A DNA stretch of 64,000 bases from Methylocystis heyeri (lineage in GTDB: Bacteria > Pseudomonadota > Alphaproteobacteria > Rhizobiales > Beijerinckiaceae): contig NZ_CP046052.1 of NCBI RefSeq assembly GCF_004802635.2, positions 868,001-932,000 of the forward strand. The letters are read 5' to 3'. The notes under the pieces are model-generated. The model was not told the origin of the DNA. It searched no databases and saw only the letters and a program-made list of their open reading frames with translations. Below, piece by piece: positions 1-64,000 of the stretch. The position numbers and the translations under genes were made by a program. Positions within the stretch are counted from its first letter, which is position 1, and each line of letters opens with the position of its first letter.

Positions 1-416
1 AAGGCTTAATTGGTTAACAAAAGATGAATGGCGGATTTGGGGCCGGCAGGGGCAAGGGCGACGTCGTGCGGAAATCGGCGCCTCGAAGGCGCCTCCCTTC
101 CATTGTGCAGCGCTGTTGCCTATATTTGTAGCATATTCTCGAGGGCGCCCGGATCGGCGCAACGGACGCAAAAGCGCCAGTATTGTTCAGCTTCAGTCGT
201 TTTTTTGCCCCCGGCGGCCAGACCTTTGGTCTCATGCCAAACTGTCGCACCGCAAAAATGCAGTATTTTGCTGGATTGCGACAAATAATCGCAGGCGTCC
301 CGCCTTGTATGATGTGGCAAAAGCATTGCATTGCTCCCTACATGAAATTGGCGCGGGGAACTCCCGCCCTCCAGCGTGAACGAGGGCGTTCCGCTGCGTA
401 ATTCAGGAGTGTGCTG
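1..416. other. No gene recognised at left edge
   Basis: No open frame here has a ribosome binding site and plausible protein composition; overlapping frames on both strands are Arg/Pro-rich shadows. A small hairpin (GGCGCC, 5-nt loop, GGCGCC) lies at 77-93. The stretch probably holds the 3' flank of a gene outside the window and the promoter of the small gene at 417. Confidence 0.5.
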
Positions 417-533
417 ATGTTGAGGCCTGATCAATTCTATGCAATTCTACAGATCATGCGTTACGGTTCGCTTGTTCTGGCTCTGCTTTTCGCCAGCAAG
501 ATTGTCGCCTACGCAGCCCATACCATGCACTAA
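417..533 (+). CDS. Small single-span membrane peptide (38 aa)
   Basis: This 38-codon frame starts with ATG ten bases after an AGGAG ribosome binding site and ends in TAA. The N-terminal third is polar and aromatic (MLRPDQFYAILQ), followed by a hydrophobic segment at about residues 17-34 (SLVLALLFASKIVAYAA). This fits a one-pass inner-membrane peptide. I do not recognise the family and no function can be assigned. The nearest neighbour is the CBS-domain gene on the opposite strand, and a possible terminator hairpin lies 130 bases downstream. The call rests on the ribosome binding site, the stop and the hydrophobic profile. Confidence 0.5.
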   Translation: MLRPDQFYAILQIMRYGSLVLALLFASKIVAYAAHTMH

Positions 534-660
534 AGGCGATATTGCAGCTTTGGATTACCTTGTGCGATCAGGTTGTGTATTTTGTACATGATATACATAT
601 GATGCGATTTCCGCCCTCCAGACGAGCGAGAGCGCATCCGCCGACCCGAAAAGTCTTTTC

Positions 661-693
661 TGGCGCGCCGCGCAGGGCGCGCCATGATTTTTA
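661..693 (+). terminator. Possible intrinsic terminator
   Basis: A 9-bp perfect stem (661-669 with 676-684, loop GCGCAG) is followed by TGATTTTTA. It would end transcription from the small gene at 417. Confidence 0.45.
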
Positions 694-850
694 GGGCGGT
701 CGAAACCTTGCCGGGCGGCAGGTTTGCATCGGATTGTCGGTTTGGCGACGGCGCGGGGGCTCCCGGCTCCTTCTGCTCCGGTGGCGGCGTAAAGGGAACT
801 GCCGGCGCCCGCCGGCGTCGGCGATGGACTGTCCCGAAATTGCCGCCCCG

Positions 851-1282
851 TTACGCCGTGGCGATATAATGCCGGAGCGCGAGCCTTTCCGCCTCGATCG
901 TCTCGATGCGGTATTTGACCACGTCTCCGATCGACACGATGCCGGCCAATCGTCCGTTGCTCAGCACGGGCAGGTGGCGGCAGCGCTCCTCGGTCATGGT
1001 GTCGCTGGCCTCGTCGATGCTGTCATGCTCGTTGGCCATTCTGCAATTGGTTTGCATATGGCAGGCGACCTCCTGCTGCAGAGCGGCGGCTCCGTGCCTG
1101 GCGACAGCCGATACGATATCCCGTTCGCCGATAAGGCCGACCACCTCGCCGGACGGGTTGAGCACTACCAGCGCTCCGATCCCTTTTTCGACGAGTTCCG
1201 CCGCAACATCCTGCAAAGTCTGATCCGGCGTCGCAGTGTAGACGTCGACGCCTTTCATCGCGAGTATCCGACCAACGCTCAT
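851..1282 (-). CDS. CBS-domain pair protein
   Basis: This 143-residue protein consists almost entirely of two CBS motifs (about residues 8-65 and 75-135). The second ends in the typical LPVLSNGRLAGIVSIGDVVK pattern and the first contains GLIGERDIV. Stand-alone CBS pairs usually bind adenine nucleotides or derivatives and act as small cytosolic sensors; the partner here is unknown. The ATG is preceded by GGAGGG at a suitable distance. The gene stands alone. The domain is certain and the ligand is not known. Confidence 0.9.
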   Translation of the reverse strand: MSVGRILAMKGVDVYTATPDQTLQDVAAELVEKGIGALVVLNPSGEVVGLIGERDIVSAVARHGAAALQQEVACHMQTNCRMANEHDSIDEASDTMTEERCRHLPVLSNGRLAGIVSIGDVVKYRIETIEAERLALRHYIATA

Positions 1283-1824
1283 CTTGCGCCCTCCGCTTCC
1301 TGATATTGTTTTGATTGGCTGGAGCCGCTCGTCTCAGCCGGCTTTCGCCCCTTGAAGCGCATTCCGCGCATCTCCTCGCCGTCCGGGCGTAATTCGCTTC
1401 GCAGGCGCCTGATCGAGCATGTTCTTTTCCAAAAGCCGCTCCGCATTCTCTGGGAACCTGCTCTCGTCCGAAGCTGCGCCGCGGGGATAGGATAGTAATA
1501 TCCGGCGTCGGCGAATGGTTCCGGGCCGGCGCAAATTATGAGGCGTCCGCAGCTGGGGTTTCGCCGGTTGCATATTTACAGGATCCCGCGAGCACGCGAC
1601 CGGCGCTTCGATCGTAGATAGTCGGCCTGGAATCTCGAAATGAAACACAAAGATAGATTTTGATACAAGTATAGAACCAAATTGAAACCAGTTAAGCTGT
1701 TAATGCTATTAGAAAAAACCGCTCAATGGGCAGCAAAAACCGCTTTAAAAATCTTCTTCAAAGTGTAATTATAATTTTCAGCGAATGCATCATTTCCTTG
1801 CTGCTTGAAAAGGGGCGAACGCCG
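1283..1824. other. Intergenic region with repeat and AT-rich leader
   Basis: No convincing gene. The left part carries a palindromic repeat (1415-1463). The right part (about 1640-1720) is clearly AT-rich and probably contains the promoter of the gene at 1825. An in-frame ATG at 1726 exists but lacks a good ribosome binding site. Confidence 0.5.
1415..1463. repeat. Palindromic intergenic repeat, GAGCATGTTC type
   Basis: Outer arms GAGCATGTTC (1415-1424) and GAACCTGCTC (1454-1463) match as an inverted repeat with one mismatch. A related element lies at 3699-3747 and a decayed one near 54585. Confidence 0.6.
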
Positions 1825-2517
1825 ATGGCTACCCAATCGCTTTCAACGAATATTACCCGTGAAGAAGTGGTTCCCGTCCTCGGGAATCCAAAGGATCAGG
1901 ATTACAAGAAGGTTGTCGAGGATATCTGCGACCTGAACTGGGTCGGGCTGTCTCATGACGATGTGACCAACGTCGCCTGGATCTATTATTATTTTTCGGC
2001 GCAGTTCTGCGAGAACGTGGGCATCGCTCGCGGCCTCTATCCGGACGACGAGCGCCTGGAAGAACTGGACCGCGGCGAGCGCAACACCGACAATCTCTCT
2101 CCCTATCCGGGCGTGGTCGAAAAGGGCGAGCGGGTCGATCACGACGAATTCATGCGTCGGACGCTCACCTTGACCACGATCGACGAAGCCCGCCGCCGCC
2201 GCCTGCAGGCGATCGGGGCCGCCTATCTCGATAAGGTCAGGTCGATCGACGACGTATCGAGGGCTTCCAGCCTCGCGAGCTACGAAGACGGCGGATTGGA
2301 GAAGGTGTTCCGCCAGGTTCTCCTCGCGACCCACTGGGAAGGCGATCTTCTCCAGGCCTTTCATCATTTCCTGGAAGGACATATTGCGCTCGACAGCGAT
2401 CCCGAGACCGGCCACGGCTCGCTCTGCCGGCACATGGCTCCCAACCGGCATGTCTACGAATTGTGGGCGGCCTTCAAGGACAGCCTGATCGAAGGGGTTC
2501 CCGGCCTTACCCGCTGA
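1825..2517 (+). CDS. Hypothetical protein, possible haem-oxygenase-like fold
   Basis: A 230-residue, acidic, alpha-helical protein with no signal peptide. The C-terminal part (about residues 170-205) has the pattern FHHFLEGHIALDSDPETGHG, resembling the conserved His/Asp/Gly stretch near the C-terminus of DUF3050/TenA/haem-oxygenase-like proteins. No other motif supports a specific enzyme, so the fold is an inference. I place the start at 1825, after an AAAAGGGG ribosome binding site. An upstream in-frame ATG at 1726 would add a hydrophobic Ile/Leu-rich 33-residue extension with no good binding site. Both neighbours are on the minus strand, so it is probably a single-gene unit behind an AT-rich promoter region. 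Confidence 0.6.
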   Translation: MATQSLSTNITREEVVPVLGNPKDQDYKKVVEDICDLNWVGLSHDDVTNVAWIYYYFSAQFCENVGIARGLYPDDERLEELDRGERNTDNLSPYPGVVEKGERVDHDEFMRRTLTLTTIDEARRRRLQAIGAAYLDKVRSIDDVSRASSLASYEDGGLEKVFRQVLLATHWEGDLLQAFHHFLEGHIALDSDPETGHGSLCRHMAPNRHVYELWAAFKDSLIEGVPGLTR

Positions 2518-2558
2518 GCGGAATCGGGCGCGTTCTTGCGATGAGAACGCGCGCCACC

Positions 2559-3575
2559 CTATCGACCGGGCGATTCCGTCCGATCGGAAGGCGCGCCGGC
2601 CCGCCCGCTTTCGGAGGGACCCGGGGCGTCGTCGCTGCTTTGGGGCTTCGGCTGTTCCCGGACATTGGACAGCAGCCAGTCAAATGTCGCTTCGTGAATT
2701 TGGGCGCCCGCGCCGAGCAGGTGGGGGCGCCTTGCTGCGCCGGGGCATGGGCAGCTTTCGAGAGTCGTATCGCCTTTGCTCGCAGGGTCGATGACGTAAC
2801 CGTAGCTCTCGAGAGTTTTCTTGCACTCCATGGTGGCGCAGAAAGACTGGTCGCATTTCCCCCAGGAGAAGAAAACGCGCGGCGGCGAAGCTGTGGGCCT
2901 CGCGACGTCCGGACAGGTCGCCTGTTGCCACTCCGCGTAGATCCCGTGCGCCACCCCTGAAAAATAGGGCTGGAGAACGGGATCCAGCGCCCGGTAAATC
3001 CCATATTTCGTATAATTGTGTGCGAACATCTGCACGCGGTCATGCGCAAAGCGCACATGCTTCGCGAGGTCCGTGAGGACGTCGCGGATGGCTTCTGCAG
3101 GAACGAACATCCAGGGCGGACAGGTGGGTGAGCAATCCGGCCCGCCGAGGCTTTCGGGCCGGGGGAGCAGCCATGCGTTATGCGCCTCGCTCCCGCTCGA
3201 CGCCGGGCTCGGACCGATATAGACGACGATAGCCCCGTCATAGAGGCGCGGAGACATATATCGGCCGTCGTTGTCGGCGTCCCCGACGACGATAACGGGC
3301 ATGTTTGTCGTGTCCCCCTCGGGAATCCGGGCGAGATATTCGAGCGGGTCGCCGTGGACCATCGAACCGACGCGCCATTTCGAACCGACGACAGCAGGGT
3401 CGTTTGCGGCGGGCAAGGGAGGGTAGGGATCCTTCCAGGCCGCTTGGCCGCCGTCCGCGTCGGCGGCGGCCTTCGAGACTCCGCAGGCGAACAGAATCGC
3501 CGCCGCGACCAGAATTCGGCCGGCGCCGGGTAGGGCGGGAGTGTTTTGGCGCGGTTGCCCGTCGTCGGCGCTCAT
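2559..3575 (-). CDS. Secreted hypothetical protein, Cys-rich
   Basis: A 338-residue protein with a polar N-terminus, then a hydrophobic signal-like segment (GRILVAAAILFACGVSKAAAD, about residues 18-38), so it is probably exported. The middle has many cysteines (CSPTCPP, CDQSFCATMECKK, SCPCPG) spaced as possible disulfides in an oxidising compartment. The C-terminal 30 residues are low-complexity Ser/Pro/Gly. The stretch FFSWGKCDQSFC followed by LESYGY vaguely recalls the substrate-domain region of secreted esterases or polyhydroxybutyrate depolymerases, but no Gly-x-Ser-x-Gly nucleophile elbow is visible, so I assign no function. The ATG at 3575 follows GAGGAG; a TTG at 3605 could extend it. 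Confidence 0.65.
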   Translation of the reverse strand: MSADDGQPRQNTPALPGAGRILVAAAILFACGVSKAAADADGGQAAWKDPYPPLPAANDPAVVGSKWRVGSMVHGDPLEYLARIPEGDTTNMPVIVVGDADNDGRYMSPRLYDGAIVVYIGPSPASSGSEAHNAWLLPRPESLGGPDCSPTCPPWMFVPAEAIRDVLTDLAKHVRFAHDRVQMFAHNYTKYGIYRALDPVLQPYFSGVAHGIYAEWQQATCPDVARPTASPPRVFFSWGKCDQSFCATMECKKTLESYGYVIDPASKGDTTLESCPCPGAARRPHLLGAGAQIHEATFDWLLSNVREQPKPQSSDDAPGPSESGRAGAPSDRTESPGR

Positions 3576-3652
3576 GATGCTCCTCGTCGTAAGTCGATCG
3601 CCCAAAAAAACCGGCGCCGGAAGACTCCGACGCCGGCTGGAAAGAATGACAT

Positions 3653-3747
3653 CGGAGCGCGTCTGATTTGGTCCAACGCGCTCCGAATATTATCTGGCGA
3701 GCATGTTCCTATCCAAAATCCGCTAGGCATCTTTTGACGACATGCTC
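3653..3747. repeat. Composite palindromic intergenic element
   Basis: Two adjacent inverted repeats. Arms CGGAGCGCGT (3653-3662) and ACGCGCTCCG (3676-3685) are a perfect 10-bp stem. Arms GAGCATGT (3699-3706) and ACATGCTC (3740-3747) form the second palindrome, which matches the element at 1415-1463. It lies between two minus-strand genes. Confidence 0.65.
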
Positions 3748-3763
3748 TGCTGCTCGCGCCTAT

Positions 3764-4846
3764 TTAGTGTTGCTTCTTGGTCGGCACGATGGAAGCCGCA
3801 TCCCAATAGACGTAGCCGGGTTCCGAACCTGCGGAGTGGACGTTGCTGCCGATCAGAGCCGGATTGCCGCCGGCGATCCTGGCGTAGGCGGCGGTAATGG
3901 CCAGCAGGCCGGAGCTTTCGGTGGTGCCGAAGACACTGGTCGGGCACTGGGTGCTGGGGATGCCCTGCACGGTGAACTGGGCGTCCGGCGTGCCGAGGGT
4001 TTTATAGTCGAAGTTGGTTTGATTGGTGAGCTTCGCGTTGTTGTCGATGAGCGGCACGAAGGTCACGCTGTCGGCGCAGAAGTAGCTTCCCGTGTAGGAT
4101 TGCTCCAGCGAGTTCCACACCGTGAACAGCAGCTTGGTGGTGTGGACCTTGTAGTCCTGGCGCAGGTCCTGGTTGCAGCTCGCAACCGCGAGATAGTTTC
4201 CGCCCGTCGAGAGCCTGCCCAGCGTGGCGCCGTTGGGCATGAAGGCGGTGGTGTTGTACAGCGGGCATGCGTCGTAATGCGAGGAGCCGCCGTCCAGCAG
4301 GATCTGTCCGGCCGTAGGCATGACGGTGTTGTCGACTTCGGGGCTGACGGCGTCGGAGGCCAGGGCCCAGAAGCTATAGGGGCTGTATTTGATCGCGCTG
4401 CCGACGCCCAGAACCGAAGCCGTTCCATGCAGATGGTTGAACGCGATCTGCTCGGTCACGCCAGGGTTCGTGGCGAAGCAGACCAGTTCGCCGCGGTAAA
4501 GATTGCCGAATTCCGGATGGTCGCCATAGGCCGGAAACGGAGGAGGATTGATCTGGTCGCCGTTCTGGGTGAGGACGTCCCAGGACACCGTCGCTTTGGC
4601 CGACAATTCGAAGTCGAAGTTCACTCTGCCTTTTTGCTCGTTCACATAGTAACATTCGACGTGAACGGGCGTAGTTTGATCGTTCGATATTTCGATGATC
4701 GTATCGGCGGACGCCGCAGGATCAATGTTGATCATGGGGAATACCAGAAGGCTTCCCTTCTTGGCCGTATTGGTCACAGAGACCGCAAAGGCTGCGTTGG
4801 CGCTCATCGCAAGCACGATGGCGGCCACTACCGCTTTGGCTTTCAT
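3764..4846 (-). CDS. Secreted hypothetical protein
   Basis: A 360-residue protein with a classical signal peptide (MKAKAVVAAIVLAMSANAAFA, cleavage after AFA near residue 21). The mature part begins with a pattern seen in uncharacterised secreted proteins of proteobacteria: KKGSLLVFPMINID, then DTIIEISND and VHVECYYVNEQ. A beta-rich structural or adhesion-like domain is possible, but this is inference. Several cysteines (ECYY, LVCFA, DACPLY, ASCNQD, FCADS, TQCPT) suggest disulfides. The ATG at 4846 follows AGGGAG at seven bases. The gene is preceded by a 580-base AT-rich region with an inverted repeat (5010-5087). No pathway context is evident. Confidence 0.65.
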   Translation of the reverse strand: MKAKAVVAAIVLAMSANAAFAVSVTNTAKKGSLLVFPMINIDPAASADTIIEISNDQTTPVHVECYYVNEQKGRVNFDFELSAKATVSWDVLTQNGDQINPPPFPAYGDHPEFGNLYRGELVCFATNPGVTEQIAFNHLHGTASVLGVGSAIKYSPYSFWALASDAVSPEVDNTVMPTAGQILLDGGSSHYDACPLYNTTAFMPNGATLGRLSTGGNYLAVASCNQDLRQDYKVHTTKLLFTVWNSLEQSYTGSYFCADSVTFVPLIDNNAKLTNQTNFDYKTLGTPDAQFTVQGIPSTQCPTSVFGTTESSGLLAITAAYARIAGGNPALIGSNVHSAGSEPGYVYWDAASIVPTKKQH

Positions 4847-5426
4847 GTGAAGACTCCCTTGAACACTATTCGTCTTAAAAGCCCCAATTTCATGGTCCAA
4901 TGCAGGGGCTCTGCATCATTAACAGCGGATTAAAAGTTTGTAATATACTCAAACGAGGTAATTCTTTTTCGAGGCTATCGGGGGAATTGCTGTGTCAAAG
5001 CTAAATAGTATTTCATAATAAACACTTAATTGTCGCTAAATGTCGAGCTTACGACAAGATGTGACAGAATAATGTTTATTATGAAATGCTGTAATTATTC
5101 TAAAGACGCGCCGACGTGCGCTGAGCCGTATGATCATACAAAATAGAAGCGACAATATTATCAGCGAGTTTGGTTTTCCAAACCCCAATACATAAAATAT
5201 GTCGATTTTTTAGACGATTGCACGAGACTGACGCGAGGCCGTGGGCGGCGCTGATTCCGTGGAGCTTTCATTTGACGCCGCACACCCCGATAATCCGCAA
5301 CCGCACAGGTTGAGCCTCGTATGATGCGGCGGCGTCCGGAAAACCGGCGGCGGCGTCGGGCGAGGGCTTGTAACAAAAGGGCCGGAACATCGAAATACGG
5401 ATATCCGCAGGAGGAGAGACCACGCC
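4847..5426. other. AT-rich divergent promoter region
   Basis: This 580-base region separates the minus-strand secreted protein from msrP on the plus strand. It is much richer in A+T than its surroundings (about 4900-5200), contains the nested inverted repeat 5010-5087, and no convincing gene. Confidence 0.6.
5010..5087. repeat. Nested inverted repeat in divergent promoter region
   Basis: A perfect 15-bp inverted repeat (ATTTCATAATAAACA at 5010-5024, reverse complement at 5073-5087) encloses a second one (TGTCG at 5041-5045, CGACA at 5052-5056). The transcript could fold into a long hairpin, or the arms could be two copies of a protein binding site. Confidence 0.7.
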
Positions 5427-6374
5427 ATGCTGATACGTCGGGGAGGGGGCATCCCTTCGTCAGAGATCACGCCTCATTCCCTTTATCTTCGCCGACGCGA
5501 GTTTCTGACCGGCGCCGCGGCGTTCGCGTTCGCCGGTCCTTTGGGCTCCGGCCCGGCTGCGGCGGCGGGAATGCAGGCGGCAAAAAGTCCCTTTTCCACG
5601 ACCGAGAAGCCGACGCCGCTCTCCGACGTCAAAAGCTACAATAATTTCTATGAATTCGGGCCCGGCAAGGCCGACCCTGCAGCCAACGCCGACGCTCTGA
5701 CGACAGCTCCCTGGCGCGTGAGCGTCGAGGGACTGGCGGCGAGGCCGGGGGAATTCGACCTCGAAGATTTCATGAAGCCTTATGCGCTGGAAGAGCGCAT
5801 CTACCGGATGCGATGCGTCGAGGGCTGGTCGATGGTCGTTCCATGGGTCGGCTTTCCGCTCGCCGAAGTCCTCAAAAAGGCCGAGCCGCTCGGCGCCGCG
5901 AAATTCGTGGCCTTCGAGAGCCTGTCGAGGCCGGAGGAGATGCCGGGGCAGAGGGGACTTTTCCAGTTGCTCGACTGGCCTTACGTCGAAGGCCTCAGGC
6001 TCGATGAAGCCATGCATCCGCTTACGATTCTGGCGGTCGGCCTCTACGGCGAGGCGCTGCCGAACCAGAACGGAGCTCCGCTGCGGCTGGTAGTGCCGTG
6101 GAAATACGGCTTCAAGAGCATCAAATCGATCGTCCGCATCCGTCTCGTCGAGAAACAGCCTCCGACCTCCTGGAACAAGCAGGCCGCCGGGGAGTATGGC
6201 TTTTATTCCAATGTGAACCCCAATGTGGATCATCCGCGCTGGAGTCAGGCGACCGAGCGGCGGATCGGGGAGGGAGGACTGTTCGCGAAAAGGCGCCCGA
6301 CCCTCATGTTCAACGGTTACGCCGAGGAGGTCGCGAGCCTCTATTCGGGCATGAATCTCCAAAAGCTGTTCTGA
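5427..6374 (+). CDS. msrP: Protein-methionine-sulfoxide reductase catalytic subunit MsrP
   Basis: A periplasmic molybdoenzyme that reduces methionine sulfoxide in envelope proteins, using electrons from the membrane haem protein MsrQ. The 315-residue product has a Tat signal with the twin arginine at about residue 24 ([16 protein letters not shown]) and the sulfite-oxidase-like molybdopterin fold. The Mo-ligand cysteine lies in the family motif [17 protein letters not shown] at about residue 129. Length is normal for the family. The ATG follows a GGAGGAG ribosome binding site. The stop overlaps the start of msrQ (TGATG), indicating translational coupling. Confidence 0.97.
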
Positions 6375-6997
6375 TGCCGGCGGAGCGCTTGAAATCCTTC
6401 AACGCCGCCCTGCGGCGCCTCCCGGGATTCTCGGTCTATATTTTGGGCTTTTGCCCGGCCTTGTGGCTGTTTTGCCTCGGCCTGGAGGACAGGCTCGGCC
6501 CGGAGCCCGTGCGCGCCCTGGAGCACGGCCTGGGGCTTTGGGCGCTGCGGTTCCTGCTCGCCGCTCTGGCCGTTACGCCCCTGCGACGATTGGCGCGAAT
6601 AGACCTGCTGCGTTTCCGCCGCGCGCTGGGGCTGCTGGCGTTTTATTACGCAGCGCTTCATGTTGCGGCCTACGCCGCCATCGACATGGGATTGAGCTTC
6701 GACGCCGTCATGGCCGACATCGCCAAGCGGCCTTACCTCACGATCGGCATGGCGGGTTTCGCATTGCTGACGCCTCTGGCGCTGACCTCCAACGACTGGT
6801 CGATCAGGCGCATGGGCGCCGAAGCCTGGAGAAGGCTGCACCGGCTCGCTTATGTTGCGGCTCTCGCGGGCGCCGCGCATTTTCTTCTGGCGGTCAAATC
6901 CTTGCCTGCCGAGCCGGCGATCTACGCCGCCGTCACAGGGCTTCTTCTGTTCTATCGCCTGTTTGGCGGTCGGCGGATCGCGCCTCGGGCGCCATAG
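6374..6997 (+). CDS. msrQ: Haem-binding membrane subunit MsrQ
   Basis: A 207-residue integral membrane protein that carries electrons to periplasmic MsrP. Five or six hydrophobic spans are visible, starting with FSVYILGFCPALWLFCLGL, and the family histidines are present (YYAALHVAAYAAID, EAWRRLHRLAYVAALAGAAH), consistent with haem b ligation in the ferric-reductase-like fold. The start is the ATG overlapping the msrP stop (TGATG); any longer frame would run inside msrP. Gene order and overlap match the usual msrPQ operon. The C-terminus is short and basic. Confidence 0.95.
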   Translation: MPAERLKSFNAALRRLPGFSVYILGFCPALWLFCLGLEDRLGPEPVRALEHGLGLWALRFLLAALAVTPLRRLARIDLLRFRRALGLLAFYYAALHVAAYAAIDMGLSFDAVMADIAKRPYLTIGMAGFALLTPLALTSNDWSIRRMGAEAWRRLHRLAYVAALAGAAHFLLAVKSLPAEPAIYAAVTGLLLFYRLFGGRRIAPRAP

Positions 6998-7077
6998 CGC
7001 AAGACCGACCTGAAAAAATTCGAATATGCGCCTATATGATTTTCCGGGCCCGGATATTGCTGGGCTTGGAGCGACTT

Positions 7078-7100
7078 CGGTTTTGACGAAATCAAAACCG
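7078..7100. repeat. Perfect hairpin downstream of msrQ
   Basis: Arms CGGTTTTGA (7078-7086) and TCAAAACCG (7092-7100) with a 5-base loop. It has no T-tract, so it may be an operator or a processing or stabilising hairpin rather than a terminator. Confidence 0.5.
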
Positions 7101-7195
7101 ACGCTCCAGGTTCTCGATAGGTCGCATTTTCCGAGTCGTCAGGCGTTTTCCGCCTGGCTTGAAAATGCTCTGGTCGATCTGATTGGGAGGTCCGA

Positions 7196-7285
7196 ATGCC
7201 GGAAGGTCTGGTGAAGGTCATGCTGCTGGGCGCGCTGGGTTTCTTTTTCGGCGCCGCGCTCATGGGATATGTGATGGCGAGCTGA
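7196..7285 (+). CDS. Very small membrane peptide (29 aa)
   Basis: A 29-codon frame with an excellent ribosome binding site (GGGAGG, five bases before the ATG). The peptide has a short charged start (MPEGLVK) followed by a single hydrophobic span (VMLLGALGFFFGAALMGYVMA) rich in Gly and Ala, with small-residue spacing typical of membrane helix packing. This fits a small subunit or regulator of a membrane complex. I do not recognise a family. It lies 199 bases beyond msrQ on the same strand and could be independent. Confidence 0.55.
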   Translation: MPEGLVKVMLLGALGFFFGAALMGYVMAS

Positions 7286-7379
7286 TCGGGGGCTCGAGTT
7301 TCTGCGCTGCCGGTACGGCAGGCCAGAGCGCGGGCGCGATTCTCCTTTTCGCTCGATCGTGCGAGCGGAAAATGCGCGA

Positions 7380-7479
7380 GAGCGTTTCCCGCCGAAGCGG
7401 ACGCCGGTTCGGCGCGGGAAACGCGTTAAAACAACAATCCGGGGTCTTTGCATGTTTCCATGGAACACGAAAAGACTTT
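7380..7479. repeat. 100-bp palindromic intergenic repeat, copy 1
   Basis: Begins GAGCGTTTCC, continues CCGAAGCGGACGCCGGTTCG, GGGAAACGCGT and ends AAAGACTT after a CATGTTTCC/GGAAC palindrome. Two further copies lie at 25405-25504 and 54433-54532. This copy abuts the 3' end of the phasin gene and is the most diverged in the right-hand hairpin. Confidence 0.85.
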
Positions 7480-7771
7480 AGGAGCCGAGGGGCCTCCCGG
7501 CGGATTTTTCTCCCGTCGACGAGTTGCGTATGATCGTGGAGATCTGGTCGATCTCCTCGGTGAGCAGCTTGAAATTGTCGCGTGCATGCGACGCGACCAC
7601 ATCGGTGAAATCCACCGGAGACCTCACGCTGGAGAGCTTGACGACAAAATTCAGAGCCGCGCTGACATTGGCGCCGGCGAACTCGATCATTTTCGAATTG
7701 ATTTCCTGGCCCACCTGAAACGAATTCCAGAACGGCGTCTTCACGAGTTGTTCGACGTTTTCAGACTTCAT
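7478..7771 (-). CDS. Phasin family protein
   Basis: A 97-residue amphipathic protein of the small alphaproteobacterial phasin type. Features are an N-terminal KTPFWNSFQVGQEINSKMIE segment, a central hydrophobic helix (FAGANVSAALNFVVKLSSV) and the typical VVASHARDNFKLLTEEIDQI helix. Phasins coat polyhydroxyalkanoate granules, and small family members can have other roles. I place the start at 7771, after AGGAAAGG. An open frame continues about 100 codons upstream, but that part is Arg-rich with no phasin similarity. Neighbours do not include PHA synthesis genes. Confidence 0.85.
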   Translation of the reverse strand: MKSENVEQLVKTPFWNSFQVGQEINSKMIEFAGANVSAALNFVVKLSSVRSPVDFTDVVASHARDNFKLLTEEIDQISTIIRNSSTGEKSAGRPLGS

Positions 7772-8084
7772 TTGCCATGGCCTTTCCTGAGAGCCCGGCC
7801 CGCAACAAGCCGGGCCATTGCGATTCTCGAATGCGGCTCCTGCTTGATTTTTCTGTCGTGGCGCCGTCGCCGTGCGCAGCATGGGGAAGTCGCGCATCCC
7901 ATTCGGCCGCCGCAAGCCTCGACTAAAAACCGACGGGAAAAGCCGAAGGTTCCATTCCGAAAACCGCGGTCTGGAGGAGGAAAGACTCTGCCGGAAGACC
8001 CCCCGTGTTAATCCGCTTCTTAATGAACGGACCCGAACCCCGAACCCGGAGGTCCATTCCGTAAACGCCATCCGGCGCACAAAA

Positions 8085-8110
8085 AAGGCGCGTCCCGCAG
8101 GACGCGCCTT
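8085..8110 (-). terminator. Intrinsic terminator of the 8138-8737 gene
   Basis: An 11-bp stem (8085-8095 with 8100-8110, 4-base loop) followed on the minus strand by TTTTTT. It lies 28 bases past the stop codon. Confidence 0.8.
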
Positions 8111-8137
8111 CTCGGTTTCTTGAATTTCCGGCCGTCC

Positions 8138-8737
8138 TTATTGCGGATCGGCGGCGGGGGCGTCGCCCGCGGGTTCAGCAGGCTTGGGCTTCGCGACGGG
8201 TTTCTTCTTCGGCTTGGGCGGCGGCGTCTTTTTCACCGGCGGCTTCGCGTGAGCCTTTGGCGGGGCCGGCTGTTCGCTCGCCGCCGGTTCCGTGGCGGGA
8301 GCGCTTGCCGCCGGCGCGGTCTGGGCGGATTCGGCGGCTCCCATGGCGGGAGCCGGAGCGCTTTCCGAAGCGGCCGGCTCCGCAGAGGCGTTGGATGGGG
8401 CGGCCGCCGTATCAGGCGCCGCCGCGCCGCCTTCGGAAGGCTCCTTCGGAGCGGAAGGGCTCGCGTTGGCGTCGGTCGTCGCGGCGGGGGCTTCGGACTG
8501 CATTTCCTTGGCCGGCGCTTCGGCTTCCGCGGGCGCATCGGCCGCGGGCAGCGAGCCGGCCTCGGAATCCGCCGGATGCTCGCGATGCATGAGTTCGTTT
8601 ATGGAACCGATCTTGGCGTTTACGAATGAGCGAAATTCTTCAGCCTGTTCGGCCGGCGTAACATAAACTCCTACGCCAAAGCCGATCGCGCCTGCGATCG
8701 CCGTGGTGATAAGAGTAGAAATAATCTTCCCGATCAT
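8138..8737 (-). CDS. Membrane-anchored Ala/Pro/Glu-rich protein
   Basis: A 199-residue protein with an N-terminal membrane span (about residues 5-26, ISTLITTAIAGAIGFGVGVY), a short charged region (AEEFRSFVNAKIGSINELM), then about 100 residues of Ala/Pro/Glu/Ser low-complexity sequence. The tail is Pro/Lys-rich (PPVKKTPPPKPKKKP). It resembles envelope-spanning tethers in composition, but no family domain is visible beyond the anchor. The ATG follows GGAGGAG. A strong terminator-like hairpin lies just upstream of the start (8762-8795) and a terminator lies downstream, so the gene is a self-contained unit. Confidence 0.7.
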   Translation of the reverse strand: MIGKIISTLITTAIAGAIGFGVGVYVTPAEQAEEFRSFVNAKIGSINELMHREHPADSEAGSLPAADAPAEAEAPAKEMQSEAPAATTDANASPSAPKEPSEGGAAAPDTAAAPSNASAEPAASESAPAPAMGAAESAQTAPAASAPATEPAASEQPAPPKAHAKPPVKKTPPPKPKKKPVAKPKPAEPAGDAPAADPQ

Positions 8738-8761
8738 ATTCTCGGTCTCCTCCGTAAACGA

Positions 8762-8795
8762 AAAACCCCGTGTCCGTTCACGAACAGGGGTTCTT
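8762..8795 (-). terminator. Terminator-like hairpin just before the 8737 start
   Basis: On the minus strand a long imperfect stem built on ACCCC/GGGGT is followed by TTTTTCGTTT. It lies only about 25 bases upstream of the ATG at 8737, between two divergent genes. It either ends an unannotated minus-strand RNA from 8800-9000 or attenuates the downstream gene. Confidence 0.6.
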
Positions 8796-9017
8796 TAACG
8801 TCTTCCTCAATCGCATTTACGCTACCATTGAGGCAATGTTAAGTCGATCCGCACGCTCCGTTTGCGGTCGCAAAGACGCAGGCGCCGCGCTAATTCTCTC
8901 CCCGGGCGAAGTCCCCCGATCTAGCGCCGACGGCCCCCGACGCGGTCATTCACCCGCAGTTCAGCCTCTCGGCGTAGTCTCGGCCCGTCAAATCATTCGG
9001 CAAGAAGGAGTATCTCG

Positions 9018-9296
9018 ATGAACGGTATGCTCAGGAAAACGACTCTGGCGGCCGGTCTCGCGCTTGGGGCTTTGACTCTCGGCGCGCCAGGCGCATCCGC
9101 AATGCCTGCGCTCGATCCCGGCGTTGCGCAAGCGGCGGATTCGGCCGCGAATGTCGATAAAGCGCGGTGGGTGTGCGGACCGTATCGCTGCTGGTGGCGT
9201 CCCAACTATTATCGCCCCTATGGCGTCTACCGCCCCTATGGCGGTTATGGCTACTACCACGGGCCGAGGCGCTACTGGCATCGCCGCTACTGGTGA
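9018..9296 (+). CDS. Small secreted Tyr/Arg/Gly-rich protein
   Basis: A 92-residue protein with a signal peptide (MNGMLRKTTLAAGLALGALTLGAPGASA, cleavage near residue 28), a short Ala/Asp linker, the motif ARWVCGPYRCWWRPN, and a tail of alternating Tyr, Gly, Pro and Arg (YRPYGVYRPYGGYGYYHG). Similar small proteins are common in Rhizobiales and are of unknown function. The two cysteines could form a disulfide. The ATG follows AAGGAG at a good distance. It is monocistronic, divergent from the 8737 gene. Confidence 0.75.
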   Translation: MNGMLRKTTLAAGLALGALTLGAPGASAMPALDPGVAQAADSAANVDKARWVCGPYRCWWRPNYYRPYGVYRPYGGYGYYHGPRRYWHRRYW

Positions 9297-9659
9297 TCGG
9301 CGGAGCCTCTGAATCTTCCGCAGCCGTTCTGGCTCGGGCGCTGTGGCGCCCCATTATGCCGGCAGTATCGGGTGGAAGGCGCACCCTGCGCAGCTAGCCC
9401 AGGCCGCTGGCGGCAATTTCCAGAGCGCGAGGCCAGCGCGCAGAGTGCCATTTAAATGAACTATCCGGCTCGGGCTTTGACAACCTCGTATTTATACCTA
9501 GCCTTAAGCTCCCGCCGGCTTTTCCGCCGGCGAAACCAGCAAATAAAAAAGACCGCCAGCGTATGGCGCTGGCGGTCCTGAAGCTCGTCGGCGGTCCGGC
9601 GAGGCTCCGGTGGAGCCTCGATAACGCGGGACGCCTCCGTTCGGCTTCCGATCCTGAGA
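9297..9659. other. Intergenic region with minus-strand terminator
   Basis: No coding frame with support. It contains a Gly/Pro-codon hairpin at about 9512-9531 (CGCCGG/CCGGCG), the terminator at 9541-9577, and a GAGGCTCC/GGAGCCTC hairpin at 9601-9619. Confidence 0.5.
9541..9577 (-). terminator. Intrinsic terminator for the 26-aa peptide gene
   Basis: A perfect 11-bp stem (GACCGCCAGCG at 9551-9561 with 9567-9577) followed on the minus strand by TTTTTTATTT. The nearest minus-strand gene upstream of it is the small peptide gene at 9660-9740. Confidence 0.85.
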
Positions 9660-9740
9660 TTAGAGGCGCGTGAGAGTCACGGCGCAGATGATCGCCGAAG
9701 CAGCCATGCAGATCGGAATGAACCAGCCAGTAAGATCCAT
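9660..9740 (-). CDS. Very small membrane peptide (26 aa)
   Basis: A 26-codon frame with a good ribosome binding site (GGAGGG, four bases before ATG), ending in TAA and followed about 80 bases later by a strong intrinsic terminator (9541-9577). The peptide (start MDLTGWFIPICMAASA, end VTLTRL) is a single hydrophobic span of about 18 residues with a basic C-terminus. This is the third tiny membrane peptide in the first 10 kb. The terminator supports a real short transcript. No family is recognised. Confidence 0.6.
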   Translation of the reverse strand: MDLTGWFIPICMAASAIICAVTLTRL

Positions 9741-10097
9741 GTTTCCCTCCGTTAGTGGCGCCGTTTAATACGACGTCCTCTTGTGTCTTAAAGACAGATG
9801 CAGGGTCGACGAAGGGGCAGGCTTTGTCAAGCTCCCGATCTCAAGCGTAGCTGCTAATAATGCGACATGGCTTCGGTCCGGCGCGAGCGAACTGGGAGAT
9901 GCTCTCGCATCACGCCGGGCCGGCGCGGGGGAGGCGATCGTCTCGAAAACAGCTGTCGGCCAGCGACGCCGCGTCGCAGGGGCGCTCGTCGCAGATGAGC
10001 CGACTAACCCTCTAATTTAATGGCTTATCCATGAATCCCGCCTAGCTTCGGGGCGCGGCGCTCATCTGATAGTTAAACCGTGAGAAGGTTGCTCCAT
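9741..10097. other. Intergenic region before the GGDEF-EAL gene
   Basis: A frame at 9781-10020 has no ribosome binding site and unconvincing composition. The region probably holds divergent promoters for the 26-aa peptide gene and the GGDEF-EAL gene. GAGAAGG at 10082-10088 could be the original ribosome binding site of the latter. Confidence 0.45.
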
Positions 10098-10202
10098 TTG
10101 AAAAAAAGCCCTTCGAAAGCATTCGCTGAGTTGTTTTCCTTGCCGACGGATGATCTCGAACTCGTCCGCGCGTAGTTCCGCGCGTTCTCAAAGCAGATTC
10201 CG

Positions 10203-12110
10203 TTGCTCTATTTTATCCTGGTCATAAACACGCTGGCGGTCGTCTTTACTTTCGCCAGGTTCGGCCACGCGTGGATCACGGTCTATCTTCCGATCGGGCT
10301 CTGCGTGGTTTGCGTCGTTCGTGGAATCACGTGGTGGCTCATCGGCGACAGGGAAGTTTCCGACGCCGAAGCGATTCGGCACATGAAAAGGACCAACCGG
10401 CTGGCGTTTACTCTGGCCATATGCTTCACGGCATGGGGTCTGACGCTGTTCTCATATGGCGACGCCTATGCGAAGGCCCAGGTGGTGTTCTTTCTCGCAC
10501 TGACGATGATAAGCTGCTCCTTCTGTCTGATGCATTTGCGGTCGGCGGTGTTGAGCGTCGCGATCGTCGGCGTCGTTCCTTTCAGCCTGTTCTTCGTGTT
10601 CGCCGATCAGGGGCATTTCCAGGCGGCCGCCGTGAATCTGGCGCTCGTCAGCGTCGGCATGATCGCCATTTTAATGAGCTACAACCGCGATTTCGCCAAT
10701 CTCGTCGCCTCGCGGCGGTCGCTTGTCGCAAAACAGGTCGAGACCCAGCGCCTGAGCGACGAAAATCTCAGGTTGGCGAACATCGACAGTCTGAGCGGAC
10801 TGCCCAATCGACGCGCGCTCATGTCGAGGCTTGGACAGTGGCAGGCCCAAGGGCCGCGCGGCCGTCCCACGACCGCCGTGGTTTTCGTCGATCTCGACGG
10901 TTTCAAGGAGGTCAACGACACCTACGGCCACGAGACCGGCGACAAATTGATAAACGTCGTCGCGAAAATGTTCGAAAACATCCTTCCTCCAGGGACCATG
11001 TTCGCCCGCCTCGGCGGGGATGAATTCGCCGCGCTGATATCGTCCGATGACGCCGAAGGAAAGGCCGAAACCTTCGCGAAGGCGATCGTGCGCTCTCTCC
11101 ACGCGCCGATCAGGATGGGGGATCGCACTATCAGGGTGGGAGCCAGCGTTGGAATCGCATGCTCGTCGCCGGGGGAATGCGACGCGCAGGAACTGTTCCG
11201 CCGGGCGGATATCGCCATGTATCACGTCAAGGCCAACGGCAAGTCGGGGGTCAAGATATACGAGTCCGAACTCGACGCCGAACGCCAGAGAAAGCAGGAG
11301 CTCGAGGATCAAATTCGCCTGGGCCTTGCGCGGGGCGAGTTCGAAGTCGTTTACCAGCCCGTCATCGAAGCCGCGACGGGCGCCCTCGTTTCCGTCGAGG
11401 CCCTGCTCAGATGGCCGGGAAGGCCCGGCGGGGCTTTGGGACCGGACGAGTTCATCCCGGTCGCGGAAGCGAGCGGCCTGATCGCCCGTCTCGGCCTCTT
11501 CGCTCTCAGGCGCGCCTGCGAGGAGATTCGCCCGGCCGAGGGTCTCGGCCTGTGCGTCAATATTTCTCCGGCTCAGTTCCTCGACCCGGCCTTCGAAGCC
11601 CATGTCGCGGAGATTCTGCTGGAAACTGAATTTCCCGCCGAGCGTCTCGAACTCGAGCTGACGGAAGGCTATCTGATCGACCACCCCGAGAGAGCCGAGA
11701 CTGCGATCTGCTCGCTCAAAGGGATGGGCATTTCAGTAGCGCTGGACGATTTCGGAACCGGCTACACCAGCATCGCCTATCTGCGGCGATACGGCTTCAA
11801 CCGCATAAAAATCGACAAATCGCTCGCGAGCCGGATAACTTTCGACAAGCAGGCGGCAATTCTCGTCGCCGGAGTGATCAACCTCGCCAATGGGCTCGAC
11901 ATGGCCGTGACGGCCGAAGGAGTCGAGAGCGAACAACAGGCGACCTTGTTGAAATTGGCCGGCTGCCAGTGCCTGCAGGGATTCTGGTTCAGCACGCCGA
12001 AAACTGCGGCGGAACTCCGCGCGGTCCTGCCGTTGGAAGGCGCCGAAAGCCTGGCCCTGCGCCGGGGCTTTTCGTCGTTCACGCGATTGCGTCCCGCAAA
12101 CCGCTCTTGA
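10203..12110 (+). CDS. Membrane GGDEF-EAL protein with amber codon in its 5' end
   Basis: A bifunctional cyclic-di-GMP enzyme or sensor. The 635-residue frame has five or six N-terminal membrane spans (about residues 1-165), a short linker, an intact GGDEF domain (RLGGDEFAAL near residue 270) and an intact EAL domain (VSVEALLRW near 397, DDFGTGYTS near 520). Both catalytic signatures are present, so synthesis and hydrolysis are both possible. The frame begins at a TTG without a ribosome binding site. Upstream in the same frame, from a TTG at 10098 behind GAGAAGG, lies a further 25-codon peptide (KKSPSKAFAELFSLPTDDLE, then LVRA), then TAG at 10173-10175, then FRAFSKQIPLLYF. Related rhizobial proteins read continuously here with Gln at the TAG position, so CAG to TAG is likely. 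The gene may be silenced, internally initiated, or affected by a sequencing error. Confidence 0.85.
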   Translation: MLYFILVINTLAVVFTFARFGHAWITVYLPIGLCVVCVVRGITWWLIGDREVSDAEAIRHMKRTNRLAFTLAICFTAWGLTLFSYGDAYAKAQVVFFLALTMISCSFCLMHLRSAVLSVAIVGVVPFSLFFVFADQGHFQAAAVNLALVSVGMIAILMSYNRDFANLVASRRSLVAKQVETQRLSDENLRLANIDSLSGLPNRRALMSRLGQWQAQGPRGRPTTAVVFVDLDGFKEVNDTYGHETGDKLINVVAKMFENILPPGTMFARLGGDEFAALISSDDAEGKAETFAKAIVRSLHAPIRMGDRTIRVGASVGIACSSPGECDAQELFRRADIAMYHVKANGKSGVKIYESELDAERQRKQELEDQIRLGLARGEFEVVYQPVIEAATGALVSVEALLRWPGRPGGALGPDEFIPVAEASGLIARLGLFALRRACEEIRPAEGLGLCVNISPAQFLDPAFEAHVAEILLETEFPAERLELELTEGYLIDHPERAETAICSLKGMGISVALDDFGTGYTSIAYLRRYGFNRIKIDKSLASRITFDKQAAILVAGVINLANGLDMAVTAEGVESEQQATLLKLAGCQCLQGFWFSTPKTAAELRAVLPLEGAESLALRRGFSSFTRLRPANRS

Positions 12111-12119
12111 TGCGACGAG

Positions 12120-12151
12120 GCGCGCAGCGGGATGAAAGTGGCGCTGCGCGC
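12120..12151 (+). terminator. Hairpin after the GGDEF-EAL gene
   Basis: A perfect 10-bp stem (GCGCGCAGCG at 12120-12129, reverse complement at 12142-12151) ten bases after the stop. There is no T-tract, so terminator function is uncertain. Confidence 0.4.
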
Positions 12152-12227
12152 GACGCCGTTGCGTCGACCAATGTCGGGTTCCGCGTTATCGTCGAGTCGG
12201 ACGAGAGTTTGGCGCGGAGCAGGGCGG

Positions 12228-12419
12228 CTATTTCTTGTGCTTGCGGATCATCATTTCGATCGCCGTCACGGACTCTGAAACATTGAGCCAGTTTTCCGCC
12301 TGTTCGTCGCTCTTGAATTCGCGACCCAGATTGATCGGTTCGTCATGACCCGCAAGATGAAGGAAACAGGCCCATTTCCCGCTCGGAAGCTGCTCCACGG
12401 TGACCTTTTCTTCCGCCAT
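12228..12419 (-). CDS. Small conserved-type hypothetical protein (63 aa)
   Basis: A 63-residue soluble protein, VTVEQLPSGKWACFLHLAGH then AENWLNVSESVTAIEMMIRKHKK. The layout, a short beta hairpin with Gly-Lys-Trp followed by a helix, resembles small proteins that wrap a double-stranded-RNA-binding-like or DUF-type beta-alpha unit. I cannot name a family. The ATG follows GGAGGG. It lies convergent with the GGDEF-EAL gene. Confidence 0.65.
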   Translation of the reverse strand: MAEEKVTVEQLPSGKWACFLHLAGHDEPINLGREFKSDEQAENWLNVSESVTAIEMMIRKHKK

Positions 12420-12687
12420 AATCCCTCCGATTTGTCGTTATGCTTACATGGCTGCGCCTTCGGCGGCGCGCGCTCACGCGGAGAGCAACGAGCTTGCCAA
12501 CAAAATGCCGTACCGGATCGCGGATTTCGCGGGTGAAATGGCGGAAAGGCTCCAGAAGCCGCCGTTCATCTCAAGTAGCGCGCGGAGGGTATTGTCCAAA
12601 GCCGACAAACGCGTCCGAGGCTCGCGTGCTGGTCTGTTACTTGCCTGTCGCCAATCGGACAGTTTTCTCTATTGAAAGGCGAATCCG

Positions 12688-13026
12688 ATGGCGTTCACCA
12701 CGATCTGCCCCGCCAGCGCCGTGAGCGAGGGCGGCATGGGCCTTTTTCAGGCCGGCAAGAAGAGCGTGCTTCTGGTATGGCCCGAAGGCGGCGAACTCAA
12801 AGCCTATCGCGGGCGATGCCCGCACGCCGACATGCCTTTGAGCGAAGCCGTCTTCAACGGGAAGACCGTCACCTGTCCGCATCACCAGTGGGGTTTCGAC
12901 GGCGGCAGCGGAAAATGCGTGACGCATCTCGTTCGCAACGCGCTGCACCCTTACGAATTGCGCGTCGAGGGCGAAGAAATACAGGTTGACGTAGGGCCGG
13001 CGAGGCCTGCGCGCGCGCAAGCGTGA
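12688..13026 (+). CDS. Rieske [2Fe-2S] ferredoxin
   Basis: A 112-residue soluble Rieske protein of the type that carries electrons to ring or alkene oxygenases (TmoC-like). Both ligand boxes are present: C-P-H near residue 43 (RCPHADMPLS) and CPHHQWGFD near residue 62, giving two Cys and two His ligands. The second box has the usual aromatic Trp-Gly-Phe-Asp context. No oxygenase gene lies nearby, so the redox partner is unknown. The ATG is weakly preceded by GAAAGGCG. It is convergent with a helical-protein gene and separated from it by a shared hairpin. Confidence 0.92.
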   Translation: MAFTTICPASAVSEGGMGLFQAGKKSVLLVWPEGGELKAYRGRCPHADMPLSEAVFNGKTVTCPHHQWGFDGGSGKCVTHLVRNALHPYELRVEGEEIQVDVGPARPARAQA

Positions 13027-13040
13027 GAGCGGCGGCGATC

Positions 13041-13080
13041 TGAAAAGGAAAGCCCGGGAGAGGCGTCCTCACCCGGGCTG
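13041..13080 (-). terminator. Terminator between convergent genes
   Basis: Stem AGCCCGGG (13051-13058) with CCCGGGCT (13072-13079). On the minus strand it is followed by TTTCCTTTTC, so it best serves the minus-strand gene at 13104. Confidence 0.6.
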
Positions 13081-13103
13081 CGCAGAACGACGGCGGTTCG
13101 GGA

Positions 13104-13676
13104 TTAAATCGCGGACTTGTGCAGATTAGCGAGATAGGCGGACGCCTTTTCGACCGAGACCCCGACCTGTTTTTTCGCGATCTGGAGATATTCCCCCGCC
13201 TTGGCTGCGAGGGGCTCCATCTCGCGCGCCGCTGTCTTGGCCGCCTTCTGGACGATCGGAGTCATCTCCCTGACGGCCGTCTTGCTCGCCTTCACGACCA
13301 CCGGCGTCACTTCGCGGATAGCGGTTTCCGCCAGCGCCTTGGCCTTGGGCAGCCCCTCTTTCTTCAGGTAATCCAGAAATTCGCCGGTTTTGGCCGCGAG
13401 GGCCGCCATAGCCCGAACCGCCAGTTCGGCCAGCGCGTTGGCCTTCAGCAGCGCGTGTATTTTTGCGTTGAGCTTGGTGAGTTCGGCTTCGAGCCTCCAA
13501 TTGGCGAGTTCGAAGCGCCTCGCATCGTCGACCGCGCTGGCGTGCTGGCCTTGCATCGCCGCCAGCTCGCTTTCCAGCTTGTCGACATGATTCTTGATTG
13601 CGTCGACCATGCGGAAGGAAAATTTGCCCGCCTCGAGATGAGCCAGCGCCAGTTCGATTTCCATTTCGTCAGCCAT
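13104..13676 (-). CDS. Helical repeat protein, possible phasin-like
   Basis: A 190-residue protein predicted to be almost all helix. The first half is a coiled coil (DAIKNHVDKLESELAAMQGQ, FELANWRLEAELTKLNAKIH). The second half has three 11/22-residue Lys/Ala/Glu-rich repeats around the motif A-x-REM/V-x-P-V/I-V (AIREVTPVV, AVREMTPIV, AAREMEPLA), as in apolipoprotein-like or phasin-like amphipathic helices. No signal peptide is visible. A surface-binding role (granule, membrane or nucleoid) is an inference. The ATG at 13676 follows GGAGGAG. Confidence 0.65.
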   Translation of the reverse strand: MADEMEIELALAHLEAGKFSFRMVDAIKNHVDKLESELAAMQGQHASAVDDARRFELANWRLEAELTKLNAKIHALLKANALAELAVRAMAALAAKTGEFLDYLKKEGLPKAKALAETAIREVTPVVVKASKTAVREMTPIVQKAAKTAAREMEPLAAKAGEYLQIAKKQVGVSVEKASAYLANLHKSAI

Positions 13677-13909
13677 GCCTGTTCTCCTCCATCGCTGGTT
13701 AGGAACCATCTGCGTCGGAAGGTTAATTTATCGTTTCATTGCGGCCGAAATAGCAGGTCCTCCCGAGAACCTGAAATTGAATGAGACCGCAACGGCGCGC
13801 ACCTGAAGCGCAGCGCCTCGGCGACGCTCCGGGCTTCGCCCCAGGATATGAGACCGCTGCAATAGTCTCGCCACTTCCGCGAAAGTTTTTACGACCGGCT
13901 CTGGCCGGG

Positions 13910-15211
13910 CTATGGAAGTTCGAAGATGGTTGCGACCGAAGTGTTTATCGGAACGACCTTCGGCTTTTGCAGATCGTCAAGGGCGTCGAGCATTTCCTGG
14001 CTAAAGCAGATTGTGTTGCGATCGCGCGGCGCCGCCTGGCAGACGTGCGAGGCAATATTCACGGACGAGCCGATGACCGTCAGGCGACGAAACTGCATGT
14101 GGCCTATTTCAGCTCGAGAAACAACTCCGCAGGACAGGCCAAGGCGAATGAACAACGCTTCAGTTCCGTTGTAGCCGAGCGTAACCCAGCGCCTCTTGAG
14201 ATTTTCGAAGGCGTCGCGCATTTCCGCCGCGGCCTTCATCGCTTCAGTGAGGTGTTGCTGTTGCTGTTGGCGTTGCCCGAGCCCGAATACAAAGAATATT
14301 CCGTCCCCTATGTATTGATCGACCACGGCGTTGTGACTCAACGCGATCGTGCAGATCTCCTGGAAATACTCATTGAGCAATCTCGTAATGATTCCAGCGT
14401 CTATCGTATTGAAGAGGTGAGCGAAATTGCTCAAGTCGACGAACATGGCCGTTATGTGGAGCTTGTCTTTCTGAGGCGCATATCCCAGTTCGATCATCGC
14501 TTTCGGGTCGGAGACGAAGTCAGCCACCCGGATTGCGAGCGGAGCGCAAAGTGCTTGCGCCATCTCCGCGTCGGCGGAATCGAACCGCCCGGACCGCTTG
14601 TTGAGAAACTGGGCGACGCCGACGCTCTGATTCCTGTATTTCAGGCAAACCGACAGCGTCTGGTTCGTCTTGTAATCGATGATCTTGTCGGTGCGGTTCG
14701 CAAAGGTCGTCGGCAATGTGGGAGCGGCTATGGTCGCCGTTCCGGTCGAAAAAACTTCGCCCGAGAGGCTCGTGTTTATCGGCACGCTGATATATTTCAG
14801 CCTGGCCCACTGTGGACCGCTCGCGCAAAGAAAAACCAAATGATCTGGACTGGCCCCCAGATCAGTGCTTGCCGCGGGGACAAGCACGGAATAATCGCTT
14901 GCATCGAGCCGGGCCGCAACATCGGCGATTTCACTCTTGATCTTGTTGATCTGCGTCTCTATCAGCGCGCCGCTTCTCAGCATTTCTGTATAGCGCTCTA
15001 ATAATTCGTCGTATTTCTGCTGAGCTTTTATCTTATCATCGTCGCTATTCTGCTTCAGTTTATCGACTTCGCTTTCCAGCGAGTCGATTTTGGCCTGCGA
15101 CCCCATCCTTGTAACGTAGACTGCAGCGCCGGAGACCACCGGAACCGCCGCAATCGCCACCGCCGTTCCTACAGCGCCGAAAGAAGTAATTAAATTAACG
15201 AGATCGTTCAT
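13910..15211 (-). CDS. Membrane-anchored GAF / class III nucleotide cyclase
   Basis: A 433-residue signalling protein. Order: one membrane span (about residues 9-32), a coiled coil (about 35-90), a GAF-type sensor domain (about 105-245; VGVAQFLNKRSGRF is typical), and a class III cyclase domain (about 265-425). Both metal aspartates are visible (MFVDLSNF; YIGDGIFFVFG), and so is the catalytic Asn (VIGSSVNIASH). The Arg normally four residues after that Asn is His here. Activity may therefore be reduced, or the domain may be regulatory. A polyglutamine run (QRQQQQQH) lies in the middle of the cyclase domain. The ATG at 15211 follows AGAAGGGAACGAGG; a GTG at 15256 would extend it by 15 residues. 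Single gene, no visible effector next to it. Confidence 0.85.
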   Translation of the reverse strand: MNDLVNLITSFGAVGTAVAIAAVPVVSGAAVYVTRMGSQAKIDSLESEVDKLKQNSDDDKIKAQQKYDELLERYTEMLRSGALIETQINKIKSEIADVAARLDASDYSVLVPAASTDLGASPDHLVFLCASGPQWARLKYISVPINTSLSGEVFSTGTATIAAPTLPTTFANRTDKIIDYKTNQTLSVCLKYRNQSVGVAQFLNKRSGRFDSADAEMAQALCAPLAIRVADFVSDPKAMIELGYAPQKDKLHITAMFVDLSNFAHLFNTIDAGIITRLLNEYFQEICTIALSHNAVVDQYIGDGIFFVFGLGQRQQQQQHLTEAMKAAAEMRDAFENLKRRWVTLGYNGTEALFIRLGLSCGVVSRAEIGHMQFRRLTVIGSSVNIASHVCQAAPRDRNTICFSQEMLDALDDLQKPKVVPINTSVATIFELP

Positions 15212-15476
15212 CGCCTCGTTCCCTTCTGACAAATCATTGGAAGACTGGCCGTCCACAGCTTACCCGGATATGTTCCGCTAACCCCCCATTAAAACGCCTC
15301 TTCAACAGCCGAGAGGCCATTTGGGATAGCAATGCATTCAATAGCTCGATTCAAGAGGACTTAACTGGAGCGGCGCGAAATCTCGCCAAGGCGAGCTCCC
15401 AAAGCGCGCGAAGCAGCTGTCATGAAAGAACTGTTCATCCAATGACGTTGGAAGCGCGCTCGCCGGTATTTGCGCG

Positions 15477-16586
15477 TCAATAAACCATCGTCACGGCGAC
15501 GGCGGTGACAGCCGCGATCCAGACTGTTTCCAGGAGCATCAGAGCGATCGGTTTCCACCCCACCGCCGCCAGATCCTTGAATGAAGTTTTCATGCCCAGC
15601 GCGGCGATTGCGGTCACGAGGCACCAGCGGGACACGTCGTTGGCGGCGTCAATCGCCATCTTGGGCAGGTAGCCGGCGCTGTTGAGCGCGACGAGCAAGG
15701 CGAAGCCGACCAAAAACAGCGGGAGAGTCGCTTTGGCGCCGGCCGCGTTGCCTTTCTTTCCCCGATTTACGAAGAATGCGATCGAGAAAACCACCGGAAG
15801 CAGCATGGTGACGCGAAGCAGCTTGACATAGGTGGCCACATCGCCCGTCTCCGGCGAGATGGAATAGCCCGCTCCGACGACCTGCGCGACGTCGTGGATG
15901 GTCGCGCCGAGAAAGATACCGGCATGGACGTGATCGAGGCCGAGGGCGGTGGCGAGCAGCGGGTAGGTGATCATGGCGAGCGTGGAGAGGACCGTCACCG
16001 TCACGACGGTCAATATGGTGTCCCGTTCGCTTTCGGGCGATCGCGGAAGGACGGAAGCGATCGCGAGCGCCGCCGACGCGCCGCAGATGCCTACTGCGCC
16101 GCCGGACAGCACGCCAAAGGATCGGCCGAGCCTGAGGCTTCCCGCAGCAAGAGCGCCGAGTGCGATGGTGGTGGCCAGCCCAAACAGGACGGTCGCGATC
16201 GGCGCAGCGCCAAGCTGCATGATCTGGCCGGCTGTTATCCGCGCGCCGAGCAATGCGACGCCGAAGCGCAGAACCGCCTTGGAGGAAAACTCGATGCCGG
16301 CGATGCAACGCCCCTCTTCATGCAGGAAGTGAAAGGTCATCCCGAAAAGAAGCGCGAACAGCATCACCGGAGATTTGTATTGCTGGGAAAGCCATGTCGC
16401 CGCCAGCGCGATCGTGGCCGACACGAGCAGGCCGGGGTAGACCCGAAGGAAAAATGCGCGCCAGCTCTCCGGGCCGGACTCGGACGCCGCCGCGCTCGCA
16501 GGATGCTCGGCCAGACCCTCCATCCCGTCGTAGGACTGGAACATCGCGTGAGCTGCAGAGACGTCGGTGTCGAGATCCGAACTCAT
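15477..16586 (-). CDS. YeiH/UPF0324 family putative sulfate exporter
   Basis: A 369-residue membrane protein with about ten hydrophobic spans after a polar 45-residue N-terminus. Family motifs are clear: FHFLHEEGRCIAGIEFSSK, GALLGARIT-like LLGARITAGQI, GICGASAALAI, and GATIHDVAQVVGAGY. The family exports small anions; sulfate or sulfite release has been proposed for related proteins. The substrate here is not shown. Length fits the family. The gene is followed upstream on the same strand by the ABC-F gene's 3' end, with about 100 bases between them. Confidence 0.88.
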   Translation of the reverse strand: MSSDLDTDVSAAHAMFQSYDGMEGLAEHPASAAASESGPESWRAFFLRVYPGLLVSATIALAATWLSQQYKSPVMLFALLFGMTFHFLHEEGRCIAGIEFSSKAVLRFGVALLGARITAGQIMQLGAAPIATVLFGLATTIALGALAAGSLRLGRSFGVLSGGAVGICGASAALAIASVLPRSPESERDTILTVVTVTVLSTLAMITYPLLATALGLDHVHAGIFLGATIHDVAQVVGAGYSISPETGDVATYVKLLRVTMLLPVVFSIAFFVNRGKKGNAAGAKATLPLFLVGFALLVALNSAGYLPKMAIDAANDVSRWCLVTAIAALGMKTSFKDLAAVGWKPIALMLLETVWIAAVTAVAVTMVY

Positions 16587-16690
16587 GTCGATTTTTCCTC
16601 GTCCGGCGCGCCGCCCTGGGAGCTCAAGCGAGCGCCTCGGCGGAACCGCCGGAATATAAGTATCTTATATGACGCCGACGTAAACGCTCC

Positions 16691-18313
16691 TCAGCTGTGC
16701 AGGCCGGGCGCCTCCTGGCCGGTGCGGGCGACATATTCGGTGTAGCCGCCGGCGTAGCGATGGACGCCTTCAGGGGTCAGCTCCAGGACGCGATTGGAGA
16801 GCGCCGCCAGAAAATGCCTGTCGTGCGAGACGAAAAGCATCGTGCCCTCATATTGGGCCAGCGCGAGGATCAGCATTTCCTTGGTCGCCATGTCGAGATG
16901 GTTGGTCGGCTCGTCGAGCACCAGCAAATTCGGCGGATCGAACAGCATTTTCGCCATGACGAGACGCGCCTTCTCGCCGCCCGACAGCACGCGACATTTC
17001 TTTTCGACGTCGTTGCCAGAAAAGCCGAAACAGCCCGCGAGCGTGCGCAGCGAGCCTTGCCCAGCCTGGGGAAAAGCGTCTTCGAGCGCCTGGAACACCG
17101 TGCGGTCGCCGTCGAGCAACTCCATCGCATGCTGGGCGAAATAGCCCATCTTCACGCTCGCGCCGATCGTGACCGCGCCCTCGTCCGGCGCGCTGGCGCC
17201 CGCCGCGAGTTTGAGCAGGGTGGATTTGCCGGCGCCGTTGACGCCCATGACGCACCAGCGCTCCTTGCGCCGGACGGCGAAGTCGAAATCCTCGTAGATC
17301 ACCCTGTCGCCGTAGCGCTTGGCCACGTTTTTCAGCGTGATCACGTCGTCGCCGGAGCGCGGCGCCGGCGGAAAATCGAACAGAACGGTCTGGCGCCGCC
17401 GCGGCGGTTCCACGCGGTCGATCTTTTCGAGTTTCTTGACCCGGCTCTGCACCTGCGCCGCATGGGAGGCGCGGGCCTTGAACCGTTCGATGAATTTGAT
17501 CTCCTTGGCCAGCATCGCCTGCTGGCGTTCGAACTGGGCCTGCTGCTGCTTCTCGTTGAGTTCGCGCTGCTGGGCGTAGAACTCGTAATCGCCGGAATAG
17601 GTCGTGAGCGAGCCGCCGTCGATCTCGATGATCTTGTCGACGACCCGGTTCATGAACTCGCGGTCGTGCGAGGTCATGAGCAGCGCACCGTCATAGCCCT
17701 TGAGGAACTGCTCGAGCCAGATCAGGCTTTCGAGGTCGAGATGGTTGCTGGGCTCGTCGAGCAGCATGGCGTCGGGGCGCATCAGCAGGATGCGGGCCAG
17801 GGCGACGCGCATCTTCCAGCCGCCCGAGAGCTTGCCCACGTCGCCGTCCATCATCTCCTGGGCGAAGTTGAGGCCGGCGAGGACCTCCCGCGCGCGGCCT
17901 TCGAGCGCATATCCGTCGAGTTCCTCGAAACGGGCCTGGACCTCGCCATAGCGCTCGATGATGGAGTCCATTTCGTCGAGGCGGTCCGGGTCCGACATCG
18001 CGGCTTCGAGGTCCCGCAACTCGGCTGCAATGGCGCTGACCGGTCCGGCGCCGTTCATCACTTCGGCGACCGCGCTGCGCCCGGACATTTCTCCGACGTC
18101 CTGATCGAAATAGCCGATGGTCACGCCCCGGTCGATCGCCACCTGACCCTCGTCAGGCGCGTCCTGGCCCGTGATCATGCGGAACAGGCTGGATTTTCCG
18201 GCGCCGTTGGGGCCGACGAGGCCGATTTTCTCGCCCTTTAGGAGAGAGGCCGACGCCTCGATGAAGAGGAGGCGCTCGCCGCTCTGCTTGCTGATGTTTT
18301 CAAGACGGATCAT
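16691..18313 (-). CDS. ABC-F family ATPase, ribosome-associated type
   Basis: A 540-residue soluble protein with two ABC ATPase domains and no membrane span, as in the ABC-F translation factors (YbiT/Uup/EttA group). Walker A motifs GPNGAGKSS (near residue 34) and GVNGAGKST (near 360), signatures LSGGWKMRVALARI and LSGGEKARLVMAKM, and Walker B boxes MLLDEPSNHLDLES and LVLDEPTNHLDMAT are all intact. The linker (about 240-310) is Gln/Glu-rich and basic. ABC-F proteins act at the ribosomal E site on stalled or initiating ribosomes. The exact subgroup is not certain; the length and linker best fit YbiT-like proteins. Confidence 0.9.
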   Translation of the reverse strand: MIRLENISKQSGERLLFIEASASLLKGEKIGLVGPNGAGKSSLFRMITGQDAPDEGQVAIDRGVTIGYFDQDVGEMSGRSAVAEVMNGAGPVSAIAAELRDLEAAMSDPDRLDEMDSIIERYGEVQARFEELDGYALEGRAREVLAGLNFAQEMMDGDVGKLSGGWKMRVALARILLMRPDAMLLDEPSNHLDLESLIWLEQFLKGYDGALLMTSHDREFMNRVVDKIIEIDGGSLTTYSGDYEFYAQQRELNEKQQQAQFERQQAMLAKEIKFIERFKARASHAAQVQSRVKKLEKIDRVEPPRRRQTVLFDFPPAPRSGDDVITLKNVAKRYGDRVIYEDFDFAVRRKERWCVMGVNGAGKSTLLKLAAGASAPDEGAVTIGASVKMGYFAQHAMELLDGDRTVFQALEDAFPQAGQGSLRTLAGCFGFSGNDVEKKCRVLSGGEKARLVMAKMLFDPPNLLVLDEPTNHLDMATKEMLILALAQYEGTMLFVSHDRHFLAALSNRVLELTPEGVHRYAGGYTEYVARTGQEAPGLHS

Positions 18314-18516
18314 GGGGACCGGATGCTGTGGGATTCGCCGCCCTTATGCCACGGGACCGGTCCGGCGCGAGAGATAATTGAGGCTTGGGGGGAGATTCTT
18401 CTGGGGAAGCGCGACGCTCTTTCCAGGCATGTTGCGCGTCTAGGTAACAGCAGCGCCTACATTCAGGCCTGAAGCCGGGTCCGGTCCGCCTCTTGCGGCC
18501 GGGCCCGGCTGATTGC

Positions 18517-21500
18517 TCACGCCTCGACGAGATGGGCGGCTTCCTTCCCGTGGGCGTTTGTCGCATGGCCCGTATGCTTGGCGGCGAGCGCGAGATAGAC
18601 CGCAGGCAGGACGAACAGGGTGAAGGCCGTTCCCAGCGACAGGCCGGAGGCGATCACGAGCCCGATGTTGAAGCGCGAAGCTGCGCCTGCGCCCGTCGCC
18701 ATCAGCAGAGGCAGCACGCCCAGCACCATGGCCGCGGTCGTCATCAGAATCGGGCGCAGCCGGATCGAGGCCGCTTCCATGATCGCTTCCCGGCGCCCCA
18801 TGCCGGAAAGCTGAAGCTCGTTTGCGAATTCGACGATGAGAATGCCGTGTTTGCTGATGAGCCCCATGAGGGTCACGAGGCCGACCTGGGTGTAGATGTT
18901 GATGCTGGCGCCGCCGAAACCGAGCATGATGAAGACGAGCGCGCCGGCGATCGACATCGGAACCGAGACCAGGATGATCAGCGGATCGCGATAGCTCTCG
19001 AACTGCGCCGCGAGCGCAAGGAAGATGATGATCAGCGCGAAACCGAAAGTGGTGGCGAAGCCGGTCGATTCCTGCACGAACTGGCGCGAAGGCCCGCCGT
19101 AGTCGATCGTGTATCCGGGCGGCAGCGTGCGGCTGGCGATCTGCCTCAGCGTTTCGAGCGCTTCCCCGACGATGATGCCCGGCGCGGCTACGCCCGAGAT
19201 GGTGACGGAGTTGGCCTGCTGGAAATGATTGAGCGATTCCGGCTCCGTGGTCGAGCGCAGCTTGCCGATGGTGGAGAGCGGCACCGAGGAGCCGTCGCCG
19301 GTCTTGATGTAATAGTTCAGGATCTGGTCGGCGTTGAGCCGGAAGCGCTGCGCCACCTGGGGCACCACTTTGTAGGAGCGGCCGTCGAGATCGAAATATT
19401 GCGTATAGCCGCCGCTCAGCGCCATGGTCAGGGCGCCGCCGAAGTCGTTCATCCTCAGACCGAGCTGGGCGGCCTTCTCGCGGTCGATGTCGAGCGTCTC
19501 CTGGGGCTGGTCGATTTTGAGATCGGTATCGAGGAACATGAACTTGCCGGACGCCATCGCCTGGGCGAGCAGATCGCGCGAGACGTCGTTCATCTTGTCG
19601 AAGGAGTCCGAGCTCTGGACGACGAACTGGATGGGAAGCCCCATCGCTCCAGGCAGCGGCGGTTGCTGGAAGGCGACGATGCGCAGGCCCGGGATTTCGG
19701 CCAGCTCGCCCTGGATGATGTGCTGAAGTTCCTCCGCGCCGGTCTTGCGCTTGTCCGCCGGCTTGAGAACCATTCCCGAAAGATTCATGGCCGGAGAATT
19801 GATCTGGAACACGCTCGCGGTTTCGGGATGCTTGGCGATGATCCTGTATTCCTGATTCCCATAGAACAGCTTCTGCTTCAGCGTCGCATTGGGGGCAGGG
19901 GTCGACTGCGTCAGAACGAGGCCCTGGTCTTCGTTGGGCGCGAGCTCGCTCTTCGAGCTGGAGTAAAGCCAATAGGTGCTGAGCAGCACGAGCGCGCCGA
20001 AGGTGAGCGACACAGACATATTGCGCAGCGAGGCGTCGAGGAGCCGCCGATAGCGTTCGCGCACCCGGTCCATCGTCGCGTCGATGGCTTCGACGATCCG
20101 GGTCTCCAGCGTATGCACGCCGGGTTGGGGCGCCCTGAGGATCATCGAGCAGCTCACCGGCGACAGCGTCAGGGCGACGATGGCGGAAACCGTGACCGCC
20201 CCCGCCAGCGTAAAGGCGAATTCGACGAACAACGCCCCGGTGAGGCCGCTCTGGAAGCCGATCGGAACATAGACCGCGATCAGCACGATCGTCATGGCGA
20301 TGATCGGGCCGGTGAGTTCGCGCGCCGATTTCAGCGCCGCCTCGAAGGGCGTGAGGCCTTCGGCGAGATGGCGGTTGACGTTTTCGACGACGATGATGGC
20401 GTCGTCCACCACGAGGCCGATCGCGAGCACGAGCGCGAGCAGCGTGAGCAGATTGATCGAGAAGCCCAGGGCGAGCAGTATGGTGAAGGTCCCGATCAGC
20501 GAAAGCGGAATCGCCACGACTGGAATCAGCACGGACCGCCATGATCCGAGGAAGAGGAAAACCACCGCGGTCACGATCAGGACCGCCTCGATGAGCGTAT
20601 GAATCACCTCGTCGATGGCGCTGTTCACGAAGTCGGTCGAGTCGTAGACGATCTCGCTCGAGAGCCCCTCGGGCAGAGCCTTGGCGATCTCCGGATAGAC
20701 CTCCTTCACGGCTTTGATGACGTCGAGGAGATTGGCGGTCGGCGCGATCTGGATTCCGATGTAGACCGCCTGCTTGCCGTTGAAGGCCACGGAGGAATCG
20801 TAATCGTCCGATCCCAGGGTCACATTGGCCACGTCTTTGAGTTTGACATTCGCGCCATTGACCTGCTTGACCACCAGATTGCGGAATTCTTCCAGCGAAT
20901 GCAGCGAAGTCGATGCGGACAGATTGACCTGAACCATCTCTCCCTTGGTGGCGCCGAGGCCGGCGATATAGTCGTTGCCGGAGAGCGCTGCGGATATCTC
21001 GGCGGCGGTCAGGCCGTAGGCGGCGAGCTTTTCGGGGTCCAGCCACGCGCGCAGCGCGAAAGTCTTGCCGCCGATGAGCTCGGCGGTCTGCACGCCGGGG
21101 ACGGCCTGCAGGCGCGGCTGCACCACGCGGATCAGATAATCGGTGACCTGGCTCGGCGACAGGATATCGCTGTTGAAGCCGATATACATGGCGTCCGTCG
21201 TCTGTCCGATCTTGACGGTGATGACGGGGCGCTGGACGCCTGACGGCAGCTGGTTGAGAACCGAGTCGATCTTGGTGCTGATTTGTGTCAGCGCCTTGCC
21301 CGAGTCGAAGTTGAGCCGCAGATTTGCGGTGATGGTGCTCGTGCCGATCTGGCTCGTGGAGGTCATGTAATCGATGCCGTCGGCCTGAGCGATGACGTTC
21401 TCGAGCGGGGTCGTGACGAAGCCCGCCACCGTTGCAGGGTCGGCGCCGAAATATTGCGTCGTGATGGTGACGACGGCGTTCTGTGTGCGCGGATATTGCA

Positions 21501-21603
21501 GCACCGGCAGAACGGACAGCGAGCGCAGCCCGAGCACCAGAATAAGCAGGCTGACCACGGTGGCGAGGACGGGGCGGCGAACGAAAATGTCAGTGAAGGA
21601 CAT
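18517..21603 (-). CDS. RND efflux pump inner-membrane subunit (HAE-1 type)
   Basis: A 1028-residue RND transporter. It has the N-terminal MSFTDIFVRRPVLATVVSLL start, two large periplasmic loops, and twelve membrane spans. The proton-relay aspartates lie in span 4 (GLVVDDAIIVVEN near residue 405). Late motifs GLISKHGILIVEFANE and SIRLRPILMTTAAMVLGVLPL are typical of the MdtB/MdtC/AcrB branch. It should expel hydrophobic or amphiphilic compounds. It is third in a minus-strand operon: outer-membrane factor, adaptor (11-base overlap), then this gene 14 bases after the adaptor, all presumably under the divergent TetR regulator. Confidence 0.96.
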   Translation of the reverse strand: MSFTDIFVRRPVLATVVSLLILVLGLRSLSVLPVLQYPRTQNAVVTITTQYFGADPATVAGFVTTPLENVIAQADGIDYMTSTSQIGTSTITANLRLNFDSGKALTQISTKIDSVLNQLPSGVQRPVITVKIGQTTDAMYIGFNSDILSPSQVTDYLIRVVQPRLQAVPGVQTAELIGGKTFALRAWLDPEKLAAYGLTAAEISAALSGNDYIAGLGATKGEMVQVNLSASTSLHSLEEFRNLVVKQVNGANVKLKDVANVTLGSDDYDSSVAFNGKQAVYIGIQIAPTANLLDVIKAVKEVYPEIAKALPEGLSSEIVYDSTDFVNSAIDEVIHTLIEAVLIVTAVVFLFLGSWRSVLIPVVAIPLSLIGTFTILLALGFSINLLTLLALVLAIGLVVDDAIIVVENVNRHLAEGLTPFEAALKSARELTGPIIAMTIVLIAVYVPIGFQSGLTGALFVEFAFTLAGAVTVSAIVALTLSPVSCSMILRAPQPGVHTLETRIVEAIDATMDRVRERYRRLLDASLRNMSVSLTFGALVLLSTYWLYSSSKSELAPNEDQGLVLTQSTPAPNATLKQKLFYGNQEYRIIAKHPETASVFQINSPAMNLSGMVLKPADKRKTGAEELQHIIQGELAEIPGLRIVAFQQPPLPGAMGLPIQFVVQSSDSFDKMNDVSRDLLAQAMASGKFMFLDTDLKIDQPQETLDIDREKAAQLGLRMNDFGGALTMALSGGYTQYFDLDGRSYKVVPQVAQRFRLNADQILNYYIKTGDGSSVPLSTIGKLRSTTEPESLNHFQQANSVTISGVAAPGIIVGEALETLRQIASRTLPPGYTIDYGGPSRQFVQESTGFATTFGFALIIIFLALAAQFESYRDPLIILVSVPMSIAGALVFIMLGFGGASINIYTQVGLVTLMGLISKHGILIVEFANELQLSGMGRREAIMEAASIRLRPILMTTAAMVLGVLPLLMATGAGAASRFNIGLVIASGLSLGTAFTLFVLPAVYLALAAKHTGHATNAHGKEAAHLVEA

Positions 21604-21617
21604 GGTTTGCTCTTCCC

Positions 21618-22787
21618 TTATTGATCCACGGGCCTGGGGGCGGGTTCGACGGGAGGCTGCGGGGCGTCGCTGATCTTGAGAGGCACGCCGTTGCGCAGCT
21701 TCACCTGGCCTGCGGTGACGACGACGTCGCCGGCTTTCAGTCCCTTTTGCACGGCGACTTCGTCGCCCCGGGTCAGGCCGAGCTGTATGAAAGTCTGCCG
21801 GGCGACGAGACCGGCGCCCTCCTTGGCGTCGGCCGGCTTTTGCGCAAGGAACACCGAGGCGCCATAGGGGGCGTGGACAATCGCCGTCTGCGGCACGGTG
21901 ACGAGCAGCTCGGGTTTGCCGACGGCGATCGTGACCGCGGCGAACATGCCCGGCCTCAGCTTGCGGTCGGGATTGGCGAAGGCGGCGCGAACCTGGACGT
22001 TCCGGCTCGCCTGATCGACCTTGGAGTTGATCGCGGTGATCTTGCCGACGAAGCTCTGGTCGGGGAAGGCGTCCACGGCGGCGGTGACGCTCTGCCCGAC
22101 GCTGAGCCCGTTGAGATTCTGCTGGGGCAGGACGAAGTCGAGATAAAGCGTATCCAGCGACTGAAGCGTCACGACCACCGTGCCCGCGCTCAGATATTGG
22201 CCGAGGTCCGCCGAGCGGATGCCGAGCCGACCGGCGAAGGGCGCGCGCAGGGTTTTTTGCGCGATCACGGCCTCCTGCTGCGCGACTTCGGCCCTGGCGC
22301 TCTTGAGATTGGCGGAATCGGAGTCGACGGTCGCCTGCGCGACGGCCTTCAGCTTCAACTGCGCCTGATCGCGACGCAGGTTGATTTCATTGAGCTCCGC
22401 CGTCGCCTTGAGCGACTCGAGGCGCGATTTGTCGGTGTCCTTCCTCAGCTCCAGAAGAACCTGTCCCTCCGCGACGTCCTCGCCGGATTGAAACAGGATC
22501 TTTTCGACGACGCCCGAGGCTTCGAGCGCGAGGTCGGCGCCGCTTACGGCCCGAAAAGTGCCGATCGCCTGAAGCGTCGGGGTCCATTCCGAAACCTTGG
22601 CGGTCGTGACCGAGACGGTCTGCGGCGGGTTGGCCATGGAGGCGAGGAACCGCCCGATCATGATCGAACGGAAGGCGTTGAAGCCGTAGAGGCCGCCGAA
22701 CACTACGCCGACGCTCGCCAGCATGATCAGCATGGGCTTTTGCGGAAGTTTGAAACGGCCCTTCGAAATCGTCGTCTTATTGTGCAT
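21618..22787 (-). CDS. RND efflux periplasmic adaptor subunit
   Basis: A 389-residue membrane-fusion protein. It has an N-terminal anchor (about residues 17-38), a lipoyl-like beta half (ASGVVEKILFQSGEDVAEGQ), a helical hairpin (about 110-180), the second lipoyl half (TLRAPFAGRLGIRSADLGQY), then the beta-barrel and membrane-proximal domains (TVPQTAIVHAPYGASVFL). It links the RND pump at 18517 to the outer-membrane factor at 22777. Its start overlaps the end of the upstream gene by 11 bases. The C-terminus is Pro-rich. Confidence 0.95.
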   Translation of the reverse strand: MHNKTTISKGRFKLPQKPMLIMLASVGVVFGGLYGFNAFRSIMIGRFLASMANPPQTVSVTTAKVSEWTPTLQAIGTFRAVSGADLALEASGVVEKILFQSGEDVAEGQVLLELRKDTDKSRLESLKATAELNEINLRRDQAQLKLKAVAQATVDSDSANLKSARAEVAQQEAVIAQKTLRAPFAGRLGIRSADLGQYLSAGTVVVTLQSLDTLYLDFVLPQQNLNGLSVGQSVTAAVDAFPDQSFVGKITAINSKVDQASRNVQVRAAFANPDRKLRPGMFAAVTIAVGKPELLVTVPQTAIVHAPYGASVFLAQKPADAKEGAGLVARQTFIQLGLTRGDEVAVQKGLKAGDVVVTAGQVKLRNGVPLKISDAPQPPVEPAPRPVDQ

Positions 22788-24465
22788 GGGCTGATTCCTC
22801 CGCCTGCGCGCGTATTCCGGCGGCGATAGGCGACATGGAGATGAGGTCGTTGGGCTTGGGCAGAGAGGCCGGGGTTTCGTCGTCGCGATTCCACCAGCCG
22901 CCGCCGAGGGACTGCATCAGCGCTACCGTGTCGGAATAACGGGCCGCCTGCGCCTTCACGCGGTTGAGGCGGGCGTTGAGCAGACTTTGCTCCGCATTGA
23001 TGACGGTCGGGTAGGTGGTCGAACCGGCGCGATACTGGATCTGCGCGATCTGGAAGCTTTCGGCCGCCGCTTTTTCGGCCGTCGCCTGGGCGCGTAGCGT
23101 GGCGGCGTCATGCTTGATGGCCACGAGCGCGTCGCCGACGTTCTGGAACGCTGAGAGAACCGTGGACTGATACTGGGCTTTCGCCTGCTCGAAGGCGGCG
23201 ACATTGGCCTCGCGCTTGTGATAGAGGCCACCGCCATCGAAGGCCTGCCCGGCGACGGAAGCTCCGAGGCTGTAAGCCATGGTTTGGGGCCCAAAGAGCT
23301 GCCCGAGCGTCAGGGCCTGGCTGCCGCCCGAGGCGGAAAGCGTCAGCTGCGGCAGCATATTCGCGGTGGCGACGCCGATATTGGCGCTCGCCCGCCACAG
23401 CTGGCTCTCCGCGGCCACGATGTCGGGACGCTGGCGCACCAGATTCGACGGCAGGCTGAGCGGCAACTCGCCGGGAAGGCGCAATTTTTCGAGTTCGACG
23501 GCCTCGCCCTTATCGCCGTTGGGGAAGCGGCCGAGATAGGCCATGAGCTGGTTGCGCGTTTGCGCGCGCGCCTTTTCCAGCGGCGGCAGCGTCGCCTCAG
23601 CCTGGGCCAGCAGAGTGCGCTCGGAATCGACGTCGGCGAGGCTGACGGCGCCGAGTTCGAACCGTTTCTGCAAAATGTCGAGCTGAGCGCGGTAATCCGA
23701 GACCAGCCCTTTGGTGGCCTTGATCTGCTCGGCGTAGGACGCGTCGGAGATGGCGGCCGAAACCACATTGGCCGTGAGGGAGAGCCAGGCCGCCTCGAGC
23801 TGCTGGCGCTGATATTCCACCGAGGCTGCGTCGCCCTCGACGGTGCGCGCCGTCTTGCCGAAAACATCGGGCGTATAGGACACCGCAACATTCGAGTTGA
23901 ACAGCGTATAGAGCGTCGAGAAGCCCGAGGAGCTCGACGTGGACGAGGAGCCGTATTGCGCCGGCGAGAGCTGCTGGCGGGTGACGGAGTTGGTCGCTAT
24001 CGCCGAGGGCAGGAAGGAGGCGGCGTCCGACTCCAGCGTCTCGCGCGCCTGGCGCAAGGCCGCCTCGGCCGAAGCGATGCTGGGGTGATTGCGCACGGCC
24101 TCTTCGACGAGGGCCGAAATCTGCCTGGAGTGAAACAGCTTCCACCATTCGCCGGGAACGTCCCGGCCCGATTCGATCTTCTGGCCCGCTCCGCCCGGGG
24201 CTGAAGACGCCGGAATGTTCTTCGTCGCAGTGCGGGTGTAGCCGGCGTCCGCCGGCGAGGGAGGCTCGATGAAATCGGGCCCGACCGCGCATCCCTCGAG
24301 GGAAGCGGCGACGGCGCCCGCCAGAACGATCTCGACCAGACGCCTCGACCGCGCAGAGCCGGTCTTCGGCGGCAGGCCGATTCGGCTCGCTCGCCTTCGG
24401 CCCGAGCGGGCGCGCGGCCGCAAAGCGGCGGGGCTGCATGAAAAAAAGCGCGCCATAGACTCCAT
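22777..24465 (-). CDS. RND outer-membrane factor lipoprotein, NodT family
   Basis: A 562-residue TolC-like channel. After a basic N-terminal extension (about 45 residues, Arg-rich) comes a hydrophobic segment and lipobox (ASLEGC, Cys near residue 59), then the family start AVGPDFIEPPSP. Two OEP repeats follow (around 150-350 and 360-530), with the conserved ERTLLAQAEATLPPLE and LNARLNRVKAQAARYSDTVALMQ helices. The Arg-rich extension is longer than usual; the start could instead be the ATG at 24456. First gene of the RND operon; a candidate operator abuts its start. Confidence 0.93.
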   Translation of the reverse strand: MESMARFFSCSPAALRPRARSGRRRASRIGLPPKTGSARSRRLVEIVLAGAVAASLEGCAVGPDFIEPPSPADAGYTRTATKNIPASSAPGGAGQKIESGRDVPGEWWKLFHSRQISALVEEAVRNHPSIASAEAALRQARETLESDAASFLPSAIATNSVTRQQLSPAQYGSSSTSSSSGFSTLYTLFNSNVAVSYTPDVFGKTARTVEGDAASVEYQRQQLEAAWLSLTANVVSAAISDASYAEQIKATKGLVSDYRAQLDILQKRFELGAVSLADVDSERTLLAQAEATLPPLEKARAQTRNQLMAYLGRFPNGDKGEAVELEKLRLPGELPLSLPSNLVRQRPDIVAAESQLWRASANIGVATANMLPQLTLSASGGSQALTLGQLFGPQTMAYSLGASVAGQAFDGGGLYHKREANVAAFEQAKAQYQSTVLSAFQNVGDALVAIKHDAATLRAQATAEKAAAESFQIAQIQYRAGSTTYPTVINAEQSLLNARLNRVKAQAARYSDTVALMQSLGGGWWNRDDETPASLPKPNDLISMSPIAAGIRAQAEESAHAQ

Positions 24466-24470
24466 CCGTT

Positions 24471-24492
24471 AAGTGAACCGAACGGTTTAGTT
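24471..24492. promoter_or_regulatory. Candidate TetR operator A
   Basis: A 22-bp imperfect palindrome centred on AACCG-AA-CGGTT, abutting the start of the outer-membrane factor gene. Read on the minus strand it matches operator B (24533-24554) at 18 of 22 positions by eye. Confidence 0.65.
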
Positions 24493-24532
24493 CGAGCGAA
24501 TATGCTGATGCAAAAGCGCGAAGTCAATGCTA

Positions 24533-24554
24533 AACTGAACCGTGCAGTTCAGTT
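24533..24554. promoter_or_regulatory. Candidate TetR operator B
   Basis: Perfect 8-bp half-sites AACTGAAC (24533-24540) and GTTCAGTT (24547-24554) with a 6-bp centre. It lies in the divergent region between the pump operon and the TetR gene, 62 bases from operator A. Confidence 0.7.
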
Positions 24555-24693
24555 GGACGCTATGTCAGCCGATTATGGAATGCAATCCGACCGAACAGGA
24601 CCTATAGATTACGCGAGCGTCGCCCCGCGCGGCGATGGAACGCTAAGACGCCAGACGGGGAGTGGGAAAATCGTCGATGGGACCGGGCCGAAC

Positions 24694-25347
24694 ATGAAGG
24701 AGTCGACTCTCGAGCCGGCGAACGCGCCGGAGTATTGTGGGGGACGCAAGGAGTCCCAGGTCGTCAACGCGGCGCGAGACGAGTTTCTCAGGCAGGGCTT
24801 TGCGAAAACCAGCATGGAGGCCATTGCGCGCGCCGCCAATGTGTCGAAGGCGACGCTCTATGCCTATTTCCCCAGCAAGGAAGCCCTGTTCAGCTATCTG
24901 ATCGAGAACGAGTGCGAGATGAAGCGCGCGCTGTTCACGCCTCCGTCGCTAGACGGCGGCGTCGAGGCGGCGCTGGGCGCTCTCGGCATGAAATTCGTCG
25001 CCCATTTCCTGACCAAGAACGAAACGACCTTCTTCCAGACCGTCTCGAGCGAAAGGGCGCGATTCCCCGAACTCTGCCGGCTGTTTTTCAACACCGGGCA
25101 GAAGCAGGCGGTCGATTTCGTTGCGGCTTTTCTTCAGGAGTGCAAGGAAAAGGGGGAGCTGTCGTTCGCCGACGCCCATCTCGCCGCCAACCAGTTCCTC
25201 AATCTCGTCTTGTGCGATCTGCCGGTTCGCGTCGCCCTGGGCCTCGACCTCCCGAACGAGGACGAGGCTCAGAGAGTGATGAAGGCCGGCGTTTCGACCT
25301 TCCTGAGGGCTTTTCGGCCGGCGCCCGGCCCCTCAAGGAGTCCGTAG
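24694..25347 (+). CDS. TetR/AcrR family repressor of the RND pump
   Basis: A 217-residue regulator. The N-terminal HTH (about residues 20-65) is typical: VVNAARDEFLRQGFAKTSME, AIARAANVSKATLYAYFPSK. The C-terminal ligand domain is of the AcrR/YdeS-like type with helix FFQTVSSERARFPELCRLFF. I place the start at 24694; a longer frame begins at 24502, but that stretch contains operator B and lacks conserved residues. It is divergent from the RND operon, and two related palindromes in between are likely binding sites, so it probably represses both itself and the pump. Confidence 0.9.
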   Translation: MKESTLEPANAPEYCGGRKESQVVNAARDEFLRQGFAKTSMEAIARAANVSKATLYAYFPSKEALFSYLIENECEMKRALFTPPSLDGGVEAALGALGMKFVAHFLTKNETTFFQTVSSERARFPELCRLFFNTGQKQAVDFVAAFLQECKEKGELSFADAHLAANQFLNLVLCDLPVRVALGLDLPNEDEAQRVMKAGVSTFLRAFRPAPGPSRSP

Positions 25348-25404
25348 CGCATCCCCGAGAGTCTGCCGACATGCGCCCGGCTCGCATAGAGCGCGTCGGG
25401 TTTA

Positions 25405-25504
25405 GAGCGTTTCCAGCCGAAGTGGATGCCGGTTAGGCGCGGGAAACGCGTCAAAACAAAAACTTAGAGTCTTTTCATGTTTCCGGGAAACATGAAAAGA
25501 CTTA
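25405..25504. repeat. 100-bp palindromic intergenic repeat, copy 2
   Basis: Same layout as the copies at 7380 and 54433. The right half is a perfect 17-bp inverted repeat (25468-25484 with 25486-25502, one central base). The left half pairs GCGTTTCC with GGAAACGC. It lies 57 bases after the TetR stop codon. Confidence 0.9.
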
Positions 25505-25569
25505 AGGCTTCCGCCGAACGGCTCGCGATGATGCGAACCGATCAGCCGGAGGTCGTATAACGGCGCCGA

Positions 25570-26895
25570 TCAGGCGCCGTAGGCGGGGCGCTGCCTGCGG
25601 GAGCCGTTGCTCGACTGCTGCGGTCGCGCGCCTCTGGAGCGCGGGGCGTCGCGATGCTGTCCATCCCGGCGCGGCGGCTGCTGGCCGTTACGGGCGCCGA
25701 CGTCGCCCTTCGGGGCCCCGCCTCTGGGGGTGCGGCGCTCGGGTCTCGCTTCCTCGGCGCGGCCTTCCTCGCTGCGGCGATCGGTGAACGGCAGCGCCTG
25801 GCGCGTCAGTTTTTCGATCTGGCGCAGCAAGGGGCGTTCGCTGTTGTCGCACAGCGAGATGGCGCGGCCGGTGGCGCCGGCGCGCGCGGTGCGGCCGATG
25901 CGATGGACATAAGCCTCCGGAACCTCCGGCAGCTCGAAATTCACGACATGGCTCACGCCGTCCACGTCGATGCCGCGCGCGGCGATATCGGTCGCGACCA
26001 GAACGCGGGTGCGGCCGCTGCGGAAGCCGTCGAGCGCGCGGATGCGCTGGTTCTGGCTCTTGTTGCCGTGGATCGCCTCGGCGCCGACGCCGGCGGCCTC
26101 CAGATGCTGCGCGACGCGATCCGCGCCCCGCTTGGTCCGGGTGAAGACGATGGCGCGCGACACCTCGGCGTCGTTCATCAGCTCGACCAGCAGGTTGCGC
26201 TTGGCTCCGCCGTCGATGAGAAACACATGCTGATCCACGCGCTCGGCGGTGGTCGCCGCAGGCGTGACCGAAACCTGGGCGGGGTCGTTCAGCATATCCT
26301 GAGCGAGGCCGGCGATCTCCTTGGGCATGGTGGCGGAGAACAGCAGGGTTTGCCGCTGCTTGGGCAGCTTGGAGACGATCTGGCGGATCGGGACGATAAA
26401 GCCGAGGTCCAGCATGTGGTCGGCTTCATCGAGCACGAAAGCCTCGATCGCCGCCGGCTTGAAGCGGCCCGAGGCGATGTGGTCGAGCAGGCGGCCGGGC
26501 GTGGCGACCAGTACATCGAGGCCGCGAGCGAGCATGTCCACCTGCGGACGGTGCGAGACGCCCCCGACGATGACGCCGACGCTCGGGCGCATGAACTGGC
26601 CATAGGCGCGGAAACTGTCGGCGATCTGCGCCGCAAGCTCGCGCGTCGGCGCCAGCACCAGAGCGCGGGCCGTGAAGGGCGCCGGGCGGCGGCGGTCGGC
26701 CAGCAGCCGGTTGAGAATGGGCAGGGCGAAAGAGGCGGTTTTTCCCGTGCCGGTCTGGGCGATGCCGAGAAGGTCGCGGCCCTGGAGGAGCAGGGGGATC
26801 GACTGGGCCTGAATAGAGGTAGGCGTTTCATAGCCTTCACGATCGAGAGCGCGAAGGAGCGTCTCGGCGAGGCCGAGATCGGAGAATTTCGTCAT
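25570..26895 (-). CDS. rhlE: DEAD-box RNA helicase, RhlE type
   Basis: A 441-residue ATP-dependent RNA helicase. Q motif (FSDLGLAETLLRALDREGYE, TPTSIQAQSIP), motif I AQTGTGKT near residue 48, DEAD box VLDEADHMLD near 150, SAT motif (FSATMP) and motif VI HRIGRTARAG are all intact. The last 60 residues form a basic Arg/Gly/Gln-rich tail, as in RhlE proteins that remodel RNA in cold shock and ribosome assembly. I place the start at 26895 (MTKFSDLG); an in-frame start at 26991 would add 32 residues of non-conserved sequence. Both flanks are long non-coding stretches. Confidence 0.93.
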   Translation of the reverse strand: MTKFSDLGLAETLLRALDREGYETPTSIQAQSIPLLLQGRDLLGIAQTGTGKTASFALPILNRLLADRRRPAPFTARALVLAPTRELAAQIADSFRAYGQFMRPSVGVIVGGVSHRPQVDMLARGLDVLVATPGRLLDHIASGRFKPAAIEAFVLDEADHMLDLGFIVPIRQIVSKLPKQRQTLLFSATMPKEIAGLAQDMLNDPAQVSVTPAATTAERVDQHVFLIDGGAKRNLLVELMNDAEVSRAIVFTRTKRGADRVAQHLEAAGVGAEAIHGNKSQNQRIRALDGFRSGRTRVLVATDIAARGIDVDGVSHVVNFELPEVPEAYVHRIGRTARAGATGRAISLCDNSERPLLRQIEKLTRQALPFTDRRSEEGRAEEARPERRTPRGGAPKGDVGARNGQQPPRRDGQHRDAPRSRGARPQQSSNGSRRQRPAYGA

Positions 26896-27251
26896 GTCGT
26901 CTTTCAAAAAGCGGTCGCTCGCCGGCCCTTGAAAAGGGCGAGCCAGTCGATCCGGGAATAAGGAGACTTGCCCCGCGTAACGGGCCGTCAACTCGGGATG
27001 GAAAGGCTCGACAGCGGATCGGTCGTCGAAAAGGGACGAGGGATGATCTCTACGCGGCTGGAGCGCCTCATGCTGCGACGCAGCGCAATCTGGCTACAGC
27101 ATGAGCTCGCTCAAGTCAATGAGGAGCTTATGGGGGTAGTGGGTCGGTTTGAAATTCCGCTTTGCGCCAGGAGGGGACCGTCTGACATAGCTGCTACGGC
27201 CACGTCACTCGCTTCCGCGTCGAGGATGCCCGTCTGTTACTTCACCAATCC
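26896..27251. other. Intergenic region upstream of rhlE
   Basis: Probably the rhlE promoter and 5' leader. A plus-strand frame beginning at 27041 after GAGGG (MISTRLERLMLRRSAIWLQH) is possible but poorly supported. A palindrome-like segment with GAGCGCCTCATGCTG and CAGCATGAGCTCGCTC lies at about 27060-27110. Confidence 0.4.
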
Positions 27252-27974
27252 CTAGCCTCGTCGAATCGCGTGGGCTGCAAGCTCCTCAGCAAGGATAGGT
27301 GCGCCCAGATTGATCGCCTGAACGCCCTGGGCGACGCACAGCTCGAGAACCGCGAAAATCTCCTCAATGGACGCGCCCGCCTTCAGAGCATTGTGGATGT
27401 GCCGCCTCGTTCCAGGCGCAAACATATGCGTGAAAGACGCATCGAATGCGACGCTCAACAATTCGACCTCTTTTGGCGGCAACACGCCGCTACCATAGAT
27501 ACCAGCGCCCGTCGCCATGAACTTATCCGTCCATGCGGGATCGAGCGAGAGGAACGGGTCCCAGGCCTCATTCCATTGCCCCAGCGCCTTCATTTTGTCG
27601 CAAGCCGGCGTGGGGATAGGCGTGGAAGCTTTGGGCTGCACGCCAGCGGCCTCCGCCTCCTCTAGGAGGATTGGCGCGGCGAGGCTGCAGGAATGGATCG
27701 CCATCACGCTTGCGCATTTGAAGACGAACAGGATTTCGTCGCGATTCGCGCCTGCGTCGAGTGCGTTCCGGATGTGGCGACGCGTTCCGTCGGCGTTGAG
27801 ATTGGTGCAGGCGACATTGATGGCGAGGCTGACCAATTCGACCAGCTTCTGTGAAAGGGCGCCGCTCTTCCAAGAATTGGTCGCCATGGCGTCGCATGCC
27901 GCCGCCCATGGCGCGTCCCATTCGTGCAAGAGCGCGAGAGCCTCGTCCCAGGGCCCGGCTTCCTTGTCTGTCAT
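27252..27974 (-). CDS. Tandem carboxymuconolactone decarboxylase-like (AhpD-fold) protein
   Basis: A 240-residue protein with two CMD/AhpD-like domains: residues about 35-110 (VELVSLAINVACTN, RRHIRNALDAGANRDEI) and about 165-235 (VELLSVAFDASFTHMFA, RRHIHNALKAGASIEEI). The CxxC thiols of peroxidase-type AhpD are absent; only one Cys remains in domain 1. So it is more likely a decarboxylase-like or binding protein than a thiol reductase. It lies 72 bases downstream of the BKACE gene on the same strand, suggesting they act in the same catabolic step or branch. Confidence 0.85.
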   Translation of the reverse strand: MTDKEAGPWDEALALLHEWDAPWAAACDAMATNSWKSGALSQKLVELVSLAINVACTNLNADGTRRHIRNALDAGANRDEILFVFKCASVMAIHSCSLAAPILLEEAEAAGVQPKASTPIPTPACDKMKALGQWNEAWDPFLSLDPAWTDKFMATGAGIYGSGVLPPKEVELLSVAFDASFTHMFAPGTRRHIHNALKAGASIEEIFAVLELCVAQGVQAINLGAPILAEELAAHAIRRG

Positions 27975-28046
27975 GTGAATGCTCTTCTCCGCGTTCCAAG
28001 AAAGGAGGCGCCCGCACGCAGCTGTGTCGGGCGCCTCACTCGCTCC

Positions 28047-29159
28047 TTACAACACGCTCGTCGAACTCGTGGGTGCGTCCAGAGTCTTGGTCAGGCGGCC
28101 GTCGGTATCATAGGTCACAAAACCCTTGTAACCCTCGGGTCGGTTCGGCGGCAGACCGACCTTAAACAGCGTCTCTTCTACTGTGTCATACCATTCGCCG
28201 ATTTTCATCATTGCGCGCGCTTCGTCTGCCGTCGCGACCTTGCGGCCAAACTGCTCGCTCTGCTGCACGGCCCACTCGACTTGTTTTACCGTCGGCCAGC
28301 GCTTCTTGTTCATGTCCCAGATATTGTCTTCGATGCCGACGCGAACATGTGCGCCGAGAATTGTCGCCATCGTCTGGATAGCGATATTGCCGCGCATACT
28401 GCTCCAGAAGGTCACGTTTGCGCCGTGCGGGGCGCGTCGCAGCATCTCCATCCAATCATAGGGATTGCGGCCCATCGAACCGCCGCCGTAGCCGCAAAGC
28501 GCCAAATTCAGAGGCCCCTTGTAGACGCCTGCGCGGAGCAGGCGCTCGATGATTTCGAGCTGGTGGACGTGGCCCGGCACGAAATAGGGTTGGATTTTAT
28601 TTGCGCTGAGCCGTTTGAGATGCTCGAGATAGAATTTGGAGGTCGAGTCGACAACCATGTCAGCCCATGCGGCGGCGACCTTCGGATCCGCCAGATGGGT
28701 GCCGTCCACATCGCCCGAAATGAACGCCTGCGTAACGTCCCAAAGCGTCGTGCCTGTCGTCACTGTGACGCAATCCGGCTTCGGGTTCAGCTCCGTCAAC
28801 ATGTGACGCGTATCGTAGTCAAGCCATTTGGCTTTGGCTTGGTCCGTGTGCGGGGCGAAGGAGATGGAGCCCCCGACCTGAAGGATCATCTTCGGCACAG
28901 CCTCACGCAGACGTGCGAGCAGGTAATTATATTGGTCGAAGTTGGTCGAGCCCTGACCGGACTCGGGATCGCGCACATGGACGTGCAGCATGGTCGCGCC
29001 GGCGTTGTAGCAATCGACCGCCGCCTGCACCTGCTCGTCCCAGGTGAGGGGCAGGTCGGCGACGTCGCCGGGGAGCCATTCGGGACCGTAGGGCGCCGCC
29101 GTGATGATCGTCGGCTGCATGTTCTCGGGGAAGAGCGAATCGTCCGTAAAATACATCAT
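28047..29159 (-). CDS. BKACE family beta-keto acid cleavage enzyme (DUF849)
   Basis: A 370-residue zinc-dependent enzyme of the family that includes 3-keto-5-aminohexanoate cleavage enzyme, which converts a beta-keto acid plus acetyl-CoA to acetoacetate and a CoA ester. Family features visible are the N-terminal IITAAPYGPEW, the metal-binding HVHVRDPESG near residue 60, PDCVTVTTGTT, and ALCGYGGGSMG. Zn ligands H-x-H in HVHV are intact. The substrate cannot be predicted from sequence. Start chosen at the ATG 29159 after GGGAGG. It stands between an AraC regulator and a CMD gene on the same strand, which looks like a small inducible catabolic unit. Confidence 0.88.
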   Translation of the reverse strand: MMYFTDDSLFPENMQPTIITAAPYGPEWLPGDVADLPLTWDEQVQAAVDCYNAGATMLHVHVRDPESGQGSTNFDQYNYLLARLREAVPKMILQVGGSISFAPHTDQAKAKWLDYDTRHMLTELNPKPDCVTVTTGTTLWDVTQAFISGDVDGTHLADPKVAAAWADMVVDSTSKFYLEHLKRLSANKIQPYFVPGHVHQLEIIERLLRAGVYKGPLNLALCGYGGGSMGRNPYDWMEMLRRAPHGANVTFWSSMRGNIAIQTMATILGAHVRVGIEDNIWDMNKKRWPTVKQVEWAVQQSEQFGRKVATADEARAMMKIGEWYDTVEETLFKVGLPPNRPEGYKGFVTYDTDGRLTKTLDAPTSSTSVL

Positions 29160-29371
29160 GGCCTCCCATGTCGTTCGCCGGGCAGAAGCGACGGCATCCA
29201 ACCTCAGGGCCCTCTTATCGAGGTCGAGATGGTCGCCCTTGTCGCAGTCGCCCGTTCTACGTTGAACTGCATCGGCGCTTTGCCGCGCGTTTTGACATTA
29301 CTCATGTTCGGCCAAACATCTTGACTTCTGACGACACCGAATCGCCGCAGGATATGTCGTCCCACTTAAGT

Positions 29372-30472
29372 TTATGAAATTCCAAATTGTTTGGAGCGGA
29401 ATTTTTTTGGAGAGACGCCCGTCCAACGGCGGAAAGAACGGCTGAAGACAGCCGGGTCCGCATAGCCAATTGCAGCGCTGATATCGACTAAGCGCAAATG
29501 CGTCCCGATCAGGAGTTGGCGCGCCATTTCGTAGCGCGCCGCCTCTCGCAGAATCAGAAAACTCGTTCCTGCCTCCTCCAGACGACGCTCCAACGTCCGG
29601 GGATGCATCGATAGACACCGTGAAACCCGCGAAAGTGACAGATCTGAGTTTGGAACCATCGACACGAGGGTGCGGAAGACCAGATGGCACAGATTTGGAG
29701 GAGTTTTAAGCCAGTAATCCTCAATCAGCAGAGAAAGGCGCTCGCGTTCAGAGGGGTCTGAGCCGTCTATAGGCCACGCTAATTCCTCCCGGGAAATGGC
29801 CAAGGCCGAGCATTCAGAGTTGAAATGAACCCTTGCGCCAAACCGGCACTCATACTGTGCGCGCTGCATCGCTGTTTGCGGCGGCGCTTGCGAGAGCAGA
29901 ACTTCAAACTCACAGGACGGATTGAGTTCCTTCGCAATGCGCGTCGCGACGGCAATGGCGGCGGCGCATATCTGCTCGCGTCCCGGCGCGCCTCGCTGAT
30001 ATACGGCATAGCCCCAACGCGCGTCACTTCTTGTCCGATAAAGGAAGACGGTGGCGCCCCGTATATATCTCATGTGATGGGTCGCCAGATCCTGAAGTGC
30101 ATCGCCGAGCGACGGCGCATGCCTCATAAACTGCCCCATCAGTCCAAGCGCGGCGAGCGATCCTCTCTCGCCCACGAGAAGACCGAAATAGGAACAATTG
30201 CTGTGCTCGACGCACTTCTCCATGTAGCGACCGAGCTCAACGAAGGAGATGAGGTTTTCAGGGTTGGACAAGATGTCAGGATCGAGGCCGGCGGCCTTCG
30301 CGGTTCTGCTTGGGTCAACGCCCAGATCGGTTAACACCTGCGGGGCGAAGCAAGCGACGCCGACCCGATGAAGCCCTCCTTCCGCGCCCGTCCCTGAATG
30401 CGCGTCGCACAGCGCGAGTGTGCGATTCAGCTTGTCGAGAAACGCCTCGGGCGCTGTCGCATCGCTTGGCAT
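29372..30472 (-). CDS. AraC family regulator with Arabinose_bd-type sensor domain
   Basis: A 366-residue regulator. The N-terminal two thirds match the effector domain found in OruR/ArgR-like regulators (LTDLGVDPSRTAKAAGLDPD, LISFVELGRYMEKCVE, LGLMGQFMRHAPSLGDAL). The C-terminal 100 residues are a double HTH (SLSRVSRCLSMHPRTLERRL, VDISAAIGYADPAVFSRSFR, WTGVSPKKFR). It lies upstream of the BKACE and CMD genes on the same strand with a 212-base gap, so it probably activates them in response to a small molecule. Confidence 0.9.
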   Translation of the reverse strand: MPSDATAPEAFLDKLNRTLALCDAHSGTGAEGGLHRVGVACFAPQVLTDLGVDPSRTAKAAGLDPDILSNPENLISFVELGRYMEKCVEHSNCSYFGLLVGERGSLAALGLMGQFMRHAPSLGDALQDLATHHMRYIRGATVFLYRTRSDARWGYAVYQRGAPGREQICAAAIAVATRIAKELNPSCEFEVLLSQAPPQTAMQRAQYECRFGARVHFNSECSALAISREELAWPIDGSDPSERERLSLLIEDYWLKTPPNLCHLVFRTLVSMVPNSDLSLSRVSRCLSMHPRTLERRLEEAGTSFLILREAARYEMARQLLIGTHLRLVDISAAIGYADPAVFSRSFRRWTGVSPKKFRSKQFGIS

Positions 30473-30691
30473 GGGAATGTCCGGGTTGCGCCTGTAGCGG
30501 AGACTATCGGAAGCACTTCAATGATCAAGCCCTTATCCCCCATGGGTTTGCTTCGCCAAGACCGCTTTGAGTGATGAGCGGAAATTCAAACTAACCCACT
30601 AGCCTTGCGGGCGGCCAAGCGCATTGTGGGCGGCGCGGGTATGGAAAAGCTCCCTCCCGGCGCCACATCCATGCAAGGGGAGGGCAATCCC

Positions 30692-31090
30692 ATGCGGACT
30701 TCCGAGATCCTCGCCGCATTGATCGGTCCGACGCTTCTGGCCACCGCCGCGATGTTGCTGCTCAATCTCGGCGTCATGCCCGCCATCGTCGAGGAGCTGT
30801 CGAGGAGCCCGATGCTCATCGTCCTCGCCGGCTATGCGGCCTTCGTTCCGGGCCTCGCCATCGTCTATTTCCATAATCGCTGGGCTTTCGGCTGGCCTCT
30901 CTTCATCACCCTCATCGGCTGGCTCAGCGTGATCGTCGGCCTCATCCGCATGTTGTTCCCCTTGCAATTAACCGGAATCGTCGCCGGAGCCGCTTCGTCT
31001 CCCGGGTTGCAGGCCGCGCTGTTCGTGGTCGGCGTCGTCTTTCTGATTGTCGGAGGCGTGTTATCCATCAAGGCCTATGTGCGGGGATGA
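30692..31090 (+). CDS. Four-span integral membrane protein
   Basis: A 132-residue hydrophobic protein with four membrane spans (about residues 6-25, 40-62, 68-92, 105-127). Loops are short, and the third span begins HNRWAFGWPLFITLIGWLSV. No charged catalytic motif is visible. I place the start at 30692 after GGGGAGGG; a longer frame from 30605 would add 29 polar residues. It lies 74 bases upstream of the sulfate-binding protein gene on the same strand, but there is no evidence that they work together. Family not recognised. Confidence 0.65.
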   Translation: MRTSEILAALIGPTLLATAAMLLLNLGVMPAIVEELSRSPMLIVLAGYAAFVPGLAIVYFHNRWAFGWPLFITLIGWLSVIVGLIRMLFPLQLTGIVAGAASSPGLQAALFVVGVVFLIVGGVLSIKAYVRG

Positions 31091-31164
31091 GGCGAGAGCC
31101 CAACATAAGTTGACAGCATTTATAGACTTTGTAGTTTGCGTCGGTTCAATATTGAGGAACCACC

Positions 31165-32184
31165 ATGCCGTCCCGCCTTTTCGACAAGCGCGCCCGCTTG
31201 TTGGCCATCACCCTCGCCGCCTGCGTGGCCGCAGGCAGCGCAGCACTCGGCCAGTCCCTTCTCAATGTCTCCTATGATCCGACGCGCGAGCTCTACAAAG
31301 CCGTGAACAAGGCGTTCTCCGCCGAATGGAAGAAGAAGACCGGGGAGGACATTCAGATCCAGGCCTCGCATGGCGGGTCGGGCGCCCAGGCCCGCGCGGT
31401 CATCGACGGCCTTCCGGCCGATGTCGTGACGCTCGCTCTCGCCAATGACATCGACGCCATCGCCAGCAAGACGGGAAAGATTCCGGCGGATTGGCAGAAG
31501 CGGCTGCCGCATAATTCTTCGCCCTATGCCTCGACCATCGTTATTCTGGTGCGCAAGGGCAATCCCAAGGCGATCAAGGACTGGGACGATCTCGGAAAGC
31601 CCGGCGTCGCCGTGGTTGCGCCCAACCCCAAGACTGGCGGCGGGGCGCGGTGGAATTTTCTCGCCGCCTGGGCCTTTGGGTTGAAAAAATTCGGAGGCGA
31701 CGAGGCGAAAACCAAAGAGCTGGTGAAGGCGATCTACAACAACGCGCCGGTTCTCGACTCGGGCGCGCGCGGCTCGACGACGACCTTCGCGCAGCGCGGC
31801 ATCGGCGATGCGCTCATCACCTGGGAGAACGAGGCGTTTCTGGCGCTCGAGGAATTCGGCGCCGACAAGTTCGAGATTGTTGTTCCGTCTCTTTCCATCC
31901 TCGCCGAGCCGGCGGTCGCCCTCGTCGACGGCAATGTGGACGCCAAGGGCTCGCGCAAGGCGGCCGAGGCCTATCTGAATTTCCTCTATTCCCCGACGGC
32001 GCAGGCGCTGATCGCCAAATATGGCTACCGCCCCTCGCTCCCGGAATATGCCGGCAAAGACGATCTCGACCGTTTCCATAAGCTGGAGCTCGTCACCATC
32101 GACCAAACTTTCGGCGGCTGGCCCGCGGCGCAGAAAAAATTCTTCGTCGACGGCGCGATTTTCGACGACATGCAGAAGCGATGA
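31165..32184 (+). CDS. Sulfate/thiosulfate ABC transporter substrate-binding protein
   Basis: A 339-residue periplasmic binding protein of the Sbp/CysP family. It has a signal peptide (about residues 1-29) and the mature start [13 protein letters not shown]. Other family motifs are [41 protein letters not shown], and [21 protein letters not shown]. It would deliver sulfate to a CysTWA permease. No permease or ATPase gene lies nearby, so this is an orphan binding protein serving a transporter elsewhere. The ATG follows GAGGAACCACC. A TTGACA at about 31110 may be the -35 box. Confidence 0.93.
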
Positions 32185-32220
32185 TCGCGCCGCGAGCCGA
32201 GACCGGCGGGCGCCGCAATG

Positions 32221-32243
32221 AAAAACGCCCCGCGTGCGGGGCG
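32221..32243 (-). terminator. Intrinsic terminator between convergent genes
   Basis: Stem CGCCCCGC (32226-32233) with GCGGGGCG (32236-32243), followed on the minus strand by TTTTT. It ends the DUF4142 gene. Confidence 0.8.
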
Positions 32244-32269
32244 CCTTGGCTTCAAAGCAGAAGACCGAG

Positions 32270-32824
32270 CTACATGACTCCGCCCGCCTTCGGCAGATCG
32301 TGCGCGCGATCGAAATGGCGCTGCAATGTGGTGACAGAGGCCTGCGCCCAGGATTTCAGTTCGGGATTGTCGCCATTGGCGGCGTAGCTCTGGAACAGTC
32401 GCAACGCCCGTTCGTGTCCCTGGATCTGCTGCGTCTTGAACTGCTGCTCGAAATTGGCGCCGCTCGCGGATTTGAGCTGCTGCAGGTTCTGTTCGTGCTC
32501 GCTGTCCAGTCTGGTCGGCCATTCGTGGCCGCGGATCTTTTCCGCGTCGGCCTTCAGCTGATCCTGCATCTTGGTGTGATCGGCCACGATCATGCGAGCG
32601 TATTCCTTGAAAGCGGCGTCCGTCGCCCTGTTTTCCGCCTCCTGGCCGGCCTGGATTTCGAAGCTGTTTATGTTCCACGCCTTGTTGATGAACTCCGGCG
32701 TCGTCACGCGCTCCATCTGGGTCGTGGGCGCGGTCGAAGGGAATTCACGCGTCTGTGTCTGGGCCTGGACCGCACCGCAGGCGACTATCGCAAGCACCGC
32801 GCTTGAAGCGATCAGCATTCTCAT
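32270..32824 (-). CDS. DUF4142 (ferritin-like fold) exported protein
   Basis: A 184-residue exported protein. Signal peptide MRMLIASSAVLAIVACGAVQA, then a helical domain with the DUF4142 pattern: INSFEIQAGQEAENRATDAA, FKEYARMIVADHTKMQDQLK, and LRLFQSYAANGDNPELKSWA. The family has a ferritin-like four-helix fold and is common in stress-related loci, with function unknown. Start at the ATG at 32824, after GGAGCC. It is followed by a good terminator. Confidence 0.88.
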   Translation of the reverse strand: MRMLIASSAVLAIVACGAVQAQTQTREFPSTAPTTQMERVTTPEFINKAWNINSFEIQAGQEAENRATDAAFKEYARMIVADHTKMQDQLKADAEKIRGHEWPTRLDSEHEQNLQQLKSASGANFEQQFKTQQIQGHERALRLFQSYAANGDNPELKSWAQASVTTLQRHFDRAHDLPKAGGVM

Positions 32825-32851
32825 ATTTGGCTCCACGCTCGCTCCCCGGCC

Positions 32852-32891
32852 CGATCAGGAACCCGCGCGCGGCCCCGCAGGTTCCTGATCG
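32852..32891. repeat. Perfect 12-bp inverted repeat upstream of DUF4142 gene
   Basis: Arms CGATCAGGAACC (32852-32863) and GGTTCCTGATCG (32880-32891) with a 16-base loop. It lies between the Ntn hydrolase stop and the DUF4142 start on the minus strand. It has no T-tract, so it could be a weak terminator or an operator. Confidence 0.6.
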
Positions 32892-32947
32892 GCAGATCTT
32901 TCATGATTCGATTTGCGGATGGGGAGCCCGGTGGTCGGGCGCCGACT

Positions 32948-34060
32948 TCAGCGTTTTCGGAATTGCAGCGCCGGTACGCTCGACTCGGGCTCGAGGGGGG
33001 CGACGCGGATGCTCTTGGCGTTGAGGTCGAAAGACGAGAAATCGATGTGACGCAGCATCTGGTTGTCGTAGGTCTTGACGTAATAGCGCTTGCCCCTGAG
33101 ATCCGCGATCGCAGTCCACTGCGTGAATTCCAGAGGCGCTGCTTTATCGCTCGCATCGGGTTGAATGAAGCCGACAGGGATGTCGAAATTATTGAGGATG
33201 TGCTCGGCGAGACGCACTGTCTGAGCTCCGTCGGGCCGGGGCTTGGCGGAAAGTGCGAAGCCGAGAGCGCGCACGAAGCGTGACGGCGGCGTCGGATCGC
33301 CCGGAATGCCGAGCAGGCCGGAGCCCTGGCCGAAAGAGGAGATCGTCTCTCCATCGATCTTCAGCGGTTCGGCGTTGACCGGCGACAGCTTCACATAGTT
33401 GCGCAGATTGGTCATGTGCCAATCGAATGTCGGGGAATTGGTCAGGACGCCGAGCGGATTGTCATAGACCTTGAGCTTGCCGCCGACGGGCTCGATCACC
33501 AGCGATGAGCCGCCGGCGTCGTGCAGCGTATAATGGAACGGCGGCGTGATGCCGAGGGTCGGCTCGGTTATGCCGATGATGGAAATTTCGGCGAGAGCCG
33601 CCTTCACTTCCGCGACTGTCGCGAAATTGGTCAGCACCCAGGTGAGGAAATCCCAGGGCGCCAGCGCATGGGCGGAATCGGCCGTAGCGGGGTCGGCGTA
33701 GCCCACGTAATCGGGGAAATAGAGTATTCCGCCGCCAAGGCCTTTTTCATTCATCCCGTCCGTGATCACCGGCTGTCCGAAGGCGCTGAGACCAACAGCG
33801 GCGTAGCGCGTCTTCCAGTTCCAGCTCGGTTTTCCCCCTGGGCCGGTCGCCGCGAGCGTGAACTGGCGGGGAATGACGATCGCTTCGGAATGGAGCTGAA
33901 AGCCGAATTCCATGGTGCGGCCATAGACGGGCGAACCGTCGGCGGCCTTGATGAGAAAGCTCGTGCACGCCTGCGCGGCGGGCAGGGCGGCGAGTTGGCC
34001 CGCGAGGATAAAAACAGCGAATTTGGCGAGAGCGGATTTTTTATGGCGACGAAGAGTCAT
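32948..34060 (-). CDS. Choloylglycine/penicillin V acylase-type Ntn amide hydrolase
   Basis: A 370-residue exported Ntn hydrolase (linear amide C-N hydrolase family). The signal peptide ends AALPAAQA, and the next residue is Cys32 in ACTSFLIKA, the N-terminal nucleophile after processing. Family residues follow: DGSPVYGRTMEFG (Arg/Asp-type substrate pocket), GMNEKGLGGGILYFP, and VLTNSPTFDWHMTNLRNY (Asn-Ser-Pro motif). Substrates in the family include conjugated bile acids, penicillin V and acyl-homoserine lactones; the last or another amide seems more likely in a free-living bacterium. It is a single gene. Confidence 0.9.
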   Translation of the reverse strand: MTLRRHKKSALAKFAVFILAGQLAALPAAQACTSFLIKAADGSPVYGRTMEFGFQLHSEAIVIPRQFTLAATGPGGKPSWNWKTRYAAVGLSAFGQPVITDGMNEKGLGGGILYFPDYVGYADPATADSAHALAPWDFLTWVLTNFATVAEVKAALAEISIIGITEPTLGITPPFHYTLHDAGGSSLVIEPVGGKLKVYDNPLGVLTNSPTFDWHMTNLRNYVKLSPVNAEPLKIDGETISSFGQGSGLLGIPGDPTPPSRFVRALGFALSAKPRPDGAQTVRLAEHILNNFDIPVGFIQPDASDKAAPLEFTQWTAIADLRGKRYYVKTYDNQMLRHIDFSSFDLNAKSIRVAPLEPESSVPALQFRKR

Positions 34061-34366
34061 GGGTGCCCCCTTTCAAGGAAGGCGGTCGGCCGAAGAGGCG
34101 ATTTGCGGGGTCGAACGCAGTTTCAGCTAAGGCTTTGGATTATAAGCGGTCGAGCCCGCTGCGCCAGACAAAGACGCGTTTGGACTTAACGGGCGGTTTT
34201 CGAAGCGGGAACAGTGCGACGCAGTTTCGTTGCGCAAAACAAGACACTTTATCCCCGATCCTCGAAGCGCGACCGGCTTCGGCCTGTCCGGTAGCGTTGG
34301 CGACCTTCGCCATTGTATAGGAGGCGAGGGCGCAGCAGTCCCGCAGTCTCTTCTCAGGAACTCCTC
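34061..34366. other. Divergent promoter region, Ntn hydrolase / FUSC protein
   Basis: A 306-base region with no supported gene, probably holding the promoters of both flanking divergent genes. Confidence 0.5.
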
Positions 34367-35470
34367 ATGGGTCGCCTCGCAGTCGCAGGGAGGTCGCTTC
34401 GCACGCAGCTGAAGAAGCGCAAAGCGGAGATGAGGCTCTCGATCAGGGTGACCGTCGCCGCCGTGTCGGCCTTTGCTCTCTCCAATCTCCTGAAAATCCC
34501 TCTGCCCTTGTGGACAGTGCTGACGGCCGTCGTTCTGACCCAGATAAATTTCGGGAAATCGCTGAAGGCGACCTTCGACTATCTGGCGGGCACGCTCTTC
34601 GGCGCAGTTTACGCTGGAGCCGTCGCCGCGCTGGTTCCGCACACGACAGAGCCCGCTCTCGCGGGCGTTCTTGCGATGATCGTCGCGCCGCTGGCGCTGC
34701 TCGCGGCGATCAACTCCAGCTTCAGCGCCGCCACATTCACCGGCGTGCTGGTGGTTCTGGTTCCCGCCTTCGCCCATGTGACGCCCATCGAATCAGCGGT
34801 CTATCGCGTGCTCGAAGTGGCGGTCGGAGGTTTGGTCGCGCTGGCTGCTTCTCTGCTGGTGCTGCCGACCCGCGCCCATTCATTCGTGATCAAGGCCGCG
34901 GCGTCGATGCTCGATCTTGCGGCGCAATCTCTACCGGAACTGTTCTCGGGGTTTACGCAAGACCGCGATGCAGCCGCAGTCAGCCGCATTCATGAGAGGA
35001 TCGGCGCAGCCTATGTCCGGTTGGACGCCGCAGCTGCCGAGGCGAAGCACGAACAGATAAGTTTTCTTGCCGGCGGCCCGGAGAACCGACCTCTGCTGAT
35101 TGCGCTGCTGCGGCTGCGCCACGACATGGTGATGATCGGGCGGGCAGCCTCGCGGCCGCTTCCCGAGGAACTCCAGCTGCGGCTCGGGCCCGCGCTCGCG
35201 CGCGTGGCCGAAACCGCAGCGGATCATCTTCGCCAATGTGGAAAAGCGCTGCTCTCGCGGCGTCGAGCGGAAAGCGCGCTGGGCGAGGCCGCAGCCGCCA
35301 TGGATCGTTTCGCGCAGGCATTGGCCGCGGTTCGCAACGAAGGGCTCACGCGCGGCCTGTCGGTAGCGGAACTCGAGAGCCTCTTCGCCCTGGGTTTTGC
35401 GATCGAGCAGCTGCGGCAAAATCTCCAGGACATCGATGCTTGCGTAAGGAAGACGGCGCACGGAGGATAA
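34367..35470 (+). CDS. FUSC-type inner-membrane protein
   Basis: A 367-residue protein with an N-terminal membrane domain of about six spans (residues about 28-185) and a C-terminal cytosolic helical domain. The membrane part has the FUSC/aromatic-acid exporter pattern: RLSIRVTVAAVSAFALSNLL, PLWTVLTAVVLTQINFGKSL, and TFDYLAGTLFGAVYAGAVAAL. It is shorter than full exporters (about 650-700 residues) because the second membrane half is missing, as in many bacterial single-half members. Start at 34367, after CAGGAACTCC. Substrate unknown. Confidence 0.85.
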   Translation: MGRLAVAGRSLRTQLKKRKAEMRLSIRVTVAAVSAFALSNLLKIPLPLWTVLTAVVLTQINFGKSLKATFDYLAGTLFGAVYAGAVAALVPHTTEPALAGVLAMIVAPLALLAAINSSFSAATFTGVLVVLVPAFAHVTPIESAVYRVLEVAVGGLVALAASLLVLPTRAHSFVIKAAASMLDLAAQSLPELFSGFTQDRDAAAVSRIHERIGAAYVRLDAAAAEAKHEQISFLAGGPENRPLLIALLRLRHDMVMIGRAASRPLPEELQLRLGPALARVAETAADHLRQCGKALLSRRRAESALGEAAAAMDRFAQALAAVRNEGLTRGLSVAELESLFALGFAIEQLRQNLQDIDACVRKTAHGG

Positions 35471-35511
35471 GGGCGGTCATGGGCGCACAGTTTTCGCCAG
35501 GGCCGAAAATG

Positions 35512-36894
35512 CTATTGCCCGCAGGCCGCGTGCAGCCCGCCGCCGAAGACCTCCCGCACCGCCTTGGCGCATTGCAGCGTGAAGACCGTGCCCTTTCCCG
35601 AAGCGCCGCCCTGGCTCGTGACGCCATAGATCGCTAGGCCGGAGCCGAAGTGGAGCGCGTTGAAAGTCGGGCCGCCGCCCGCAAAGGCGCCGTCGGCGGC
35701 GCCGCTGAAACGATAGAGGATATTTTCGGTCCAGTATGGCGAGGAAGGGGCGGCGGGCGGCCTGAGTTCGAACAGCGTTCCGCAGCCGGCTCCGCCGCAG
35801 CCTGTGCCGCCGCCAGCGGAAGTCGCGCCATACAGGTAGCCGCCCTTCAATGTCGGCGGAGCGTATGGCGCCGCGCCGTCTCCACCGCCGTCGAAGCTGT
35901 AAAGCACCGTATACTGCCACTGTGTCGAGGGTGGGACGGGCGGCGCCAAAGAATAGACGGCGCCATTGCCTGCCGCGCCTCCCGCTGTGGTCGTCCCATA
36001 AAACATCCCGGATGAATCTCTGGTGAGACCGCTCCTCGGCCGCGCGCCGTCGCTCCCGTTGAAAGCGTGGAGTACGGTCTCGCACCAGAGGTTTGGGGAT
36101 ATGGGCGTGCAATCGGGGCCGGGCGGCGTCAGTTTGAATATGACCCCCTTGTCGCCGGCGCCTCCGAGCGTGGTCGTTCCGTAGATCGCCCCGCTGGAAT
36201 CGACGAGGAGAGTCGTCCAAGCATTGGAGCCGTCGGCTCCGCCGGTGAAACTGTAAAGAATGGCTCCGGTCCATTGACCACCCGAAGAGGCCGGCGGCGT
36301 GAGCTTATAAATGGCTCCCAAACCATAGGCGCCGCCGGTGATGACGCTGCCGATGAGGGCCCCGGCGCCGTCGAGCACGGCGGCGCCGGAAGGAGTGGTT
36401 GTGGGATAGGTCGGGGGAAAGGTGTAAATCTGTGTGTAAGTCCATGGCTGCGAGGGCTGCAGCGGCGGGGTCAGCTTGAAAGCGACCCCATTATTGTCGT
36501 TGCCTCCGCCGGAGGTCGCGCCGTAGAGCGCTCCGCTCGGGTCCGCGACGAGTCCGGCAGAAGGTCCGGCGCCGTCGGCCCCCGAAAAGCTGTAAAGCAC
36601 GGTCTCGGTCCACTGGCTTTTGCCGGGCGCCGGCGGGGTCAGCTTGAACACCGTGCCGCTTCCCCCAGCACCGCCGCCGCCAGTCGTACCGTAGAGAGCG
36701 CCCCTGTCGTCGGCCAGCAGCGTCACATAGCTCGGGCCTCCGCCGTCGGCCCCGCCGGTGAAGCTGTAAAGCGTGGCTTCGCTGAAAGGCGCCGGCGGCC
36801 AGGTCTGGGCGAGGACCGGCGCGGTCGCGCTGGCCATGAGGAAGGAAACCAGCAGCAGCGTGCGCGAATGTCTGAAACTCCGGCGCATGTTCAT
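35512..36894 (-). CDS. GloVer-repeat secreted protein, paralogue 1
   Basis: A 460-residue exported protein with a signal peptide ending ATAPVLAQ. It is made of seven repeats of about 50-60 residues, each built around the core G-A-L/I-Y-G-T-T-x-G-G-x-x-G-x-G-x-V-F-K-L-T-P-P followed by S-Q-W-T-E-T-V-L-Y-S-F. This matches the GloVer repeat family (TIGR03803 type). Six cysteines are conserved in all full-length paralogues: two in DCTP...NLWCETVL, two in GCGGAGCG and two in the tail LQCAKAVREVFGG...AAC. A seven-bladed propeller is plausible. This is the 3'-most unit of an eight-unit minus-strand array. It has its own leader at 36895-36960. Function of the family is unknown. Confidence 0.88.
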   Translation of the reverse strand: MNMRRSFRHSRTLLLVSFLMASATAPVLAQTWPPAPFSEATLYSFTGGADGGGPSYVTLLADDRGALYGTTGGGGAGGSGTVFKLTPPAPGKSQWTETVLYSFSGADGAGPSAGLVADPSGALYGATSGGGNDNNGVAFKLTPPLQPSQPWTYTQIYTFPPTYPTTTPSGAAVLDGAGALIGSVITGGAYGLGAIYKLTPPASSGGQWTGAILYSFTGGADGSNAWTTLLVDSSGAIYGTTTLGGAGDKGVIFKLTPPGPDCTPISPNLWCETVLHAFNGSDGARPRSGLTRDSSGMFYGTTTAGGAAGNGAVYSLAPPVPPSTQWQYTVLYSFDGGGDGAAPYAPPTLKGGYLYGATSAGGGTGCGGAGCGTLFELRPPAAPSSPYWTENILYRFSGAADGAFAGGGPTFNALHFGSGLAIYGVTSQGGASGKGTVFTLQCAKAVREVFGGGLHAACGQ

Positions 36895-36997
36895 TCCCGC
36901 ATCTCCCGCATCCCAGAATAAAAGCGAAATATTCCTATTGAGCTAGACCAGCGCGGCGACGGGCGCAACCTCGGCGCAAACGGGCGCGGGCGATGCC

Positions 36998-38368
36998 CTA
37001 CTGCACGCAGGCCGTATGCTGGGCGCCGCCGAGCACCTCCCGCGTCGCCTTGGCGCATTGCAGCGTGAACACCGCGCCGAAGCGCGAGGCGCCGCCGATG
37101 TAGCCGGTGACGCCATAGACCGCGAGGCCGAAGCTGAAAGGCAGCGCGTTGAATGTCAGGCCGCCTTGCGGCCAGCCGCCATCGGAGTTCCCGGTGAAGC
37201 GATAGAGGACGTTCTCTGTCCAATGCATTGCAGGGGCCGCGGGCGGCAGCAGCTGGAACAGTGTGCCGCAACCACCGTTGCAGGAGCCGCCGCCGCCATG
37301 AATGGTTGAGCCATAGAGCGCGCCGCCCATCATCGTCAGGTCGGAGACGGGGTTTGCGCCGTCCTGGCCGCCGGCGAAACTGTACAGCACCGTCTCCTGC
37401 CATTGGGTCGAGGGCGGCACGGGCGGGGTCAAGGAAAACACCACGCCCAGGTTGTTTGCGCCTCCGAGTTGGGTCGCGCCATAGAGTACGCCGGAGGCGT
37501 TGTTCAGGACGAGACCGGTCTGGGGCTGCGCGCCGTCGCTCCCCGTGAAAGTATAAAGCACGGTCTCGCACCAGAGGTTTGGGGAAACGGGCGTGCAATT
37601 TGTGCCGGACGGGATCAGCTTGAACACGACCCCATTGTTCTTGACGCCGCCTAACTGCCCCGTGCCGTAGATCGCTCCGTCGGCGCCGAGGGCGAGCGTC
37701 GAATTGGGATAACCGCCATCTGCACCGCCGGTAAAACTGTAAAGCGCGGAGCCGGTCCATTGACCGCCCGAAGAGGGCGGCGGCGTGAGCTTGTAAATCG
37801 TGCCGAAACCGCCGATGCCGCCGGAAGCGTTGGCGCCGATCAGCGCCCCGGCTCCGTCGAACATGGGGGTGGCCAAAGGCATGCTGTACGGGTCGAAGTC
37901 GTAAATCTTGGCGTAGCTCCATTGCGTCGAAGGCGGGACCGGCGGGGTCAGCTTGTACGCGACGCCCGATTGGTTTGCGCCTCCATTGACGGTCACGCCA
38001 TAGAGCGCTCCGTGCGAGTCCCGGACGAGCCCCGAATTAGGATTGGCGCCGCTGGAACCGCCGGTGAAGCTGTAAAGCAGAGTCTCAGTCCACCGGCTCT
38101 TTCCGGGCGCCGGCGGCGTCAGCTTGAAAACCGTGCCGAGATCGCCCGTAGCGCCGTAGAAAGTCGTCCCATAGAGCGCGCCCGTATTATCGGTCAACAG
38201 CGTGACATTTGCGGGCATGGAGCCGTCGGGGGCGCCGGCGAAGCTGTAGAGCGTCGACTCGCTGAACGGCGCTGGCGGCCAGGTCTGCGCCAAAGCGGGG
38301 CTCGCTCCGGCGACGAGAAGAGAGGCCAGCCGTAGCGTGCGCAGAATCGACCCGTTGTGGATATCCAT
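36998..38368 (-). CDS. GloVer-repeat secreted protein, paralogue 2
   Basis: A 456-residue paralogue. Start at 38368 after GGGAG (MDIHNGSILRTLRLASLLVAG, signal ending SPALAQ); a longer open frame upstream only reads the 3' end of paralogue 3 in another phase and is not used. Seven repeats begin at FSESTLYSFAGAPDGS. Cysteines are conserved, with the third pair as SCNGGCG. The C-terminal tail LQCAKATREVLGGAQHTAC matches the other members. The gap to paralogue 1 is 103 bases with the common leader. Secreted; function unknown. Confidence 0.87.
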   Translation of the reverse strand: MDIHNGSILRTLRLASLLVAGASPALAQTWPPAPFSESTLYSFAGAPDGSMPANVTLLTDNTGALYGTTFYGATGDLGTVFKLTPPAPGKSRWTETLLYSFTGGSSGANPNSGLVRDSHGALYGVTVNGGANQSGVAYKLTPPVPPSTQWSYAKIYDFDPYSMPLATPMFDGAGALIGANASGGIGGFGTIYKLTPPPSSGGQWTGSALYSFTGGADGGYPNSTLALGADGAIYGTGQLGGVKNNGVVFKLIPSGTNCTPVSPNLWCETVLYTFTGSDGAQPQTGLVLNNASGVLYGATQLGGANNLGVVFSLTPPVPPSTQWQETVLYSFAGGQDGANPVSDLTMMGGALYGSTIHGGGGSCNGGCGTLFQLLPPAAPAMHWTENVLYRFTGNSDGGWPQGGLTFNALPFSFGLAVYGVTGYIGGASRFGAVFTLQCAKATREVLGGAQHTACVQ

Positions 38369-38471
38369 GGAATCTCCCGGAATTCGGTGAAAATATACCG
38401 GTTCGGTTAGCGTAGGGCGGCGGCATGCGCAACAACGGCGCGGATCCGGGGGGAGCGCCGCCGACGATGCC

Positions 38472-39836
38472 CTACTGCGTGCAGGCCGCGTGCTGCGCGC
38501 CGCCGAACACTTCTCTCGCCGCCTTGGCGCATTGCAATGCGAAAACAGAACCATTGCCCGCAGTGTTGAAGCCAGACGCGACGCCGTAAATACTGGAACC
38601 GGAGCCGAAGTGGAGTTCGTTGAAAATCAGTCCGCCGGTCGGATTGCCGCTGTCGGAGCCGCCGGTGAAACGGTAAAGAATATTCTCTGTCCAGCGCAGC
38701 GTGGGCGGGTTGGGGGGCGCGAGTTCAAACAGCGTGCCGCAACCGAAACCCCCACAGCCGGTTCCGCCGCCGGCAAAAGTCGCGCCATAGAGCGAGCCTC
38801 CCTTCTGGATCAGCGGCGGGTACGGGTTAGCGCCATCCTGGCCGCCGGCGAAGCTGAGGAGCACCGTCTCGAGCCATTGGGTCGAGGGCGGGGTCGGCGG
38901 CGTCAAGGAATACACCACGCCCTGGTTGTATGCGCCTCCCATCTGCGTCGTCCCATAGAGGGCGCCGGAGGCGCTATCCAGGATAAGACCGCTTACGGGT
39001 AGTGCGCCGTCGCCCCCGTTGAAACTGTGCAGGACGGTCTCGCACCAGAGGTTTGGGGAGGCGGGCGTGCAATTGGCGCCGGGCGGCGTCAACGCGAACA
39101 CCACCCCAAAATTGTTGGCGCCCCCATACTCCGCCGTGCCGTAGATCGCTCCGTCGGTGTCCACCAGCAGCGTCGTATAGGGAATGCGGCCATCGGCTGC
39201 GCCGACGAAATTGTAAAGCGCCGCGGCGGTCCATTGACTGCCCGGCGAGGCCGGCGGCGTGAGCTTGTATATCGTGCCGCCCCCATAGGCGCCGCCGTTG
39301 CTGGCGGCGCCTATCAGCGCCCCGGAGCCGTCGAATATGGGGGCGTTGTAAGGGACGTCTCCGTTAGGCGCGCTGAAGTCGTAAATCTTGGTATAGCTCC
39401 ATTGGGTCGAAGGAGAAACCGGCGGGGTCAGCTTGAAAGCGGCGCCAAGGTTGTGTGCGCCGCCCCCTTGGGTCACTCCATAGAGCGATCCGTGCGAATC
39501 CCTGATTAGCCCGGAACTGGGGTTTGCGCCGTCCGAGCCCGAAAATTTGTAAAGCACGGTTTCGGTCCATTGGCTCGCGCCGAACACCGGCGGCGTCAGC
39601 TTGAACACCGCGCCGCTACCGCTGCCGCCGCTATAGGTCGTCCCGTAGAGCGCGCCCTTGTCGTCGGCCAGCAGCGTCACGAATTCCGGGGTTGCGCCAT
39701 CGGAGCCGGCGAAGCTGTGAAGCGTCGCCTCGCTGAACGGGGCCGGCGGCCAGGTCTGGGCCAGAACTGGGGCGGGCGCGCCCATAACGAGACTGCAAAC
39801 CATCCGCAGATGTCTGCCGTGAATGCCTATGTTCAT
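38472..39836 (-). CDS. GloVer-repeat secreted protein, paralogue 3
   Basis: A 454-residue paralogue with signal peptide ending APAPVLAQ and the shared mature start TWPPAPFSEATLHSFAGSDG. Seven repeats are easily counted by their closing aromatic motif (LHSF, LYKF, IYDF, LYNF, LHSF, LLSF, LYRF). Conserved cysteines: NCTP, NLWCETV, GCGG.GCG and the tail LQCAKAAREVFGGAQHAAC. The 103-base gap to paralogue 2 repeats the leader pattern. It is one of the best-preserved copies and a good reference for the array. Confidence 0.88.
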   Translation of the reverse strand: MNIGIHGRHLRMVCSLVMGAPAPVLAQTWPPAPFSEATLHSFAGSDGATPEFVTLLADDKGALYGTTYSGGSGSGAVFKLTPPVFGASQWTETVLYKFSGSDGANPSSGLIRDSHGSLYGVTQGGGAHNLGAAFKLTPPVSPSTQWSYTKIYDFSAPNGDVPYNAPIFDGSGALIGAASNGGAYGGGTIYKLTPPASPGSQWTAAALYNFVGAADGRIPYTTLLVDTDGAIYGTAEYGGANNFGVVFALTPPGANCTPASPNLWCETVLHSFNGGDGALPVSGLILDSASGALYGTTQMGGAYNQGVVYSLTPPTPPSTQWLETVLLSFAGGQDGANPYPPLIQKGGSLYGATFAGGGTGCGGFGCGTLFELAPPNPPTLRWTENILYRFTGGSDSGNPTGGLIFNELHFGSGSSIYGVASGFNTAGNGSVFALQCAKAAREVFGGAQHAACTQ

Positions 39837-39921
39837 GGATATCCCCGCAACTGAGCATGAAATATGATTATTTTGCTAGCGCGGCGCGGCGAAAGGCGCA
39901 AGCGTGGCTTGCGCCCTACTA

Positions 39922-41283
39922 TTACGGGCCGCACGCCGCATGCTGGGCGCCGCCGAAGACCTCTCGCGCCGGCTTGGCGCATTGCAGCGAGAAAACCGTG
40001 CCGACGCCCGAAGTGCCGCCTGAGGCGGAGACGCCATAGACCGCCAGGCCGAATCCGTAAGGCAGCGCGTTGAAAATCAGCCCGCCTTGAGGAAAGCTGC
40101 CGTCCGGGGAGTTGCCCGTGAAACCATAAAGGATGTTCTCCGTCCAGTGGAATGTGGGGGCGGCCGGCGGCGAAAGCTGGAACAGCGCTCCGCAGCCCAA
40201 GCCCCCCGCGCAGCCGGTTCCGCCACCCGCAGTGGTCGCGCCATATAGCGAGCCGCCCAACAGGGTCAAAGGAGCGTATGGGTTTGCCCCATCCTGGCCG
40301 CCGGCGAAACTGTACAGCACCGTCTCGAGCCATTGGGTCGAGGGCGGAACGGGAGGCGTCAGGGAATACACCACGCCCAGGTTATGGGCGCCTCCTGATG
40401 AGGTCGTCCCATAGAGGGCGCCGGACGCGCCGTTCAAGATGAGACCGGCATACGGCGAGGCGCCGTCGCTGCCGCCGAAGGCGTGCAGCACAGTTTCGCA
40501 CCACAGGTTTGGGGAGACGGGCGCGCAATTGGTTCCGGACGGCGTCAGTTTGAACGCAACCCCCTTGCCGCCGGCGCCTCCGGCCAATGTGGTGCCGTAA
40601 ATCGCTCCGCTGGTGTCCACCACGAGGGTTGAAGCGGGGGAGCCGCCGTCGGCGCCTCCGGCGAAAGTATAAAGTGTGGCGCCGGTCCACTGCCCGCCTG
40701 AAGAGGTCGGCGGCGTGAGCCTGTAAATCGCGCCGAAACCGGATGCGCCGCTGCCGTAGGTGGTTCCTATGAGCGCCCCTGCGCCGTCGAATATGGGGGC
40801 GCCGTTAGGCCACGCGCCCGTAGACTGGTTGAAGTCGTAGATCTTGGCGTAGCTCCATTGCGTCGAGGGCGGAGCCGGCGGGGTCAGCTTGTAGGCGACG
40901 CCATCGTTGTTGGCGCCTCCCGTTGTCGTCACGCCATAGAGGGCGCCGCTGTAGTCCCTCGTAAGCCCCGAGTAGGGGTTGCCGCCGTCGGAGCCCCCCG
41001 CGAAGCTGTATGCCGTGGTCTGGGTCCACTGGCTCTTTCCGGGCGCCGGAGGCGTCAGCTTGAACACCGTGCCCTGCGCGCCCGGGCCGCCGTTATGGGT
41101 CGTCCCGTAGAGAGCGCCCGTGCTGTCGGCCAGCAGTGTGACATACCCGGGAACGCCGCCGTCGGAGTTGATGTTGAAGCTGTGAATCGTCGCCTCGCTG
41201 AAAGGGGCGGGCAGCCAGGTCTGGGCCAAGGCGTGGCCGCTCGCTGCGGCGGCGAGAATTGAGGCCGCCAGCGGCGCGCGCAT
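39922..41283 (-). pseudogene. GloVer-repeat paralogue 4, start cut off by IS insertion
   Basis: The body is an intact 454-codon frame from ATG 41283 (MRAPLAASILAAAASGHALA, then QTWLPAPFSEATIHSF) with seven repeats, the six cysteines and the normal tail. But an 838-bp IS element (41286-42123) sits immediately upstream. If the element and one TA copy are removed, the sequence reads on in frame to an ATG at 42150-42148 (MSLCDDFRL, then MRAPLAAS) behind a CCGGGAG ribosome binding site, exactly like the other paralogues (Phe-Arg at the same place). So the IS separates the first nine codons and the translation signals from the gene. Translation may still start at 41283, but no ribosome binding site is visible there. 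Confidence 0.85.
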
Positions 41284-41355
41284 TAGGGTCCAGACCCATA
41301 AAGTGCTTGGCGTAAAGAGCGGGTTGTGATTCAGGGCTTCCGAAAGGAAGCGCCG

Positions 41356-41748
41356 ATGATTCGCGATCAATTCTGGCTGACAGATGCGCAGTTTTCGAAG
41401 ATTGCGCCACATCTTCCCACTGACACGCGCGGCAAGGCGCGGGTCGACGACCGCAGGGTCATCAGCGGCATCGTCCAAGTGCTCAAATCCGGCGGGCGCT
41501 GGGTCGACGCACCGCCGGAATACGGGCCCAAAAAGACACTTTATAATCGCTATGTCCGTTGGGCCGCCAAGGGCGTCTGGGTCGACTTGTTCCATGCACT
41601 CGCTCAAGCCGGCGGGCCGCCGACGGAAGTTCTCATCGACTCCTCGGCGGTGAAAGCGCATCGCTCGGCCAGCGGCGGCAAAGGGGGGAGAAAAATCAGG
41701 CCATCGGCCGCTCGCGCGGTGGACGCACAACGAAAATCCACGCGCTGA
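41356..41748 (+). CDS. IS5-family transposase, OrfA
   Basis: A 130-residue first part of a DDE transposase. It starts MIRDQFWLTDAQFSKIAPHL after GAAAGGAAG and contains the DUF4096-like N-terminal domain (GGRWVDAPPEYGPKKTLYNR) and the first catalytic Asp (VLIDSSAVKAHR). At the run of six G (41683-41688) a -1 slip would fuse it to OrfB, giving GGKGGEKNQAIGRSRGG, the usual family sequence. Without slippage it ends out of phase shortly after. Confidence 0.9.
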   Translation: MIRDQFWLTDAQFSKIAPHLPTDTRGKARVDDRRVISGIVQVLKSGGRWVDAPPEYGPKKTLYNRYVRWAAKGVWVDLFHALAQAGGPPTEVLIDSSAVKAHRSASGGKGGRKIRPSAARAVDAQRKSTR

Positions 41749-42113
41749 CCGACGCGCAATGTCGACCCATAGCTTTCATGCTCACAGCCGGAAACGTCGC
41801 CGATTGCACAGCGGGCGCGGAACTTCTTGCCCATCTTCCGCCTTGCGAAGTCCTCCACGGCGACAAGGGATACGACAGCAACGCCATCCGCCGTAGGATC
41901 GAGGACGGCGGCGCACTGCCGAATATTCCGCCCAAGGCCAACCGCAAATGGAAGAACTGCTTTTCGCCGCTCCTCTATCGAAACCGCAACGCCATCGAGC
42001 GCATGTTCTGCCGTTTAAAGGATTTTAGACGCGTGGCGACGCGCTACGACAGAAACGCCGTCAATTTCCTCGCCGCCGTTTGCCTCGCTGCCACTGTCAG
42101 CTATTGGTTATGA
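41559..42113 (+). CDS. IS5-family transposase, OrfB (reached by -1 frameshift)
   Basis: The catalytic C-terminal part of the same transposase. Meaningful protein starts at about 41688 (EKNQAIGRSRGGRTTKIHAL). The second Asp is in LHGDKGYDSNAIRR and the Glu in NAIERMFCRLKDFRR, completing the DDE triad. The open frame upstream of 41688 is not used. The two-frame layout with a G6 slip site is usual for this group, so the element may be active. Confidence 0.9.
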   Translation: MGRQGRLGRLVPCTRSSRRAADGSSHRLLGGESASLGQRRQRGEKNQAIGRSRGGRTTKIHALTDAQCRPIAFMLTAGNVADCTAGAELLAHLPPCEVLHGDKGYDSNAIRRRIEDGGALPNIPPKANRKWKNCFSPLLYRNRNAIERMFCRLKDFRRVATRYDRNAVNFLAAVCLAATVSYWL

Positions 42114-42147
42114 GTCTGGGCCCTAGTCTGAAATCGTCGCAAAGGCT

Positions 42148-42164
42148 CATCTGAAAACTCCCGG
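42148..42164 (-). promoter_or_regulatory. Orphaned start codon and ribosome binding site of paralogue 4
   Basis: ATG at 42150-42148 with CCGGGAG at 42164-42158 on the minus strand. It would read eight codons (to 42126) before entering the IS right end. Confidence 0.75.
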
Positions 42165-42241
42165 AATTAAGCGCAAATATTACTGTTCCACTAGCGCAGC
42201 CGCGTAGAAGTCGTAAGCCGACCGCGAATGCTGGCGTCGCC

Positions 42242-43621
42242 CTATGGCGTGCACGCCGCGTGTTGGGCGCCGCCGAACACTTCTCGCGTCGCCTTCGCGC
42301 ATTGCAGCGCGAAGACCACGCCGGCGTTCGAAGTCCCGCCGACGTTCGTGACGCCGTATGCCGCCAGGCCAGCGCCGAAGCGAAGCTCGTTGAAAATCAG
42401 GCCGCCTTGCGGAAAACCGCCATCGCCGCCGGCGGCGAAACGGTAGAGGATATTCTCGGTCCAGCGCGTCGCGGGAGCCACGGGTGGCGCGAGTTGGAAC
42501 AGCGCGCCGCAGCCGAGGCCGCCGCAGCCGGTTCCGCCGCCGTTATAGGTGGCGCCATAAAGCGAGCCGCCCATCAGGGTCACCGGGGAGTATGGGGTTG
42601 CGGCGTCCTGGCCTCCTGCGAAGCTGTAAAGCACCGTTTCCTGCCATTGGGTCGAGGGCGGAATCGGCGGCGTCAACGAAAAAACGACGCCCAGATTATG
42701 CGCGCCTCCCGCCGAGGTCGTCCCATACAAGGTCCCGGAGGAATCCATCGAGAGCCCGGCCAGGGGCGCCGCGCCGTCGGTCCCGCTGAATTTGTACAGC
42801 ACAGTCTCGCACCAGAGGTTGGGAAATACGGGCGTGCAATTGGCGCCTGAAGGCGTCAGCTTGAACACCACCCCCTTGCCGCCGGAGCCGCCCCCCTGGG
42901 TCGTGCCGTAGATCGTTCCATTGCTGTCGGCGGAGAGAAACTGGGGATTGGCGCCGTCGGCGCCGGCGGTGAAATTGTAAAGCGCCGCGCCGGTCCAAGG
43001 CGCCCCGGCCGAAGCCGGCGGCGTGATCTTGTAAATCGTGCCGCCGTTATAGTAGCCGCCGTAGCGGGCTGCGCCGATCAGCGCTCCCATGTTGTCGAAT
43101 ACCGGAGGGCCATACGGATCCGCTCCTGTGGCCAGGGCGAAGTCGTAAATCCTGGCGTAGCTCCATTGCGTGGAGGGCGAAACCGGCGGGGTCAGCCGGA
43201 AAGCGGCGCCGAGATTGGCTGTTCCCGGCGCCAGTTGCGTCACCCCATAGAGCGCCCCGACCGAATCCCTGACGAGCCCCGAATAGGGGCCGGCGCCGTC
43301 GGAGGCCGAAAAGCTGTACAGCACGCTCTCGGTCCATTGGCTCTTGCCGAACGCCGGCGGGGCCAGCTTGAACACCACGCCATTTCCGTTGGCGCCGCCG
43401 GCCAATGTGGTCCCGTAGAGCGCGCCCTTGCTGTCGGCCAGCAGCGTGACAAGTCCAGGGGAGCCGCCGGCGGCGGAGCCGGTGAAGCTGTACAGCGCGG
43501 TCTCGCTGAGAGGAGTCGGGGGCCAGGTCTGGGCCAGGACCGGGTTGGCGGCTCCGGCGACCAGAACGGCGGCCAGCGGCAGTTTTTTTCTCGAGAACCT
43601 GAAAGCGTTGCGAATGTTCAT
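42242..43621 (-). CDS. GloVer-repeat secreted protein, paralogue 5
   Basis: A 459-residue paralogue. N-terminus MNIRNAFRFSRKKLPLAAVL with a signal ending ANPVLAQ. Seven repeats, six cysteines (NCTPVFPNLWCETVL; GTGCGGLGCG; tail LQCAKATREVFGGAQHAAC). Reads FTGSAAGGSPGLVTLLADSK in the first repeat. Leader at 43622-43680 is like those of the other copies. Its 3' end lies about 90 bases before the orphaned start of paralogue 4, the normal spacing of this array. Confidence 0.88.
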   Translation of the reverse strand: MNIRNAFRFSRKKLPLAAVLVAGAANPVLAQTWPPTPLSETALYSFTGSAAGGSPGLVTLLADSKGALYGTTLAGGANGNGVVFKLAPPAFGKSQWTESVLYSFSASDGAGPYSGLVRDSVGALYGVTQLAPGTANLGAAFRLTPPVSPSTQWSYARIYDFALATGADPYGPPVFDNMGALIGAARYGGYYNGGTIYKITPPASAGAPWTGAALYNFTAGADGANPQFLSADSNGTIYGTTQGGGSGGKGVVFKLTPSGANCTPVFPNLWCETVLYKFSGTDGAAPLAGLSMDSSGTLYGTTSAGGAHNLGVVFSLTPPIPPSTQWQETVLYSFAGGQDAATPYSPVTLMGGSLYGATYNGGGTGCGGLGCGALFQLAPPVAPATRWTENILYRFAAGGDGGFPQGGLIFNELRFGAGLAAYGVTNVGGTSNAGVVFALQCAKATREVFGGAQHAACTP

Positions 43622-43686
43622 TGGGATCTCCAGGAATTAAAGACGCAAAAATATGAACCTGTGGAGCGGAAGGCGCCGCGGATGCG

Positions 43687-45066
43687 CTACTGCGCGCAGG
43701 CCCCGTGCTGGGCGCCGCCGAACACTTCCCTTGCCGATCTGGCGCATTGGAGCGTGAAGACCGCGCCGAAGCCCGAGCCGCCGTAGTTGGCGACGCCATA
43801 GATCGCGGAGCCGGAGCCGAAGCCGCGCGCATTGAATATCAGGCCGCCTTCCGGCCAGGAGCCGTCGGAGCCGCCGGTGAAGCGATACAGGATGTTCTCG
43901 GACCAGCTCAGGGCGGGCGCGACCGGCGGCACGAGCTCGAACAGAACGCCGCAGCCGCTGCCGCAGCCGGTTCCGCCGCCATAAAGGGTCGCGCCATAGA
44001 GCGAGCCGCCCATGAGCGCCAGGGGAGAGTGTGGGTTGACGCCGTCCTGGCCGCCCGAGAAGCTGTAGAGCGTCTCCTCCACCCATTGGATCGAGAGGGA
44101 AATGGGGGGCGTCAACGAATAGACGGCGCCCTTGCCATTCGCGCCTCCATCTGGGGTCGTCCCATAGAGGACGCCGGAGGCGTTATCCAGGACGAGACCG
44201 CTGTCGGGATGCGAGCCGTCGTTGCCGTTGAAGGCGTGAAGCACGGTCTCGCACCAGAGACTGGGGGATATAGGCGTGCAGTTGGAGCCGGCCGCGGTCA
44301 GCTTGAAGGCGACCCCGTTGCCGCCGCTGCCGCCGCCCGAAGCCGTGCCGTAGATCGCGCCGCCGGTGTCGACCATGAGCGTCGAAGCGGGACTGCCGCC
44401 ATCGGCGCCGCCGGTGAAATTGTAGAGCGTCGCGGCGGTCCATTGACTGCCCGGAGAACTCGGCGGGGTGAGCTTGTATATCGTGCCGCCCCCACCGGCC
44501 CCGCCGGAGACGGTGGAGCCGATCAGCGCCCCGGCGCCGTCGAATATGGGGGCGCCGTAAGGGGTGCTCCCCGTAGACTGGTCGAAGTCGTGAATCTTGG
44601 TGTAGCTCCACTGGGTCGAGGGCGGGACCGGCGGGGCCAGCTTGAAGGCGACGCCAATGCCCTTGGCGCCTCCCATCTCCGTCATGCCGTAGAGCGCGCC
44701 GCCAGCATCCCTCGCGAGCCCGGAGTTGGGGTTGTAGCCGGCGTCGGGGACCGTAATGGAGAAACTGTAGAGTGTGGTCTTGGTCCACCGGCTTTGTCCG
44801 AGCGCCGGCGGCGTCAGCTTGAACACCGTACCGCCGCCGTCGCCGCCGAAAGTGGTGGTCCCATAGAGCGCGCCTTTGCTGTCGGGCAGCAGCGTGACAA
44901 ATTCCGGCCTAGCCCCGTCGGCGCTCCCCGCGAAGCTGTAGATCGTCGCCTCGCTGAGCGGCGCCGGCGGCCAGGTCTGGGCCAGCGCGGGCACTGTCGC
45001 GCCGGCAATAAGGAGGGCGGCCAGAGACGGATGACTCGGTAGTCTGAAAGCGCTGCGAATGTTCAT
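43687..45066 (-). CDS. GloVer-repeat secreted protein, paralogue 6
   Basis: A 459-residue paralogue. N-terminus MNIRSAFRLPSHPSLAALLI with a signal ending TVPALAQ, closely matching paralogue 5. Seven repeats and the six cysteines are present (NCTPISPSLWCETVL; GTGCGSGCG; tail LQCARSAREVFGGAQHGAC). The 65-base gap to paralogue 5 is the shortest in the array. It is the last intact unit before the decayed end. Confidence 0.88.
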   Translation of the reverse strand: MNIRSAFRLPSHPSLAALLIAGATVPALAQTWPPAPLSEATIYSFAGSADGARPEFVTLLPDSKGALYGTTTFGGDGGGTVFKLTPPALGQSRWTKTTLYSFSITVPDAGYNPNSGLARDAGGALYGMTEMGGAKGIGVAFKLAPPVPPSTQWSYTKIHDFDQSTGSTPYGAPIFDGAGALIGSTVSGGAGGGGTIYKLTPPSSPGSQWTAATLYNFTGGADGGSPASTLMVDTGGAIYGTASGGGSGGNGVAFKLTAAGSNCTPISPSLWCETVLHAFNGNDGSHPDSGLVLDNASGVLYGTTPDGGANGKGAVYSLTPPISLSIQWVEETLYSFSGGQDGVNPHSPLALMGGSLYGATLYGGGTGCGSGCGVLFELVPPVAPALSWSENILYRFTGGSDGSWPEGGLIFNARGFGSGSAIYGVANYGGSGFGAVFTLQCARSAREVFGGAQHGACAQ

Positions 45067-45157
45067 CGATGGCTCCGGGAACTAAGCGAAATAATAGAAT
45101 TTGGGCTAGCCCAGCGCGGCGAAGGGCGCAAGCTCGGAAGGGGAACGCGAGAATCCG

Positions 45158-45292
45158 CTACTGCGCGCAGGCCGCGCGTTGCGCGCCGCCGAACACTTCC
45201 CTTGTCGCCTTGGCGCATTGCAGCGCGACGGCGATGACGAGCGACGCTAGCGACAGACAGGCATAAGGTCTGAAATTTCGCGGGATATTCAT
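45158..45292 (-). pseudogene. GloVer remnant 7: signal peptide joined to C-terminal tail
   Basis: A 44-codon frame that reads MNIPRNFRPYACLSLASLVI, then directly ALQCAKATREVFGGAQRAAC. The start, signal region and exact C-terminal tail of the family are kept, and all seven repeats are missing. This is most simply an internal deletion of a full paralogue. Fragments of a repeat (SARLVRDASGAFCGVALRQA) lie upstream at about 45340-45415. Whether the 44-residue product is made is unknown. Confidence 0.75.
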
Positions 45293-45518
45293 GCGCGTCC
45301 CCATTGAGCGTTCGAAACGCCGGGCCTCGGAATTGTCGGAACCGATCGTCGGCCTGACGCAAGGCCACGCCGCAGAACGCTCCACTCGCATCCCTTACGA
45401 GCCGAGCGGAGGAGCTGTTACCGAGAGGGCGCGGAAATAACTGCAAGGGAAGTTCCGACGCCGGCTCGAACGCCGCACAGTTTTTCAGGGAGGCGATCCC
45501 GGGCGGGGCCGCCCGGCG

Positions 45519-46077
45519 CTATCGCGCGCAGGCCGCGTGCTGGGCTCCGCCGAACACCTCCCGCGCCGCCTTGGCGCATTGCAGCGTGAAGACCGTGCCG
45601 AGGTTCGAACCGCCACAGCCGGTTCCTCCGCCCTTCAGAGCCGAGCCGTTGAGCGCGCCGCCCATCAGCGTCAGTGTGGAGGTGGGGTTTGCGGCGTCCT
45701 GGCCGCCGGCGAAGCTGTAAAGCACCGTCTCCAGCCATTGAGTCGAGGGCGGAGCGGGCGGCGTCAAAGAAAAGACTACGCCGTTGTCGTGCGCCCCCCT
45801 CTCTGGGTCGTCCCGTACAAGGTTCCGGAAGAATCCATCGTTAATCCAGAGATTGCCCCTGAGCCGTCGCTCCCGCCGAAGGCATGCAGCACAGTCTCGC
45901 ACCAGAGGTTTTGACCTCTGGGCGCGCAGTCGGAGCCCTGCGGCGTCAGTTTGAACACGACGCCTTGGCCGGCTCCTCCGGCCAGGGGCGTGCCGTAGAG
46001 CGCTACGGGGCGGCCGCTATAAGAAAAGAAACCAGTGACGGTGTGTTCAGATCTCTGAAAGCGTCGAGGATGTTCAT
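45519..46077 (-). pseudogene. GloVer remnant 8: truncated and frameshifted
   Basis: Starts like a paralogue (ATG 46077; MNILDAFRDLNTPSLVSFLI) but reaches TAG within about 25 codons. Recognisable family sequence continues in another frame (ALYGTPLAGGAGQGVVFKLT; NLWCETVLHAFGGSDGSG), then in a third (NGVVFSLTPPAPPSTQWLET; tail LQCAKAAREVFGGAQHAAC). At least one early deletion or nonsense change and one internal frameshift are present. About three repeats remain. It is the 5'-most unit of the array. Confidence 0.8.
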
Positions 46078-46248
46078 TCGGGGCTCCCGAAATAAAGTGC
46101 ATTTATGGCTGTACAGTTATCCCGGCGCCGAAAAGGGGCAAGCATCGAGAGGGCAGGGCTTCGCCGTTGAGGAACAGACAGCAATTCCGTATCTTGCTCG
46201 CCGGCGCGTTTATCCGCCTCCAGCCGAAAGGTCCATGGAGCAAGACAC

Positions 46249-47073
46249 ATGGCGATTTATAAAGCGGCAAATCTCATTGAAGTCTACAGAGCCAAATCGA
46301 AATCAAAGGATATAAACGAACTGACGGGCAGGACCGGGCGGCCGGACCTCACCCGCTTTGTGACAAGAAACATCATAGCCAAATTGCCCTTGAACGAGTC
46401 CTCCTGCGTCGTCGACGTCGGCTGCGGTCACGGCCTCCTGCTGCATTACGCCGCCGAGATGGGCGTCAATCCCTATAAGGGCAGACTGATCGGCATCCTG
46501 CCCACCAAAGAAGAGGTGTCGCGGGTCCGCGCCCATCTCCTCGACGATCCCGCGGTGCGGAGCGGCCTTATCTCGATCGAACTCGGAACCGCGGAAAGGA
46601 CGGGCCTCCCGGACGGCTTCGCCGATGTGGCGGTGTGCAACAGCGTGATACATGGCGCGGGGCGTTCGCTCGAAGACGCAAAAGCCGCGCTGGCGGAATT
46701 CAATCGGATATTGAAGCCGGGCTGCGTCTTATTTCTCGGCGAGCTTCCCGACTCCGATGAATTTGCGGGAAGAAACTGCGGAGATTCGATAACCGGCTGG
46801 CTTTTTTATGTTTTGAAGAATCAGGGGCTGGACGCCTTTTTGGCCAGGCTGAAACAGGTGGCTCTCGCGCTGGTCGGCGAAGAGCCGTTCGTCGTCGCTC
46901 CAAAGAAGCTTTTTTATAGCCCGCCGGGAGAGTTCATCGATTTGGCGAGGCAATTCGGTTTCGAACCCATCGAGCATTACAGGCATGTCGAGATACACCA
47001 GGATGCCGGGGAGGGCGAAAGCGCGACCCGTTGGGATTATCTTTTAAGAAAGATTTCCGCGGTTCAAAATTAG
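46249..47073 (+). CDS. Class I SAM-dependent methyltransferase
   Basis: A 274-residue methyltransferase. Motif I is VVDVGCGHGLLLHYA near residue 54, and the acidic and post-I motifs (GTAERTGLPDGFADVAVCNS; FNRILKPGCVLFLGELP) are clear. The substrate is unknown; position at the head of a polysaccharide-type cluster suggests sugar or lipid-carrier methylation. The ATG follows GGAGCAAGAC. Only 24 bases separate it from the glycosyltransferase gene, so they are probably co-transcribed. Confidence 0.88.
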   Translation: MAIYKAANLIEVYRAKSKSKDINELTGRTGRPDLTRFVTRNIIAKLPLNESSCVVDVGCGHGLLLHYAAEMGVNPYKGRLIGILPTKEEVSRVRAHLLDDPAVRSGLISIELGTAERTGLPDGFADVAVCNSVIHGAGRSLEDAKAALAEFNRILKPGCVLFLGELPDSDEFAGRNCGDSITGWLFYVLKNQGLDAFLARLKQVALALVGEEPFVVAPKKLFYSPPGEFIDLARQFGFEPIEHYRHVEIHQDAGEGESATRWDYLLRKISAVQN

Positions 47074-47097
47074 TTCGCCCTGCGCGTTGAGCTCGAG

Positions 47098-48030
47098 ATG
47101 AGAAACGAACCCCTGCTGACGATAGGCATTCCCAGTTACAACAGGCCGAAGAAGCTCGAGGAGCTTCTCGATCAGTTGTCCGCCGGGTTGGAAGCCGAAC
47201 GATTCAACGTGTTGCTGGTGGACGACGGCGATAATCCGCAGACCCTCGCGGTCGCAGCGAAATTCATGGAGCGTCCCGGTTTCTCCTATCTCAAGAATGA
47301 AACCAATATCGGCTACGCGCGATCCTTTTGCCGGCTGATACAGCAGTGCCCGAGCGAATATCTGCTGGCGACGGGCGACGACGATCTGGTTGAAACGGCC
47401 AATCTCGAGAGGATCGAAGCCGTCCTGCAGGAGAAACGCCCGGATTTCGCCTGTCCGATCTATTTGCTGGGCGGCCAGATCTATCGCGGCGTATCGGTCG
47501 ATAGAACGATCCTTCCGGCGGAATATATCCTGTGTTCAGGACACGCGCCCGGCCTGGTCTATCGCGCCGAGGCGTTCAGACCGCTGTTGCCCGTGCTGCA
47601 TAAGCGGGTGGAGCAGCGAAAATCGGATGCGTTCTGCTACCCGCAGGTGCTGTGCGCCATTGCGGCGCTCCTGCAAGAACGGCAAGCCGTTTTCCTCGGC
47701 GTCGCGAGCGCCTACGACAATGAGAGCTTGCCGAGCGATCTGACCGACAGCGGCGGCGGGCGCTACTGGGATTACGAGTCGAGGCTGCAGCAGTTCGCGG
47801 CTTTCGACGAGTTCATCGCAAATTTCCCTGCCGCGCATGAGTCGGCTCGCGCAGAGATGCTGCGCGCTCATCGCTCGAATTTTATCCATCGGGTCATTTT
47901 CGCCTGGAGCCAGAACGACCCTGCTTCGGAGGCGAGATTCGAACGCCTGATGATCAGAAATCAGATAGCGCGAAAGATGCCGCGGAAATTGAAGGAGCTG
48001 GTGAAAATGGCGCTTCGCTCGAATGCGTAA
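47098..48030 (+). CDS. Family 2 glycosyltransferase
   Basis: A 310-residue GT-A glycosyltransferase. It begins LLTIGIPSYNRPKKLEELLD; the nucleotide-sugar site is NVLLVDDGD and the metal-binding motif is LATGDDDLVET (Asp-Asp-Asp near residue 101). The C-terminal part is helical and lacks membrane spans, so it is cytosolic or peripheral. Sugar donor and acceptor are not predictable. It lies between two methyltransferase genes in the surface-glycan cluster. Confidence 0.88.
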   Translation: MRNEPLLTIGIPSYNRPKKLEELLDQLSAGLEAERFNVLLVDDGDNPQTLAVAAKFMERPGFSYLKNETNIGYARSFCRLIQQCPSEYLLATGDDDLVETANLERIEAVLQEKRPDFACPIYLLGGQIYRGVSVDRTILPAEYILCSGHAPGLVYRAEAFRPLLPVLHKRVEQRKSDAFCYPQVLCAIAALLQERQAVFLGVASAYDNESLPSDLTDSGGGRYWDYESRLQQFAAFDEFIANFPAAHESARAEMLRAHRSNFIHRVIFAWSQNDPASEARFERLMIRNQIARKMPRKLKELVKMALRSNA

Positions 48031-48272
48031 ACCGATCCGGTGCTGACGGGGAGGGTTTGCAATGCTGCGAGCTGCGTCATAGTGACGCCGACGCCCGCGG
48101 ATGCATGGCCGCCGGCCGTGGACTTTTCGAAAACCCGCCGGCGTCGGGAGTTGTTCTGGATGACGCCACGATCTGCGAAACGGTCGTTCTCTCCCTTCAG
48201 GCTTTCGCAACGGTTGGCGATGAGTTACGCAATTGCGCAATTCGCTGCTCGGCATCTTGAGGGCGTCGGTCG

Positions 48273-49085
48273 ATGAATCAGAGGCTAATCTATGACGTCG
48301 GCATGCATACGGGAGCCGATTGCGATTTCTATCTAAAAAAGGGATTCAATGTCGTCGGGATAGAAGCCAATCCGGCTCTCGTGGCGCATTGCGAAAAGCG
48401 GTTCGCGTCCGAGATCGAATCCGGGCGGTTGCAAATCGTCAACAGAGCTGTGAGCGAAGCACAGGGAACGATCGAGTTCTATATAGACGATGACAATCTC
48501 CTCTGGGGAACGGCGGAGCCCGAAGCCAGGCAAAGATTCCAGGAGATGGGGCACGCGCTGCGGGTTATCGAGGTCCAAGCGACCACGATGAAGGAGATAT
48601 TCGCCTCGTTTGGGGTTCCCTATTACATGAAGATCGACATTGAGGGTTACGATCATCTGTGCCTGCTGGGCCTGGAGGGGATATCCGGCAGGCCCAGACA
48701 TATTTCGGTAGAGGCCAGCGCCACCTCATTTGAGGCGACGCAGGCTCAGCTCGAATTGCTCAAGAGCTTCGGCTACACGAAATTCAAACGGGTTTTGCAG
48801 AATAACGTGCACAAGCAAAAATGCCCCACGCCTGCGCGCGAGGGGAAATATGTGCAGTATGAATTCGGGGCGAGCTGCAGCGGTCTGTTCGGAGAGGAAC
48901 TGCCCGGGCGGTGGCTCAGTTTCGACGAGGCGGTCAGAGCTTACAGGATATTCTACTGGAAGGTGGGCATGATCGGGCCTCATACCGGCGTCTTCAGGGC
49001 GGTAAAGAGCCGATTGGCCGGGCGCATACTCGGGCGGCTGTTTTACCCCGGCGGAGGTTGGTACGACACGCACGCCACTTACTGA
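48273..49085 (+). CDS. FkbM family methyltransferase
   Basis: A 270-residue FkbM-type O-methyltransferase. Motifs are LIYDVGMHTGADCDFYLKKG, VVGIEANPALVAHCE and YMKIDIEGYDHLCLLGLEG. FkbM enzymes often methylate sugars or small hydroxyl groups in exopolysaccharide and antibiotic loci. Start at 48273 after TTGAGGGCG. The 240-base gap upstream holds no supported gene. Part of the plus-strand glycan cluster. Confidence 0.9.
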   Translation: MNQRLIYDVGMHTGADCDFYLKKGFNVVGIEANPALVAHCEKRFASEIESGRLQIVNRAVSEAQGTIEFYIDDDNLLWGTAEPEARQRFQEMGHALRVIEVQATTMKEIFASFGVPYYMKIDIEGYDHLCLLGLEGISGRPRHISVEASATSFEATQAQLELLKSFGYTKFKRVLQNNVHKQKCPTPAREGKYVQYEFGASCSGLFGEELPGRWLSFDEAVRAYRIFYWKVGMIGPHTGVFRAVKSRLAGRILGRLFYPGGGWYDTHATY

Positions 49086-49184
49086 CGACTTCGGGACGAT
49101 GCGGGACGGCCAGAAACGCAGCTATAGACAAGAGCTTATTCCGCTCATATTTTTCTTCGGGCAGCTGGTTTTTCGTGGGGACCG

Positions 49185-49994
49185 ATGCAAAGAATCCGTG
49201 GCGCGCTCCGTTTTTTCGTTCCATTTCGTCACTTCGTGGAGTCCTGCCTGGGGCGGCGGCTTCCTTTGCCTTCGTTCGCTGTTTCGCCGCCGCGCATGCC
49301 GGCGTTCGCCGCGAAAGGCGACGAGGATTTTCAGTCCGCTTATCGGGGGCGTTCGGCGGAAATTTTCTTCGCGAACGACGGCCCCGTGATTTACAAATGG
49401 CCACACTATTTTGCGGTCTATGATCAGTTGCTCGGGCCGTTGGTCGGCACGGAAGTCAGAATGCTCGAAATCGGCGTGTGCAAGGGAGGCTCGCTCAAGC
49501 TCTGGCGAGAGTTCTTTGGACCAAGAGCGGTGATCTTCGGCATAGATATCGATCGCCGCTGCGCGGCCTTCGACGGCCAGTTCGCCAGCGTGCGGATCGG
49601 CTCTCAGGACGATTCCGATTTCCTTCGGAAAGTCGTCGCTGAAATGGGCGGATTGGATGTCGTGCTGGACGACGGGTCGCACGTAGCGAGTCACCAGCGC
49701 GCCAGTTTCAATGCGCTGTTTCCTCTCCTCAGTGAAGGCGGGCTTTATATCATCGAGGATATGCACACCGCCTATTGGGCCGAATATGAAGGCGGCTTGA
49801 GGAAACAGGGCACGGCAGTCGAGTTTCTCAAGGAGAAAATCGACGAGATGCACAGGCATTACCGCAATCCGGAGTTGAACAGGCCCGAGTCCATGCCGGA
49901 GATAGAAAGCGTGCAATTTTTCGATTCAATTGCGGTGGTTCGAAAGCGCAAGCAACTGCCGAGGTTTCATATGCCTCGTCCATCGCCGCAATGA
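49185..49994 (+). CDS. Methyltransf_24-type SAM-dependent methyltransferase
   Basis: A 269-residue methyltransferase related to macrocin/mycinamicin-type sugar O-methyltransferases. Motif I is MLEIGVCKGGSLKLWREFF, followed by IFGIDIDRRCAAFDGQ, VVLDDGSHVASHQRASF and LYIIEDMHTAYW (acidic metal-binding residues in IDID, LDDGSH and IED). It likely methylates a sugar hydroxyl. The N-terminal 40 residues are basic and may be shorter than annotated. Third methyltransferase in the cluster. Confidence 0.85.
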   Translation: MQRIRGALRFFVPFRHFVESCLGRRLPLPSFAVSPPRMPAFAAKGDEDFQSAYRGRSAEIFFANDGPVIYKWPHYFAVYDQLLGPLVGTEVRMLEIGVCKGGSLKLWREFFGPRAVIFGIDIDRRCAAFDGQFASVRIGSQDDSDFLRKVVAEMGGLDVVLDDGSHVASHQRASFNALFPLLSEGGLYIIEDMHTAYWAEYEGGLRKQGTAVEFLKEKIDEMHRHYRNPELNRPESMPEIESVQFFDSIAVVRKRKQLPRFHMPRPSPQ

Positions 49995-50147
49995 CCGGTT
50001 TGCGAGTGCGCGGGTTGGTTCCTGCCGCGGCGTTATATCATGCGACGATTTGTCCGGGCTGAACATTGCTCTATGCCGTTCATAATTCATGCTTATTTGT
50101 CTTGCCGCGTTTACCCTGTCTGCCGTTACGAAACAGGTGCGGGCTTT

Positions 50148-50747
50148 ATGCTGCTCTCAAAAATGAGAATCCCGAGGCTGTGGGGCGCGGTTCTGCTCAT
50201 ATGTCTCACATGCGCAGGGTGCGATACGACTTCGAACCTGGGCCCGCTTTCGCCCGAGGAACTGGATGCGCTCAACAAATCCGTGGAAGCGTCTCCCACT
50301 TTGCAGGCGGGCGAAAAAATTCGGATCACCGTTTTCGGGGAAGATCGTCTTTCCGGCGAATATGAGATCGATCCGGCCGGTTATGTGTCGCTTCCCTTGG
50401 CCGGCAACGTAAAGGCGTCGGGCTTGAGCAAGCCGCAGCTCGAACAAGCGCTCGCCAAAAAATTTCGCAGCGAATATCTGCGTGATCCCAAAGTCACGGT
50501 CGACGTGGCGAGCTTTCGGCCCTTTTTCATATTCGGCGAAGTCGCAAGGCCCGGAAAATATCCGTTCGAGAGTGGGCTCAACGCAATAACTGCAACGACT
50601 CTGGCCGGCGGCTCGACCTACCGCGCGAGTCGCACGAAAATCCTGATCCAGCACTCAGGCGAGGCGGGGTTTCACGAATATTCGCTGGCGCCGAATGTTC
50701 CGGTGCTCCCCGGCGATCTGATCAAAGTGCCCGAACGGTTTTTTTAG
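50148..50747 (+). CDS. Wza/KpsD-type polysaccharide export lipoprotein, short form
   Basis: A 199-residue exported lipoprotein. Signal peptide and lipobox LTCAGC (Cys near residue 24), then the poly-export domain (TLQAGEKIRITVFGEDRLSG, YEIDPAGYVSLPLAGNVKAS) and one SLBB-like segment (FFIFGEVARPGKYPFESGL). It is about half the length of full Wza and lacks the C-terminal helical barrel, as is common for short export proteins in alphaproteobacteria (ExoF/GumB-like), which work with a separate outer-membrane component. The beta-barrel encoded at 53009 is a candidate. Start 50148 chosen over an upstream in-frame ATG at 50040 because the lipobox then sits at a normal place. Confidence 0.88.
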   Translation: MLLSKMRIPRLWGAVLLICLTCAGCDTTSNLGPLSPEELDALNKSVEASPTLQAGEKIRITVFGEDRLSGEYEIDPAGYVSLPLAGNVKASGLSKPQLEQALAKKFRSEYLRDPKVTVDVASFRPFFIFGEVARPGKYPFESGLNAITATTLAGGSTYRASRTKILIQHSGEAGFHEYSLAPNVPVLPGDLIKVPERFF

Positions 50748-50901
50748 CTGTTGATCCGATCGCGCCTTGTGCTGGGATGAACTTCCAGAGAGGCGGAAGG
50801 TTTCATGCGAAGGATGCAGGCCTTGTCGGCGCCCGAGGGCCGAGCCGCAACTCGTCTCGCGAATGGAGGCGGAGCCCTGAAAGCGATAGGATGTCGTAGC
50901 G

Positions 50902-52851
50902 ATGCTATCGAATTCGCAATTGAAAAATCGCCCCGAAATTAACGGTCTCCGCGCCCTCGCAGTGTTGGCCGTCATTCTCTTTCACGCTGGTTTCAGCCCC
51001 TTTAGAGGCGGCTACGTCGGCGTCGACGTATTCTTCGTCATCAGCGGTTACCTCATCACTTCCATCATCGTGAAGGACGTCGAAGCGGGCAGCTTCAGCT
51101 TCTGGGACTTCTATGAGCGACGCGCGAGGCGTATCTTGCCTGCGTTGTTTCTCGTCATTCTCTGCTGCATCCCTTTCGCGCGGCTTTGGATGATGCCGAT
51201 GGAGTTGAAAGCCTTTTCCGCAAGCGTCGTCTGGGTCTGCCTTTTCGTATCAAATATACTTTTCTGGCGTCAGAGCGGCTACTTCGACGAAGCCGCGGAG
51301 CTGAAGCCTTTACTGCACACATGGAGCCTCGCGGTCGAAGAGCAATTCTACATCGTTTTCCCTGTTGCGGTCCTTTTCATGTGGCGCTTCGGTCGCAACA
51401 GAGTGAAATTGTCGATCGCGATCGTCGCTGTCGCAAGCCTCGCGCTAAGCGAATATATGTCTCGAAGCCATCCTTCAGTTGATTTTTTTTGGCTTCCGAC
51501 ACGAACCTGGGAGCTAATGGCGGGAGCGCTGTGTTCTTTCGTCACGCCGAAGGCTGGCGCCATCCGAGACAATTTTCTGTCAGGCGTCGGCCTTGCCGCT
51601 ATTGCGACGTCGGTTCTTATTTTCAACAAGACAACGCCTGTCCCCTCTCTCATCACGCTCCTGCCTGTACTGGGGACGAGTCTAATCATACTGTTTGCAA
51701 GAGAGGAGACGTTCATCTGCTCAATGCTTTCGTCGGGTCCGCTGGTCGCTGTCGGCCTCATGAGTTACAGCGCCTATTTGTGGCACCAACCCTTGTTCGC
51801 CTTCGCTCGCCTTCGCTCTCTGAAAGAGCCGTCGCCACAGTTGATGATTTTGCTTTCCTGCATGTCCATCATGCTCGCATATCTCAGCTGGCGCTTCGTA
51901 GAGACGCCCTTGCGCAGAAAGGGAGCCATGCCGCTCCCAAGCGGCAAAATAGCGTTCTCCGCGCTGGGTTTGTCGGCCGTGCTTCTCGTGACGCTAAGCT
52001 GGTGGAGCAGCAATAATATCGCTTTTCCGAAAGGATTGGAGGCCCTTCAGGACCGCATAAGGGTGAATTACGGACTGAGCGAGGATTGCGAAGGCGATAT
52101 GAATGGTTCACGGAATTGCCGAACCAGTGAGGCGCCTGAGGTTTTATTGTGGGGCGATTCGTTCTCAATGCATCTCGCCGATGGAATAAGAGCGTCGGCC
52201 GCCGAAGTATCCTTGATTCAACTGACGCAGTCTGTCTGCGGCCCATTTATCGGCATCGCGCCTACCAGCGCGAGTTATCCTGTCGCCTGGGCGAAAAAAT
52301 GCATGGCGTTCAACGACCATGTCATCGAATTCATCAAGCATACGAAGTCCCTCAAATATGTGATCATGAGTTCGCCATTCTCACAATTTGTCGATGACGA
52401 CTCTTACGTCGTCGTTCGTGATGGATCGGTGGTTCTTGGAAAAGAAGTCGCGTTAGAGTCATTCAGAAGCACCCTTGATACGCTGATGAAGCTCGGCGTG
52501 ACGCCGGTTGTCTTTGCGCCCCCTCCAAGTCCCGGGTTCAACGCCGGCATGTGTTTGGTGAAGGCGAATATATATGAGGCGCCACCGCAGACTTGCTCGT
52601 TCACGCTGGTGGAGGCGATCGAACGTCAGCGGTCCGTGCGTGATTTCCTCCATGAAATTTCAAAGAACTATAAAGTAGTGTGGCTGGACGAGGCGATGTG
52701 CAGGGGAGGCGACTGTTTCGCCAGCCGAAGCAACACGTTCATATATCGGGACTCCGCACACCTGTCTCATGAAGGCAGCGCCCTGCTTGGAACAGAAATG
52801 AATTTTTATGGGCTGCTGGCCAGCGCGGCCGGAAACAGGATGGCTGAATAG
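50902..52851 (+). CDS. Acyltransferase-3 / SGNH O-acetylase
   Basis: A 649-residue OafA/YrhL-type protein. The N-terminal half has about ten membrane spans and the family motifs INGLRALAVLAVILFHAGF (catalytic His) and GVDVFFVISGYLI. Next come RRARRILPAL and HTWSLAVEEQFY. The C-terminal half is a periplasmic SGNH hydrolase-like domain with the GDS nucleophile (LLWGDSFSMHLADG near residue 417) and the DxxH pair (YRDSAHLSHEG near 618). It would acetylate a surface glycan. Codon use is a little less GC-rich than neighbours, which may reflect transfer. It sits between the export lipoprotein and the barrel gene. Confidence 0.9.
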   Translation: MLSNSQLKNRPEINGLRALAVLAVILFHAGFSPFRGGYVGVDVFFVISGYLITSIIVKDVEAGSFSFWDFYERRARRILPALFLVILCCIPFARLWMMPMELKAFSASVVWVCLFVSNILFWRQSGYFDEAAELKPLLHTWSLAVEEQFYIVFPVAVLFMWRFGRNRVKLSIAIVAVASLALSEYMSRSHPSVDFFWLPTRTWELMAGALCSFVTPKAGAIRDNFLSGVGLAAIATSVLIFNKTTPVPSLITLLPVLGTSLIILFAREETFICSMLSSGPLVAVGLMSYSAYLWHQPLFAFARLRSLKEPSPQLMILLSCMSIMLAYLSWRFVETPLRRKGAMPLPSGKIAFSALGLSAVLLVTLSWWSSNNIAFPKGLEALQDRIRVNYGLSEDCEGDMNGSRNCRTSEAPEVLLWGDSFSMHLADGIRASAAEVSLIQLTQSVCGPFIGIAPTSASYPVAWAKKCMAFNDHVIEFIKHTKSLKYVIMSSPFSQFVDDDSYVVVRDGSVVLGKEVALESFRSTLDTLMKLGVTPVVFAPPPSPGFNAGMCLVKANIYEAPPQTCSFTLVEAIERQRSVRDFLHEISKNYKVVWLDEAMCRGGDCFASRSNTFIYRDSAHLSHEGSALLGTEMNFYGLLASAAGNRMAE

Positions 52852-52961
52852 GCTGGCCGGCGTACGGCCGGTTTTGCGCGCAGCCCGGAGTGCGAACAGC
52901 CAAAATGTCGCAGCAAAGGCGTCTCGCTTCTATATTGCCACATGTCTGAGGATTGGGGATT

Positions 52962-53012
52962 ATGGGTCTGATTGGCGAATTTTATCAGAGCGATAACAAG
53001 GGCTCGAGATGA
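52962..53012 (+). CDS. Possible 16-aa leader peptide overlapping the barrel gene
   Basis: ATG at 52962 preceded by GAGGATTGGGG, 16 codons (MGLIGEFYQSDNKGSR), and a stop that overlaps the next start as ATGA. It could couple translation of the barrel gene or be fortuitous. Very short, so uncertain. Confidence 0.3.
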   Translation: MGLIGEFYQSDNKGSR

Positions 53013-54433
53013 ATTTTCGTAGGACGATCGCTCGACTGGCGGTCCTCGCTCTGGGAGCGCTGGCGTCGGTCGACGCCATCGCCGACGAGGAGGCTCCGAC
53101 GGTTGCGGCTATGGGGCCGGCGCTCGGGCCTGATCCCAATCAAAGCATGTCGATCGATGGATGGCTGGTCTACCCCACTTTCATGACAGGGGTGATTTTC
53201 AACGACAATATCTACCAGACCCAAATCAACCGGCGGGCCGGCGTGGGTTTGAGCCTGCAGCCGAACATTTTGGCCGAGCAGGACAACGGCCTGCACAAGA
53301 CCAGCGTCCATATCAACGCCTATGCCGAAATTTATCCGGGGCAGGGCGGTTCCGAATTGCTGGTTTCTCCGGGATTGGCGCCGGCGGTCTATGTTTCGCC
53401 GACCAATGTAACCGGGAGGGCCGCGGTCAGCCATGTCTGGACGCCGATGGCTGATCTCTCGGTCAAAATCATCGGCGAATACGAACGCCAAAGCGGTTTG
53501 TTCGCCACAAATTTATGGGGCGCTCAGCCCGAGCCGGCCGTGGCGAGCGGCGTCGCCGTTTCGAGCGTCCCTCAATATTCAAATCAGTTCACCGGGCAGA
53601 TTTCGGTGGAAAAGCAACTCGCCGATCGCTGGTTCGTAAGAGGCTCTGCGGGCGCGCAATATATTTCGTACGATAGTCGGCCTGTCGCCTCGACCTGGGC
53701 GCTCGGACTCTCTGGCGCGGTCTCGAATAATTTTGCCGCGCAGAACGGCAATTCCTACAATGCGGCTCTGCGCGCCGGTTTCTGGATCACGCCGCAGCTT
53801 TACGCATTCATTCAGCCGGAAGCCGACATCAGAATCTATCAGGAATCCTACACCAACACCAACGGCTACGACATTCTTTGCGGCGTGGGCTTTCCGCGAA
53901 CCGGCCTTTATAGCGGCGAGATCTATGCTGGATACCAAACCCAAACGAGCGCGTGGGGCAATTACGGCGGCCGCGTCTCCAGTCCGGCACTAGGAGTTCG
54001 TTTCGCCTGGTATCCGACCGAATATTTCGTCCTGACGGCGAGCCTCAGCGAAACGCTCTCGACTGCGCCGAGTTTTTCTACGGCTTTCATAAACGGCGTT
54101 CCGTTTGCTTCGGTCATGGCTCCCGGCGAGGCGAACAACAGTCGTACGCTGCAGGCGCAGCTGCAGGGCGATTATTCTTTCTCGCCTTACTGGAAAGCGC
54201 ATGTGCGCGGCGGTTTCGCGGATACGAAGTGGACCAATCCAACCAATGTTCAGACGATCTGGAACGCAGGCGGCGGCATCGAATACACGTTCTGGCGAAA
54301 CGTTGCGCTGACGCTGGAATATCGCCTGGCTAAAACTTTCAATAGCCAGTCCGTCTGGTCCTCCTACAATCCGCAGATTCCCTCGGGATACACGCAGAAC
54401 ATCGTGTCTGCGGGGGTGCGTTACGCCTACTAG
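53009..54433 (+). CDS. Outer-membrane beta-barrel protein (BBP2-type porin)
   Basis: A 474-residue exported protein with a signal peptide (about residues 1-25) and a mature part of alternating amphipathic strands. It ends in the aromatic GVRYAY, as expected for a barrel recognised by the BAM machinery. The pattern TGVIFNDNIYQTQINRRAG at the mature start and repeated long strands fit the putative beta-barrel porin 2 group, often encoded next to exopolysaccharide genes. It may form the outer-membrane channel for the glycan of this cluster, working with the short lipoprotein at 50148; this is inference. Its stop codon runs into a 100-bp palindromic repeat. Confidence 0.85.
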   Translation: MNFRRTIARLAVLALGALASVDAIADEEAPTVAAMGPALGPDPNQSMSIDGWLVYPTFMTGVIFNDNIYQTQINRRAGVGLSLQPNILAEQDNGLHKTSVHINAYAEIYPGQGGSELLVSPGLAPAVYVSPTNVTGRAAVSHVWTPMADLSVKIIGEYERQSGLFATNLWGAQPEPAVASGVAVSSVPQYSNQFTGQISVEKQLADRWFVRGSAGAQYISYDSRPVASTWALGLSGAVSNNFAAQNGNSYNAALRAGFWITPQLYAFIQPEADIRIYQESYTNTNGYDILCGVGFPRTGLYSGEIYAGYQTQTSAWGNYGGRVSSPALGVRFAWYPTEYFVLTASLSETLSTAPSFSTAFINGVPFASVMAPGEANNSRTLQAQLQGDYSFSPYWKAHVRGGFADTKWTNPTNVQTIWNAGGGIEYTFWRNVALTLEYRLAKTFNSQSVWSSYNPQIPSGYTQNIVSAGVRYAY

Positions 54434-54532
54434 AGCGCTTCCAGCCGAAGTGGACGCCGGTTCGGCGTGGGAAACGCGTCGAAACAACAATTTGGAGTCT
54501 TTTTCATGGTTCCGTGGAACATGAAAAGACTC
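54433..54532. repeat. 100-bp palindromic intergenic repeat, copy 3
   Basis: Begins at the last base of the beta-barrel stop codon with GAGCGCTTCC and ends in ATGAAAAGACT. It shares order and most bases with the copies at 7380 and 25405. Right half: AGTCTTTTTCATGG with its inverted copy at the end. Confidence 0.88.
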
Positions 54533-54981
54533 TATATGGCGTTCGGTTTAAACGCGTTCGAACGCGCTCCAAATCTCATCGACCGAGCATGGTCCCAAAA
54601 ACTGCTTCGCGCTTTTTGGATGTTGTGGTTTGGAGCGCGGGCGGTCGTTCCGATTTTCATCGCGCAGAGTGCGGCGCTTTCGAACGCGTCGGAGCTGCGG
54701 GGAACGACGGAGGGCGGGCGGCCCCGTGGTTTAGGGGCCCCGGGCATGAGCAGGTCCGCCGGCATGGATCTGAAGAGATCGGCTTGGGGAACAGGCGGCG
54801 GCAAGGGCGAGACGCACCCTCGCGGCGGTTTGGGTGACGCGGGCGGCGATCTTCAACGGCCGCAGCCGCAGGGGCCGGAGTCTTTGCTCGTTGGGAAACG
54901 CAAAAAAAGCGCGCCTCGGATGGCCGGGGCGCGCAACGGGCGTTCGCGGAGACTGTTCGGTCCGATCGAAACGGCGTTCGA
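54533..54981. other. Intergenic region with decayed repeats and ilvE terminator
   Basis: No supported gene; a plus-strand frame spanning 54467-54991 merely reads through repeats. Segments at 54545-54575 and 54585-54640 (GAGCATGGTCCCAAAAACTG) look like decayed members of the other palindromic family. The ilvE terminator lies at 54902-54934. Confidence 0.6.
54902..54934 (-). terminator. Intrinsic terminator of ilvE
   Basis: Stem GCGCGCC (54909-54915) with GGCGCGC (54928-54934), followed on the minus strand by seven T. Confidence 0.8.
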
Positions 54982-55854
54982 TCAGGGCTGAACTTCCTTC
55001 GAATAGTCGTCGATGAGCTGGCGAGAGATCGCGCCGGGCGTGAATTTGTAGGGACCGGCTTCCGAGACCGGCGTAACCTCGGCGCCAGTGCCGCAGATGA
55101 AGCACTCTTCCATGCCGGTGAGCTCGTCCGGCATGATGCGCCTTTCGATCACATTCAGGCCGCGCTTTTTGGCGAGACCGATGACTGTGCGCCGCGTGAT
55201 GCCGTCGAGGAAGCAGTCGGCGATCGGCGTGTGAATCTCGCCGTCCTTGACGAAAAAGATATTGGCGCCGGTGCATTCGGCGACGCGGCCCTGCCAGTCG
55301 AACATCAGGGCGTCGGCATAGCCGCGCCGTTCGGCCCGGTGCTTGGAGATCGTGCAGATCATGTAGAGACCGGCGGCCTTGGCCAGGGAAGGCGCGGTCG
55401 CGGGATCAGGGCGGCGATATTCCGCGATGTCGAGCTTGATGCCCTTCATCTTGGTCTCGACGTCGAACATGCTGGGCCAGTCCCAGACCGCGATGGCGAC
55501 GTTGATGGTGGAGTTCTGCGCGGCGACCGCCATCATCTCGCTGCCGCGCCAGGCCACCGGCCGAACATAGCAGTTGGTCATGCCATTGGCCTTGACCGTG
55601 GCGCCCTTGGCGGCGTCCAGCTCCTCGACGCTGTAGGGAATTTCAAAGTCGAGGATTTGCGCCGAGCGGCGGAAGCGCTCGGAGTGTTCGCGGGATTTGA
55701 ATATCACGCCGTCATAGGCCCGTTCGCCCTCGAAGACGGCGGAGGCGTAATGGAGCCCGTGGGACAGAACGTGAAGCTTGGCCTCCCGCCAGGGGACGAG
55801 CGCGCCGTTATACCAAATGAAGCCATCGCGCTGATCGAAGGGCGGCGTAGCCAT
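54982..55854 (-). CDS. ilvE: Branched-chain amino acid aminotransferase IlvE
   Basis: A 290-residue fold-type IV PLP aminotransferase for the last step of Val, Leu and Ile synthesis. Motifs are WYNGALVPWREAKLHVLSHG, HYASAVFEGERAY, the PLP-lysine segment ISKHRAERRGYADALMFDWQ (Lys near residue 168), GRVAECTGANIFFVKDG, and the late EECFICGTGAEVTPV. Length fits. It is divergent from the MarR gene, with a palindrome between them (55932-55954), and is followed by a terminator. The ilvE/MarR/regulator/kinase arrangement recurs in alphaproteobacteria. Confidence 0.95.
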   Translation of the reverse strand: MATPPFDQRDGFIWYNGALVPWREAKLHVLSHGLHYASAVFEGERAYDGVIFKSREHSERFRRSAQILDFEIPYSVEELDAAKGATVKANGMTNCYVRPVAWRGSEMMAVAAQNSTINVAIAVWDWPSMFDVETKMKGIKLDIAEYRRPDPATAPSLAKAAGLYMICTISKHRAERRGYADALMFDWQGRVAECTGANIFFVKDGEIHTPIADCFLDGITRRTVIGLAKKRGLNVIERRIMPDELTGMEECFICGTGAEVTPVSEAGPYKFTPGAISRQLIDDYSKEVQP

Positions 55855-55931
55855 GTCAATCTCCGGGGGAAGCGGGCCGCCGCCGCAAACGGGGCGGCGC
55901 GGTGGGCTAATGCACTAGCTATCGCCAGGAA

Positions 55932-55954
55932 TTATGTCAATATAGCTGACATAA
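55932..55954. promoter_or_regulatory. Candidate MarR operator in ilvE-MarR divergent region
   Basis: Perfect 8-bp half-sites TTATGTCA (55932-55939) and TGACATAA (55947-55954) with a 7-bp centre. It is 78 bases from the ilvE start and 30 bases from the MarR start. Confidence 0.6.
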
Positions 55955-55984
55955 ATTCGTCGCCAAGGGAATGCGCCGGGAAAG

Positions 55985-56638
55985 ATGCTCAAGCCCGGCC
56001 GCGTGATCGCCTTTTTGGCGCATTTTTTCGGGAGACTGATCCTGTCGGCGCGAGCAAAAGCTGAGAAGGGCCGGGATTCGGGCGCCGTCGTCGCCAGGTC
56101 CCCTCACGGAGGGGCCGCCGAGGCGCCCGGCGGCGCGGACGAAACGGTCATCGAAATGATCGAGCTGTTCTTCTTCGCCTATCGGGATTTCGTGAAGGAC
56201 GCCGACCGTCTGTTGGAGAATTACAACTTCGGCAGAGCGCATCATCGCGTGCTCCACTTCGTGAACCGGCGGCCGGGCCTGACCATCGCCGCTCTGCTCG
56301 ACATCCTCAAAATCACCAAGCAGAGCCTCAATCGCGTGCTCAAGCCCTTGCTGGAGGGCGGATTCATCGAGGCGCGCGCCGGCGCGCTGGATCGTCGCCA
56401 GCGGCTGCTGTTTCCGACCCAGAGGGGGCGGGCGCTCGCCAACGATCTGACGAGGCTCCAGTCCGCCCGCTTCGTGCGCGTTCTCGACGGGCTTGCTCCG
56501 GAGGCGCGCCGGGCGGCGACCGATTTTCTGCTGGCCATGATCGACGAGGACGACCGGACCGCCGTCCGCGCCCATCTGGAGCGCGCGGGGGCCAAGCCCG
56601 CGAAGGTCCGCGCCCTGCTCGCCGGCGCGGAGCCCTAG
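55985..56638 (+). CDS. MarR family regulator (PetP-like)
   Basis: A 217-residue winged-helix regulator. The DNA-binding part (about residues 70-160) has the MarR pattern: NYNFGRAHHRVLHFVNRRPG, LDILKITKQSLNRVLKPLLE, and DRRQRLLFPTQRGRALAN. The N-terminal 50 residues are basic and not conserved, so the real start may be internal. In Rhodobacter the homologous pair PetP/PetR (MarR plus response regulator) controls cytochrome bc1 genes. Here the gene is followed after three bases by the response regulator, so an operon is likely. A palindrome upstream may be its operator. Confidence 0.9.
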   Translation: MLKPGRVIAFLAHFFGRLILSARAKAEKGRDSGAVVARSPHGGAAEAPGGADETVIEMIELFFFAYRDFVKDADRLLENYNFGRAHHRVLHFVNRRPGLTIAALLDILKITKQSLNRVLKPLLEGGFIEARAGALDRRQRLLFPTQRGRALANDLTRLQSARFVRVLDGLAPEARRAATDFLLAMIDEDDRTAVRAHLERAGAKPAKVRALLAGAEP

Positions 56639-56641
56639 CCG

Positions 56642-57391
56642 ATGACGCGAGAAAGCGCCTCCGGCGACGGCCCGCATATTCTCGTCGTCGACGACGACAG
56701 GCGGATACGCGGCCTGCTTTCGCGCTTCCTGGCCGGCGAGGGCTATCTGGTCAGCGCCGTCGCCAGCGCCGCGGAGGCGGCCGAGCGACTCGGCGTCCTC
56801 GTCTTCGACCTCATCGTCCTCGACGTGATGATGCCGGACGAAAGCGGACTGCGCTTCGCAAAACGCCTTCGTGAAGCCGCGGAGCCGTGGAATGCGACTC
56901 CCATCCTGATGCTGACGGCGCTTTCCGAAACCGCAAATCGGGTCGAGGGACTGGAGGCGGGCGTCGACGACTACCTCGGCAAACCGTTCGAGCCGCGGGA
57001 GCTGGCGTTGCGCATCGCCAGCATCCTGCGGCGCACGCGGGCCGGCGCCGGCGCCGGCGGCGGCGTAGAGACGGGGTTAACGCGATTTGCAGATTTCTGC
57101 TTCGAATCCGAAAAAGGCGTGCTGCGGCGAGGGGAGCGGCTGATACATTTGACGACCCGGGAGCGCGACATCATGCGCATTCTGGCGCCCGGCGGCGTCG
57201 TGTCGCGGCGGACCCTCGCGCTCCGGGGCGATTCCGACGCCAGCGAGCGAAGCGTCGACGTCGAGATCGCGCGCCTGCGACGAAAAATGGAGGGCGCCGC
57301 GCATTGTCTTCAGACAGTGCGGGGCCAAGGTTATCGATTGATCGCCGAAAACGCCAAGCTCGGCGCAACGGAACACAGGGCATCGCGATGA
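56642..57391 (+). CDS. OmpR-family response regulator (PetR-like)
   Basis: A 249-residue two-component regulator. Receiver: ILVVDDDRRIRGLLSRFLAG, phospho-acceptor Asp in LIVLDVMMPDESG near residue 60, and the Lys of DYLGKPFEPREL. The C-terminal winged helix shows LIHLTTRERDIMRIL and RSVDVEIARLRRKMEG. The stop overlaps the kinase start (ATGA), so the two are translationally coupled. The MarR/regulator pair resembles PetP/PetR, but the target genes here are unknown. Confidence 0.94.
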   Translation: MTRESASGDGPHILVVDDDRRIRGLLSRFLAGEGYLVSAVASAAEAAERLGVLVFDLIVLDVMMPDESGLRFAKRLREAAEPWNATPILMLTALSETANRVEGLEAGVDDYLGKPFEPRELALRIASILRRTRAGAGAGGGVETGLTRFADFCFESEKGVLRRGERLIHLTTRERDIMRILAPGGVVSRRTLALRGDSDASERSVDVEIARLRRKMEGAAHCLQTVRGQGYRLIAENAKLGATEHRASR

Positions 57392-58755
57392 GCATGGAAA
57401 TAATCGAGGCCTTCACCGCCCCGCGCCGCTGGTGGCGCGGTTTCGCCGGCTGGCTGCACGAGCGCATGCCCAAAGGGCTCTATGCCCGCGCCCTGCTGAT
57501 CGTGATTCTGCCGATCGTGCTGCTGCAGTCGGCGGTCGCCTATGTCTACATGGAGCGTCATTGGGAGGCGATCACCGACCGCCTCTCGGCTTCTGTGGCG
57601 CGCGACGTCGCCGCCATAGCGGACATCTATTCCAGCTTTCCCCAGGACAAGAGCCACGAGATCCTTTCGCGCATCGCGATACTGGACCTCAATATGCAGG
57701 CCACCGTTCTGGAGAAGCAGGCCCTGCCGGTTCCGGCGCCCAAGCCGTTTTTCTCCCTGCTCGACCACACCCTGACGCGGGAGCTCAAGAGGCGGCTGAA
57801 ATATCCTTTCTGGATCAACACCGCCGACCCCGGCAATGTGGTGGAAATCAGGGTGGCGCTCGACGACGCGACTCTGCACATCCTGACCTCGCGCACCCAG
57901 GCCTATGCGACCAACTCCTATATCTTCTTCATCTGGACCACGGTCGCTTCCGTGGTGATCATAGCGATCGCCACCTCTTTCCTGCGCAATCAGGTGCGCC
58001 CCATCCTGCGCCTCGCCAAGGCGGCCGAGGAGTTCGGCAAGGGCAGGGACGCGCCTTTCAGGCCCACCGGAGCGCGGGAGGTGCGCCAGGCGGGCGCGGC
58101 CTTCGTCGAAATGAAGCGCAGGGTCGAGCGCGCCATCGAGCAGCGCACCACCATGCTCAACGGGGTCAGTCACGATCTTCGCACCATCATCACCCGTTTC
58201 AAATTGTCTCTGGCGCTGATGGGACAGGGCAATGAAGCCGCCGAGATGCGCAAGGACGTCGAGGAGATGGAGCGCATCGTCGAGGCCTATCTCGCCTTCG
58301 CCCGCGGCGACGGCGGCGAGACTCCGGCCTCGACCGACATCGGCGCGATCCTCCGGGACCTCCAGGCCGACACGCAGCGACTCGGCGTCGAGGCGCGCCT
58401 CGAAATCGCGGGCAACCCAGTCGTGGTCGCTCGGCCGGCCGCGGTCAGGCGGCTGTTCGCCAATCTCGTCGGCAATGCGCAGCGCTATGGGAAACGCATC
58501 GACGTCGCCATGTCCAATGACGGCAAAACCCTGAACGTCACCATCGACGACGACGGGCCCGGAATCCCGGTCGACCGGCTCGAGGACGCCTTCCGGCCAT
58601 TCTACCGCCTCGACGAATCGCGCAACCAGGATCACGGCAATTCGGGCCTCGGCCTCGCCATCGCAAGGGACATCGCCCGCGCCCATGGCGGGGAGATCAG
58701 CTTGTGCCGCAGCCCCTTGGGCGGATTACGGGCCAGCGTGACCCTGCCGGTTTGA
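57388..58755 (+). CDS. Membrane sensor histidine kinase (EnvZ-like)
   Basis: A 455-residue kinase. First span at about residues 32-52 (ARALLIVILPIVLLQSAVAYV), a periplasmic loop, second span at about 180-205, HAMP (RNQVRPILRLAKAAEEF), H-box GVSHDLRTIITRFKLSLALM, N-box NLVGNAQRYG, and G-boxes DDDGPGIP and GNSGLGLAIARDIARAHGG. In the H-box the usual Pro after HDLRT is Ile, which is unusual for EnvZ-like kinases and may alter phosphatase or kinase balance. The start is the ATG overlapping the regulator stop. Confidence 0.94.
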   Translation: MSMEIIEAFTAPRRWWRGFAGWLHERMPKGLYARALLIVILPIVLLQSAVAYVYMERHWEAITDRLSASVARDVAAIADIYSSFPQDKSHEILSRIAILDLNMQATVLEKQALPVPAPKPFFSLLDHTLTRELKRRLKYPFWINTADPGNVVEIRVALDDATLHILTSRTQAYATNSYIFFIWTTVASVVIIAIATSFLRNQVRPILRLAKAAEEFGKGRDAPFRPTGAREVRQAGAAFVEMKRRVERAIEQRTTMLNGVSHDLRTIITRFKLSLALMGQGNEAAEMRKDVEEMERIVEAYLAFARGDGGETPASTDIGAILRDLQADTQRLGVEARLEIAGNPVVVARPAAVRRLFANLVGNAQRYGKRIDVAMSNDGKTLNVTIDDDGPGIPVDRLEDAFRPFYRLDESRNQDHGNSGLGLAIARDIARAHGGEISLCRSPLGGLRASVTLPV

Positions 58756-58868
58756 GGGGCCCATTGTTCGGGGCGCGTTGTTTCGACAGCATATTGGCGC
58801 GGGATCGAGGGTCTCCGCTTCTCGAAAGCGGTCTCCTCTCGCGCCAAATAGCGGGGAGCGACGAGGGA

Positions 58869-59084
58869 ATGATCGAGAATACGCACCTAATTAGGCGCAT
58901 CAGAGAGTTGGCTGATCTCGCCGACCTTACATGTCCGTCTAAGATGCGGGAGCTGATAGGGGTTTGTGAGGATAAAATTGACCTGCAAGGCGGCGGTTTC
59001 ATATGCGCCGCGGAATTACTCGGCGTGCGTGGTGAGGTCTTATATACAATAGTGCCGGGACAGCTGATATTTGATTTTAAATGA
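58869..59084 (+). CDS. Small hypothetical protein (71 aa)
   Basis: A 71-residue soluble protein (MIENTHLIRRIRELADLADL ... GGGFICAAELLGVRGEVLYT). The ATG follows GACGAGGGA. The sequence looks structured (helix, then beta strands) and is less GC-rich than its surroundings. I do not recognise a family. It lies 113 bases after the kinase gene on the same strand. Confidence 0.55.
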   Translation: MIENTHLIRRIRELADLADLTCPSKMRELIGVCEDKIDLQGGGFICAAELLGVRGEVLYTIVPGQLIFDFK

Positions 59085-59349
59085 TGAATTTCTGTCTATT
59101 CTTGTTAATTCTGCTGAAATCGAGAAATTATTCTGTGTCGCAGAACGGCGCGCGTCCGTCAAAGGCGGTTGCCATATGGCAGGAGCCGATAGAATCAGGC
59201 CGGACGCTCGCGAGGCGCCGCCGGGCAAAAGGCGTGTGACAGGCCAATCGCCTTTGCCGAGCGCGTTTCCCTTGTGAGCGGCGCGCGAGCGTGCTAGGCG
59301 GATGGTGGATCGGGAGCGGCGGAGGATGCAGCGCGCCTCGTTCGCCGGA

Positions 59350-59426
59350 CGGGGTATAGCGCAGCCCGGTAGCGCGGAAGTTTTGGGTACTTCAGGTCGC
59401 AGGTTCGAATCCTGCTGCCCCGACCA
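59350..59426 (+). tRNA. tRNA-Pro (anticodon TGG)
   Basis: Full cloverleaf, 77 bases including encoded CCA. Acceptor CGGGGTA/TGCCCCG; anticodon stem GAAGT/ACTTC around loop TTTGGGT, giving TGG; T-arm GGTTCGAATCC. Confidence 0.95.
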
Positions 59427-59482
59427 CCCGACCGGGCCCGCAATCGCGGGCGAATGCTTGAACAGACAGACACCGAGGCCAC

Positions 59483-59794
59483 ATGACCGCTCGAATTTAT
59501 TGCCCTGCGGCGAGCGCAACCCAGTCGGCTCCCGGCGCCGGCAAATCCTGGGTGCTTCGCTACGATGCCGAGTCGGCCCGCTCGATCGAGCCGCTGATGG
59601 GCTGGACCTCTTCGTCGGATATGAAATCGCAGATCCGGCTGACCTTCGACACCAGGGAAGAGGCGGTCGCCTACGCCGAGCGCAACGGCATTCCCTACCG
59701 CGTCGAAGAGCCCAGGCTTTCGACCGCCAAGCGCCGAATCGCTTCCTATTCGGATAATTTCAAGACCACCCGCGTCGGCCTTTGGACCCACTGA
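59483..59794 (+). CDS. NADH dehydrogenase accessory protein, NDUFS4-like (ETC complex I)
   Basis: A 103-residue protein of the complex I 18-kDa/NDUFS4 family found in alphaproteobacteria and mitochondria. Motifs are ARIYCPAASATQSAPGAGKS, WVLRYDA, MGWTSSSDMKSQIRLTF, EAVAYAERNGIPYRVEEP. It stabilises the NADH-oxidising arm. It sits between two tRNA genes (tRNA-Pro and tRNA-Arg), as in related genomes. Strong call. Confidence 0.93.
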   Translation: MTARIYCPAASATQSAPGAGKSWVLRYDAESARSIEPLMGWTSSSDMKSQIRLTFDTREEAVAYAERNGIPYRVEEPRLSTAKRRIASYSDNFKTTRVGLWTH

Positions 59795-59810
59795 CCAAAG
59801 GCTTTGGTTA

Positions 59811-59887
59811 GACTCCGTAGCTCAGCTGGATAGAGCAACTGCCTTCTAAGCAGTAGGTCGCAGGTTCGAATCCTGCCGGGGTCGCCA
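59811..59887 (+). tRNA. tRNA-Arg (anticodon TCT)
   Basis: Acceptor GACTCCG/CGGGGTC, anticodon stem ACTGC/GCAGT with loop CTTCTAA, T-arm GGTTCGAATCC, encoded CCA. Nearly identical to the tRNA-Arg at 62224. Confidence 0.94.
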
Positions 59888-60059
59888 CTTCGGAAAACAA
59901 CGCCGGGCGCGCCCATGCCGCCGGCCGCCGCCATAAAACAGCCCGCGCTTGGTTTGTCAGGCGATCAACTCGCGCTAAGGTGGTTGGCGTTCGAATTGTG
60001 CGAGAGCGACGATCCTGCAGTGCGGGAGCGCTTCTCTGCGATGATGGGGCGCCGCCGCC

Positions 60060-60329
60060 ATGGCGATCGACACCGACCGAATCGACGACTGCGTGCTCGC
60101 GCTGCTGCTGCTCGGGCGCCATGATGGCTGTCGCGTCTGGAAGTCGTTCGACTGGGAGGCGATGGATCGGCATCCACGCCGCCTCCCCCATAGCGAGCGC
60201 GGTTTACCAAAAAATCAAAGTGATGCGATGGGCCTAGATAGCCCGCAATGCGCGGGCGTTCAGACGCGCGCCCTGAAAGGGATGCTTGCCGGCAGCGGAA
60301 TTTGCGGTTTCGGTTTTACCTGCGGATAA
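60060..60329 (+). pseudogene. DUF6429-like gene, probably truncated or frameshifted
   Basis: The first 35 residues (MAIDTDRIDDCVLALLLLGR, then HDGCRVWKSFDWEAMDR) closely follow the DUF6429 pattern as I remember it: a short protein starting DRIDDAVLALL...HDG...WKSFDWDAMDRL. The remaining 55 residues do not continue it (RHPRRLPHSERGLPKNQ), so the reading frame or sequence has probably changed around 60170-60180. No good ribosome binding site is seen. A decayed gene is the best reading; a diverged but functional small protein cannot be excluded. Confidence 0.4.
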
Positions 60330-60335
60330 CGCTTA

Positions 60336-60383
60336 GAGCGCATTGTCGCAAAAATTGATATGGTGTTGCGATAAGATGCGCTC
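60336..60383. repeat. Palindromic element GAGCGCAT/ATGCGCTC
   Basis: Arms GAGCGCAT (60336-60343) and ATGCGCTC (60376-60383), with inner arms around TCGCAA and TTGCGA. It is 48 bases long and could form a long imperfect hairpin. It lies after the DUF6429-like gene and before the small gene at 60447. Confidence 0.6.
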
Positions 60384-60446
60384 CAAGGTTTATCCGACCC
60401 GATTGCCCGCGATCGAATGCAAAGCGCACCAGCGCCGGAGAAGCAG

Positions 60447-60641
60447 ATGGCCAACAAGAACATTGTCCGCTTGCTCGAAGCCAAATTCAGCGAGTCGCAG
60501 CGCGATTTGCGCTCCGCGGTCATCGATTTCGGCATAAGCGACGAGAAACTGCTCGAGCTGCGAGCCGCCGTGCGGCGCGCCGAACAAGACCTGCAAGACG
60601 CCAAAAAGAAGAAGGGAATTCTCGGCGTTCTGGGGTTGTAG
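60447..60641 (+). CDS. Small coiled-coil protein (64 aa)
   Basis: A 64-residue charged helical protein (MANKNIVRLLEAKFSESQRD ... LELRAAVRRAEQDLQDAKKK) with a hydrophobic end GILGVLGL. The ATG follows GGAGAAGCAG. Heptad-like spacing suggests a coiled coil, and the C-terminus could bind a membrane. No family recognised. It is convergent with the DUF1810 gene. Confidence 0.55.
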   Translation: MANKNIVRLLEAKFSESQRDLRSAVIDFGISDEKLLELRAAVRRAEQDLQDAKKKKGILGVLGL

Positions 60642-60757
60642 ACGTACCCGCCCGCCCGGAGCGCCGTGGGCCGGATGTTTCGAGCCGGGGCGGCTCATAT
60701 CGGCCGGCCGCGGGCGTCATGCCAAATGGTTCCATAACATATTGGCTGGCGGCGCGC

Positions 60758-61222
60758 TCATCCACTCCAGGCAGGCGGAGGGATCTGGGCGTTCTGTCGT
60801 AGTTTTTCCAACGTCAGCGGATCGGCGGCGCCGGCGCAGCAGCGCGCGAGGGCTTGCTCGAAGATCGGTTCGCCCGGCGCCGCGGCGGCGAAGAGCGTCA
60901 CGCTCGATCTGAATTTGAGCCAGTCCGGATAGCCGAAGATTTCTTCGATCGGCTTGCCTCTCTCGACGACGAGACGAACGCATTCGAGCAGCCGGCTCCC
61001 CAGCAGGGGATGGCCGAGATAGGCCCGCGCCTCCTCCAGGGAGCCGATGGCGTATTTTTGCGCCATGGGCGAAGCGCCGAGCCCCCTGATCTGCGGAAAG
61101 ACGAACCACATCCAATGGCTAGACTTTTTGCCCGCGCGTAGTTCCGCCAAGGCCCTATCGAGCGTGGCGCTTTGCGCGCTGAGGAAGCGCGAGAGGTCGA
61201 AGGGGTCGCAGCTTTCGGTCAT
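60758..61222 (-). CDS. DUF1810 family protein
   Basis: A 154-residue soluble protein of the DUF1810 family. The hallmark SSHWMWFVFPQIRGLG lies near residue 35, followed by AQKYAIGSLEEARAYLGHPL and the late KFRSSVTLFAAA. Family function is unknown; some members are linked to calpastatin-like or ADP-ribose-related folds, but nothing here supports that. I start at 61222 after AAGGAAAG. The array of GTTANTAAC palindromes lies 155 bases upstream of this start. Confidence 0.87.
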   Translation of the reverse strand: MTESCDPFDLSRFLSAQSATLDRALAELRAGKKSSHWMWFVFPQIRGLGASPMAQKYAIGSLEEARAYLGHPLLGSRLLECVRLVVERGKPIEEIFGYPDWLKFRSSVTLFAAAAPGEPIFEQALARCCAGAADPLTLEKLRQNAQIPPPAWSG

Positions 61223-61377
61223 TGATACGCTTTCCTTGGGCGCAGGAGTCTCGATCCGCTTCGGCTGGCAAGCCCGCCGCCCCATTTTCGGAGGACATTG
61301 CGCGGGGGAGGGCGTTTTTCAATGGCGGCCGGGCGGCGCGAGCTTAGCGCGATAGCGCGTCGGCGTTGCGGAATTCC

Positions 61378-61498
61378 GTTAATAACGATAGTTAGTAACG
61401 ATCGTTATTAACGATGATGCCGGATTCTGTTAATAACGATGCTGGTCTGCGTTAGTAACGGCCGTTAATAACAATAGTTACTAACGCACGTTATTAAC
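61378..61498. repeat. Array of eight GTTANTAAC palindromes, mostly 13-bp phased
   Basis: Perfect 9-bp palindromes GTTA-N-TAAC begin at 61378, 61391, 61404, 61429, 61451, 61464, 61477 and 61490. Copies 1-3 and 5-8 are spaced exactly 13 bases; copy 4 is offset (25 and 22). The central base varies (A, G, T, A, G, A, C, T). Six of eight are followed by CG. This is not a simple repeat of one longer unit, because flanking bases differ. It looks like a cooperative binding array, comparable to iterons or operator arrays. It lies between the divergent DUF1810 gene and the small gene at 61554. Confidence 0.9.
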
Positions 61499-61553
61499 GA
61501 TGGTTGCAAGTCGTTCTCGGCGCTGCTATCACGAGGAAAACCGGGGGCTGGAC

Positions 61554-61874
61554 ATGGCGTTGAGCAACAGCGAACGGCAGGCGAGATGGCGGGCGAAGCT
61601 GAAGGCTCAGGCCGCCTTGGGAAACGCGCGTCTTCTCGATGTGCTTCGGGAACATATGCGCAAATTGCTGCTGCACGACGTCGATCTCTCCCAGGATTTT
61701 ACCGAGGAGGAGCGGCGCCTCTGGATCGACGCCGCCGAGAGCGTGATCGCCCAGAAAGACAACGAACTCATGGAGGTGCTGAACGCCTTGATAGAGGCCT
61801 GGCACAAGGACGAATGCGTCGCGATCTCGCGCAGGCTCGCCGCCCAAAGCGCGGCCGGGAAAAGGGATGGCTGA
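61554..61874 (+). CDS. Small helical protein downstream of the GTTANTAAC array
   Basis: A 106-residue charged helical protein. The N-terminus (MALSNSERQARWRAKLKAQA) has the S-x-x-ERQ-x-R-W/Y-R-x-K pattern seen in many small proteins of plasmids and phages, and the rest (EHMRKLLLHDVDLSQDFTEE ... SVIAQKDNELMEVLNALIEA) is helical. It has no clear HTH, so DNA binding is possible but unproved. Start at 61554, after GGGGGCTGG; a longer frame from 61500 overlaps the array. The array is its immediate upstream region and probably controls it. Confidence 0.6.
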   Translation: MALSNSERQARWRAKLKAQAALGNARLLDVLREHMRKLLLHDVDLSQDFTEEERRLWIDAAESVIAQKDNELMEVLNALIEAWHKDECVAISRRLAAQSAAGKRDG

Positions 61875-62223
61875 AAACGCGTGTCGCGCTTTTGGCGCCC
61901 AGAATTCCCTGATCGGCGGGTCTGCCGCAACGGCTGCGTTATTCGACCTTCCGCGGGCGGGGGCGTGTTTGCCGTGCACGGCGTTGGCGGTTCTACATCG
62001 TTCTGCAGTCGATTTCGGTGGACGCGGGGGATGATCCGCTCTTTTGCGCCGTCCTGGCCGCCATCGGACTTCGACCCGTGGTTTCGTCGCGTGGACGCCG
62101 GGGATAAGCGCCGGCGTCGAGCCGCTGTATTTCGCGGGAAATCGACTTTTCAGAGTCGTCCGTTTCGCCGGGGCTCGTAACTTCTCACATTTCACGACAT
62201 ACTGGGCCGATTCGCAAAGCCGC
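61875..62223. other. Intergenic region before tRNA-Arg(TCG)
   Basis: About 350 bases with no supported gene; frames on both strands lack ribosome binding sites and have Arg/Pro-rich shadow composition. It probably contains the tRNA promoter. Confidence 0.5.
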
Positions 62224-62300
62224 GGCTCCGTAGCTCAGCTGGATAGAGCAACTGCCTTCGAAGCAGAAGGTCGCAGGTTCGAATCCTGCCGGGGTCGCCA
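62224..62300 (+). tRNA. tRNA-Arg (anticodon TCG)
   Basis: Acceptor GGCTCCG/CGGGGTC (one G-U pair), anticodon loop CTTCGAA giving TCG, T-arm GGTTCGAATCC and encoded CCA. Bases 27 and 43 are A and A, so the top of the anticodon stem is unpaired. Apart from three bases (position 2, anticodon third base, position 43) it equals the tRNA-Arg(TCT) at 59811. Confidence 0.88.
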
Positions 62301-62369
62301 TTTTCTGGCAAAAGCAGGCGGAAATGCGGGATTTTGAATCCCGCGGATTTTCACGGATGGAATTGTGAC

Positions 62370-63092
62370 ATGACCGGGCGCGAGCCGACTTCGAGTCGAG
62401 ACGATTATTTGGGCCGCGTGCGCGACGCCTTGGACGCCGGCGGCGTCGAAGCGATCATCGCCTTGCTGAACGAGAACGACAATCCGAAGCGGGCGGCGGC
62501 CGTTTTCGGGGAGCTGCTCCAAAACCTCTATCAGACGCGCAAGGACGTCACGGGCATGATCCGCGTCGCGAATGCCGGCGTGGATTTCTGCCTCGCGCAA
62601 GCCCGCCAGGCCGCGGACCCCGCCGATGCGCTTGATTTCAGGCAGACCGCCAAGGCCATCGCCTATAACGCCGGCGCCAATTGTTGGCCGGGATGGGGCG
62701 ACGAAGGCGTCGAGATCGCGCCGGAGCATATCGAAGCGGGTATGGAGCTCGCGGAAGCGAACCGCGATCTGACGCGCGAGCTGCAACTCGGGCCGGAACC
62801 GATGGCCAATGCGACCTGGCTGAACGGCGCGCTGAGGCTCGCAGCCGGCGAGCCGGTCGCGGCGCTCGCGGAATTTCGGGAGGCGCGGCGTCTGGCGGAT
62901 GCCGCCGGCAAGACCGACCTTGCTTTGATGGCGGCCGGCTACGGCGCGCTCGCCCTGAAAGCCGCTCCAGCCACGGCGTCCGAGGGCGCAGAGCAGCTGG
63001 ACCTCGCCTTGGCGCGGCTTCGCGAAAGCGGCTCGCAGGAGGCGAGGTTTTTCGCCGATCAGATCGTCACGGCGAGCAAGATCCTTTCGTGA
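62370..63092 (+). CDS. TPR-like helical hypothetical protein
   Basis: A 240-residue soluble all-helical protein with repeated Ala-rich helices (RVRDALDAGGVEAIIALLNE, NPKRAAAVFGELLQNLYQ, GEPVAALAEFREARRLADAA) of TPR-like spacing. No catalytic motif is visible and I do not recognise a family. The ATG at 62370 (MTGREPTSS) is chosen over an in-frame TTG at 62334. It lies just downstream of tRNA-Arg(TCG). Confidence 0.6.
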   Translation: MTGREPTSSRDDYLGRVRDALDAGGVEAIIALLNENDNPKRAAAVFGELLQNLYQTRKDVTGMIRVANAGVDFCLAQARQAADPADALDFRQTAKAIAYNAGANCWPGWGDEGVEIAPEHIEAGMELAEANRDLTRELQLGPEPMANATWLNGALRLAAGEPVAALAEFREARRLADAAGKTDLALMAAGYGALALKAAPATASEGAEQLDLALARLRESGSQEARFFADQIVTASKILS

Positions 63093-63247
63093 AGCGCGCC
63101 GCCGGTCTCCGCCGCGCCGCCCGACGCTGGAGCCGGCGCAAAAGGGCGGTCTCGATTTGCCGATCGCCCATTCGGGGATAATCTCCGCCACAGATGTCGA
63201 ATCTCCAGTTTTTACATCGTCCCACTCGATTGTAGAGCGCGCCAATG

Positions 63248-64000
63248 ATGCATCATATTCGCCGCAGGGCGCTGGGGTTTGGGGTTCGCGCCGGGCTCGC
63301 CGATGTGCTCGCGCCGCGCGATCCGCTGGACGAAGAGACGCTTCAGGACATCGACGACCTGGCCCGGGGCCAAATGGAGGTCTGGACGCAGCAGAAGATC
63401 AGCCGCAGCTGGCTCCTGGAGAATTTCGAATATCTGCATCCTCATCCCTGTCTTTTCATCCTGGAAATCGAGGGAAAGAGCGTAACGGTCCAAAAGAAGC
63501 CGGATGTCGCGGTCCCGCCGGAAGAACGGCCGAATTATGAGAGGCTGCGCCGATCCTACGCTGAAAGAATCCATTGCTACCGCATCTTTCTCGAGCGCGC
63601 GCTCGAGCGCTCCGGCCTCGACCTTCATGTCACGCTCGCCCTGAATGCGGACGACATAGGTCTCGATTGCAGCCAGGCGCCTCTGTTCGCCTTCCAGAAA
63701 AGGGAGGGCAGCCTCAACCCGCTGCTTCCCGACGCCCATTTCCTCTATTCCAACTGGTATCGGAACTTTCGCGACACCCTTTCCTATGACGACAAACGGA
63801 TCGCCGGATGCTTTGCGGGGTCTTCGACGGGAGGCTCCGGCGGGTCCTATATGGTGGACGAAGAGGTCGTCAGAGAAGGCCGCAATCCGCGTCTGCGGGC
63901 CGCCGCTCATTTCGTGAAAGGCGACTTCGTGGATTTTCGCATCACCAGGGCCGTGCAATGCGCCAATCCGGAGGTCAAGGCCTGGATCGAGGCGCAGCCC
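63248..64000 (+). CDS. GT90/CAP10-like glycosyltransferase, partial at window end
   Basis: An open frame of 251 codons from ATG 63248 (a second ATG lies at 63245) runs to the window edge without a stop. The start region MHHIRRRALGFGVRAGLADV is followed by a soluble domain. The segment CFAGSSTGGSGGS, then RNPRLRAAAHFVKGDFVDFR and AVQCANPEVKAWIEAQP, matches the pattern of GT90/CAP10-like (KDEL-motif) glycosyltransferases: a short Gly-rich donor loop after F-x-G-S and a region with basic residues. It would be a cytosolic or secretory sugar transferase for capsule or LPS. No clear ribosome binding site is visible, and the C-terminus is outside the window. Confidence 0.7.
   Translation, partial: MHHIRRRALGFGVRAGLADVLAPRDPLDEETLQDIDDLARGQMEVWTQQKISRSWLLENFEYLHPHPCLFILEIEGKSVTVQKKPDVAVPPEERPNYERLRRSYAERIHCYRIFLERALERSGLDLHVTLALNADDIGLDCSQAPLFAFQKREGSLNPLLPDAHFLYSNWYRNFRDTLSYDDKRIAGCFAGSSTGGSGGSYMVDEEVVREGRNPRLRAAAHFVKGDFVDFRITRAVQCANPEVKAWIEAQP

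Follow-up and report, generated by a model that had tools for sequence, protein, structure and literature searches.

The window, a 64,000-nucleotide stretch of the genome of Methylocystis heyeri, presumably a methanotroph, carries on its minus strand a head-to-tail array: six long GloVer (TIGR03803) genes, a pair of relics left by deletion, and one small remnant. A sequence-only reading had described eight such units from a repeat family with no known function, and the tandem array is real. Membership in the family was taken as a whole-protein score above the curated cut-off (44 bits), with tandem repeats; 6/6 long units pass it, at 148-181 bits and with 6-7 matched stretches each. A literature search by the family names GloVer and Gloeo_Verruco (TIGR03803) found no paper on function, consistent with the earlier statement, although the fold proves predictable.

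The features, with unit starts trimmed by comparison between units, are:

U1, 35512..36894, minus strand: GloVer gene, predicted propeller, 460 aa, with signal peptide, seven predicted blades, and C-terminal tail
U2, 36998..38368, minus strand: GloVer gene, predicted propeller, 456 aa counted from the aligned ATG
U3, 38472..39836, minus strand: GloVer gene, predicted propeller, 454 aa; Tachylectin (PF14517) above the Pfam gathering score
U4, 39922..41283, minus strand: GloVer gene, predicted propeller, repeats intact; insertion sequence separates the original start
IS5-like insertion sequence, about 41286..42123, plus strand: transposase frames 41326-41748 and 41559-42113; TA flanks
U5, 42242..43621, minus strand: GloVer gene, predicted propeller, 459 aa
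U6, 43687..45066, minus strand: GloVer gene, predicted propeller, 459 aa
U7 relic, 45158..45292, minus strand: signal peptide fused in frame to C-terminal tail, no blades; 44 codons plus stop
Blade-2 coding remnant, 45387..45421, minus strand: decayed, between U8 and U7
U8 relic, 45519..46077, minus strand: two internal deletions, stop, and frame change; recognisable parts are blade 5, some of blade 6, and tail
Glycan-type neighbour genes, 46249..52851, plus strand: methyltransferases, GT2 glycosyltransferase, FkbM methyltransferase, polysaccharide export protein, acyltransferase/SGNH

Intact units, relics, and divergence

The long units share a common anatomy: a signal peptide, judged by eye; six conserved cysteines, which presumably pair; and a C-terminal tail of 18-21 residues. 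The lengths given earlier, 454-460 residues, hold; the longer open reading frames recorded for U2 and U4 result from extension upstream. The repeats are built on the framework motifs LYGTT..GG....G, PP......W, and D..G. Read by eye, the invariant columns consist mainly of Gly, Tyr, Phe, Pro, Trp, Leu, and Cys, together with the Asp that recurs in the blade motif. Tryptophans W95, W151, W208, W270, W326, and W388, located ahead of strand D in the CD loop of each of blades 1-6, are invariant in all six units.

The interruption by an insertion sequence that had been noticed before belongs to U4, but it falls inside the signal-peptide codons and leaves the repeats intact. Directly behind the element, an in-frame ATG gives a signal-peptide-like start and a product of 453 aa. 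The element encodes an IS4/5-type transposase in two overlapping frames (DUF4096 and DDE_Tnp_1). Its ends, imperfect terminal repeats, and TA flanks were read by eye; an exact-seed search there found no inverted repeat.

The two units formerly described as decayed at one end, U7 and U8, are indeed decayed, but through internal deletions. In U7 the repeat region is deleted, and no TIGR03803 match remains. U8, read by eye, lacks most of blades 1-4 and the region of blades 6/7, with a stop near the first junction and a frame change; its amino-terminal piece barely exceeds the TIGR03803 cut-off (44.3 bits), and its carboxyl-terminal piece falls below it (14.5 bits). Counting the blade-2 remnant, the array holds traces of at least nine units. 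Blade-2-like fragments (three mismatches or fewer) lie at two other places in the genome: beside a tail relic, and upstream of a GloVer pair. A 35-base string present at three genome places was considered as an intergenic repeat element and rejected, since by eye it matches decayed blade-2 coding sequence.

Judged by their sequences, the copies are old. Among U1-U6, protein identity over the 15 pairs is 62-70% and DNA identity 71-76%, with dS within the array of 0.50-0.66. A gene-conversion test on silent sites, a check raised in the sequence-only reading, gave no signal (312/500 permutations at least as extreme). Runs over all sites, however, are non-random (as extreme a result came up in 0/300 permutations), and long runs are shared within two of the pairs, U4/U6 and U3/U4 (2/100), so that some exchange between copies is possible. 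Recent amplification or gene conversion was nevertheless set aside, given the divergence and the negative silent-site test. Selection for dosage, one of the two pressures suggested earlier, is not supported, given the same divergence and silent sites. From the suggested birth-and-death pattern, loss is supported (by U7, U8, and the remnant of blade 2, by two more relics elsewhere in this genome, and by one in a congener), but recent birth is not.

GloVer genes across the genome and its relatives

Besides this array, the genome carries a second array of five, one pair, and six singles. Fifteen genes share the two-cysteine C-terminal tail and form one clade; the tail is absent from the other four GloVer ORFs of the genome, and from the GloVer ORFs read in five other genomes. 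Among 39 genus genomes, a tail search gave 20 matches at E below 1e-3 (19 in the M. heyeri genome, G000, and one in congener G033), all of them GloVer genes or relics, which argues against a general sorting signal. Weaker matches (eight rows, E 0.38-0.92) occur in seven other congeners. No anchor family appears among the NCBIfam and Pfam matches of the long units, which do carry the conserved tail.

GloVer genes occur in 3/39 genus, 13/397 family, and 3/385 class genomes, this genome included each time; in the family and class scans, counts per genome are lower bounds, at most 17 candidates having been scored in each. A comparable array in relatives, also raised earlier, did not emerge: at E 1e-30 the array profile matched 1/60 relatives (G046), and that one partially. 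One scan of named genomes gave a single partial match, in a Beijerinckiaceae MAG, and distant GloVer matches (under 60% identity) lie in five plasmid records. Large GloVer families are not unique to M. heyeri, since the class scan gave 232 first-look candidates in the distant genome G382 versus 140 here.

The glycan-type genes run divergently from the array. At E 1e-30, homologues of their polysaccharide export gene occur in 13/39 genus genomes, and the cluster is therefore not restricted to GloVer carriers. By eye, no comparable glycan cluster lies beside the second array; the surroundings of the pair were read on one side only. A FUSC neighbour gene is present in just 3/39 genus genomes at E 1e-40, this one included, and for that reason synteny or empty-site comparison in congeners was not used.

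Predicted fold and selection along the blade

The array products are predicted to be seven-bladed β-propellers. Two AlphaFold models made from window sequences, and resting on six sequences (pTM 0.78 each; mean pLDDT 76 and 74), contain 27 and 25 strands of at least three residues, read as seven blades. In a Foldseek comparison against the PDB, the top five matches are Photorhabdus PHL/PLL lectins, with TM-scores to the query of 0.41-0.51; the Foldseek and VIA lists also include enzymes and integrins. That no tachylectin chain figures in the VIA-align list does not count as evidence against one.

Sequence comparison points to the tachylectins, distantly. U3 exceeds the PF14517 gathering score (35.5 versus 29.8 bits); U1, U2, U4, and U5 fall below it; U6 has no match. 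Genome-wide, all 13 PF14517 rows lie in GloVer ORFs, and 5/13 exceed the cut-off; in G382, 0/4 rows do, and below-cut-off matches also occur in 2/14 control genomes. A tryptophan in loop CD is, according to Pereira and Lupas 2021 (PMC8023676), a feature of tachylectin-like propellers of the VCBS supercluster, and the units carry one before strand D in blades 1-6. However, tachylectin-2-like lectins (PF14517) have five blades versus seven here, and their GW motif (loop DA') is absent from the units, which have DGxxP instead. In alignment, the GW tryptophan column falls on a variable position, offset -15, adjoining the selected offsets -14 and -12; it lies outside the 17 best-supported sites described below. 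When PDB sequences were searched with the profile of the array, the sole match at E up to 1 was 5c2m (whole-sequence E 0.0016; best stretch alone 0.42); no PLL chain and no enzyme appeared. The blade thus appears to be a distant relative of tachylectin/VCBS-type blades.

The new result here is selection at recurring blade positions. For the array plus the pair, site model M2a is favoured over M1a (2ΔlnL 87.3), with ω 5.9 for 7.0% of 428 codons. In 322 null simulations with a neutral class at ω 1, the largest value was 9.32; the real data give 76.2 when the statistic is restricted in the same way. Comparing the two models in three segments, each with its own tree, gave 2ΔlnL 30.5, 19.4, and 35.6. 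Among sites with posterior over 0.8, 16/17 lie at blade offsets +4, +5, +11, -12, or -14, a recurrence equalled in 0/20,000 random placements. These positions are mostly in the BC and DA loops, on one predicted face: in BC, the two residues after YGTT and the residue preceding the next G; in DA, those around DGxxPx. The selection for diversity suggested by the sequence-only reading is thereby supported. The posteriors are naive rather than Bayes-empirical-Bayes, and in paralogues both recombination and codon constraint at silent sites may inflate such site models.

The second array provides an independent set. Because the offsets were chosen on the first array, its own fixed-site ω (1.62) is circular; in the second, ω is 1.36 at these offsets versus 0.19 elsewhere (2ΔlnL 133.3), and control loop offsets of the same blades give 0.26 and 0.34. 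Taken alone, the second array does not show ω at the offsets to exceed 1 significantly (2ΔlnL 2.8). Variability is higher in the BC and DA loops than in AB and CD (permutation p 0.005). By region, dN/dS is 0.20 in the tail, 0.51 in the DA loop, and 0.59 in both the A strand and the signal peptide, which thus exceed the DA loop. A third set (B3, S22, and S26) shows a weak face contrast: 0.54 top, 0.48 bottom, 0.48 strands. In six GloVer proteins of the distant genome G382 (24 blades), these loop positions likewise rank among the most variable. The site-model and second-array results support the view that repeating, probably exposed positions change under diversifying selection, with the framework held constant; the cysteines and tail are likewise conserved across copies.

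GC3 at the variable offsets is lower, 0.70 versus 0.81. Targets of diversity-generating retroelements have NNY-type variable codons arising from adenine mutagenesis, together with a template repeat and a reverse transcriptase. Such an element was not adopted as an explanation here, on the evidence of the codons at the variable sites, which are not NNY-restricted: their third bases include G, and A at five of the six offsets.

A candidate repertoire of recognition proteins

The array is probably, though far from certainly, a diversifying repertoire of secreted recognition proteins, lectin- or adhesin-like. This suggests a model with several parts: each long unit's product would be exported through its Sec-type signal peptide; it would fold as a single seven-bladed β-propeller, closed by its own amino-terminal strand; purifying selection would hold the three framework motifs, and diversifying selection would change the BC- and DA-loop positions of each blade; standard propeller topology would then place the variable residues in a ring on one face; and the proteins would recognise glycans or surface molecules that themselves vary. 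Array members would be lost by internal deletion.

A variant that overlaps with this model, in which the proteins bind the surface or exopolysaccharide of the cell itself, with variation that follows a changing capsule or blocks phage attachment, seems fairly unlikely. The divergent cluster, with its glycosyltransferase, methyltransferases, and polysaccharide export gene, fits this variant, and the sparse occurrence of GloVer and of the FUSC gene within the genus is as expected for strain-specific surface loci. Against it stand the wider distribution of the export gene, the second array's lack of such a cluster, and the absence of any anchor of known kind from the family matches. Somewhat less likely still are relaxed tandem duplicates: a repeat family duplicated long ago, whose unconstrained surface loops drift without selection for diversity. 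The relics and insertion sequence indicate that loss is tolerated; also in favour of drift are the variable positions in G382, whole-gene pairwise dN/dS values that are all below 1 (0.33-0.54, 28 pairs), and a second-array ω compatible with 1. Weighing against it are a selected class with ω near 6, neutral simulations that never went beyond 9.32, low ω at the other loop offsets of the same blades in the second array, and conservation of cysteines and tail. Least probable is a set of extracellular enzymes with divergent substrate specificities, akin to lyase, sialidase, or lactonase propellers. The structural lists do hold L-rhamnose-glucuronate lyase, sialidases, lactonase, and virginiamycin B lyase, and a polysaccharide-type cluster adjoins the array; yet by eye no single, non-repeated charged set resembles an active site, and the PDB sequence search gave no enzyme, neither of which bears on activity itself.

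The proposed repertoire of recognition proteins has partial precedents. The GloVer proteins themselves are matched through the curated cut-off, the two-cysteine tail of the fifteen genes being the difference. Photorhabdus PLL lectins are seven-bladed, with five homologues in P. laumondii, according to PMC12203525; several homologous propellers per genome (here predicted) and the leading Foldseek matches are the likeness. The sequence search at E up to 1 gave no PLL chain, however, and the tails that the same source describes as not recognised as signal peptides differ from the signal peptides seen by eye here. Fungal het-d/het-e non-self recognition receptors, as described in PMC12222747, have WD40 propeller repeats with hypervariable sites under diversifying selection on a predicted interaction surface, and recurring sites of this kind are shared with the array. 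There, the WD40 domain is the sensor of an intracellular receptor whose repeats are kept alike by concerted evolution, whereas the products here are predicted to be secreted, with diverged blades and diversity spread over paralogues. Coral (Oculina) tachylectin-2 is another tachylectin-type propeller under positive selection, but its 12 sites, according to PMC2880987, do not cluster significantly and none lies in the sugar pocket; here, sites recur at equivalent blade positions.

A broader proposal can be offered tentatively, as one that is more likely wrong than right: a bacterial extracellular counterpart of repertoire-based recognition, in which paralogous seven-bladed propellers share one frame and carry a ring of binding residues diversified by changing partners. 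GloVer as a whole might then be a recognition scaffold, since these blade positions also belong to the most variable ones in distant GloVer proteins. Candidate partners include phage, predators, competitors, plant glycans, and the cell's own capsule variants.

For GloVer, a named but functionally blank family, there is now a testable hypothesis on fold, face, and residues: a tachylectin-like seven-bladed propeller, its BC/DA-loop face, and blade offsets +4, +5, +11, -12, and -14. Fungal non-self recognition already provides examples of hypervariable sites that repeat across a propeller face. The same pattern in predicted secreted bacterial paralogues would offer a simple setting in which to study how binding repertoires evolve.

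Array 1 and the tailed genes

The sequence-only reading had described a tandem array of GloVer-repeat units, and a profile search bears this out and slightly extends the observation. All six long minus-strand units of array 1 (U1–U6) pass the TIGR03803 cut-off, and they align over their full length. An IS5-like element lies inside the signal-peptide codons of U4, whose repeats are intact and whose in-frame ATG stands behind the element. The other two units are decayed: U7 retains only signal peptide and tail, and U8 is a relic with multiple deletions. Between them lies a 35-base remnant of blade 2; the same string (up to 3 mismatches) occurs at C1:1267842, adjoining a tail relic, and at C1:1907338, upstream of a GloVer gene pair. 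In U7 (window 45158-45292) the signal peptide is fused in frame to the tail, giving 44 codons. If expressed, this would be a secreted mini-protein consisting of the tail alone.

The window corresponds to G000:C1:868001-932000; in the genome as a whole, 109 blade hits reach E 0.001 or better. The loci read hold, besides array 1, a second array of five genes, one pair (P1, P2), and six single genes:

L023 5198-12151 (G000:C1 617-624 kb): array 2, five tandem GloVer genes (B1–B5), with GTG or TTG starts in the ORF list for those taken

The genes preceding array 2 look, by eye, like a two-component system of response regulator and sensor kinase. Fifteen genes (six in array 1, five in array 2, the pair, and two singles) share a C-terminal tail with the consensus LQC....REVFGGA...AC, with variations. 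A tree of 27 proteins, with the 869-residue S28 left out, places them in one clade supported at 95/94, and array 1 and the pair group at 100/100; inside array 1 the branching is star-like, its tips being long and its inner nodes weakly supported. In the genome, the tail peptide is matched 19 times: by the 15 genes, U7, U8, and two relics.

Two loci deserve mention. One (L028 2143-4842) is an ORF of about 870-900 residues with some 15 blade motifs and without the tail, possibly two propellers in one chain. The other (L027 2303-3493) has no obvious start, and a second frame just upstream also matches TIGR03803, so this gene may be frameshifted.

Rare and patchy distribution

In the genus, 3 of 39 genomes, own included, have GloVer matches (93 blade rows here, 5 and 3 in the others); in the family the count is 13 of 397, in the class 3 of 385, and none appear in 14 control genomes. 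These matches are rare and patchily distributed; M. heyeri has a large set, and so, outside the order, has G382, a distant genome of the same class. The G382 set is very large, and two of the eight stretches read (L071-L078) hold two adjacent GloVer genes; the tail is absent from all GloVer ORFs in these stretches. One further tail match (E 6e-5) lies in the congener G033, in a collapsed GloVer remnant (L101 2651-3070, G033:C3). This remnant stands behind a regulator-like ORF, by eye similar to one beside the M. heyeri pair, which suggests that a GloVer gene was once present there and then lost.

Array 1 is flanked on the right by consecutive plus-strand genes for methyltransferases, a GT2 glycosyltransferase, an FkbM methyltransferase, a polysaccharide export protein, and an acyltransferase; on the left are a FUSC-type membrane protein and a choloylglycine-hydrolase-family protein. 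Homologues of the export gene occur in 13 of 39 genus genomes, and the FUSC gene in 3 of 39.

Predicted fold and site-specific variation

AlphaFold models from the six window proteins show strands that we interpret as seven four-stranded blades, the last completed by the N-terminal strand; in the first model, two of the strands span just two residues. Foldseek places Photorhabdus lectins at ranks 1-5 against the PDB (TM-score to query 0.41-0.51), and VIA-align ranks integrin-alpha and virginiamycin B lyase propellers first. Sequence matches to PF14517 and PDB 5c2m point to tachylectin-like blades, the 5c2m match being weak (E 0.42 for its best stretch alone). This PDB entry bears only the title 'Predicted protein'; we take it to be N. 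vectensis tachylectin-2 (Smock et al. 2016). Such a structure is mentioned in passages of PMC4735018 that do not give the code.

Six cysteines are invariant in eight sequences. A signal peptide was judged by eye (a hydrophobic stretch, then A-Q). Whole-gene dN/dS for the 28 pairs among U1-U6, P1, and P2 is 0.33-0.54. By region, BC loops stand at 0.80 (bootstrap 0.56-1.12), A strands and signal peptide at 0.59 each, DA loops at 0.51, AB loops at 0.46, CD loops at 0.28, and the tail at 0.20. Signal peptide excluded, 16 of the 20 positions with at least six different residues among eight sequences fall in BC or DA loops.

Site models (GY94-type, own implementation) gave lnL -7749.0 for M1a and -7705.4 for M2a (2dlnL 87.3), with 7.0% of 428 codons in a class of omega 5.9. 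Among 322 M1a simulations with fixed branch lengths, the largest statistic was 9.32; the real data gave 76.2 by the same restricted statistic. Three separate segments, each on its own tree, gave 30.5, 19.4, and 35.6. Posterior exceeded 0.8 at 17 sites: the strand map assigns 13 to BC or DA loops, and three more are at offset +4 or +5, in places where the modelled B strand extends further. All but residue 406 occupy five recurring blade offsets (+4, +5, +11, -12, and -14), a recurrence matched by none of 20,000 random placements.

These offsets, set on array 1 and the pair, were then applied to 320 codons of B1, B2, B4, and B5, B3 being too distant. Omega was 1.36 at the 33 offset sites versus 0.19 elsewhere; two control offset sets gave 0.26 and 0.34. 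The two-omega model was better than a single omega by 2dlnL 133.3, and than one with omega 1 at the offsets by 2.8: the position effect is strongly confirmed, omega above 1 weakly. The face contrast was weak in a third and small group made up of B3, S22, and S26.

Silent-site runs, as a sign of exchange, were not above permutations (312 of 500 as extreme). For all sites, the summed runs did exceed permutations (equalled by 0 of 300), the longest run being matched in 49 of 300, and U4/U6 and U3/U4 reached 2 of 100 each among 28 pairs. Constraint that differs along the gene could produce this excess, as could a degree of exchange. GC3 is 0.704 at variable offsets versus 0.808 in the rest (Fisher p 2e-5), so codon bias may be lowering dS at the other codons, with omega somewhat overestimated as a result. 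Misalignment has little room at +4 and +5 because of flanking glycines.

A candidate binding repertoire

Taken together, a conserved frame, a ring that varies on one predicted face, signal peptides, cysteines, and several paralogues best fit secreted binding proteins with differing ligands. Against a diversifying ring weigh the dN/dS of strand A and the signal peptide, which exceeds that of the DA loop, and the weak contrast in the third set.

The closest functional parallel to such a diversifying propeller set comes from fungi: the WD40 sensor HET-D/E has hypervariable positions in its repeats, and these evolve under diversifying selection and map to the predicted interface with the partner (PMC12222747). 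In tachylectin-2, according to PMC8023676, the DA-loop GW region contributes to the sugar pocket, and a CD-loop Trp anchors a helix that helps form it. By the weak 5c2m alignment, the GW Trp falls at offset -15 here, adjoining the selected offsets -14 and -12. No paper was found under the GloVer and family names tried; of seven papers on propellers with positive selection and hypervariable sites, none concerned GloVer, judged by title or abstract start.

A sugar or glycan is the leading guess for the ligand. We consider it reasonably probable that the array constitutes a repertoire of diversifying propellers, in a bacterial family that is uncharacterised.
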